This document shows, in pieces, positions 1 through 35,498 of a stretch of DNA of 35,498 bases. Location: assembly GCA_014381465.1 (NCBI GenBank), contig JACNLP010000042.1:128220-163717 (forward strand), read 5' to 3'. The DNA comes from Flavobacteriales bacterium. GTDB taxonomy: Bacteria; Bacteroidota; Bacteroidia; Flavobacteriales; BACL11. Position numbers and translations under genes: made by a program. How positions within the stretch are numbered: position 1 is the first letter of the stretch; each line of letters begins with the position of its first letter. The notes below the pieces were generated by a model that was not told the origin of the DNA, made no database searches, and worked only from the letters and a program-made list of their open reading frames with translations.

Positions 1-1020
1 GGTAGCAGAGGAGCTACTACTAGAGATGAGGATTTTGTGGAAGAAATGTTCATGGCAAATAATCATGATTATATGTTGTTTTTCACTGAAAAAGGGAAGT
101 GTTTTTGGATGAAAGTTTACGAAATTCCAGAAGGAAGTAAAACATCTAAAGGGCGTGCTATCCAGAATTTAATAAATATCCCATCAGATGATAAAGTAAT
201 GGCATTTATCAACACAAAAGATTTGAAAGATGAGGAATATATCAACTCTAATTGCATTGTAATGTGCACCAAAAAAGGAGTGATAAAAAAGACCACATTA
301 GAAGCTTATTCTAGGCCGAGAACAAATGGAATTAACGCCATTACTATTCGAGAAGGTGATCAGCTTTTAGAAGCAAAAATGACAAACGGAAGTTCTCAAA
401 TAATGTTGGCTGTAAAATCAGGTAAAGCCATTAGGTTTGAAGAAGAAAAGGTGCGCTCAATGGGAAGAACTGCCGCTGGGGTGAGAGGAATCAGGTTGAA
501 AGATGATAAAGATGAAGTAATAGGGATGATTTGTATTAACGACCAAGAGTCAAGTGTATTGGTAGTTGCCGAAAATGGTTATGGAAAACGCTCGGCAGTT
601 GATGCTTACCGAATTACAAATAGAGGAGGTAAGGGTGTGAAAACCATAAATGTAACTGAAAAAACAGGAAATCTTATTGCACTTAAAAATGTAACAGATA
701 ATGATGATTTGATGGTAATTAACAAATCAGGTGTTACCATTAGGATAGGTGTTGATACTTTAAGAGAAATGGGAAGAGCCACACAAGGGGTGAAAATAAT
801 CAGGTTAAAAGATGATGACTCTATTGCTTCTGTTGCCCAGGTTTCTAGGTTTGAAGCAGAGGAAGAAGTGCTTTTAGATGAAGAAGGAAATGTGATTGAA
901 AATCCTGAAACAGTGGAAGGCGATTCAACCGAAACGGAATCATCAGAAGAAAATACCAAGAATAATGATGACACTAATACTGAAGATAATAATCAAACAG
1001 AAGAAAATGAAGAAAATTAA
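1..1020 (+). CDS. gyrA: DNA gyrase subunit A, C-terminal part (5' end outside window)
   Basis: The reading frame is open from base 1, so this is the 3' end of a longer gene; the GTG at 37 is not its start. The protein is the DNA-wrapping beta-pinwheel of gyrase A, which lets the enzyme introduce negative supercoils. Seen in the sequence: repeated pinwheel blades with KGRAIQNLIN, MGRTAAGVRGIRL, NRGGKGVKT (the GyrA-box position) and MGRATQGVKIIRL. It ends in a long acidic, Asn/Glu/Thr-rich tail of about 55 residues, as many GyrA proteins do. The catalytic tyrosine domain lies upstream of the window. ParC is the alternative, but the intact GyrA-box-like motif favours gyrase. The last 14 bases overlap the next gene. 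Confidence 0.93.
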   Translation, partial: GSRGATTRDEDFVEEMFMANNHDYMLFFTEKGKCFWMKVYEIPEGSKTSKGRAIQNLINIPSDDKVMAFINTKDLKDEEYINSNCIVMCTKKGVIKKTTLEAYSRPRTNGINAITIREGDQLLEAKMTNGSSQIMLAVKSGKAIRFEEEKVRSMGRTAAGVRGIRLKDDKDEVIGMICINDQESSVLVVAENGYGKRSAVDAYRITNRGGKGVKTINVTEKTGNLIALKNVTDNDDLMVINKSGVTIRIGVDTLREMGRATQGVKIIRLKDDDSIASVAQVSRFEAEEEVLLDEEGNVIENPETVEGDSTETESSEENTKNNDDTNTEDNNQTEENEEN

Positions 1021-3832
1021 TCTTTTTACAGGATTTATCCTGTTAGCAACAGCTTTAATGGCTCAGGATATTACAGAACCTACATTTATTGCAAAGTATG
1101 GTGATAATGAATTAGACATTCCTTATGAAAGGTGGGAATTACCCAATGGATTAACTATTTTAGTGCATGAAGATCATTCTGATCCTATTGTTTATTTAGG
1201 AGTAACCTATCATGTAGGGTCAGCAAGGGAAACGCATGGAAAAACTGGATATGCACACTTTTTTGAGCACATGCTTTGTATGGGCTCAGAACATGCACCC
1301 GATAAAGGTCAATGGAATTTTGTAGAACAAGCAGGAGGAATAACTAATGCAAGCACTTCTTTTGACCAAACCAATTATTATCAAGTTTTCCCATCAAATT
1401 ATTTAGAGAGAATTATGTTCCTGGAATCAGATAGAATGGGATATTGTTATAATGAATTTAATCAGAAAGCTTTTGAGGCACAAAGAGGTGCTGTAAAAAA
1501 CGAAAAGATTGAAAGATGCCACACTCCTCTTTCTTTTCTTATGATTTTAGAAAAATTATTTGTTAACTTTTTTCCTCCTACCCACCCTTATAATTGGCCG
1601 ATAATTGGTTATGTTGAAGATCTAGATAGGGCAAACTTAGATGATATGAGAAACTGGTTAAAAAGATGGTATGGACCAAATAATGCAACACTGGTTATAT
1701 CTGGTGATGTAAATACTAAAGAGGCTATAGCCCTGGCAAACAAATATTTTTCTGGTATCCCTATGGGTGAATCGGTTAGAAAAATGAGAAAACAGCCAGT
1801 CAGATTGTCTTCTGATATTTATACTTCTTATATTGATCCTTATACAGGAGTGCCAATGAATGTAATGGCATTCCCTACTATACCTAATAATCATAAGGAC
1901 GCTCCTGCAGTTAAGATATTAGCTGAACTTTTAGCTGGTGGGAAAAGTTCTCCTTTTTATCAGAAATTTGTAAAGACAGACAAAGCAATACAAACTTCTA
2001 TTATTCCCTTACAATTAGAACTTTCAGGATTATTATTAATACAATATGTACCAAGACCAAGCATGGAGATGTACACGGAGGAAGCAAGCTTTTTTAGCGA
2101 AATTAATAATGACATTAGAAAGGCACTTAACGATTTTGAAACAGAAGGGTTTTTAGATGAAGATTTAGAGCGTATTAAAAGCCAATATGAAGCAGCTTTT
2201 ATTGAAGGATATGAAACGGTTGAAGATAAGGCAGGAGCTATTGCTTCTTACTCGATTTTTAATAATGATAAGATTAATGTGTCGGATGAATTAAAGGCTT
2301 ATTTATCGGTCAGTAGAGAAGATGTAATGAGGGTATATAAGAAGTATGTCAAAAATAAAAATGCTGTAATTTTAGATATAAAAACTTCTAATCCTTTTTC
2401 TGATAGAAAAGATTCTTTGATAAGTTTTAACCCATATGCTCCTAAGGTAGTTAAATCAGACCCACAATATGAAGGATTAGAATACCACAGACCTATTGAG
2501 ACAATTGATAGAAACAACCCGCCAAATATACTTGACCCAAAATCAGTAAAAATTCCTGAATATTACACTGATAAGTTTGATAATGGAATTGATGTGATAG
2601 GTATGTATACAAAATCTCCCATTCTTAAAATTTTGATTAATATTGAAGGAGGTAGCTTAGTTGAAAATAAGAAAGGAGTAGCAAACATGACAGCTTCATT
2701 AATGAATGAAGGAACTAAGAATTATTCCACTGAAGATATAAGTAAAGAATTGGATAAAATAGGAAGTAGTATTTCTTTTATGTCTGACAGAACTTCTACT
2801 ACAATTCTTATTTCCTCATTAAATGCAAATATTGATAAAACACTTGAGATACTTCAGGAAAAATTGTTTGGCCCAGGATTTGTTGAGGAAGATTTTGATC
2901 GTTTGAAAAAGAATAAAATTCAAGGGGAGGAGAATATAGAAAAGAATAGGCAATCAGTTGGGTCTAGGATTTTTAGAAAAAAGATTTTTGGAGACAATGC
3001 GTATGGAGGACATCCTGTAAAAAAGGATATCAAAAAGATTAAGATAAAAGATTTGCAGAAATACTATGAAACAAACTATTCTCCAAGTGTAACTGATTTA
3101 GTAATTGTAAGTCAATTTAGAAAAGAAGAAGTTCTTGGAAAACTAGATTTTCTGAAAAAATGGAAAGCAAAGGAGGTAAGCATTCCATCTAATTTTGATT
3201 TTCCAAAAACTGAGTCAACTCAAATTTTTATTTGTGATTTTCCTGGAGCTACTCAATCAAGTGTTTATGTTGGACATAAATCTCTAAAGTTCGATTACAA
3301 TGGTGAGTCGTTTAAAAATAAAATACTGAATTATCCTTTAGGAGGAAATGGTCTTACAAGCAGATTATCCAAGATAAGAGAGGAGGGAGGTGAAACTTAC
3401 GGAATTGGCTCTTATTTTAGTGGTGATAAGTATGGTGGCTCTTTTGGTATAGTTAGTAATATTAGTACGAAAGGAACCGTAAAATCAATTGCTGAGATTA
3501 TTACAATAACACAAGAATATATAAATAATGGTGTTAAGCAAGAGGAGCTTAATCTTACAAAGCAAAATATGATTAATAGCGAACTGATGGGGTATGAGTC
3601 AAATTATGAAAAGCTCTTTTTGTTGCTATCTATAACCTCAAACGATTTACCAAAAGATTATTCAGAGCAACAAAAAGTTATCATTAATAGTATGCAAAGA
3701 TCTAACATTGATGAATTAGCTAAAAAGAGCATAAAACCTGATGAGTTCATTATTGTTATTGCAGGAAATAAATATGTTATTCAGGACGAATTAAAAGGAT
3801 TAGGATATAAAATAACCGAAATTAAATACTAA
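1007..3832 (+). CDS. secreted two-domain M16 family zinc metallopeptidase
   Basis: A 941-residue pitrilysin/insulinase-family (M16) protease. I chose the ATG at 1007 because it gives a clean signal peptide (MKKINLFTGF... ending LMAQ); the frame opens earlier, but that part lies inside gyrA. The N-terminal half has the inverted zinc motif HFFEH (H84, E87, H88) and a third ligand E166 in VKNEK. The C-terminal half has no HxxEH (its equivalent region reads ANMTASLMNEG) but keeps the GGETYGIGSY segment typical of the second, non-catalytic M16 domain. The predicted location is the periplasm or the outer-membrane side, where M16 enzymes degrade peptides. It overlaps gyrA by 14 bp and the next gene begins 5 bp after it, so the three are probably cotranscribed. 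Confidence 0.9.
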   Translation: MKKINLFTGFILLATALMAQDITEPTFIAKYGDNELDIPYERWELPNGLTILVHEDHSDPIVYLGVTYHVGSARETHGKTGYAHFFEHMLCMGSEHAPDKGQWNFVEQAGGITNASTSFDQTNYYQVFPSNYLERIMFLESDRMGYCYNEFNQKAFEAQRGAVKNEKIERCHTPLSFLMILEKLFVNFFPPTHPYNWPIIGYVEDLDRANLDDMRNWLKRWYGPNNATLVISGDVNTKEAIALANKYFSGIPMGESVRKMRKQPVRLSSDIYTSYIDPYTGVPMNVMAFPTIPNNHKDAPAVKILAELLAGGKSSPFYQKFVKTDKAIQTSIIPLQLELSGLLLIQYVPRPSMEMYTEEASFFSEINNDIRKALNDFETEGFLDEDLERIKSQYEAAFIEGYETVEDKAGAIASYSIFNNDKINVSDELKAYLSVSREDVMRVYKKYVKNKNAVILDIKTSNPFSDRKDSLISFNPYAPKVVKSDPQYEGLEYHRPIETIDRNNPPNILDPKSVKIPEYYTDKFDNGIDVIGMYTKSPILKILINIEGGSLVENKKGVANMTASLMNEGTKNYSTEDISKELDKIGSSISFMSDRTSTTILISSLNANIDKTLEILQEKLFGPGFVEEDFDRLKKNKIQGEENIEKNRQSVGSRIFRKKIFGDNAYGGHPVKKDIKKIKIKDLQKYYETNYSPSVTDLVIVSQFRKEEVLGKLDFLKKWKAKEVSIPSNFDFPKTESTQIFICDFPGATQSSVYVGHKSLKFDYNGESFKNKILNYPLGGNGLTSRLSKIREEGGETYGIGSYFSGDKYGGSFGIVSNISTKGTVKSIAEIITITQEYINNGVKQEELNLTKQNMINSELMGYESNYEKLFLLLSITSNDLPKDYSEQQKVIINSMQRSNIDELAKKSIKPDEFIIVIAGNKYVIQDELKGLGYKITEIKY

Positions 3833-3837
3833 AAACA

Positions 3838-5016
3838 ATGATAAAAAAAGGGATTTTAACTTTACTATTTTCTACAATAGGATTTGTATGCTTTGCACAA
3901 AAACATAATGTGGTAAATGCTTCTATTGCACTAAGGCAAGAAAAATTAGAAGAAGCAAAAAAATATATTGATGAAGCTTATGCAACAGAAAGCACAGCAA
4001 ACGATCCTAAAATGTGGAACTATCGAGCTCCCATTTATCTGGAAATTGCACGAAAACAAGACAAGCTAGATAAAGATGCAGCTTTAAAAGCAACTGAGGC
4101 ATATCTGAAATGTTTGCAAACTGACCATAAAGGCAGAATTATTGTTCGGAAATGGACATCAAAAGAGGATGTTTTATCTGGTTTGGTACAATGTGCCTAT
4201 AAGCTTTTTAATGCAGCCATAGAAGCGCATAATACTGAGCAGTACAAGAGAGCAATTAAACTGTATAATGCCATTTTTGATGTTATTCCACATGATGAGC
4301 AGGACCAACTAAAAAGAGGAAATATTACCAAAGAAACTATTTTGTATAATTCCTTTTTTGCTTCTAATAAAATGAAAGATAACAATAAATCAAAGGAGTT
4401 ATTACAAAAGCTAATCAATATTAACTTTAATGAGCCTGCTATTTATATTCATATGAGTAATATTTATATTGAAGAGGGAAATACAGATAAAGCAATTGAA
4501 TACTTAGCGCTAGGGAGAGAGATGTTTGAGGAAGATCAGAGCTTGATAAATACTGAGATAAACCTTTATATACAGTTAAATAGAACCTCAGAATTGATTG
4601 AAAAACTAGGAGAGGCGATTGGGATTGATCCAGAAAATGATTTGTTATATTTTAACAGAGGTACAATATACGACCAGGAAGGTAATGTTGAAATGGCAGA
4701 AAAAGATTATTTGATGGCAATAGATTTAAATTCTAGCTCATTTGGTGCCAATTATAATTTGGGTGCATTGTATTTTAATTATGGAGTAAAATTGAAGGAT
4801 AATGCGAGTAATACTTCTAACAATTCAAAATACACTGCACTTAAAAAGCAGGCAGATGATAATTTCTCAAAAGCATTACCATATATGGAAGTAGCTTTTA
4901 ATTTGAATGAGGAGGATAAGAATACTATTATTTCCTTAAAGCAATTGTACGCTTTAAAAGGGGATTATGATAAATCCAATGAAATGAAGAAGCTTTTAGC
5001 TGAATTAAAAAAGTAA
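3838..5016 (+). CDS. secreted tetratricopeptide-repeat protein
   Basis: A 392-residue protein with a signal peptide (MIKKGILTLLFSTIGFVCFAQ). The rest is helical and made of TPR-like units: examples are AIYIHMSNIYIEEGNTDKAI near residue 200-220, DLLYFNRGTIYDQEGNVEMA near 270-290, and a further unit near 300-320. TPR proteins are scaffolds for protein-protein contacts in the periplasm or at the outer membrane; no catalytic domain is visible. It follows the M16 protease gene by 5 bp and is followed by a hairpin terminator, so it ends the gyrA-M16-TPR transcript. A link with the peptidase is suggested only by position. Confidence 0.8.
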   Translation: MIKKGILTLLFSTIGFVCFAQKHNVVNASIALRQEKLEEAKKYIDEAYATESTANDPKMWNYRAPIYLEIARKQDKLDKDAALKATEAYLKCLQTDHKGRIIVRKWTSKEDVLSGLVQCAYKLFNAAIEAHNTEQYKRAIKLYNAIFDVIPHDEQDQLKRGNITKETILYNSFFASNKMKDNNKSKELLQKLININFNEPAIYIHMSNIYIEEGNTDKAIEYLALGREMFEEDQSLINTEINLYIQLNRTSELIEKLGEAIGIDPENDLLYFNRGTIYDQEGNVEMAEKDYLMAIDLNSSSFGANYNLGALYFNYGVKLKDNASNTSNNSKYTALKKQADDNFSKALPYMEVAFNLNEEDKNTIISLKQLYALKGDYDKSNEMKKLLAELKK

Positions 5017-5022
5017 AAGCAT

Positions 5023-5046
5023 GAAAGGGGAGAATACTCCCTTTTC
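5023..5046 (+). terminator. hairpin terminator after the TPR gene
   Basis: A 10-bp stem (GAAAGGGGAG / CTCCCTTTTC, one G-T wobble) with an AATA loop lies 7 bp after the TPR stop codon. It is followed by a T-rich but broken tract (CTTAATATTT). A second weak element, AATAC-AGG-GTATT followed by TTGTTTTTT, lies near 5104-5125. Both sit between convergent genes, so the site probably also limits readthrough from typA. Confidence 0.7.
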
Positions 5047-5135
5047 CTTAATATTTCCTATTTAACATAATATTAATTATAGGACAAAAGAAGTAATTTG
5101 TATAATACAGGGTATTTTGTTTTTTACACCTCTTT

Positions 5136-6905
5136 TTATCTGTATGAAATTTTTCGCATTCGTAAATTCTCAGGAGTAACTTCAAGGTATTCATTTGCTT
5201 GAATGTATTCCATGCTTTCTTCTAAGGAAAAATCAATTTTAGGGGCAATATTTACCGCTTCATCAGAACCTGATTTACGCATATTTGTTAATTGCTTTCC
5301 TTTAATAAGATTGATATCCAAATCATTATCCCTTGAATTTTCTCCAATCACTTGTCCTTTGTAAATTATATCGCCAGGATTCACAAAAAACTTGCCTCTA
5401 TCTTGTAATCGGTTAATAGCAAAAGCAGTTGATACACCAGCTTCCATTGAAATCAAAGACCCTTTATTCCTTTCAGGAATATCACCTTTGTATGGGGCGT
5501 ATTCTCTAAATCGGTGTGTCATTACAGCATTTCCTGCTGTGGCAGTTAGCATATTGTTTCTTAGCCCGATTAATCCTCTTGATGGAATATCAAACTCTAA
5601 ATGTTGTAAATCTCCTTTCGGCTCCATTATCAGCAAATCTCCTTTTCGCTTTGTTACCAATTCTATTGCTTTCCCTGAAAATTCTTCTGGAACATCAATT
5701 ACTAAGGTTTCAAATGGCTCACATTTTCTGCCGTCAATTTCTTTGAAAATTACTTGTGGTTTGCCTACTTGCAGTTCATATCCCTCACGCCTCATAGTTT
5801 CAATTAGTACCGATAAATGCAAAATTCCTCTTCCATAAACATTAAACTTATCTTCCGAATCGGTATCCTCTACCCTTAGTGCTAAGTTTTTTTCTAATTC
5901 TTGATACAATCTTTCTCTTAAATGACGAGAAGTAACAAACTTTCCTTCCTTTCCAAAAAATGGGGAATTGTTAATGGTAAAAAGCATGCTCATGGTTGGT
6001 TCGTCAATCGAAATTCTTGGCAATTCTTCCGGATTTTCCAAATCAGAAAGGGTATCTCCAATTTCAAAACCTTCTATTCCAACTATTGAACAAATATCTC
6101 CACTCCTAGCAGTTTTTACTTGTGCTTTTCCCATTCCTTCAAATACATATAATTCCTTAATTCTCACTTTCTTTCTCACTCCATCAGCTTTACAAAGCAT
6201 ATAATCTTTATTCTCTTCCAAATCCCCTCTGAATATTCTGCCAATAGCAATTCGTCCAACAAATTTGGAATAATCCAAAGAGGTAATTTGCATTTGTGGA
6301 GTTCCTTCATTGTAAGGAGCTTCAGGAATTTCAGAAATTGCAGCATCTAATAAAGGTGTAATATTATCTGTTTTATCTTTCCAATCTAAACTCATCCACC
6401 CTTCTTTGGATGAACCAAAAATTGTTACGAAATCCAACTGCTCTTCTGTAGCATCAAGGTTAAACATTAAATCAAAAACAGCATCTTGAACTAAATCAGG
6501 AGTACAGTTTTCTTTATCTACTTTATTTACAACAACAATTGGTTTTAATCCTAATTCAATTGCTTTACCTAGTACAAACCTTGTTTGTGGCATTGCTCCC
6601 TCAAAAGCATCAACTAATAATAAAACTCCATCAGCCATTTTTAGTACTCGTTCTACCTCCCCGCCAAAATCGGCATGTCCAGGAGTATCAATTACATTAA
6701 TCTTAACCCCTTTATAAGTAACGGATACATTTTTTGAAAGAATAGTAATTCCCCTTTCACGCTCCAAATCATTGCTATCTAATAGCAATTCTGTGCGTTC
6801 TTTCCTTTCATCTAATATTTTTCCTTCCTCAATTATCTTATCTACTAAGGTAGTTTTTCCATGATCTACATGGGCAATAATAGCTATATTTCTGATAGAT
6901 TGCAT
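5136..6905 (-). CDS. typA: ribosome-binding translational GTPase TypA/BipA
   Basis: A 589-residue EF-G-like GTPase that binds the 70S ribosome and supports ribosome assembly and stress or cold adaptation. The G1 loop AHVDHGKTT is at residues 11-19, followed by the RERGITI switch, [12 protein letters not shown] (G3) and NKVDKENC (G4). Then come the domain II barrel, domain III/V ([15 protein letters not shown] and [13 protein letters not shown]) and the TypA-specific C-terminal domain ([12 protein letters not shown]). The length matches the family (about 590-610). The ATG at 6905 gives the standard start [16 protein letters not shown]; a TTG two codons upstream is less likely. A -7-like box lies 18 nt upstream. 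It is a single-gene unit between two terminators. Confidence 0.96.
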
Positions 6906-6923
6906 ATTCAAAATTTAAGTCGG

Positions 6924-6931
6924 CAAAAATA
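6924..6931 (-). promoter_or_regulatory. -7 box ahead of typA
   Basis: On the minus strand the bases read TATTTTTG, matching the Bacteroidota sigma-A -7 consensus TAnnTTTG, 18 nt before the typA ATG. No convincing -33 TTG is present at the normal distance, so this rests on one box and its position. Confidence 0.45.
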
Positions 6932-6991
6932 GTATTGTTTTATTATTAATTGACTGTAAACTAGCTTTTTATTTATTGCATTTTTTGACAT

Positions 6992-7017
6992 AAAAAAAGC
7001 CCTGAATTCAGGGCTTT
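6992..7017 (-). terminator. strong palindromic terminator after the 65-residue gene
   Basis: A perfect 24-bp palindrome (AAAAGCCCTGAA followed by its exact reverse complement, with an EcoRI site at its centre) forms a 10-bp stem with an AATT loop. On the minus strand it is followed by a run of seven T, making a classical intrinsic terminator 23 bp after the stop of the small gene at 7041. The symmetric A and T flanks could allow some plus-strand activity too. Confidence 0.85.
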
Positions 7018-7040
7018 TCAAATCTTAAGTTGTGTATGAC

Positions 7041-7238
7041 TTATTTACCTTTCAAAAACGGTAAACCAGTTTTGTCATTTTCCACAACATTCTTTCCATC
7101 AGGAAGATCACAAGCCGTAGATCGTTGGTCTTTTGAGAAATAATAAATTCTCTGTACTCTTCCAGTTGATTTCAAGGTAACATCTTTACAATTTAAGTAA
7201 TAAGTTGTTCCTTTTTTGTTTTCATGTGCATAGCCCAT
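7041..7238 (-). CDS. conserved-looking 65-residue small protein
   Basis: A complete ATG-initiated ORF of 65 residues: N-terminal GYAHENKKGTTYYLN, middle GRVQRIYYFSKDQRS, C-terminal VVENDKTGLPFLKGK. There is no signal peptide or membrane helix, so it is probably cytoplasmic. The pattern of Tyr/Phe-rich strands (TYYL, IYYF), a Lys-rich stretch and a TGLP-x-LK ending resembles small uncharacterised proteins found in several bacterial phyla; I recall the pattern but cannot name a characterised function. Two things support it as a real gene: a strong terminator directly downstream, and a decayed second copy of the same protein at 7713-7920. It has a long AT-rich upstream region holding a nested inverted repeat. 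Confidence 0.75.
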   Translation of the reverse strand: MGYAHENKKGTTYYLNCKDVTLKSTGRVQRIYYFSKDQRSTACDLPDGKNVVENDKTGLPFLKGK

Positions 7239-7259
7239 AATTAATAGTTTTTTGGTTAA

Positions 7260-7391
7260 TACTAGGTTATTTAATCAGGTACAATTTAGAAAAAAAATAT
7301 CAATCACACCTAATTGTTACAAAAAAAATGAAAATTAGCTGTTAATAACTTCTGATTAGAAAGAATAAAATACCGATAAGATAACCTAGTA
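7260..7391. repeat. nested inverted repeat, MITE-like or structured leader
   Basis: The outer arms are an exact 11-bp inverted pair: TACTAGGTTAT at 7260-7270 and ATAACCTAGTA at 7381-7391. Inside them TAATCAG (7272-7278) pairs with CTGATTA (7352-7358), and GTACAATTTA (7279-7288) imperfectly matches the complement of TAATTGTTAC (7311-7320). The three pairs are in the right order to fold into one long interrupted stem. No clear target-site duplication flanks it. It lies directly upstream of the 65-residue gene, so it could be a leader structure or a small insertion. Confidence 0.4.
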
Positions 7392-7447
7392 AATGTTATT
7401 TTTTTTCAATTTTTCAAGTATAACCACAACTATATATCTATTAGATA

Positions 7448-7462
7448 ATCAGCAACTTACAA
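7448..7462. repeat. 15-bp direct repeat, copy 1
   Basis: ATCAGCAACTTACAA occurs here and again, exactly, at 7933-7947 in the same orientation; similarity continues weakly (GC and CTAA at matching offsets). Both copies lie upstream of a copy of the small gene (intact or decayed), which suggests a duplicated gene-plus-upstream unit. Confidence 0.45.
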
Positions 7463-7662
7463 TCGCTCTAACCTAGTGAAAGGTTTTTATATTTATTCTA
7501 ATTTGTTTTGATTAAAAAAAGTGTAAAATACTGCTGTTATGTGGTTAATAAATACATCTTAAATAATGATAATTCGCATTATAAATGGGTAAAAAAACGA
7601 CTTTTCTCCCCTAAGAAATATGCGAAAATCCTTTGTTTTACCTTTTTTTCTGTGTAAAAAAT

Positions 7663-7699
7663 AAAAAAAGCAAATCCAAAAAAAAATGAGATTTTGCTT
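7663..7699 (-). terminator. hairpin with T tract after the decayed small gene
   Basis: On the minus strand AAGCAAAATC and GATTTGCTT pair (one bulged base) around a T-rich loop and are followed by seven T. It lies about 14 bp downstream of the final stop of the decayed small gene, the same arrangement as the terminator behind the intact copy at 6992-7017. Confidence 0.45.
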
Positions 7700-7712
7700 G
7701 TTAAATGGTGAA

Positions 7713-7920
7713 TTATGCTTTTTTCAAGAAAGTCCTGTTCTTTTATTTTCTACTACAGTTTTTTCCGGATAGAATATTGCAAGCATACAATCTTTTGTCT
7801 TTGGTAAAAAAAAATATCGTTTACGGTTTGGCTTTGGTTAACAACTAAGTTTTAGACTTACAAAACTAATCAGTAACAGTGCGCTTTTCCAAATTTAGAT
7901 AGCTCTCTGTTGCGCTTCAT
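7713..7920 (-). pseudogene. decayed second copy of the 65-residue small protein gene
   Basis: Translating the minus strand from the ATG at 7920 gives fragments that align in order with the intact protein at 7041-7238. KFGKAHCY then a stop corresponds to NKKGTTYYL. After a frame change, CKSKT-stop-LLTKAKP-stop-TIFFFTKDKRLYACNILSGK corresponds to CKDVTLKSTGRVQRIYYFSKDQRSTACDLPDGK, with two in-frame stops. Then come TVVENKRTGL in another frame (against NVVENDKTGL) and FLKKA-stop in a third (against FLKGK-stop). The span of about 69 codons matches the intact gene's 66. One of the disruptions borders a T9 homopolymer. I read it as an old paralogue inactivated by several mutations. This comes from hand alignment; no database comparison was possible. 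Confidence 0.65.
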
Positions 7921-7932
7921 AAATGCCGTAAC

Positions 7933-7947
7933 ATCAGCAACTTACAA
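7933..7947. repeat. 15-bp direct repeat, copy 2
   Basis: Exact second copy of ATCAGCAACTTACAA (first at 7448-7462), 13 bp upstream of the ATG of the decayed small gene. Confidence 0.45.
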
Positions 7948-8044
7948 GAAGCATCTAATTTATCACTTTTTAGTATATCAAATAAGGTGAGAAGATTTCC
8001 TCATTTTTGATTACAATAAATCACCTTAATTTACTTTATATTTT

Positions 8045-8052
8045 TAGTTTTG
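8045..8052 (+). promoter_or_regulatory. -7 box ahead of the DUF4019-like gene
   Basis: TAGTTTTG matches TAnnTTTG and lies 19 nt before the ATG at 8072. No clear -33 TTG at the expected spacing. Confidence 0.45.
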
Positions 8053-8071
8053 CTAATCAAACAATTTAGAT

Positions 8072-8545
8072 ATGAAACGATATTTTTTACTACTCACACT
8101 CTCTTTTTCTGTACTTTTAGGGTTTTCCCAAAAAACGCAAAGACAACAGATGCGAGATGCTGAAAAAGTGGCTATAAGTTGGCTTAATAAACTAAATAGT
8201 AAAAAGTATTTGGATTGCTGGAATATGCTAGGAAAAACAACCCAAAAGCAAACTACTTTTGAAGATTGGAACGCATATTTCAGTATTGAACTTATGCCTG
8301 AATTAGGGGATTTTATTTCCAGGAAGTACTATTTGGCTGAAATTGAAAAAGAAATGGAAGGACTGCCAAAAGGATTGTATGTAAATATTCGTTATAATTC
8401 CATTTACAGCAATACCGATAGTGCAGAAGAATATGTTATGATGTCTTTATCTAAAGCAGGAAAATGGGAGATACTCTCTTATTTTGCCGAATACCAACTA
8501 AAAGATGATAATGGAGAGCTTCCAAAATCTCAGTTAAAAAACTAA
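8072..8545 (+). CDS. secreted DUF4019-like protein
   Basis: 157 residues with a signal peptide (MKRYFLLLTLSFSVLLGFSQ). The mature part follows the DUF4019 pattern: an N-terminal helix with a conserved Trp (EKVAISWLNKLNSKKYLDCW, residues 33-52), a middle Trp (TFEDWNAYF), an Arg-containing turn (FISRKYYLAE), then LPKGLYVNIRYNSIYSNTDS and a final strand pair (EEYVMMSLSKAGKWEILSYF). The biochemical function of this NTF2-like-looking family is not known to me. It has its own -7 box. Its TAA stop overlaps the stop of the minus-strand gene at 8542 tail to tail by 4 bp. Confidence 0.75.
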   Translation: MKRYFLLLTLSFSVLLGFSQKTQRQQMRDAEKVAISWLNKLNSKKYLDCWNMLGKTTQKQTTFEDWNAYFSIELMPELGDFISRKYYLAEIEKEMEGLPKGLYVNIRYNSIYSNTDSAEEYVMMSLSKAGKWEILSYFAEYQLKDDNGELPKSQLKN

Positions 8546-8560
8546 ATGGCATTTTTAGTT
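8540..8560. terminator. weak hairpin over two convergent stop codons
   Basis: AACTAAA (8540-8546) pairs with TTTAGTT (8554-8560) across a 7-nt loop. The left arm contains both stop codons of the converging genes. The stem is AT-only and has no strong T tract, so it may be only a weak bidirectional terminator. Confidence 0.3.
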
Positions 8561-8775
8561 ACCCAATATCTGTAAGCTATAATTAGCATTTCCCATTTTT
8601 TCATTTTTTTGATATCCTTTTTATATAAACTAGGCAAAAGCAATTTATTTAACTTTGCTAATATTTTAAAAACCATTTTCCTTTGAAATAGAATAAGGAG
8701 TAAAAGAATGATGAGAAAGGCAACAATCAAAAGAATGTCCTCTCCATACCCGAAAGCAAGTAGTATATATATCAT
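8542..8775 (-). CDS. small membrane protein coupled to the CUB/T9SS gene
   Basis: 77 residues starting at an ATG that overlaps the stop of the preceding gene (ATGA), a sign of translational coupling. One strongly hydrophobic helix spans residues 14-30 (ILLIVAFLIILLLLILF), followed by a basic tail: LAKLNKLLLPSLYKKDIKK, then KKWEMLIIAYRYWVTKNAI. The tail resembles very short Bacteroidota proteins with a LNK..LPS...K.Q..I...YVT pattern that are often left unannotated. That is recollection, not a search; if right, the second Met (residue 34) could mark the ancestral start. It is the last gene of the nine-gene operon. A chance ORF is possible, but the coupling and the composition argue for a real gene. 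Confidence 0.6.
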   Translation of the reverse strand: MIYILLAFGYGEDILLIVAFLIILLLLILFQRKMVFKILAKLNKLLLPSLYKKDIKKMKKWEMLIIAYRYWVTKNAI

Positions 8776-11700
8776 CTTATAAGCGTTACTGTTCCAACAA
8801 TTTTTTCAGTTGTTGAATTAGCCAGTTGTTTGTACTGAATTATAAAAGCATAAACGCCCATTGGAGCATCTGCCCCATTTTCTAATTTTCCATCCCAAGA
8901 CCCCATTTTGTAGTAGGAATACAATTCCTGTTGAATGTTACACAAATTCCCATCCGAATAACTATCAGTAAGTATTATCTCATCAGATTCAAAAACAATA
9001 TCTCCTCCCCACCTTTTATGTATTTTGATATTAAAAGAGAAAAAACCACCTATTCCTTTTGTGAAAAATTCATCATTACAATGATCTATATTTGGAGTAA
9101 AGCTATTTGGAACAAACAACTTATTATCAGGTAAAATACAAACCATTAAAGAAGATGTATCCGTGCAATTTCCACTATTAATAAGAATTAAACTTACTAA
9201 ATAGTTCCCTGTATCTGAATAGAAATGTTCGGGATTTATCCCAGAAGAATAAGGTTGAGTAGTGCTATCTCCAAAACTCCAAAAACTTGCAGTTGCTATT
9301 TCATTGCTATTAATATTGCTATTATCAATAAATTGAAAGCTACCATCCAGAAGAGAAATACACTCTTTCTTATTCACAAAAAAGTCAGCTATTATGTTAT
9401 CATAACCAGGGATACTCACAGTATCTGAAATAATACAGCCAGATATATTATCGGTAATACTTACAGTATAATTTTTTGAAACCTGAGCATAAATACTATC
9501 GGTGGTTTGTACAGGATTGGTATTCCACCAATAAGAATAACTGCTGTTTCCTGTTACATTTACTTTGGCAAAACCATTTTCCCCATAACAATCTTTGGCA
9601 CTAGTATTAAAGGACAAACTAAAAGTAGGGTAAACAAAAATATTAATACTTTCAGTTGCTGGCTCACTACATCCATCATTAACAATCACATTATAAACTG
9701 AATTAACAATAGGGCTAACATTATGCTCGAAACTACTTCCTAATCCATTATCCCAAACAAAGCTATAATTACTTCCAATTCCTCCATTTATATTCACGCC
9801 AATATTCACTATATCTCCAACACAAATTGAATCATCAGAAGAATAAGTGTTTAAACTTAAAGAATCGCCAACTAATACAATAGTATCAATACTTATAAGA
9901 CAACTTCCACCACCTAAAGAATAAGTAATTACATGATAGCCAGGACCAGCAATTAAAGGGTTGAATGTAAGATTGGTAATTCCATTTCCAGATAAAATCC
10001 CTCCAGAAGGGCTTACATTTACTTGAATATTTGTATCTAAAAAACAATAATTACCCCCTACTCCACTCATGCTTAGAACAGGATTACTATAAACAGTAAT
10101 TATAGTAGTATCTAAGCATCCTATTGGCGATTGATACAAAACATAATGAACACCAACCCCAGCTGTTGTTGGAGAAAATAAACCAGTATTTTGGTTAACT
10201 ATCCCCTGCCCTGCCCATTGTCCCCCACTAGGATTAGCATTTAAATTAAAATCAGCAGAAGTAGCACATACTATAGTGTCCGTTAGAATACTTTGAGGAG
10301 CTACAGAAAATATAATACTATCTGAACAAGAATTAGCTGTATAAAAAATAGTATGATTTCCTACACCTGCCAGATTAGGATTAAACTCACCAGGGTAAGT
10401 AGCCGAAACTATTCCGTTCCCACTCCATATTCCGTAAGTAGGAATTCTTGAAATAAAATTGGAGTCAAGAATAATAAGTGTATCATCATTACAAGCAAAT
10501 AAAGAATCTAAAAAAACATCTGTTTCTTGTACTGAAATTAGTGTAGTATCTATGCATCCAGCAACCGAATAAGTTACTACATCTACTCCCAAACCCAATG
10601 ATGGATTAAACAAACCACTCATTGGATTTGTAATATGCGTTCCTGTCCAAATTCCACCAGACGGAACACCAACTAAATTGAAAGGAGCTTGTGTTGGGCA
10701 AATATCCATATCATTTCCAGCATCAATAGGTTTAACATAAATATTTACCGTATCGGTACAGCCTTGAATATTATAAATTAAAGTATGTAAGCCAGAATCA
10801 GCCACCATTGGCAAGAAAACCCCATTAGGCGTAATTGGACCTCCTAAAAATGACAGCAAATCAACTGCTACATCCGATTGCCATGAGTTCCCAGTGATTA
10901 CTCTAAGGCGCATCAAAACTTCTGTCCCATTAAAACTGCTTAAATCCACAACCGCTTCCAACCACTGATTTGCTTGGCTTCCGCTTCTGATCCAAATATC
11001 GTTTGTCCAAGTTGTTCCATTATCAGTAGATATATCTACTGAAAAAGTGCCCTGCCCTACTCCATCAGCAGGATTATCATACATATGATACCAAAAATGT
11101 AATACAGGGTTGGAATATTCAGAAAGATTCAAACAAGGACTAATTATTCCTGCTCTTTTGTAAGGGTGATTTGCGCCTGATGCTTCTGTATATACATAAT
11201 TTGTACCTTCATAAGCAAAGCTTGGGCCAGTACCTGCTGATGTTGTTCCGCCAGAGTTTGTAGTCCAATTAAAATCATTTAAAGGATCGTTTGTCCAATT
11301 GACTAATCCTAATTCAAAATTATCAGTATAAGGAAAAGAAGTTATAGGACTACTACAACTACTTGCTTGTAGTGGTAAATTAGGGCTTGTGCTCCAATAC
11401 CCATTTATTGGTGAAAATATAAGCGGATAAGAAGTAGATTTTTGACAAATTGTATCGTCAGGCTGGGTAATAATATTGTCAATAATAATATTTAAGGTGT
11501 CTGAGCAACCATTTGGAAGCGTATAAATTGCATTAATAATTGTTGGTATATTTCCTACACTAATATCTCCATTTGATTGAATGCAATTACATCCACTCCA
11601 AGTTCCACCAGGAGTTGTATAAATTGTGTTTAAATTGAAAGTTGGCGCATTAGGACAAGCAGAAATGTCTGGTCCTGCATTAACCTCTAAAACAGTAATA

Positions 11701-12881
11701 TTCATTGTTTCAGAACATCCTCCAAATCCGTAAGATACAGAATGCACTCCAGCTCCTGTTGTTGTTGGAGAAAAAATACCTTGACTTCCGCCAACAATTC
11801 CAAATCCCCACCACCACCCTCCATTTGGTGTAGCAGTCAGGATAAAATCAGGAATAGTTCTGCAAACTGTTGTATCATTTTGCAAAGTGGGCAAGGGTAA
11901 AACATAAATTGTAATAGAATCTACTTGAGATTGAGCTGGACCCGCATCACTTACCGTTACATAATAAGTAGTTGTTACAATTGGTGCGACATTGTGTGGA
12001 CCTGGAGTTCCCGGCAAAAAAGGAGCCCAAATATAATTGTAAGAAGTAGAATCTCCCCCAGAAACTTGCACAAAAATATCTGTATTATCTCCAATGCAGA
12101 TACTGTCTTCATTTGTCATCAAATTCACTTGTAAAGGACAATCGTTTATCACAAAGTTATAGTTTGAGTTTAGTATCCAAATACTATCGCAAACATCTTT
12201 AAAGTAGCTTTGAAAAAAGATGGAATAAGCCCCACTTTGATTTAAACCAGGAAATAAATTTAACTCAATGGTATTAGTAGAGTCGTTCGCACAATTTATT
12301 GCAGTTGCATTTACTATTTGATTAATTTGACCCACAACATTAATAATAGCTGTAGCTACCGAATCACAATGAATATTTTGGTCGAGAGTTATTGTTAGAA
12401 CATTTGTACTGCAAGTAGGTGAAACTGGAATAGTAATAATTGGATTGGATGGAGGAGTGATTATAGCTTCCCAATTTAATTCAAACCCTTCAAGAGCCAC
12501 ATTATTATCGCTAATAAAACTGATTGTAATACAACCATTTGAAACAACTACTGGAGGTAGGTTCACACCTGAATATGGACCTCCAATTAGTGGAGAATTG
12601 GTGTCAGGACCATCAAAAATTCGTAAATAATCAAAAGTTGGCTCTGTTTCAAAAAATGTAAAAGTAATAGTAATATTTACCGCTCCTGGCGGACAAATAG
12701 TGAAACTATAATTTTCATTTTGATCATAATATCCTGCTGCAAGCGGATTTGATTCGCTATCAGTTAATGTTCCAAAACACTCATAAACAGTAAGATTCTG
12801 CATGGTATATTGCCCATAAGAAGAATTACTATAAAGAAGTATTATAGTAAACATTAACAGCAATTTTTTAAAATACTCCAA
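8772..12881 (-). CDS. giant CUB-, MAM- and repeat-containing protein with T9SS type B sorting domain
   Basis: 1369 residues, secreted by T9SS and probably attached to or released from the cell surface. The TTG at 12881 gives a good signal peptide (MEYFKKLLLMFTIILLYSNS ending SYGQ); an in-frame stop lies directly upstream, and the next ATG (12854) would remove the basic N-terminus. Order: a CUB domain at about 28-140 (ECFGTLTDS, FDYLRIFDGP, ISFISDNNVALEGFEL); a PKD/Ig-like unit near 256-330; then a series of about 80-residue repeats of the form GGxWxGxGI...G.FxP..AGVG.H.V.Y...GC.DT. One repeat is interrupted by a MAM-like jelly roll at about 515-677. Another PKD-like unit follows, then the type B domain (LFVPNSFTPN, RWGG, MGSWDGKLENG, PMGVYAFII) in the last 90 residues. 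CUB, MAM and Ig-like folds suggest adhesion or binding; no enzyme motif is visible. Confidence 0.85.
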   Translation of the reverse strand: MEYFKKLLLMFTIILLYSNSSYGQYTMQNLTVYECFGTLTDSESNPLAAGYYDQNENYSFTICPPGAVNITITFTFFETEPTFDYLRIFDGPDTNSPLIGGPYSGVNLPPVVVSNGCITISFISDNNVALEGFELNWEAIITPPSNPIITIPVSPTCSTNVLTITLDQNIHCDSVATAIINVVGQINQIVNATAINCANDSTNTIELNLFPGLNQSGAYSIFFQSYFKDVCDSIWILNSNYNFVINDCPLQVNLMTNEDSICIGDNTDIFVQVSGGDSTSYNYIWAPFLPGTPGPHNVAPIVTTTYYVTVSDAGPAQSQVDSITIYVLPLPTLQNDTTVCRTIPDFILTATPNGGWWWGFGIVGGSQGIFSPTTTGAGVHSVSYGFGGCSETMNITVLEVNAGPDISACPNAPTFNLNTIYTTPGGTWSGCNCIQSNGDISVGNIPTIINAIYTLPNGCSDTLNIIIDNIITQPDDTICQKSTSYPLIFSPINGYWSTSPNLPLQASSCSSPITSFPYTDNFELGLVNWTNDPLNDFNWTTNSGGTTSAGTGPSFAYEGTNYVYTEASGANHPYKRAGIISPCLNLSEYSNPVLHFWYHMYDNPADGVGQGTFSVDISTDNGTTWTNDIWIRSGSQANQWLEAVVDLSSFNGTEVLMRLRVITGNSWQSDVAVDLLSFLGGPITPNGVFLPMVADSGLHTLIYNIQGCTDTVNIYVKPIDAGNDMDICPTQAPFNLVGVPSGGIWTGTHITNPMSGLFNPSLGLGVDVVTYSVAGCIDTTLISVQETDVFLDSLFACNDDTLIILDSNFISRIPTYGIWSGNGIVSATYPGEFNPNLAGVGNHTIFYTANSCSDSIIFSVAPQSILTDTIVCATSADFNLNANPSGGQWAGQGIVNQNTGLFSPTTAGVGVHYVLYQSPIGCLDTTIITVYSNPVLSMSGVGGNYCFLDTNIQVNVSPSGGILSGNGITNLTFNPLIAGPGYHVITYSLGGGSCLISIDTIVLVGDSLSLNTYSSDDSICVGDIVNIGVNINGGIGSNYSFVWDNGLGSSFEHNVSPIVNSVYNVIVNDGCSEPATESINIFVYPTFSLSFNTSAKDCYGENGFAKVNVTGNSSYSYWWNTNPVQTTDSIYAQVSKNYTVSITDNISGCIISDTVSIPGYDNIIADFFVNKKECISLLDGSFQFIDNSNINSNEIATASFWSFGDSTTQPYSSGINPEHFYSDTGNYLVSLILINSGNCTDTSSLMVCILPDNKLFVPNSFTPNIDHCNDEFFTKGIGGFFSFNIKIHKRWGGDIVFESDEIILTDSYSDGNLCNIQQELYSYYKMGSWDGKLENGADAPMGVYAFIIQYKQLANSTTEKIVGTVTLIR

Positions 12882-12902
12882 TTAATATAAATTTAGTTTA
12901 CC

Positions 12903-13367
12903 CTATTCTACGATAGTAATCTCTTCTGAAGTTACAGTATTACTCCAATTTCCAGCTCTGTCTTTAACTTTCACAGTATATGTTAACCTTTCACTACTTC
13001 CCACTCCAATCAAAAAAGTAGTATTCAAATAAATATTAAAAGTTCCTTTTATATAAACCTCCTCCCCATTAGGTGCTAAAGGAGGAATATGATACATATC
13101 AGCTTCACTCAGTCTGCTATCATGTACACTTAAGGATAAGATATCTGGATCCTGAAAACCAAGGTCACCATTTCCATCCTCATAAGCAACTTCTAAAAGT
13201 ACGCTTTGAGTAAACTCCTGAACTATTGAAGGGCTAACTTTTTTTATTGATATTAAGGGAGTATCAATATTTTCTCTTATATCTTCTTTCTTACATCCAT
13301 AAAATAAAAATAGAATAATGGAAAATCTGAGTATTTGTATTCGTATATTAGTTAAATTCAAATGCAT
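12903..13367 (-). CDS. lipoprotein of unknown function in the envelope operon
   Basis: 154 residues. An N-terminal hydrophobic segment ends in LFYGC, a lipobox, followed by KKED, so the mature protein starts Cys-Lys-Lys-Glu-Asp. The rest is predicted mostly beta, with VLLEVAYEDGNGDLGF (a short Asp/Asn loop, possibly Ca-binding) and a last strand region YTVKVKDRAGNWSNTV. This resembles the Ig-like 'GDLG...D..GN.S' proteins common in Bacteroidota. It overlaps the preceding cytochrome gene by 20 bp. I do not recognise a specific function; it may bind or anchor the cytochrome lipoprotein. Confidence 0.75.
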   Translation of the reverse strand: MHLNLTNIRIQILRFSIILFLFYGCKKEDIRENIDTPLISIKKVSPSIVQEFTQSVLLEVAYEDGNGDLGFQDPDILSLSVHDSRLSEADMYHIPPLAPNGEEVYIKGTFNIYLNTTFLIGVGSSERLTYTVKVKDRAGNWSNTVTSEEITIVE

Positions 13368-14310
13368 ATCTTTTTATTATTGGGAAATCAGTTCCGTCAG
13401 AAGGAATTTCCGTTATAGTATTATGTTCATCTTGGATATAAATTCTGTTATACAACAAATCATCTGTAGTGTATGAGCTAACATCAATAGTAATGTAGTG
13501 ATAAAAATCAAGCATAGTATTCTTAAACCCCAGTTCAGAAATAGGCGTATTAGTATAAGTAATACTCTGCTCACTTACATTATTAAAATTATAAGCAGAG
13601 GTAGAAAATTTTGCTTTATTGTTAGTTAAATTTTGCACTGTTGTAACATCATCATCATAACTATACCAAACAGTAATATTTTGAGTGCCAGCAGGAACTT
13701 GTAGCAATATATTATTTCTTAATAATGGGGTGCTTCCTCCATCAGCATAGGCAACTAATCCTTTTATTTCTGGTTCAAAGTTTCCTAAACTTGGGCTATT
13801 GCCAAACATATCCTTAGCTCCTTCATTTATCCATTTTCTGATGTCTGCTAAAAATTGTTGTTTATTCTGATTCCAATACAGTTTTTCATCAGTATCCAAC
13901 CCTAATGGCATAATGTTCTTCTGCCCTAATTCACCAAACTCAACTGTTAATCTATGGTAAAGCATTGATTTTGTAGTATCTCCTGGTAATACTCTGTATG
14001 TAAAATGATTTGTAGGATAATTAGGATCGTTTTTAATTAAAGGATGATATACTAAAGTGTTATAAGTACTTTCAATTGTTCTAAAATCTGGTTCTAAAGT
14101 GCCATCATGACAACCAGAATTTGCACAAAGTGGAGAGAATATCCTGTCATGCAACCCATTAATTGTATGATTAGCAACTAAATAAGATGGATCATCTGAA
14201 TTGTCAGGATAGGTAAGGTTATCGTAAGGATTATCTATTTCTTTCTTGCAAGAGAAGAATCCAACAAAAACAATTAAGCATAAAAAAAGAGTTTTTTTAG
14301 TAAATTTCAT
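13348..14310 (-). CDS. c-type cytochrome lipoprotein with CX4CH haem site
   Basis: 320 residues. The lipobox is FFSC, followed by KKE. A single haem-attachment site reads CANSGCHDG (C-x4-C-H), a spacing rarer than the usual CXXCH. Around it, FSPLCANSGCHDG...DFRTIESTY, the later IMPLG (likely axial methionine) and the terminal helix DIRKWINEGAKD follow the class I cytochrome c pattern seen in planctomycete and Bacteroidota surface cytochromes. The second half (about 170-320) is beta-rich with no recognised domain. The signal sequence ends in Cys, so the haem domain is outside the inner membrane. It starts 3 bp after the DUF1501-like gene and probably exchanges electrons with it or with the Fe-S protein; that is inference. 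Confidence 0.75.
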   Translation of the reverse strand: MKFTKKTLFLCLIVFVGFFSCKKEIDNPYDNLTYPDNSDDPSYLVANHTINGLHDRIFSPLCANSGCHDGTLEPDFRTIESTYNTLVYHPLIKNDPNYPTNHFTYRVLPGDTTKSMLYHRLTVEFGELGQKNIMPLGLDTDEKLYWNQNKQQFLADIRKWINEGAKDMFGNSPSLGNFEPEIKGLVAYADGGSTPLLRNNILLQVPAGTQNITVWYSYDDDVTTVQNLTNNKAKFSTSAYNFNNVSEQSITYTNTPISELGFKNTMLDFYHYITIDVSSYTTDDLLYNRIYIQDEHNTITEIPSDGTDFPIIKRYAFEFN

Positions 14311-14313
14311 AGT

Positions 14314-15645
14314 TTATAAATTATCGAACATTGACATTGAGTTTGCTGCCAAATACTGAGTAGGAATCTGTCCTTTTATACCAAATATATCAGCAATTGT
14401 AAGCACACCATCAGTTGCGTTTCCAATAGGATTATTTTCACTACCTACTAAATTATTTGCAGGCACATTTTTGCCTACCATCATTCCAAATATTCTTCTT
14501 GCGTTTTGATCGGAATGATCAAAAGCGTAGAAGTCATTAAAGTCATGTATCGCATTTGAATCCAAGTTCCTGCCACATTCAGGAATAGCTATCATAATTG
14601 TATTTCCTGCCATAGATGGGATTGACTGTATTTTATCCCATAAATGAGCTAAAGAATGATCTGCCCTATGCACCGCCCTTAAATAACTAGTGAAGTTACT
14701 ATGACAAACATCTACATTATTCAAATTAACTACAGAAAGTTTTGGCTTAAACCATTTCATAATTTCAAGAGCATAACCAATAGTTGTAGCATCACCATTA
14801 TCAGAAACAGCTGGCATATCCACAGCAGAGGGATTAGCGTACATATATTTTAAAAATTCTTTTATATCATATTTTTCCTGTTCAGTATTATCAATAGTTA
14901 CAAGACCTGAACCAACTGTACCCCATACATTATCCAAAAACTCTTTTGTTTTGTACATTGGCTCTAATTCATCAACTTGGTCATATACTTTTGCATTTGA
15001 AAGGTGTTTTTGTCCATCATTTCCAAACACAACATTAGGTGCAATAAAGTTAGCACCATATTTTACACCATAGTCTTCATTCAAACTATAATTTAGAAGT
15101 GGAACAGAATTCATAATTCCATTACCTATAAACCAAGTGTCAGTTGCTTTTAGGTTCAGATGCTTTCTGACATATTCAAAAATAGTAGGATTTATTGGTT
15201 TTCTTTTTAACCCTTGACTTGAGAGGGTGTTCCCTTGAAGCAAGCCATTTAACCCTCCATAATGGCCAGTAGTTGCACTTCTCATTTCTTTAAAAATTGT
15301 GCCTTGCTGTTGGAATGTTTGGCTAAGAATTTTAGGAATTGGTACATCTCCTAATCCAGGAACAGCTCCATCAGTTCCATATACAATTTTATCAGTTGGA
15401 GCAGCCCCATTAAAAAGATTGTACATAATATTTCCTGGAAAATTAACTCCTTGACTATCGTCCAAATATCTTTGAAGTATAGTTTCTTGCTGTCTCATGC
15501 CACCAGCAAAAAGCACAAAAACAACATGATCAGCCATCTGAGAACCAGCAGCAGCAAATAACCTACCAGTTGGCAAAATATATGGCATAACAATACTGGC
15601 TGTTGATGCTTTTACTACATTGGTAATAAATTTTCTTCTTTTCAT
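14314..15645 (-). CDS. Tat-exported DUF1501-like protein (alkaline phosphatase/sulfatase fold)
   Basis: 443 residues. The N-terminus MKRRKFITNVVKASTASIVM is a twin-arginine signal, implying export of a folded protein. Family signatures: DHVVFVLFAGGMRQQET at the start of the mature domain, FKEMRSATTGHYGGLNGLLQ, DVCHSNFTSYLRAVHRADHS, and NTIMIAIPECGRN followed by FDHSDQNARRIFG. These match the order of motifs in DUF1501 proteins (GGxxxxDxxD, MRS..T.H, D.H, E.GR, DH). The first motif is GGMRQQET rather than the usual GG...D.FD, so metal ligands may differ. DUF1501 genes usually pair with DUF1549/1553 or DUF1800 genes; here the neighbours carry DUF1549/1553-like pieces. Substrate and reaction are unknown. 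Confidence 0.7.
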   Translation of the reverse strand: MKRRKFITNVVKASTASIVMPYILPTGRLFAAAGSQMADHVVFVLFAGGMRQQETILQRYLDDSQGVNFPGNIMYNLFNGAAPTDKIVYGTDGAVPGLGDVPIPKILSQTFQQQGTIFKEMRSATTGHYGGLNGLLQGNTLSSQGLKRKPINPTIFEYVRKHLNLKATDTWFIGNGIMNSVPLLNYSLNEDYGVKYGANFIAPNVVFGNDGQKHLSNAKVYDQVDELEPMYKTKEFLDNVWGTVGSGLVTIDNTEQEKYDIKEFLKYMYANPSAVDMPAVSDNGDATTIGYALEIMKWFKPKLSVVNLNNVDVCHSNFTSYLRAVHRADHSLAHLWDKIQSIPSMAGNTIMIAIPECGRNLDSNAIHDFNDFYAFDHSDQNARRIFGMMVGKNVPANNLVGSENNPIGNATDGVLTIADIFGIKGQIPTQYLAANSMSMFDNL

Positions 15646-15655
15646 AGTTTAGTTT

Positions 15656-16138
15656 TTAGTAATACTGATACTCATCAGAAAGCGCAAAAGCTGTATAAAG
15701 CATTTCTGCTGTAAAAGCAGGATTTACTTCAATAAATTTTGTTAAATATTCTTTCTCTGCTTCTGTAATATCTCTCACATAAAATCTTGTGTAGATATTA
15801 GTTAAGAAAATATCTATATCAGCACGCATAATAGAATCAGACGGGATAATTACATCTGGTTTATTCATGAAATTACTTACAATTACCTCATGAATAGTTT
15901 CCTTATCTCCAAATGCTTCAATACAATGCGTAATTTCTACTAATTCATTAGCACTTAATGCTTTTTGAAATAAATTTGCGTACAAAATAGAAATATACTG
16001 TTCATTGGATTTTAGTTTGGTTTTTTGCGCATTTGGTGGCATTGTATTTATTGCATCTACCCCATAGCTTACATCTTTTTTACAAGAGAAAATAATTATA
16101 GAAAATAAACAAACTAAAAAAAATATTTTTTTATTCAT
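15656..16138 (-). CDS. short lipoprotein with DUF1549/DUF1553-like segments
   Basis: 160 residues. The lipobox IIFSC is followed by KKD. The mature part is helical: EQYISILYANLFQKALSANE near residue 46-65 resembles the 'LY..LL.R.PT..E' helix of DUF1549, and IYTRFYVRDITEAEKEYLTK with LYTAFALSDEYQYY at the C-terminus resembles the end of DUF1553 (an 'L...S.EF' finish). It is much shorter than planctomycete DUF1549/1553 proteins and has no cytochrome domain, so it looks like a reduced version. It sits 12 bp after the porin gene and 10 bp before the DUF1501-like gene, the usual partner of these families. The assignment is by motif style and context and is moderately uncertain. Confidence 0.6.
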   Translation of the reverse strand: MNKKIFFLVCLFSIIIFSCKKDVSYGVDAINTMPPNAQKTKLKSNEQYISILYANLFQKALSANELVEITHCIEAFGDKETIHEVIVSNFMNKPDVIIPSDSIMRADIDIFLTNIYTRFYVRDITEAEKEYLTKFIEVNPAFTAEMLYTAFALSDEYQYY

Positions 16139-16150
16139 GACTAATAGTTT

Positions 16151-17521
16151 TTATAAAAATTTTGGTTTTACCGTTATCATTATCCACGACCAATTACTAG
16201 TTTCAAAAGCACTTCCTATGTATGGTTGTATTTCGTATTTTCCGTTACTATCTTCAAACTTTTTGTTTTCCAAATCTACAAATTCTTTTTCTTTTACTTC
16301 CTCTAAAGATTCTTTGCCGAAAAATTGAGAGTAGCCAATTTTAATATTGACTTCCTTACTTAAATCATATCCAATTGAAATATCCACTTCATATCCTAAA
16401 TTCTGACTAAGAATAAGATTAGCTTCAGTTGCTTGATTTAGGTTAGCATCATAACCATTACCGATATTTCCTACAGCATTAAACATATGCGTTACTGCAT
16501 TAAAACTCATTTTACCTTCTTTATATTTTACACCAAAAGTAATATCCTGCAAACCAACACTTCTTGCATGATTTCCTACATAAAAATAATCCATATTTCC
16601 ATTAAATTTATGGTTAGTTCCAAAAAGAGGCATAAAGGCTTTATCCTTTTTAAAATCTTCACCATAAGGGTTCAAGTCATTTCCTGATTGCTGCTCGTAA
16701 CTTGTAGTAAGCGATAAATTATCAGATAATTTGTAGGCAGCATCAACACCAATTAAATAAGCACTTAAATTCAGCCCTGTTTGTAAATAAAAATTTCCAT
16801 TAAGAGAAAAAGCATTATACTTTGTAGTTAATCTCCCTCCAAATGTTTGGATATCATTTTTAATATAATATTTGTTAATGGTGTAATCTGAAAGGTAATT
16901 CGTTTGATTCTCTACCTCCATTAAATTGATATAATATCTTCTTAAATCAGTATCATACATTGTTTTAAGATATACTAAACTAAGCGATACATTCTCTAAG
17001 GATTTGTTCATCCATATATAGTGCATATCTTTATATCCTGCTGACTCGTCTAAGTTTTTAGTAAAGCCAAGATGCACTTTTAATCCTCCTTCATATTTTA
17101 CAAGTGCAATATCATGGCTTCTACTTTGAGGAGCCCAACCCACATTTCCAAAAAGGCGGTGATCATCATACACTAATTCTTGCCTTCCAACTTTTACGCT
17201 TACATTTTCAATCAAACTTACTTCAGTCCACGCTTGATGAACCGTAAAAAAATCGTTTGTGCTGTTTAAAGTAGAGACACTACCCCAAGTTCTTACATCT
17301 TGTAAGCTTAAACCAACCTTATAATTATCTGCATTATAATTAAGATTTAATCTTGTTCTTTGGCTAGTTGAAATAGTCGCGTCCATTGCACTATCTGCCA
17401 AGTTTTTATAACCATGTTTATACTCCATTCTTGGTCTTATTTCTCCATCCATGCTAAACTGTGCAAATACACTATGAGCAAACAACATCATTCCTCCTAT
17501 TAATAAATTTTTTATAATCAT
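16151..17521 (-). CDS. outer-membrane beta-barrel of the alginate-export type
   Basis: 456 residues with a signal peptide (MIIKNLLIGGMMLFAHSVFAQ). From residue 22 it is made of alternating amphipathic strands. Family signs: FSMDGEIRPRMEYKHGY, QRTRLNLNYNADNYKVGLSL, VSVKVGRQELVYDDHRLFGN, WAPQSRSHDIALVKYE, and a final strand WSWIMITVKPKFL ending in Phe-Leu as barrels often do. The GRQELVYDDHRLFG block is typical of the alginate_exp (AlgE-like) porin family. It could supply an outer-membrane passage for small solutes used by the operon or hold the surface cytochrome in place. It lies 11 bp after the Fe-S membrane gene. Confidence 0.8.
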   Translation of the reverse strand: MIIKNLLIGGMMLFAHSVFAQFSMDGEIRPRMEYKHGYKNLADSAMDATISTSQRTRLNLNYNADNYKVGLSLQDVRTWGSVSTLNSTNDFFTVHQAWTEVSLIENVSVKVGRQELVYDDHRLFGNVGWAPQSRSHDIALVKYEGGLKVHLGFTKNLDESAGYKDMHYIWMNKSLENVSLSLVYLKTMYDTDLRRYYINLMEVENQTNYLSDYTINKYYIKNDIQTFGGRLTTKYNAFSLNGNFYLQTGLNLSAYLIGVDAAYKLSDNLSLTTSYEQQSGNDLNPYGEDFKKDKAFMPLFGTNHKFNGNMDYFYVGNHARSVGLQDITFGVKYKEGKMSFNAVTHMFNAVGNIGNGYDANLNQATEANLILSQNLGYEVDISIGYDLSKEVNIKIGYSQFFGKESLEEVKEKEFVDLENKKFEDSNGKYEIQPYIGSAFETSNWSWIMITVKPKFL

Positions 17522-17532
17522 TTTTTCTTTTT

Positions 17533-18585
17533 TTAAGCGGTTTTTAATTCTTCAAATTTTGGACGATATTCCCAACTCTTTATAGTGTTTCTCAATACTA
17601 TCCACCAGAAGAAGAATAGTGTAGAGATAATTCTTAATATTAATTTCAATGAAGTAAATTCTGACAAATCTAAGCCAAATACTCCACTAGCATCTGTAAG
17701 GCCTAAAATTGATGGAATTCTGTACCAATAATAGCAGGAAATTGCTGCTGCTGCAAAAACTAAAGCAACTTTTGTATAATCTTTTTCTTCAAATAATCTT
17801 CTAAGAATCCAATAAGCAAATAAGGTTATAGAAAAACCTAACATTGGCAAACCATATACTTCATCAAGATTTGCCCACCCTTCCATTCTTGTAGGAAAAT
17901 CGGCAACATTAAACCATCCCCATACAAAACCAGGAAAACCTCCAACAAAAATAAAACTTGCAAATCGACTTATTGCAGATTCTTGATTAGAACTTGGGGT
18001 GATATTATCAGTAGAATCTGCACAAGGACTAATACAATTTACACAAGTTGAGCAATGAGTATTTGGTACTGTTACCAATGGCTTGCTTCCATAGAGTTTT
18101 TCTACTGGAAATACAGGGCAAAGCCCAGAACACCAGCCACTTTTTCCTTGATACAAATACCCAAGTATCAATGCTAAAACGCCTACACCTACAAGTGCTA
18201 TTACTACTGAAAGTCCGCTTGTTTCTACATGGCGTAAAGGCACTAATACATAAAGCAAGATTACACTTATTAAATAAAATATTCCTTGTTGTTTTTGATC
18301 CTGTTGTTTTGCTTTACTAATTCCTAAATATCGAGCAAAAAGTGAAGTAGTTCCCATTGGACAGATATTTCGCCATACTCCAGGAGCAACAGCAAACAAG
18401 AGTGGAGCTGCAAAAATTAATACATTCCAAAAAGCATCACGCCCAAATGACTCTGGTAATGACGGAATAAATCTTAAAGAATCGTTAAGCATTAGAGTAA
18501 GGAACCCAATCCCCAAAATAAATAATAGTACTTGAAGTGCCCTCCAAATTCTCAATCCTTTTTTTGAAATTTCTTTTGTTTCCAT
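17533..18585 (-). CDS. polytopic 4Fe-4S membrane protein (NapH/NosR/FixG style)
   Basis: 350 residues with about eight hydrophobic segments (near 15-33, 52-68, 100-117, 123-143, 208-224, 243-261, 270-287 and 316-335). Cysteine motifs: GVWRNICPMGT near 70, GWCSGLCPVFPVEKLYG near 150-166, and CSTCVNCISPC (CX2CX2CX3C) near 178-188. The first two resemble the CxxxCP repeats of membrane Fe-S proteins that oxidise quinol or pass electrons across the inner membrane (NapH, NosR and FixG types). The third could hold one [4Fe-4S] cluster. The C-terminus lacks a second complete ferredoxin motif. In this operon it is the only inner-membrane redox candidate, so a quinol-to-cytochrome role is plausible but inferred. 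Confidence 0.75.
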   Translation of the reverse strand: METKEISKKGLRIWRALQVLLFILGIGFLTLMLNDSLRFIPSLPESFGRDAFWNVLIFAAPLLFAVAPGVWRNICPMGTTSLFARYLGISKAKQQDQKQQGIFYLISVILLYVLVPLRHVETSGLSVVIALVGVGVLALILGYLYQGKSGWCSGLCPVFPVEKLYGSKPLVTVPNTHCSTCVNCISPCADSTDNITPSSNQESAISRFASFIFVGGFPGFVWGWFNVADFPTRMEGWANLDEVYGLPMLGFSITLFAYWILRRLFEEKDYTKVALVFAAAAISCYYWYRIPSILGLTDASGVFGLDLSEFTSLKLILRIISTLFFFWWIVLRNTIKSWEYRPKFEELKTA

Positions 18586-18591
18586 AGTTAT

Positions 18592-19518
18592 TTAATCAAA
18601 ATGTGCGTATTCATCCGTCATTAGAATCTTCTTTTGTACTTTCTGTAAATCATGATCGTAAAAGAAGGTCTCCATTATTTCTGCTTTTTCTAAAGTTGTT
18701 GGCTCACGAGATAGCATTGTAAGGTACACCCAATTTATCATTCCTTCATAATATTCTCTTGAATTTGTTAAAATCTCAATATAATCTCCTTTGTTTTGTC
18801 CTGGTAAATTAAATAATAATCTTGCTTCATTAAACTCTATCATATTAAAACCATTATCAAATTCATCTGTTGTAGGAAAACGAAAAAACAAATCATCAAA
18901 AGAAGCATTTACAAAATTAAAAGTGTTCATATTTATTAAATCATATATAGCATTGTAGAGCATTCGTGCATACACTTCATTTATTTCAATAACTCCATTC
19001 ATATATAAAACTTCAGATGAAATGATCTTTTTTAACTTATTTACTTCAAATCTTCTTTTATCTATTCCTTGTTGATTTCCTCCCATTAGAGAATCACTTA
19101 AAATTGCTTGCTCTAGAATGTTTATCTCAAAACTTAAATCTTCATTTGAAGCTCCTTCAATCATCCTTGCCTTTGTCATATCATAAATTCTATGATAATA
19201 AGCAGTTTTGTAAATTGTAGTAGAATCACCAATTGCAGTATCTAAAACAGTATTAGTCATTAGCTTTGTAATCAAGCTATCCCTATACTCCATTTTTAAA
19301 TCATTATCTTTTAAATATTTCGCTTCTTCCTCCATTTCAGTATCTAATGGCTCTCTCCCAATTAAATCAATAAAAATACGATTTACATAATTCTCAATAA
19401 GCACGGTAGGGATTTCACCATAATAAGGTGGAGTGTTATTCGGAATTGTTTCAATTTCTTTTTTGCAAGAAGAAACAATAGCTATCATTAATAAAAAAAT
19501 ATAAATTCTATTTTTCAT
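18592..19518 (-). CDS. lipoprotein with DUF1549- and DUF1553-like segments, first gene of the operon
   Basis: 308 residues. The lipobox VSSC is followed by KKE. Near residue 43-60, ENYVNRIFIDLIGREPLDTE matches the N-terminal signature of DUF1549 (VNRLFLDLLGR.PT..E), followed by a helical region LKMEYRDSLITKLMTN, as in the family. Near 267-285, WVYLTMLSREPTTLEKAE matches the LYL..LSR.PT..E signature of DUF1553. The middle is unlike the full-length planctomycete proteins, no cytochrome domain is present, and the total is about a third of the usual length. It looks like a compact fused relative. A promoter -7 box precedes it by 22 nt, and the Fe-S protein gene starts 6 bp after it. Confidence 0.65.
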   Translation of the reverse strand: MKNRIYIFLLMIAIVSSCKKEIETIPNNTPPYYGEIPTVLIENYVNRIFIDLIGREPLDTEMEEEAKYLKDNDLKMEYRDSLITKLMTNTVLDTAIGDSTTIYKTAYYHRIYDMTKARMIEGASNEDLSFEINILEQAILSDSLMGGNQQGIDKRRFEVNKLKKIISSEVLYMNGVIEINEVYARMLYNAIYDLINMNTFNFVNASFDDLFFRFPTTDEFDNGFNMIEFNEARLLFNLPGQNKGDYIEILTNSREYYEGMINWVYLTMLSREPTTLEKAEIMETFFYDHDLQKVQKKILMTDEYAHFD

Positions 19519-19540
19519 TATTTAGTATTTTAATCATTTA

Positions 19541-19572
19541 CAAATTTAGAGTTTTTATACAGAAAAAACATG
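19541..19572 (-). promoter_or_regulatory. probable promoter of the nine-gene operon
   Basis: The minus strand has TAAATTTG (19541-19548), a perfect TAnnTTTG -7 box, 22 nt before the first ATG. Twenty bases upstream is a TG within a short palindrome, AAAAAACATGTTTTTT (19563-19578), at the -33 position, though the full TTG is not present. The palindrome could also be a weak terminator for the upstream gene or an operator. Confidence 0.55.
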
Positions 19573-19584
19573 TTTTTTATCATA

Positions 19585-21312
19585 CTATTTTTTTATTAGC
19601 TTAAAATTATTTATGAAATCTTGTTCTTTAATTTTTATTATATACACTCCCTTATTTAAGCTGTTATTAATTGTAAGTTGATTTGTAACATCATTCCAGC
19701 TTTCTATTAATTTTCCATTTATTTCAAATATCTGAATATCAAATTTTTCATTATTTGGCAAATCAATATTGATTTTTCCACTTGTAGGGTTTGGGTAAAT
19801 CATAACTTTATTTTCAAATAAATCATTAATAGAAGAAGTGCAAGTATCTACATAAACCCAAATATCTTCACGCACCACACAACCATTAGAGTCAATCGCT
19901 TCCAGCAGATACCATGTATCTTGACCTGGAAAATCTACTATCCTGTCTCCTATCATTCCATTATTCCAAGCGTAAGATACAAAACCGGCTGTAGCTTCCA
20001 ACACAATAGAATCCCCCAAGCACAAATAAGGAGGATTAGGAGCAGAATAAATGGTTAAATTTGGAGATGTAAATACATCTACTGTAAGTTCTCCTCTTGC
20101 TGCACATCCATTACTATCAATTGCTTCCACTACATAAGATGTGTTTATTGAAGGAGTTACTACTATTCTATTTGTAGTGTCATTTGTTGACCATACAATA
20201 GAAGTATAGTAAGCGTCAATCTCTAATACAATAGAATCCCCATCACAAATTATTGCAGGATTTACAGAAGAAAAGATATCGATTTCACCGATAGAAACAG
20301 TAAAACACGCACTGTCCGTGCAGCCAGTTGAATCGGTTGCCAAAACACAATATGTGCCGGCTGCTGTTACAATAATAAAGCTGCCAATAGCACCATTTGA
20401 CCAGAGATAAGAAACAAAAGGATTAGATGTAGTTGTTGGTGATGCAAGCAGTGTAGTCGAACTTCCTGAATTGCAAATAACCGAATCCCCAATTATTTCT
20501 ACTTCACAAGCAGTAGTTTGTGGACAAGGCAATAATTGTCCGTTTGGTCCTATTGCACTTGTGTAAGTAAAAATGCCATTTTGCATGGCAATACAGTCGT
20601 TATTATAAATATTTCCATCACAGCCGCAGACTGGCATATAAGTCAGTGGACATACACCAAAACCTCCTGTAGGAATACAGCTTTCACAAATGGTAGTATC
20701 ACATCCTGTTTGTAAATCAGTAATGGTAACACACCACCCAGAGTAAAATGGTTTCTGATTAGAAGATCCTACTGGCGTACCATCATTCCAAGCATAAGTA
20801 TATTGCGACATGCCGTTAACCGTAGCATTCATCATAATTGGAGAAGCTGGAAAAGGAATTGCTACCTGAACCCCTACAAGATTACAGGGAGAAGATGTAG
20901 AAGAAACAGTAAATTGAAAATCTTGATTATCATCTGGAACAATTCCGGGTGTACAAGGAGGTGTGCCAGGGCCGCTTCCAAACCCACTTGTAAGTGTTAA
21001 ATCAAAAGTATAAGTTCCTGCAGCAAGTGGCGGCACTACAAAGGTGTCGGTGGTGTAGCACATTGCTGTAAGAAGACCAAGGCAATGATGAGCGTTAGCC
21101 ATTATTGTATTTCCAACAACCGAGCTACTAGAGGATAGAAGTTCACAATCCGAACTAGAAAATTGCACATCAGCAAATATAAAAACGGTATCGTTAGTAG
21201 TTGGCTGTAAAGGTGCCCATTGGAATATTCCAATTGTTCCTTGTGTTGTTCCTTGTGCAGTTACTCCTAATGAAATAAAAATGTTTAAAGATAAGAATAG
21301 TAGTTTTTTCAT
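19585..21312 (-). CDS. T9SS type A cargo protein with a Kazal-like segment and Ig-like repeats
   Basis: 575 residues with a signal peptide (MKKLLFLSLNIFISLGVTAQ). After an N-terminal beta region, residues about 219-255 read CPLTYMPVCGCDGNIYNNDC followed by IA. The P-V-C-G-C-D-G-x-x-Y-x-N-x-C order is that of Kazal-type serine protease inhibitor domains. Three Cys-containing Ig-like repeats of about 70 residues follow (CNSGSSTTLLAS, CDGDSIVLEIDA and CLGDSIVLEATA, each ending DS.GC). The last 70 residues are a type A sorting domain (IYPNPTSGKINIDL, INGKLIESW, GVYIIKI, NFKLIKK). It is exported to the surface or medium. Whether the Kazal unit inhibits a protease or is only a disulfide scaffold is not known. 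Its stop is 66 bp upstream of the operon's first start. Confidence 0.82.
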   Translation of the reverse strand: MKKLLFLSLNIFISLGVTAQGTTQGTIGIFQWAPLQPTTNDTVFIFADVQFSSSDCELLSSSSSVVGNTIMANAHHCLGLLTAMCYTTDTFVVPPLAAGTYTFDLTLTSGFGSGPGTPPCTPGIVPDDNQDFQFTVSSTSSPCNLVGVQVAIPFPASPIMMNATVNGMSQYTYAWNDGTPVGSSNQKPFYSGWCVTITDLQTGCDTTICESCIPTGGFGVCPLTYMPVCGCDGNIYNNDCIAMQNGIFTYTSAIGPNGQLLPCPQTTACEVEIIGDSVICNSGSSTTLLASPTTTSNPFVSYLWSNGAIGSFIIVTAAGTYCVLATDSTGCTDSACFTVSIGEIDIFSSVNPAIICDGDSIVLEIDAYYTSIVWSTNDTTNRIVVTPSINTSYVVEAIDSNGCAARGELTVDVFTSPNLTIYSAPNPPYLCLGDSIVLEATAGFVSYAWNNGMIGDRIVDFPGQDTWYLLEAIDSNGCVVREDIWVYVDTCTSSINDLFENKVMIYPNPTSGKINIDLPNNEKFDIQIFEINGKLIESWNDVTNQLTINNSLNKGVYIIKIKEQDFINNFKLIKK

Positions 21313-21410
21313 TTTTTAAAAATTTAAATTTTGTGTAAATTTCAGAAAAAAACTAGATAAAAGCAAGGAAATTGAAGAAAAGAAAAATAATCTTATGTAC
21401 TCAAAAGCCT

Positions 21411-22175
21411 TTATCGCACAAATACAAATTCAGAATTGGAAGATAATTCACTATCAAAAGCATAACCTCCCTCATTAAAATCAACTAATTTATTAGGAGA
21501 GGTAATTTTGTTTTTAATGATGTATCTGCACATCATTCCTCTTGCTGATTTTGCAAAAAAGGAAATGACTTTTAGTTTCCCATTTTTGAAATCTTTGAAA
21601 ACAGGAGTAATTAATGGAACTCCTAATTCTTTCATATTTAACACTTTACTGTATTCATTTGAAGCTAAATTAATTAAGAAACTGACTTTATCATTTTTCA
21701 TTTCATTGGTAAAATGATTACTTAAATCATCTCCCCAAAATTGGTATAAAGTGTTTCCTTTTATGGTTGTAAGTTTTGTACCCATTTCCAAACGGTAGCT
21801 TTGCATCAATTCCAGAGGCTTTAGCATGCCATATAATCCTGAAAGTATCCGTAAATGTTTTTGTGCAAAATCAAAATCTTTATTGTTAAAATCATCCGCT
21901 TTTAAGCCTTGATACACATCACCTTTAAAGGTAAGGATGGCTTGTTTGGCATTATCTTGGTGAAATGGTAATGACCAATTACTGTATCTATCAGCATTTA
22001 ATAATCCTAAATTAGGGCTAATTCCCATTAATTTTGACAATTAAGTTGGCGAAAAATCTTTTAAAATATTTGTTAATTCTTTCGCTTTATCTAAAAATAC
22101 ACATTCTGAAAAACTAATGTTGTTTGTGTTTTTACTACTATCAATCTTTTTTGCAGGAGAGATTATGATTTTCAT
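21411..22175 (-). pseudogene. yaaA: yaaA (peroxide stress protein) with one in-frame stop codon
   Basis: Reading from the ATG at 22175 gives MKIIISPAKKIDSSKNTN and so on to KDFSPT, then TAA at 22041-22043, and continues in the same frame with LSKLMGISPNLGLLN to the natural end at 21411. The total of 254 coding positions matches full-length YaaA (about 250-260). All other family motifs are intact: IIISPAKK, FLRILSGLYGMLKP-like (RILSGLYGMLKPLELMQSYR), LEMGTKL, ASNEYSKV, FFAKSARGMMCRYI and GGYAFD. Only one base separates it from a normal SPT-E/Q-L join, since GAA or CAA could have become TAA. Known YaaA proteins limit Fenton-type iron damage under peroxide stress. Possible readings: a recent nonsense mutation, a sequencing error, or an internal start at the TTG at 22040 giving a 209-residue fragment. 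Confidence 0.85.
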
Positions 22176-22194
22176 TTGGATTTGTATTATTGCA

Positions 22195-22202
22195 CAAAAT
22201 TA
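22195..22202 (-). promoter_or_regulatory. -7 box ahead of yaaA
   Basis: TAATTTTG on the minus strand fits TAnnTTTG, 19 nt before the yaaA ATG at 22175, in the short gap shared with the divergent EamA gene. No good -33 element is visible. Confidence 0.4.
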
Positions 22203-22214
22203 CCAATAAATTCC

Positions 22215-23090
22215 ATGTATCATCTAATAGAAAAGTATAAACTTAGTTCACTGCATTTAATGGTCGTTATTTTAGGACTAACTGGTGTATTTGGCAAATT
22301 AATTTCCTTAGATGCCATCCACTTAGTATGGTACCGGATGCTTATTGCTTTTGTTACTTTACTGCTCTTTTTGGTATATAAAAAGCAGTTGTTCTCGGTC
22401 AGCCGCAAAGATTTTTTTGGGATTCTTGGGGTTGGCGCTTTGGTTACTATCCATTGGTTATGTTTTTTTCAATCCATAAAAGTTTCTACCATTTCGGTTG
22501 CGGTAGTCTGTTTGGCCACTTCTTCTCTTTTTTCTGCACTAATTGAACCCTTGTTTTTTAAACGACAACTTTTGAAATATGAAGTATTGATGGGTATAGT
22601 AGTAATTGCTGCATTAATCTTTATTTTAGGAGCAGAAACGCAATATTTTTGGGGTTATTTCTATGGAATAACGGCTGCATTTTTAGGTACTTTATTTACT
22701 CTTTATAATGCAAAATATATTAATAAAGTGGGAGCGGCAAAAATTACAATGATTGAGATGTTGGCGGGTGTGCTAATTATAAGTTGTATTTTATTGTTTC
22801 AGAAAGATTATACTGTTTTTACTTCTCTAATATCAGTAACAGATTTTAGTTACTTGCTGATTTTAGGAACGCTTTGCACTGCAATGGTATTTGTTTGGAT
22901 GACTGAAATAATGAGGCATATTACGCCCTATTCCTTAATTATGGCTGTCAACCTTGAACCAATTTATAGTATCATATTAGCACTTGTCATTTTTGGTGAC
23001 TCTGAGCTGATGAGTACTTCATTCTATATTGGAAGTGGTGTTATCATTGGTATTGTTTTTTTAGAAGGATATCTAAAAAATAAACAATAG
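22215..23090 (+). CDS. EamA-family (DMT superfamily) transporter
   Basis: 291 residues from the ATG at 22215 (MYHLIEKYKLSSLHLMVVIL). The frame is open from a TTG at 22176, directly beside the yaaA start, but the ATG gives the usual short cytoplasmic N-terminus. Ten hydrophobic helices are arranged as two EamA repeats (about 10-140 and 148-288). Recognisable parts are FGKLISLDAIHLVWYRMLIA in the first repeat, FFQSIKVSTISVAVVCLATS, and ITPYSLIMAVNLEPIYSIIL with EP in the second. The EP.y...la.l.fge motif in the last helices is characteristic of drug/metabolite exporters. The substrate cannot be predicted. It is divergent from yaaA with about 39 bp between the starts. Confidence 0.88.
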   Translation: MYHLIEKYKLSSLHLMVVILGLTGVFGKLISLDAIHLVWYRMLIAFVTLLLFLVYKKQLFSVSRKDFFGILGVGALVTIHWLCFFQSIKVSTISVAVVCLATSSLFSALIEPLFFKRQLLKYEVLMGIVVIAALIFILGAETQYFWGYFYGITAAFLGTLFTLYNAKYINKVGAAKITMIEMLAGVLIISCILLFQKDYTVFTSLISVTDFSYLLILGTLCTAMVFVWMTEIMRHITPYSLIMAVNLEPIYSIILALVIFGDSELMSTSFYIGSGVIIGIVFLEGYLKNKQ

Positions 23091-23094
23091 TTTC

Positions 23095-23124
23095 TTGATA
23101 GAGTCGTTTTGATTTTTAATTTTG
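23095..23124 (+). promoter_or_regulatory. complete Bacteroidota-type promoter
   Basis: TTG at 23095-23097, a 19-nt spacer, then TAATTTTG at 23117-23124: both elements of the TTG-N19-TAnnTTTG consensus at the canonical spacing. The -7 box ends 29 nt before the ATG of the thioredoxin-like gene. This is the best promoter in the window. Confidence 0.7.
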
Positions 23125-23153
23125 CGGTTTCTTTTTAAAAAAATAAAATAAAA

Positions 23154-24590
23154 ATGAAAAACATATTATTTCTTATCTGCATTTTGTTTGCTACACTTTC
23201 TAATGCACAAAACTTATCTGAACTTTTAGGGAATACTCAAAAAGGACATAAAATTAGTGGTGAAATAAAAAACATGCAGGACACCACTGTAATTTTGGCA
23301 TACTATTTTGGCGGCAAACAATATGTTACTGATACAGCAGTAGTAACAAATGGAAAATTCACTTTTAGTGGCGACAAACAGTTGGATGGTGGTATTTATT
23401 TAATAATTCTTCCTGGCGGAAAATATTTTGAATTGATTATTTCTGAGCAAAAATTCTCATTTACTACTGATATAAATAATTTGGTAGCTAGTATGAAATT
23501 CAACAATTCAAGAGAAAATGATGCTTTTTATACCTACTTAAATTTTATTACAAGCCAACAGCAAAAAGTAGCGCCTCTTAAAGAAAGGTTAGCAAATGCA
23601 CAAGAAAATGAAAAAAAGAAAATTCAAGAAGAAATAAGTGAAGTAGATAATTTAGTAAGGGATTATCGTGATGATTTTCAAAGCAAGTATAAGGATGTGT
23701 TTTTTAGTAAAATTATAAGTGCCACTACTGATATTGTAATTCCAGAAACGCCATTGGATTCTACTGGAAAACCAAAAGAAAACTTTCCGTTTTACTATTA
23801 CAAAAAACACTTTTGGGACAATATGGATTTTTCAGATAATAAAATGCTCAGAACACCTATTTTCTTCAATAAAATGGATCAGTATTTAGAAAAATTCAGC
23901 CCAAAACATCCAGATTCTATTATCGTTTCAGCTGATATATTGATAGAAAAAGCAAAGGCAAATAAAGAAATTTTTAAATATGTTGTTTCTTATATCACTT
24001 CTACTTATGAGCGTTCTAAAATTATGGGTATGGATGCGGTTTTTGTTCACATGGTTGAAAAATATTATATGACTGGCCAATGCGATTGGGTAAAGGAAAA
24101 ACAATTAAATAAAATAATTGAAAGAGCAAGTAGGATTAGTCCAAATATGATTGGAAAAAAACCACCAAATCTAGTATTTAAGGACACTTCTAATCAGTAT
24201 CATTCTCTTTATCATTTAGAGGCAGAGTACACACTTCTTTACTTTTACGATCCGGATTGTGGGCATTGCAAAAAAGAAACTCCGAAAGTAAAAGCAGTTT
24301 GCGATTCATTAATGGGTGCTGGAATTGATATTAAAGTATTTGCAGTAACTACCGAATTTGATATTGAAAAGTGGAAGGAATTTATAAGAAAATACAATAC
24401 TGGCAACTGGATAAATGTAGGTGATATTCAGTTTGATAAGGAAGGGAATCCTGTAGCTACATCTAATTGGAGAGAACAATACGACATCTACTCTACCCCT
24501 GTAATTTATCTTTTAAATAAAGATAAAGAAATAATTGCCAAACGAATAAATGACAAACAGATTGTAAAAATAATTCAGAGAGAAGAATAA
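23154..24590 (+). CDS. secreted TlpA-like thiol-disulfide protein (DUF4369-DUF5106-thioredoxin)
   Basis: 478 residues with a signal peptide (MKNILFLICILFATLSNAQ). Residues about 30-125 form an N-terminal beta domain of the DUF4369 kind (KISGEIKNMQDTTVILAYYF...GKFTFSG). A charged helical linker follows (AQENEKKKIQEEISEV), then a DUF5106-like helical domain (about 205-330, with FFNKMDQYLEKFSPKHPDSI and YITSTYERSKIMGMDAVFVH). The C-terminal thioredoxin domain has the active site DPDCGHCKKE (C369, C372) and a cis-proline loop STPVIYLLN. It probably acts in the periplasm as a reductant or isomerase, as in cytochrome c maturation or envelope disulfide control. It has its own promoter. Confidence 0.85.
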   Translation: MKNILFLICILFATLSNAQNLSELLGNTQKGHKISGEIKNMQDTTVILAYYFGGKQYVTDTAVVTNGKFTFSGDKQLDGGIYLIILPGGKYFELIISEQKFSFTTDINNLVASMKFNNSRENDAFYTYLNFITSQQQKVAPLKERLANAQENEKKKIQEEISEVDNLVRDYRDDFQSKYKDVFFSKIISATTDIVIPETPLDSTGKPKENFPFYYYKKHFWDNMDFSDNKMLRTPIFFNKMDQYLEKFSPKHPDSIIVSADILIEKAKANKEIFKYVVSYITSTYERSKIMGMDAVFVHMVEKYYMTGQCDWVKEKQLNKIIERASRISPNMIGKKPPNLVFKDTSNQYHSLYHLEAEYTLLYFYDPDCGHCKKETPKVKAVCDSLMGAGIDIKVFAVTTEFDIEKWKEFIRKYNTGNWINVGDIQFDKEGNPVATSNWREQYDIYSTPVIYLLNKDKEIIAKRINDKQIVKIIQREE

Positions 24591-24671
24591 TAATTGATTT
24601 TTATCTTCACTTTCATCCTACATTGGATTTATCAATTTCTTAGAAAGAGGCATGATACAACCTATATTTAT

Positions 24672-24679
24672 TATATTTG
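24672..24679 (+). promoter_or_regulatory. -7 box ahead of rarA
   Basis: TATATTTG fits TAnnTTTG and lies 36 nt before the ATG at 24716. No TTG lies at the normal -33 spacing. Confidence 0.4.
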
Positions 24680-24715
24680 TTTTCCAAAAGAAAGCTGTTA
24701 TCAAAAGTAACCTTT

Positions 24716-25987
24716 ATGCAAAACATTCCTTTAGCCGAAAGAATACGCCCTAGAAAACTTGCAGAAGTTATAGGACAAAAACATCTGATTGGCGAAAAAG
24801 GAACGCTAAAAACAGCCATTAATAACAAACTCATCCCCTCTATGATTTTTTGGGGACCACCAGGAGTTGGAAAAACTACTTTATCCAACCTTATCGCTCA
24901 AGAATTAGACCGTCCATTTTATACTTTATCAGCTATAAATTCTGGAGTAAAAGATGTGCGTGAAGTAATCCATAAAGCATCATCCTTAGGACTTTTTGGT
25001 AAAAATATTCCAATCTTATTTATTGATGAAATTCATAGATTTAGTAAAGCACAACAAGACTCTTTACTTGGGGCTGTTGAAAAAGGAGTAATAACCTTAA
25101 TTGGAGCAACTACCGAAAACCCTTCTTTTGAGGTTATATCCGCCCTACTTTCTCGTTCACAAGTTTATGTTTTAGAGTCTTTATCAAAAGGAGAGCTACA
25201 AGAACTTTTAGATAGAGCAATTACACAAGATGAAGTACTAAGCAAACAAAATATCACCTTAAAGGAAACAGAATCCTTAATGCAAATATCAGGTGGAGAT
25301 GCAAGAAAATTATTAAATATTCTGGAATTAGTTGTTAGCTCAGTTGATGCAAAAGAAATCATCATTACTAATGATTTAGTAATAGAAAAAGCACAACAAA
25401 ACATTGTTCGTTATGATAAAAATGGCGAGCAACATTATGATATAATTTCTGCTTTTATTAAATCAATAAGAGGTAGTGATCCTAATGGAGCTGTTTATTG
25501 GTTAGCAAGAATGATTGAAGGCGGAGAAGATGCGAAATTTATCGCTAGGCGTTTATTCATTTTAGCTTCAGAAGATATTGGAAATGCAAATCCTACTGCA
25601 TTGGTTATTGCTAATAATTGTTTTCAAGCAGTAAATGTGTTAGGCTTCCCAGAAGCAAGAATTACACTATCGCAAACCGTAATATACTTGGCTTGTTCTC
25701 CTAAAAGCAATGCTTCTTATATGGCGATAAATGATGCACAGGAAGAAGTTAGAAAAAGTGGAAATCTTAGCGTTCCTTTACATTTACGAAACGCGCCAAG
25801 CAAACTAATGAAAGAGCTGGGTTATGGAAAAGATTACATTTACTCACATAATAAACCAACAGACAGTCAAGAGTTTTTACCTGAAGAAATAAGTGGTAAA
25901 ATGATTTACAATCCCTCTAATAATAGCAAGGAAAATGCGTTTAGAGAAGGGCTTAAAAACCTCTGGAAAGGAAAATACAATTATTAA
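24716..25987 (+). CDS. rarA: replication-associated recombination protein A (RarA/MgsA AAA+ ATPase)
   Basis: 423 residues from the ATG at 24716 (MQNIPLAERIRPRKLAEVIG); the upstream in-frame extension adds residues not found in the family. Walker A is GPPGVGKT (47-54), Walker B LFIDEIHRF, sensor 1 GATTENPSF, and the Arg-finger/sensor 2 region SGGDARKLLNILE. The C-terminal tetramerisation part contains RGSDPNGAVYWLARMIEGGED and ASEDIGNANP, which are RarA hallmarks. It acts on stalled replication forks together with SSB and the clamp-loader machinery. Its length is close to family average. The next gene starts 14 bp downstream. Confidence 0.96.
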   Translation: MQNIPLAERIRPRKLAEVIGQKHLIGEKGTLKTAINNKLIPSMIFWGPPGVGKTTLSNLIAQELDRPFYTLSAINSGVKDVREVIHKASSLGLFGKNIPILFIDEIHRFSKAQQDSLLGAVEKGVITLIGATTENPSFEVISALLSRSQVYVLESLSKGELQELLDRAITQDEVLSKQNITLKETESLMQISGGDARKLLNILELVVSSVDAKEIIITNDLVIEKAQQNIVRYDKNGEQHYDIISAFIKSIRGSDPNGAVYWLARMIEGGEDAKFIARRLFILASEDIGNANPTALVIANNCFQAVNVLGFPEARITLSQTVIYLACSPKSNASYMAINDAQEEVRKSGNLSVPLHLRNAPSKLMKELGYGKDYIYSHNKPTDSQEFLPEEISGKMIYNPSNNSKENAFREGLKNLWKGKYNY

Positions 25988-25989
25988 AC

Positions 25990-25997
25990 TATATTTG
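25990..25997 (+). promoter_or_regulatory. -7-like box 4 nt before a start codon (possible leaderless start)
   Basis: TATATTTG followed by CGAA and then the ATG at 26002. If this is a real -7 box, transcription would begin at or next to the ATG. The -33 position (about 25968-25971) holds no TTG, and the gene may simply be cotranscribed with rarA. Confidence 0.35.
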
Positions 25998-26001
25998 CGA
26001 A

Positions 26002-28029
26002 ATGAAAAAAACACTTTTAATTTTACTTACTACTCTCCTGTTTTTTGCTTGTAAGCATGAGTTGGAACGCCCTACTTGGGATGTTGATTTATTAGTGCCA
26101 TTAATTCATTCCCAGATGAGTATTAATGATATACTTACTGATAGCAATACTACTATAAATGAAGATGCTAATGGTTTTATTACTCTTATTTTTCAGGAAG
26201 ATTTTATTGATTTTAAATTTGATACTTTAGTAAATATTAAGGCAAGAACAGATGAGAAATCTACAACACTTGATTCTGTAGTTTTTGATGATGTAGTAAT
26301 TGCCGATACCTCAACAATTGGGGAAGCGATAAGTGAAATCCCTTTTGGCACCACCCTATTTCCAGATGGAACAATGAGGACAATTCCTGCATTGACAATT
26401 GCCAATGAGGACACAATAAATGTAGATGCTAGTGAATATTTTGAAACCATGACTTTGTATAATGGAATGTTAAAAATAAAACTAAAAAATGGTTATCCTA
26501 CCGATATTTCTAATGTTAGTTTATCTCTGATTAATGCAGTAAATCAGAACTTGATTGCAACATTTAATTTTCCTTTAATACCATCAGGAACAACTGCAGA
26601 AGATAGTATTGATATTTCTGGGCAAACATTAGATGAAAACCTTTTGGCTATTTTACATAATATGGACATTAATGCCTCAAATGGAGATGTACTTATCAAC
26701 TATGAAGATGCTATAATTACTACTATTACAATTGCAGATATTGGACTTTTGGAAGCAACCGCTTTTTTTCCAGAACAACAATTAGATTCCTCCAAAACTG
26801 AGTTTACTTTTGATTTAGGAAAAGCTCAACTTACTGAGATAAAAATAAAAGAAGGGGCTGTTACAATCAGTGCTTTAAGTACCCTTCCAGATACTGGAAA
26901 AATAATTTATAATATCCCATCTTTAAGAAAAAATGGAGTTCCTTTTACTTCTACAAGTGTTATCCCTCCTAGTATAAATGGAGAAATGACAATGCTTAAC
27001 TTTGATTTTGATGGTTATTTACTTGATTTAACAGGGCAAGATGGTCGGCTTGGTGGCGATACTGTAAATACTATTTATTCCGAATCTTTTACATATATAG
27101 ATTCCACAGGGGAATTAGTAACTATCAACCAAACCGACAGCTTCTATTCCTTTACCGATTTTGATTTTGTTACAGAATATGCAAGAGGTTTTTTAGGACA
27201 AGATACACTTGAGGTAGAAGAAACTCAAAGTAAAACAAATGTATTTAATAAAATAATATCTGGGGATTTGGATTTAGAATCTGCAACACTTAGCTTGAAT
27301 ATCAAAAATTATTTGGGTGCTGATTTACAAATCAAATTTGATAAATTAGGCACTTATAACTCTGTTACAAATACAACTGTTTCGGCAGGATTTAACTTTT
27401 TATCTCAATTTTTTACTATTCCAAGAGCTACCGAAATTATTGGTGCAATTCCAGTTGTTCCATCAATTACAAATATAGAATTAGATGCTAAAGATATGTT
27501 AGAAATCTTGCCAAATAAATTCCAATCAAAGATGGATATTTATGTAAATCCTTTTGGACAAAGCTCCACCCCTGGTTTTTTATATCCTGCTCACACAATT
27601 GATGCCAGTTTAAATCTTGAAATTCCTTTATCACTTATTGCAAATAATCTTACCCTAATTGATACAAATGAGGTTAATATTAATCAATCCAGTGAAATCG
27701 AGATTGAAAAACTATTTATTACTATTAAAAATGGAATCCCTTTTGATGCTTCAATAAATATAATTCTATATGATGAATTTGATAATTTGATTGATACGCT
27801 TTTTAATAATGCTATTCTTTTATCTGCAAAAGTAGATGAAAATAATATGGTTTTTGAAAGCACTACCTCTACCCTTACGGCAGATTATAATCAGAGTATG
27901 AACATCAGAAAGATAATAACAGTTGCAACATTTAATACAATGCCCAATAATAGCTTTGTTAAAATTTATAGCGACTACAAAATGGATCTTACAATGAGTG
28001 CTAAACTGAGAAAAACCATAGGAAATTGA
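26002..28029 (+). CDS. large Bacteroidota lipoprotein of unknown function
   Basis: 675 residues. The signal peptide is MKKTLLILLTTLLFFA, then the lipobox Cys (LFFAC), followed by KHELERPTWDVDLLVPL. The mature part is predicted almost entirely beta with many Thr/Ser/Asp-rich strands and no recognised catalytic motif. The start 'ERPTWDVDLLVPL.....SI.D.L' recurs in uncharacterised outer-membrane lipoproteins of the phylum. It overlaps the next gene (a DUF5723 barrel) by 4 bp and may be a partner of it at the outer membrane. It follows rarA closely but is functionally unrelated to it. Confidence 0.78.
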   Translation: MKKTLLILLTTLLFFACKHELERPTWDVDLLVPLIHSQMSINDILTDSNTTINEDANGFITLIFQEDFIDFKFDTLVNIKARTDEKSTTLDSVVFDDVVIADTSTIGEAISEIPFGTTLFPDGTMRTIPALTIANEDTINVDASEYFETMTLYNGMLKIKLKNGYPTDISNVSLSLINAVNQNLIATFNFPLIPSGTTAEDSIDISGQTLDENLLAILHNMDINASNGDVLINYEDAIITTITIADIGLLEATAFFPEQQLDSSKTEFTFDLGKAQLTEIKIKEGAVTISALSTLPDTGKIIYNIPSLRKNGVPFTSTSVIPPSINGEMTMLNFDFDGYLLDLTGQDGRLGGDTVNTIYSESFTYIDSTGELVTINQTDSFYSFTDFDFVTEYARGFLGQDTLEVEETQSKTNVFNKIISGDLDLESATLSLNIKNYLGADLQIKFDKLGTYNSVTNTTVSAGFNFLSQFFTIPRATEIIGAIPVVPSITNIELDAKDMLEILPNKFQSKMDIYVNPFGQSSTPGFLYPAHTIDASLNLEIPLSLIANNLTLIDTNEVNINQSSEIEIEKLFITIKNGIPFDASINIILYDEFDNLIDTLFNNAILLSAKVDENNMVFESTTSTLTADYNQSMNIRKIITVATFNTMPNNSFVKIYSDYKMDLTMSAKLRKTIGN

Positions 28030-29294
28030 AAAAAATAATATACCAAATAATCTTTCTTCTAATACCTGTTTTTCTATTTGCAGGAGACAGCACACACACT
28101 AGCAATACAATAACTTGGGATAGTAAACTAATCCTAGAATCTAATAGTTTGAATATGGATTTTGCAAACAGAATGTTATATGGAGGCTACATAAATGAAC
28201 ATCAAAAAAATGATTGGATTTCAAATTTAGATATAAACAATACTCTTTTTACTGAAATATCAAATGGAATAACTTACCAAAGGAAATTTAATAATAGTAA
28301 AATCCTTTTTTCTATTACTGACCGTAACATAGCTCGCATTTCTTTTACAGATGATTTAATGAAACTCATCTTATTTGGGAATTACAACTACCAAGGAGAT
28401 ACCTTAAATTTTGATAAAACCAACTTTAGTTTTGATAGGTTTCAGCAAATAAAAATGGGTTATGGAAAAACATTCAAAGTACAAAAAAACTACTTAACTA
28501 TTAGTACAGCTTTCTCTTATTTAAATGGGAATCATCACCTTTCTTTTGTTTCAGAAAATACAAGTTTCTATACTTCTGCCTTTGGTACTTACAACAATTT
28601 GGAGTACGATATAAATGCTTTTGCTACAGACACAAATGATTTTAATCTCTTTACAAATAATGGAAATGGAATTGCTTTTGATTTTGCAATATCGTTTGAA
28701 AATAATGAGAAAAAATACACCCTTTATTTAACAGATTTGGGTTATATTAATTGGAAGGAAAGTGCTTTAAAATACAACACTGATACTTCTTTTTCATTCA
28801 GTGGATTTGAAATTGATGACCTTTTAGAGTTTAACGACTCCATAATAGAAGCAGAATCCGATAAGTATTTGGAAGATATTTATATTGGTGCAAGAAAAGG
28901 AGTTAAAAAATCTTATATCCCAGCTAATTTTGGGTTTAAAGTAGAAGCACCTCTTTCCGATTTATATTTTAGTAAATATATTTTAGGGTTTAATCTTAAA
29001 TGGCAACCCAATCAAGATAATGTACTTTTTTCTGGAGAGAAAATATTGCAAGGATTTTATGAATCTGCTTATTCCCCTTATTTTTATTTGAAAACTTTTG
29101 CAGAAACAAAATACGCTTTGCTTATTCCTAAAATTGCAATTGGAGGTTATTATCAAAAACTTAGTTTCGGACTATCTGCACAATTTGGAAATAAAGTTCC
29201 TATTCGCTTAGGAACGCAACATTTAGAAAGTATCTTTAAAGGAAAAGACAGCAAAAACCTAAGTGTATTTTTACAAATAGGAGTTAGATTTTAA
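28026..29294 (+). CDS. DUF5723-like outer-membrane protein
   Basis: 422 residues starting at a TTG whose last bases overlap the TGA of the previous gene; the next in-frame ATG would lose the signal peptide (MKKIIYQIIFLLIPVFLFAG). The body is a string of amphipathic strands. DFANRMLYGGYINEHQKNDW near 42-61 resembles the FLxGGYID..xK signature of DUF5723, followed by FTEISNGITYQRKF. The C-terminus is LSVFLQIGVRF, ending in Phe like a barrel. The function is unknown; related proteins are predicted 12-16-stranded barrels. The 4-bp overlap suggests it is made together with the lipoprotein. Confidence 0.72.
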   Translation: MKKIIYQIIFLLIPVFLFAGDSTHTSNTITWDSKLILESNSLNMDFANRMLYGGYINEHQKNDWISNLDINNTLFTEISNGITYQRKFNNSKILFSITDRNIARISFTDDLMKLILFGNYNYQGDTLNFDKTNFSFDRFQQIKMGYGKTFKVQKNYLTISTAFSYLNGNHHLSFVSENTSFYTSAFGTYNNLEYDINAFATDTNDFNLFTNNGNGIAFDFAISFENNEKKYTLYLTDLGYINWKESALKYNTDTSFSFSGFEIDDLLEFNDSIIEAESDKYLEDIYIGARKGVKKSYIPANFGFKVEAPLSDLYFSKYILGFNLKWQPNQDNVLFSGEKILQGFYESAYSPYFYLKTFAETKYALLIPKIAIGGYYQKLSFGLSAQFGNKVPIRLGTQHLESIFKGKDSKNLSVFLQIGVRF

Positions 29295-29299
29295 ATAAT

Positions 29300-30109
29300 A
29301 TGCTAGCAAAAATCAGTAAAATACAACATAAAAAAAGTGGAAACTTCTTTCTTTTAGCAGGACCGTGTGCTATTGAAGGAGAAGAAATGGCAATGGAAAT
29401 TGCAGAAAAAATACTTGCAATAACCAACAAATTAGAAATCCCCTTCATCTTTAAAGGAAGTTACCGAAAAGCAAACCGTTCTCGCTTAGATTCTTTTACT
29501 GGAATTGGTGATATGGAAGCTTTAACTATCCTAAAAAAAGTGGGTGAACGCTTCAACATCCCTATTGTAACGGATATACACACTGCTGAGGAGGCTTCAA
29601 TTGCAGCCCAGTATGTAGATGTTTTGCAAATTCCTGCTTTTTTATGCAGACAAACTGATATCCTAGTTGCTGCAGCAAAAACAGGTAAAATTGTAAATAT
29701 TAAAAAAGGACAATTTTTAGCTCCTGAAAGCATGATACATGCAGTAAATAAAGTAAAGGAAAGTGGAAATAATGCCATAATGCTAACTGATAGAGGAACT
29801 ATGTTTGGCTACCAAGATATGGTAGTTGATTTCAGAGGAATTCCTACTATGCAAAACTTTGGTGTACCTGTTGTATTGGATATTACGCACTCTCTACAAC
29901 AACCCAATCAAAGTAGTGGTGTAACTGGAGGTAAACCTGAAATGATAGAAACCATAGCCAAAGCTGGAATTGCTACAGGAGTTGATGGTTTATTTTTAGA
30001 AACACATCCCAACCCTTCCACAGCAAAATCAGATGGTAAAAATATGTTGCAATTGGACAAGCTAGAGGATTTACTTACTAAGTTGGTAAAGCTCAGGAAA
30101 GCTTTATAA
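29300..30109 (+). CDS. kdsA: 3-deoxy-D-manno-octulosonate 8-phosphate synthase
   Basis: 269 residues. It condenses phosphoenolpyruvate with arabinose 5-phosphate to make Kdo-8-phosphate for the lipopolysaccharide core. Motifs: LLAGPCAIEGEE (C23), FKGSYRKANRSR, DIHTAEEA, QIPAFLCRQTDIL, NIKKGQFLAPE, MLTDRGTMFGY and DITHSLQQP. The Cys in GPCAIE, the His in DITHS, the Glu in FLETHPNP and the Asp in AKSDGKN are the metal ligands of the metal-dependent KdsA class (the E. coli type has Asn in place of Cys). It starts 5 bp after the DUF5723 gene, ending an envelope-flavoured operon. Confidence 0.95.
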   Translation: MLAKISKIQHKKSGNFFLLAGPCAIEGEEMAMEIAEKILAITNKLEIPFIFKGSYRKANRSRLDSFTGIGDMEALTILKKVGERFNIPIVTDIHTAEEASIAAQYVDVLQIPAFLCRQTDILVAAAKTGKIVNIKKGQFLAPESMIHAVNKVKESGNNAIMLTDRGTMFGYQDMVVDFRGIPTMQNFGVPVVLDITHSLQQPNQSSGVTGGKPEMIETIAKAGIATGVDGLFLETHPNPSTAKSDGKNMLQLDKLEDLLTKLVKLRKAL

Positions 30110-30142
30110 TTACCCCTATAAAACAGGAGGCCATTCTGCTAG

Positions 30143-30565
30143 CTAAATATGAGCTGTGTTTAAATCCAAATAGCTCTGTAAAATAATAGCTGCACTCACT
30201 TTATCAACAAGAGATTTATCCCTTCTTTTTATTTTTTTTATTCCAGCATCTAATATGCTTTGTTTAGCAATTTTGGAAGTAAAGCGTTCATCAATTCTTT
30301 TAATAGGGATTTGAGGATATTTTTTAGAGAGTTTTTTTACAAAATTTTGAGTAATTTGGGTGCTATCCGTTGGGGTTCCATCCAAGTTTTTTGGCTCGCC
30401 CACTACAAAGCAATCTATTTCTTCTTTGGCTAATAAATCTTTTATAAAAGTAAAAAAATCAGATGTGTCAACTGTGCAAAGTGCAGATGCAATTATTTGC
30501 AAAGAATCAGAAATTGCAAGCCCAATTCTCTTTTTTCCAAAATCAATTCCAAGGGCTTTTGCCAC
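30143..30565 (-). CDS. ruvX: Holliday junction resolvase-like / 16S rRNA processing nuclease (RuvX, YqgF)
   Basis: 140 residues in the RNase H-like fold: ALGIDFGKKRIGLAISDS at the start, FVVGEPKNLDGT in the middle and RIDERFTSKIA near the C-terminal part, with a final catalytic Asp in SLVDKVSAAIIL. It acts on the 5' end of pre-16S rRNA in other bacteria. The start is a GTG that shares its first base with the TAG stop of the preceding protease gene (TAGTG), which implies coupling. No ATG fits better, and the GTG gives the standard N-terminus. It converges with kdsA, with 33 bp between the stops and no obvious hairpin. Confidence 0.93.
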   Translation of the reverse strand: MAKALGIDFGKKRIGLAISDSLQIIASALCTVDTSDFFTFIKDLLAKEEIDCFVVGEPKNLDGTPTDSTQITQNFVKKLSKKYPQIPIKRIDERFTSKIAKQSILDAGIKKIKRRDKSLVDKVSAAIILQSYLDLNTAHI

Positions 30566-33500
30566 TATTGTTTTACAATTTGGTAAGTAATATTTTCTGG
30601 CAATACTTCTATAATATAAGCTCCAGAAGAGTAATTAGAAATGTCAAAATTCCATTTTTCATTTATATTATTTGCAGATTTTATCACTTTCCCATTTACA
30701 TCTAAAATTTTCAAATCATGCTGCTTGGTATCATTAAAAGTGATGGAAAAAGAACCCATTGTAGGATTTGGAAAAAGTTTGATATTAGTATAATTTTCTT
30801 TAACCGACAATGCATTCAAGTCAATTGGAGGGAAAACGATATAATCAATCCAAGCACAATCTTGTCCACTTTGCCAACTACCATCTTTTTCATATTCCCA
30901 TTTAAAAGTATTTTGCCCCACCCCTACCGGATAAGTTGCTAAAGTCCATGGCTTATTTCCTGACCATTCTGCTATTTTTGCACCATTTATCTTGAATTTT
31001 AAGAAGTCATAATCTTCTTCTGAAGAAACGGAGTAATAAAAAGAAATATCCCCAGCAGCCAAAACATTTACTGTTATTGAAAGTTCCGATTCCTCTGCAT
31101 CAGGCAATCCGTTAAAAGATTGGCTACAATAAGTTCCTTCATAAGGTTGCACGCTATCAACAAACCAAGGAAATACACCTTGAATCCAAGCGTAATTAGT
31201 AAAATTTCCTGTTTCATAATCTTCATCAATAATACCAATTACTTCTGAAAAAATAAAGTTGTAATTGTAAGTTCCGTTCCCAAAATTAAAAGGAAACTGT
31301 GCCAAAGTGCCAAGTGGTGTAAGCGCATCAATACTAATGGTAAATACCGTATTTGCAGATTGGCTAATATTCAAATTATTGATATTGGAAGTAGAAGATG
31401 TAACACTCACATAAGAACTTAAACTAGATAAATTTGCTTGCAAATTATTAATATCGGCATGACCAGAATTTACCGCCTCCACAATAATATCAACCGTTTC
31501 ACCAGCATCCAATTTTCCATTTCCATTTCCTGTTGCCACATCATCAATAGTAAAACTTATATGCCCCAATAATGGTGCATTCAGCATTATTTGGATATTC
31601 GAAATCCAAGAGTTTCCACTAGCATCCGTTACATCCAAATTGAAAAGTACTTGATGCTGGTCAGGAATATTATTATCTACAACAAAAGTAAAAGCATTAC
31701 TGATTGTACTAGCTTGATTGGCATTCACAAAAGAGGTGAAATCCAAACTATCAGTTATTGTAATATATTGATTATTTGTACTAAGTTTCACATTTAAATT
31801 AGTCGCATTTACTGAGCCCAAATTCTGCAAGTCCACATCCAAATGAATCACTTCTCCATAATCAACTAATCCATTATTATTTCCAAAACTATCATCTACT
31901 AAATAATTAGGACAAATAACAAAAGGTGCATTAGTAGTAATAACCGAAACCGTTCCGATATAGGGCTCACGGAATTGCTTAGTAACAACCAAATCAGCAG
32001 TTCCTAAATTAGCTAGAGGAGAAAAACTTAAAGTTACCATTCCACTTTGCCCAACAATTTGTGCATCAAGCAAAGTACCATTCATAGAAAGGGCAACATA
32101 AGCATGCTCTTCTGCTGTAACTGCTAATGTAGAAGTACCAAGAGGAACAGCTGAAAGGTGAGTTACACTCATAGTAGCAGGAACGCCTAAATAAGGCATC
32201 ACAGAAGGATCTCCCATCAAATGATAGATTTCCCAATAATACTGCTCAGAACCACCAGCTTGGGTTACCGCCAAATTTCCGGCATGTAGCATTTGCCCTT
32301 GAGTTATAAACCAATCAGCTTGCTGTTCTCCATTTTCATGCCAAATACAATCGTAAATTCCTAATCCAGTTTGTGCGTAAGTAGGATTTGTTGGTGGAGG
32401 CGTAGTACCATTTCCAACACCCCACCAATAATCTTCATTCCAATAAGTGTTATTTGAGCCGCCAATATAACCAACTGCCCCTTTACTATTTGCTCTTAAA
32501 AGTGCTTCTCCAAAACATTCTGGAACATCAAATTTATTCGATTGACAACAATTTCCTATAATCAAACCATACTCATTTGTATTCTGTAATGAAGGCACAT
32601 CAGAAGTTGTAAAACTTGGATCGGACCAACCAGAAGAACCACAATGAGCCGTATAATTTGCAAAACCAACTCCCCCACTTATATCTGCAATAATTGCAGC
32701 AGAAGCCCCTGACATATCAGAAGTAATTGGGCTTCCTGAACCATATAGGTAAGTGTAAGAAGTTAGACCATGTGTAGTATTGAAATAATTATCTGTTCCA
32801 TAATTTATTTGCCCATTTCCATAAGTTGGCGCCATAGAAGCATCCACCCCAGCAACCATCACTACCTCATCCAAATAAGAAGGATCAGCCATGGTATATT
32901 GCTCATATTCTAAGGTTTTCAAAATTTGAGGTGTCAATTCCTCAGGCATGGTAGCTGAAAAACGACCATAATACATTTCAGGATAAAAATCACCTCCACC
33001 ATCAAATTCACAATAATACATATCCGCCAAATGAGAACCAGCATTACCATTAAAAGAAGGCACTTGGGCATCATCTCCCACAATTAGTAAATAAGTTGGA
33101 GCAGGATCATTTACAGTAGCATTATCATACATATTTTTGATAAAAGCCCTAATAGAAGTTGTTGTGTTACCAACATTTGGATCGTTTGTGTAACCTTCAA
33201 CTACTTCAAATCCTTTTTTGGTTTTCCATTCTACAAATGGTTGCAAAATAGTTTGAAACATAGGATCGGAAATTATTACATATTTTATTGGATAAGTAGA
33301 AATAACATCCTTTGTTGGAATTGGTAGGTAATTTACAAATTGCTTAAACTGATGCTCAAAATTTGGATTAAAATATTGCTTTCTAATCGCTAAATCTCTC
33401 TTAAAATCTACATTTTTGAAAATTATTTTTACTTCTATTTTCGTTATGATTTTAAGCTCATTTGTAACAGGATTATAGCGAAATGGAGAAATACTTAATC

Positions 33501-34011
33501 GGCCCATCTCTCTTCCACGCATTTTGCCCAAAACTTCTGTTTTTACAATAGGATTCTCATTAAATCCATTGATTTGATAAAAATCTCTATCAAAGATAAA
33601 AGGCACATCTTCTGCATTATCGCCTTTTGAAATGGAAGGCTGATTAGGGAAGATAGGTAAATAAATATTATAATCAGACAATGAAATACTTTGCTCTTGA
33701 ATATTTATAATTTTTATAACTGCCTCTGCGCCATAAGGAATACTAAAAAGTTTCTTTAAAACAGGAAGTTCTGGCTTTCCAAAATCATTATTAGCAGTAA
33801 AACCATTTACAATTAATTTTATAAAATCACCCTCTTTTGTTTTTATCACCTTTGTTGTAAATTGGGAAAAGCTACTTACAAAAGAAAATTTACTAATTGA
33901 ATTATTAGTGATTTCAAATTGATTGTAAGAATCATTTAGCTTTATTTCTTCTGAAAAAGAAAGAAAAAAAGTGAATAAAAGAGTTGTAAAAAGTATACCT
34001 AGTTTTTTCAT
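30565..34011 (-). CDS. gingipain-like C25 cysteine protease with T9SS type A sorting domain
   Basis: 1148 residues with a signal peptide (MKKLGILFTTLLFTFFLSFS). Residues about 25-240 are a C25-type propeptide (FGKPELPVLKKLFSIPYGAE, GRLSISPFRYNPVTNE). The catalytic domain, about 245-610, has PIKYVIISDPMF, TYLLIVGDDAQVPSF and NYTAHCGSSGWSDPSF (H456), and GLIIGNCCQSNKFD (C488, C489). The 33-residue gap from H456 to C489 equals that in RgpB. After it come an Ig-like domain (about 615-700), two CARDB-like units, a MAM-like jelly roll (about 932-1058) and a type A domain (LFPNPTMGSFSITF, VNGKVIKS, GAYIIEVL). It is a secreted endopeptidase; its specificity is unknown. A -7 box lies 17 nt upstream. 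Confidence 0.9.
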   Translation of the reverse strand: MKKLGILFTTLLFTFFLSFSEEIKLNDSYNQFEITNNSISKFSFVSSFSQFTTKVIKTKEGDFIKLIVNGFTANNDFGKPELPVLKKLFSIPYGAEAVIKIINIQEQSISLSDYNIYLPIFPNQPSISKGDNAEDVPFIFDRDFYQINGFNENPIVKTEVLGKMRGREMGRLSISPFRYNPVTNELKIITKIEVKIIFKNVDFKRDLAIRKQYFNPNFEHQFKQFVNYLPIPTKDVISTYPIKYVIISDPMFQTILQPFVEWKTKKGFEVVEGYTNDPNVGNTTTSIRAFIKNMYDNATVNDPAPTYLLIVGDDAQVPSFNGNAGSHLADMYYCEFDGGGDFYPEMYYGRFSATMPEELTPQILKTLEYEQYTMADPSYLDEVVMVAGVDASMAPTYGNGQINYGTDNYFNTTHGLTSYTYLYGSGSPITSDMSGASAAIIADISGGVGFANYTAHCGSSGWSDPSFTTSDVPSLQNTNEYGLIIGNCCQSNKFDVPECFGEALLRANSKGAVGYIGGSNNTYWNEDYWWGVGNGTTPPPTNPTYAQTGLGIYDCIWHENGEQQADWFITQGQMLHAGNLAVTQAGGSEQYYWEIYHLMGDPSVMPYLGVPATMSVTHLSAVPLGTSTLAVTAEEHAYVALSMNGTLLDAQIVGQSGMVTLSFSPLANLGTADLVVTKQFREPYIGTVSVITTNAPFVICPNYLVDDSFGNNNGLVDYGEVIHLDVDLQNLGSVNATNLNVKLSTNNQYITITDSLDFTSFVNANQASTISNAFTFVVDNNIPDQHQVLFNLDVTDASGNSWISNIQIMLNAPLLGHISFTIDDVATGNGNGKLDAGETVDIIVEAVNSGHADINNLQANLSSLSSYVSVTSSTSNINNLNISQSANTVFTISIDALTPLGTLAQFPFNFGNGTYNYNFIFSEVIGIIDEDYETGNFTNYAWIQGVFPWFVDSVQPYEGTYCSQSFNGLPDAEESELSITVNVLAAGDISFYYSVSSEEDYDFLKFKINGAKIAEWSGNKPWTLATYPVGVGQNTFKWEYEKDGSWQSGQDCAWIDYIVFPPIDLNALSVKENYTNIKLFPNPTMGSFSITFNDTKQHDLKILDVNGKVIKSANNINEKWNFDISNYSSGAYIIEVLPENITYQIVKQ

Positions 34012-34028
34012 AATAAATTATTTTTAGG

Positions 34029-34036
34029 CAAATTTA
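34029..34036 (-). promoter_or_regulatory. -7 box of the C25 protease gene
   Basis: TAAATTTG on the minus strand, 17 nt before the ATG, fits TAnnTTTG. A TTTG lies 15 nt further upstream (34052-34055), shorter than the usual 19-nt spacing. Confidence 0.5.
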
Positions 34037-34142
34037 ATAAAATTGAATAGACAAAGCTGATTCTTAATACGACATATTACTTATTCAAAAACATAAAGAA
34101 TAACGAAACTTTATTTTTTTATAGCCGTATAAGTTGGTGATT

Positions 34143-34163
34143 GCGGTGAATACCGCTTTTTTT
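34143..34163 (+). terminator. orphan intrinsic terminator between the C25 protease and dapD
   Basis: GCGGT-GAAT-ACCGC followed by seven T: a short, clean Rho-independent terminator on the plus strand. No plus-strand gene lies upstream of it until kdsA about 4 kb away, and the divergent protease gene reads the other way. It may end a short RNA starting in 34037-34140 or be a remnant. dapD starts 101 bp downstream. Confidence 0.65.
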
Positions 34164-34224
34164 ATGCCTTCTTTTTTGTTTTCCTACTTGCTTAGATTCT
34201 CGCGAAAAGTTCTTTTTCTATCGC

Positions 34225-34260
34225 CTAATATCTATCATCTAATATCTATTTTTATCTTTG
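34225..34260 (+). promoter_or_regulatory. direct repeats and -7 box immediately before dapD
   Basis: CTAATATCTAT occurs twice 14 bp apart (34225-34235 and 34239-34249). It is followed by TATCTTTG (34253-34260), a match to TAnnTTTG ending only 4 nt before the dapD ATG. This predicts a leaderless transcript or a very short leader. No TTG sits at the normal -33 position; the repeats occupy that place. Confidence 0.5.
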
Positions 34261-34264
34261 CACT

Positions 34265-35083
34265 ATGATAAAAAAATGGAAAGAAATAATTGAATCCGCT
34301 TGGGAAAACCGAGAACAATTAAAAGATGTAAAAACTATTGATTGCATCAATTCAATTATTGAAGAAATTGATAAAGGTAGATTGCGTACAGCAGAACCTA
34401 CTAATAATGGATGGAAAGTTAATGATTGGGTAAAAAAAGCAGTAATTCTATATTTTCCTATCAGAAAGATGGAGACTATTGAAATAGGACCACTAGAATT
34501 TCATGATAAAATGAAACTTAAAAGTGGCTATAAAGAACTTGGAGTAAGAGTTGTCCCTCATGCAGTGGCTCGATATGGTGCATATTTAGCTCCTGGCGTA
34601 ATAATGATGCCATCATATGTAAATATTGGCGCTTTTGTTGATAGTGGAACAATGGTAGATACTTGGGCAACTGTTGGTAGTTGCGCTCAAATCGGAAAAA
34701 ATGTACACCTATCTGGTGGAGTTGGGATTGGTGGCGTTTTAGAACCCGTTCAAGCATCTCCAGTGATTATTGAAGATGATGCTTTTATTGGATCTCGATC
34801 AATTGTAGTTGAGGGAGTAAAAGTTGAGAAAGAAGCTGTGTTGGGAGCAAATGTTGTGCTTACTGCTTCAACAAAAATAATTGATGTTAGTGGGGAATCT
34901 CCTGTAGTATACAAAGGAATTATACCTAGTCGTTCAGTAGTAATTCCAGGAACTTATAACAAAGAATTTCCTTCTGGAAACTATGGAGTTCCTTGTGCAT
35001 TAATCATTGGAAAAAGAAAAGAAAGCACTGATAAAAAAACCTCCTTAAATGATGCGCTTAGAGAATATAATGTAGCTGTATAA
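34265..35083 (+). CDS. dapD: tetrahydrodipicolinate N-succinyltransferase
   Basis: 272 residues. It transfers a succinyl group from succinyl-CoA to tetrahydrodipicolinate in the succinylase branch of lysine/diaminopimelate synthesis. Residues 1-100 are the N-terminal helical domain. From about residue 100 the left-handed beta-helix hexapeptide repeats run through GAYLAPGVIMMPSYVNIGAF, DSGTMVDTWATVGSCAQIG, HLSGGVGIGGVLEP and IEDDAFIGSRSIVVEGV. Its length is normal for the family (about 270-275). The stop overlaps the next start by one base (TAATG), suggesting coupling with the glycosyltransferase gene. Confidence 0.96.
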   Translation: MIKKWKEIIESAWENREQLKDVKTIDCINSIIEEIDKGRLRTAEPTNNGWKVNDWVKKAVILYFPIRKMETIEIGPLEFHDKMKLKSGYKELGVRVVPHAVARYGAYLAPGVIMMPSYVNIGAFVDSGTMVDTWATVGSCAQIGKNVHLSGGVGIGGVLEPVQASPVIIEDDAFIGSRSIVVEGVKVEKEAVLGANVVLTASTKIIDVSGESPVVYKGIIPSRSVVIPGTYNKEFPSGNYGVPCALIIGKRKESTDKKTSLNDALREYNVAV

Positions 35084-35498
35084 TGAGAATAGGATTTGAT
35101 GCAAAAAGAGCGTTTTTAAACAACACGGGATTAGGTAATTACTCTCGTGATACTATTCGTATACTCTCTAAATTCTTTGATAAGAATAAATATTTTTTAT
35201 ATACACCAAAAAACAATAATAATCCAAGATTAGGATTTCTTAACAATAGAGAAAATGCATTTATTAGGACTCCTCAATCTCTACTTAATAAAGCCTTAAA
35301 ATCATATTGGAGAAGTAAAAGTATTGTAAAAGATCTATTTACAAATAAAATAGATATTTATCATGGATTAAGCCATGAGCTACCAATTGGAATTGAAAAA
35401 ACAAATATTAAAACTGTCGTTACAATTCATGATTTAATTTTTATTCGTTACCCTCATTTATTTAAAGCAATTGACAGACGAATTTATCTTAAGAAATT
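35083..35498 (+). CDS. glycosyltransferase family 4-like protein (3' end outside window)
   Basis: 138 codons are visible from the ATG overlapping the dapD stop, open to the window end. The start MRIGFDAKRAFLNNTGLGNY is the usual N-terminal Rossmann strand and glycine loop of GT4 (GT-B) enzymes (G.D.R......TG.G.Y). It continues with DIYHGLSHELP and VVTIHDLIFIRYPH, both typical of the acceptor-domain part (H.......P, ..HDl....P). It probably builds a surface polysaccharide or glycolipid; donor and acceptor cannot be told. The C-terminal nucleotide-sugar domain lies beyond the window. Confidence 0.85.
   Translation, partial: MRIGFDAKRAFLNNTGLGNYSRDTIRILSKFFDKNKYFLYTPKNNNNPRLGFLNNRENAFIRTPQSLLNKALKSYWRSKSIVKDLFTNKIDIYHGLSHELPIGIEKTNIKTVVTIHDLIFIRYPHLFKAIDRRIYLKK

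Follow-up and report, generated by a model that had tools for sequence, protein, structure and literature searches.

A widespread PSCyt1/DUF1501-related envelope cassette with a probably replaced core in a Flavobacteriales bacterium

Gene modules that combine PSCyt1, DUF1549, DUF1553 and DUF1501 domains are abundant in Planctomycetes and Verrucomicrobia. Their function and biochemistry are not reported in the literature that we found (PMC5615132, PMC4452313), and DUF1501 and DUF1800 genes have been described as travelling with chitin synthase genes (PMC5122149). Within Bacteroidota, genuine DUF1501 genes directly follow PSCyt1-DUF1549-DUF1553 or DUF1800 genes, an order that recurs at the locus described here. 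This lies in a 35,498-nucleotide stretch (the window) of contig JACNLP010000042.1, from the assembly GCA_014381465.1 of a Flavobacteriales bacterium.

Eight contiguous genes on one strand make up a tight operon (Table 1), with spacings of +6, +11, +12, +10, +3, −20 and +21 bp from LpA308 to the T9SS type-B gene, which reproduces the single direction and the range from a 20-bp overlap to 21 bp of the original prediction. That prediction counted nine genes; the ninth, encoding a T9SS type-A secreted protein, stands upstream beyond a gap of 66 bp, while position 8542, taken as the far boundary, falls inside a convergent DUF4019 gene, the last operon gene ending at 8772. Neither the Bacteroidota promoter pattern nor sigma-70 patterns occurred above chance, so that a single transcript is neither backed nor contradicted. 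Five of the eight operon proteins could be assigned to no family by direct Pfam and NCBIfam scans, and the direct Pfam scan of the window proteins gave no match to DUF1501, DUF1549, DUF1553 or PSCyt1.

Table 1 Genes of the operon and its upstream neighbour, in order of transcription from LpA308, with the neighbour last (window coordinates)
Gene	Position	Strand	Product and status
LpA308	18592..19518	−	308-aa helical lipoprotein, DUF4214/PBS-linker/DUF1549-like repeats; core gene no. 1
FeS350	17533..18585	−	Polytopic 4Fe-4S membrane protein of NapH/MauN-like type with 7 invariant Cys; inserted, outside conserved cassette
Barrel	16151..17521	−	Alginate_exp (PF13372) outer-membrane barrel; inserted, outside conserved cassette
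Lp160	15656..16138	−	Small helical lipoprotein, distant likeness to LpA308; core gene
D1501	14314..15645	−	Tat signal, predicted alkaline-phosphatase-superfamily fold, distant DUF1501 relative; core gene
Cyt320	13348..14310	−	CX4CH putative mono-haem lipoprotein, N-terminal PSCyt1-like and C-terminal Ig-like domains; core gene
Lp154	12903..13367	−	Small lipoprotein; final gene of five-gene core
T9SS type-B (CHU_C) protein	8772..12881	−	CUB, MAM and PKD domains; cassette gene no. 6, resident (vertically inherited)
T9SS type-A secreted protein	19585..21312	−	Contains a Kazal-like stretch; neighbour conserved upstream of the operon, mostly within the own family

Most of this operon is one copy of a widespread, as yet undescribed, six-gene envelope set that occurs in hundreds of Bacteroidia. 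Among 65 homologous loci that were spanned in full, 64 carry the five core genes on a single strand and in unchanged order; the next gene encodes a CUB-domain T9SS type-B protein in 59 of 62, and relatives of D1501 were recovered in 351 stretches among GTDB species genomes. Outside the family of the window genome, PorP/SprF follows the T9SS type-B gene in 19 of 39 loci; in the window none adjoins the cassette, and six PorP/SprF genes lie elsewhere in the genome, which also encodes a c-type cytochrome assembly protein (PF01578) and TatC. A second, shorter paralogous cassette occurs both in this genome and in other lineages, the paralogous five-gene cassette having no T9SS protein. The co-occurrence expected from the original prediction thus stands for the six genes, which cluster co-directionally across many Bacteroidia, but the Fe-S and barrel genes are absent from every other copy and lie outside the conserved cluster. 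They are missing from about 100 homologous cassettes (0 of 80 loci and 0 of about 28 loci from relatives, two overlapping sets), and the largest gap within the core of other loci is 335 bp. No other copy of the Fe-S gene was found in 100 relatives or in 396 sampled genomes of the order, and a query of viral contigs gave no match; outside this order the gene stands without the barrel. In the neighbourhoods read, the two genes never occur together elsewhere, nor does the pair have conserved partners there. The pair is a one-off insertion between core genes 1 and 2, seen only in this genome.

D1501 is predicted to adopt an alkaline-phosphatase (AP)-superfamily fold. Its AF2 model (pTM 0.82) resembles PafA (5tj3; Z 25.1, rmsd 4.0, 296 residues aligned), and weak Phosphodiest and Sulfatase Pfam matches occur among its homologues; a profile search of solved structures returned nothing for it. 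The original description as a DUF1501-like Tat protein is borne out by profile comparison, where the C-terminal 119 columns align to DUF1501 with a probability of 94.5 and an E value of 7.6e-8 (hhalign), indicating a distant relationship, but not by a direct match to PF07394, which detected neither the window protein at E 1, nor any of 18 homologues at 0.01, nor anything in the same genome. Outright membership of DUF1501 was rejected. As in genuine DUF1501 proteins, D-x(1,2)-H, E-x-G-R and D-H motifs are present, and D312, H315, E356, R359, D376 and H377 are invariant in the family around the expected metal site, which suggests a retained binding or catalytic site. Judged by position rather than by atomic superposition, the AP-superfamily Asp after strand 1 is apparently replaced by an invariant A47-G48-G49, and inspection revealed no conserved Ser/Thr/Cys nucleophile before G127-H128; together, these features argue against ordinary hydrolysis by D1501.

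The CX4CH motif of Cyt320 is invariant in 37 homologues. In an hhalign comparison with PSCyt1 (PF07635; probability 95.8, E 7.1e-9), the cysteine/histidine and MP...WI..GA motifs align, with CX4CH standing in place of the CXXCH haem motif of PSCyt1. At this level of comparison Cyt320 is homologous to PSCyt1 in its haem domain, and is a putative c-type mono-haem protein. A profile search of solved structures gave chance-level matches only, and a structure search with the Cyt320 model, which barely probed the haem domain, recovered only the Ig-like C-terminal domain. For the LpA308 family, an alignment of 40 members contains DUF4214 in 24 (best 5.1e-7) and PBS_linker in 12 (best 2.5e-7), and the family matches linker proteins in the PDB at E 1.6e-5; the window protein alone matches neither domain. 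Of the DUF1549/1553-like character first ascribed to the lipoproteins, a weak signal persists among these homologues (DUF1549 in 6 of 40, DUF1553 in 3 of 40, best 4.5e-5, with weak profile comparisons), and Lp160 gave no useful match to the DUF1553 and DUF1800 profiles. After the lipid cysteine, K followed by D/E occurs in 76-84% of lipoprotein members, compared with 20% in an approximate background set. The full C-X-K-(D/E)2 motif of the described surface-export rule (PMC5080379) is present in just 14-52% of members, for which reason we rejected a surface-export signal in all the lipoproteins as proven.

The T9SS-exported CUB/MAM protein was correctly anticipated, with CUB, MAM and PKD matches and a CHU_C signal domain (PF13585, E 5.5e-9) at residues 1256-1357. 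So was the alginate-export-type barrel, which scores 41.2 bits against PF13372 (E 1.2e-10), above the gathering score of 25.2; a paralogue of it lies next to Mo-cofactor genes at another place in the genome. The Fe-S protein gives a weak NapH-like match (TIGR02163, E 2.6e-5) of 23.9 bits against an NCBIfam cut-off of 213; its cysteines, seven of which are invariant in the family, are predicted from hydropathy and the positive-inside rule to face the cytoplasm. Neither the Fe-S family nor the barrel matched any solved structure in a profile search. The operon contains no quinol dehydrogenase partner of the NapG/NapC type and no multihaem protein.

Phylogenetic analysis places both D1501 and the concatenated five-gene core outside the clade of their own family, whose branch has full support, and an AU test speaks against grouping the window core with its genus (p = 3e-7). 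The T9SS type-B protein groups with the genus with full support, and identity to the same-genus locus falls from 70% in this protein to 39% in the next gene. All five core genes shift together, whereas the T9SS neighbour 21 bp away does not. Probably, the core plus the extra pair was swapped in from another lineage, and it looks horizontally acquired: a divergent foreign copy carrying the Fe-S and barrel genes would have replaced the resident core, with the resident T9SS gene and flanks retained. It is also conceivable, if unlikely, that the resident cassette gained the pair by insertion and that its core genes evolved rapidly afterwards. The window D1501 has the longest end branch in its tree (0.62), the block matches its surroundings in GC and GC3, and the operon spacing is unbroken; moreover, no donor lineage with both the Fe-S and the barrel gene came to light, which leaves some probability to acceleration of the core after one insertion event. 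Such acceleration sits poorly with the joint shift and its abrupt end, with the AU result and with the concatenated core tree, in which the window branch of 0.70 is unexceptional beside the 0.56-0.68 of other outside lineages. An assembly chimera might be suspected in a draft of 85 contigs with a pair known from one genome only, but is highly improbable given that the contig around the pair is 163.7 kb long, that the frames are intact and that the spacings on either side are 6-12 bp. We regard the locus as a mosaic, a conserved six-gene envelope cassette whose core was replaced by a divergent copy bearing the Fe-S and barrel genes; this is the best explanation overall, and a reasonably probable one.

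More tentative is the likeliest mechanism, taken alone, in which a lipoprotein-held AP-fold site is coupled to a c-haem, a T9SS binder and an accessory pair. The analysis itself shows the gene order, the homologies, a predicted fold, the phylogenetic conflict and the invariant residues; the complex formation, catalysis, substrate and role of the pair that we infer would run as follows. The lipoproteins would hold the folded, Tat-exported D1501 at the outer membrane, where its AP fold may bind metal and substrate by means of the Asp/His/Glu residues that it retains; Cyt320, with its single c-haem, could exchange electrons with this site or its product, and the T9SS type-B protein would bind an external substrate or surface. 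Of the inserted accessories, the barrel may widen uptake, with a small anion or a sugar acid as substrate, and the Fe-S protein may act on the cytoplasmic side. On a somewhat doubtful alternative view, the cassette has no catalytic role and instead assembles or anchors a surface polymer or the T9SS protein, D1501 being an AP-fold pseudo-enzyme and the haem structural or sensing. The AP nucleophile and first metal ligand missing by inspection, the linkage to the T9SS type-B protein and PorP/SprF, and the association of DUF1501/DUF1800 genes with chitin synthase (PMC5122149) would suit it; the paralogous cassette that does without the T9SS protein and the six invariant residues near the expected metal site would not. 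The original prediction drew a path from the quinone pool through the inner-membrane Fe-S protein to a surface oxidoreductase. A dedicated machine of this kind, passing electrons from quinol to the Fe-S membrane protein, the cytochrome lipoprotein and the surface oxidoreductase while the barrel passes substrate, now appears very unlikely. The genes do share one operon with gaps of at most 21 bp, and both the cytochrome motif and the Fe-S cysteines show family-wide conservation, but everywhere else the cassette lacks the pair and the pair lacks conserved partners, the Fe-S site is predicted to be cytoplasmic, and a single haem stands without a NapG/NapC-like or multihaem partner. An extracellular electron conduit was rejected as well, there being one haem and no porin-multihaem pair. 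Also quite unlikely is the idea that the foreign core, together with the Fe-S protein and barrel, works as a redox form of the DUF1501/PSCyt1 machine that comes from a lineage outside the sample; electrons from the cytoplasm, or an anion brought in by transport, would then supply an AP-fold enzyme coupled to haem at the outer membrane. Were this so, the chemistry of the entire PSCyt1/DUF1501 class would for the first time be hinted at by the accessory genes of one variant.

The mosaic locus displays individual features of several described systems. With NapH/MauN ferredoxin-type membrane proteins, the Fe-S protein shares a weak profile match over the cysteine region and the CX3CP and CX2CX2CX3C motifs, although it has a single CX2CX2CX3C motif, falls far under the family cut-off and has no NapG/NapC partner. 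The T9SS type-B protein recalls SprB/SprF-kind cargo (PMC9143113) in its CHU_C C-terminal domain, in the SprB repeat of one homologue and in the PorP/SprF that adjoins its gene in half of the non-family loci; here, however, the cargo is linked to a five-gene core, and the window has no adjacent PorP/SprF. In DUF1800 and DUF1501 pairs, known from Bacteroidota and, with chitin synthase, from Proteobacteria (PMC5122149), a gene for a helical protein likewise comes immediately before a Tat DUF1501-type gene, but those examined carry no cytochrome, and the lipoproteins LpA308 and Lp160 resemble DUF1800 only weakly.

The locus also resembles the PSCyt1-PSCyt2(DUF1549)-PSD1(DUF1553) and DUF1501 modules of Planctomycetes, Verrucomicrobia and some Bacteroidota, in which a helical and cytochrome component precedes a Tat DUF1501 protein. 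The predicted AP fold and DUF1501 kinship of D1501, together with the homology of Cyt320 to PSCyt1 and the weak DUF1549-like signal in the long lipoprotein family, argue that the five-gene core is a reduced, split relative of these modules (or of DUF1800 and DUF1501 modules). The parts are here separate, much shorter lipoproteins without a DUF1553 domain, the haem motif is CX4CH rather than CXXCH, D1501 escapes the Pfam model, the cytochrome is encoded behind D1501 and not as an upstream fusion, and a small lipoprotein and a T9SS protein are added. A short version with one part per gene should be far easier to express, delete and fold, and the cassette would tie the PSCyt1/DUF1501 class to the alkaline phosphatase fold, to a DUF4214/linker-like helical scaffold and to type IX secretion.

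On the minus strand of the window, eight genes run unbroken from 19518 to 8772, neighbours overlapping by as much as 20 bp or lying at most 21 bp apart, in the transcription order LpA308, a lipoprotein, FeS350, a NapH/MauN-like Fe-S membrane protein, Barrel, an outer-membrane barrel, Lp160, a lipoprotein, D1501, a Tat-exported DUF1501-like protein, Cyt320, a CX4CH lipoprotein, Lp154, a further lipoprotein, and CUBMAM, a T9SS type-B protein. The tight same-strand operon of the original prediction is thus present, but it contains eight genes rather than nine; the ninth, encoding a T9SS type-A protein on the same strand, lies upstream of LpA308 across 66 bp. Domain searches assigned Barrel to Alginate_exp and CUBMAM to CUB, MAM, PKD and CHU_C, with weak NapH/MauN similarity for FeS350, a sub-threshold DUF4214 match for Lp160 and no useful match for LpA308, D1501, Cyt320 or Lp154. 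The source genome, a 2.0-Mb draft that is 97% complete and has the window on a 163.7-kb contig, encodes a cytochrome c assembly protein (PF01578), TatC and six PorP/SprF genes, making haem attachment, Tat export and type IX secretion plausible.

The search for D1501 homologues covered 100 relatives, 395 genomes of the phylum and every GTDB species representative; the last of these scans gave 351 relatives, of which the best 80 were kept. The core LpA308-Lp160-D1501-Cyt320-Lp154 occurs on one strand and in the same order in 64 of the 65 loci long enough to span it, and a T9SS CUB/CHU_C-type gene comes next in 59/62, which bears out the predicted conserved cluster for these six genes. A PorP/SprF gene then follows in 19 of 39 loci outside the own family; type-B T9SS cargo has been reported to associate with PorP-like proteins (PMC9143113). 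The source genome also has a second, more distant five-gene cassette (D1501 approximately 37% identical) lacking the T9SS protein, as do four further loci that were examined. The six-gene cassette is real, widespread and apparently undescribed.

Features beyond the operon, with their coordinates
Feature	Location	Remark
Second cassette, LpA-Lp160-D1501-Cyt-Lp154	L033:9527-13524 (G000:C44)	Elsewhere in source genome; no T9SS protein; following gene looks thioredoxin-domain (YyaL/DUF255-like) by eye
Cassette copy	L056:9671-10846 (G075)	Two in-frame stops in D1501 gene, adhesin fragmented; decaying, or sequencing errors
Barrel paralogue	L115:5511-6671 (G000:C21)	Elsewhere in source genome; 38% identical; adjoins MoeA, MobA, MoaE, MoaC, TauE
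DUF4019 gene	window 8072-8545	Convergent, at cassette end; seen beside cassette in own-family loci, though upstream of the core in L054
Gingipain-like C25 peptidase	window 30565-34011	C25 propeptide, T9SS type-A sorting domain

The full predicted gene set does not recur as a unit, as FeS350 and Barrel are in none of the other cassettes examined, where the biggest intra-core gap is 335 bp. FeS350 has no relatives among the other members of 100-genome and 396-genome samples of the order; the phylum sample contains relatives in 15 further genomes, and the neighbourhoods read show neither a barrel nor a cassette gene beside them. In another Bacteroidota group (L106-L112), the Fe-S membrane protein has a conserved neighbourhood that includes UvrA and an M24 peptidase gene. 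The FeS350 cysteines are predicted by hydropathy and the positive-inside rule to be cytoplasmic, the side expected for NapH-type proteins. Barrel homologues are commoner, and the molybdenum-cofactor and TauE neighbours of its paralogue, with comparable ones in two more Flavobacteriales genomes, hint at a possible oxyanion porin.

The window D1501 is placed outside the fully supported own-family clade, as is the concatenated five-gene core, whereas the window T9SS protein clusters with its genus with full support. A tree constrained to keep the window core within its genus fits significantly worse and is rejected (delta lnL 172.5, AU p 3e-7). Set against a same-genus locus, the T9SS protein is 70% identical but the gene right beside it only 39%; the other core genes stand at 44, 58, 59 and 50%, and the upstream flanks are back at 62%. 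The simplest reading of these trees and identities is that the core was swapped for a divergent copy that brought FeS350 and Barrel with it. Faster evolution of the core after insertion, with no replacement, is a weaker rival, and base composition is uninformative between the two. What stood out as one redox operon of nine parts is a local mosaic, and the proposed electron path from quinone to surface is unsupported because its two key genes are an accessory insertion.

The D1501 model (pLDDT 78.6, pTM 0.82) has an alkaline-phosphatase-superfamily fold, matching PafA (Z 25.1, rmsd 4.0, 296 residues). An invariant Ala-Gly-Gly directly follows the first strand, where this superfamily normally carries the first metal-binding Asp; judged by position, that ligand site would be taken by Ala-Gly-Gly, and no conserved Ser/Thr/Cys nucleophile was seen in the family. 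The DUF1501-like assignment is upheld by a C-terminal profile match to genuine DUF1501 proteins (E 7.6e-8) and by common D-x(1,2)-H, E-x-G-R and D-H motifs, but none of 18 homologues reached a Pfam DUF1501 match and no DUF1501 was found in the source genome, so D1501 is a distant relative rather than a member by model.

Cyt320 combines invariant C62, C67, H68 and M134-P135, an N-terminal domain matching PSCyt1 of PSCyt1-DUF1549-DUF1553 proteins (E 7.1e-9) and an Ig-like C-terminal domain. Members of the LpA308 alignment match DUF4214 (24/40), phycobilisome linker (12/40), DUF1549 (6/40), DUF1553 (3/40) and DUF1800 (2/40), and the family matches PDB linker proteins (E 1.6e-5); Lp160 resembles LpA308 (E 1.5e-6), in part via the signal peptide. 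In the four lipoproteins, Lys and then acidic residues follow the lipid cysteine in 76-84% of members, against a rough background of 20%, a bias towards the Bacteroidetes surface-export signal (PMC5080379), although only 14-52% carry the complete motif.

As our best guess, the lipoproteins would form part of an outer-membrane complex and hold a metal-binding alkaline-phosphatase-fold protein, D1501, and a single haem, with the T9SS protein as a putative external binding part; we infer this complex, its chemistry and its substrate. Among possible parallels, PSCyt modules are reported to be of unknown function save for a suggested carbohydrate link (PMC5615132), DUF1501 is described as uncharacterised (PMC4452313), and DUF1501/DUF1800 pairs accompany bacterial chitin synthases (PMC5122149). 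In the genuine-DUF1501 Bacteroidota loci read, the gene immediately upstream encodes a PSCyt1-DUF1549-DUF1553 or DUF1800 protein, and the cassette therefore shares a similar layout, with its parts separated and reduced.
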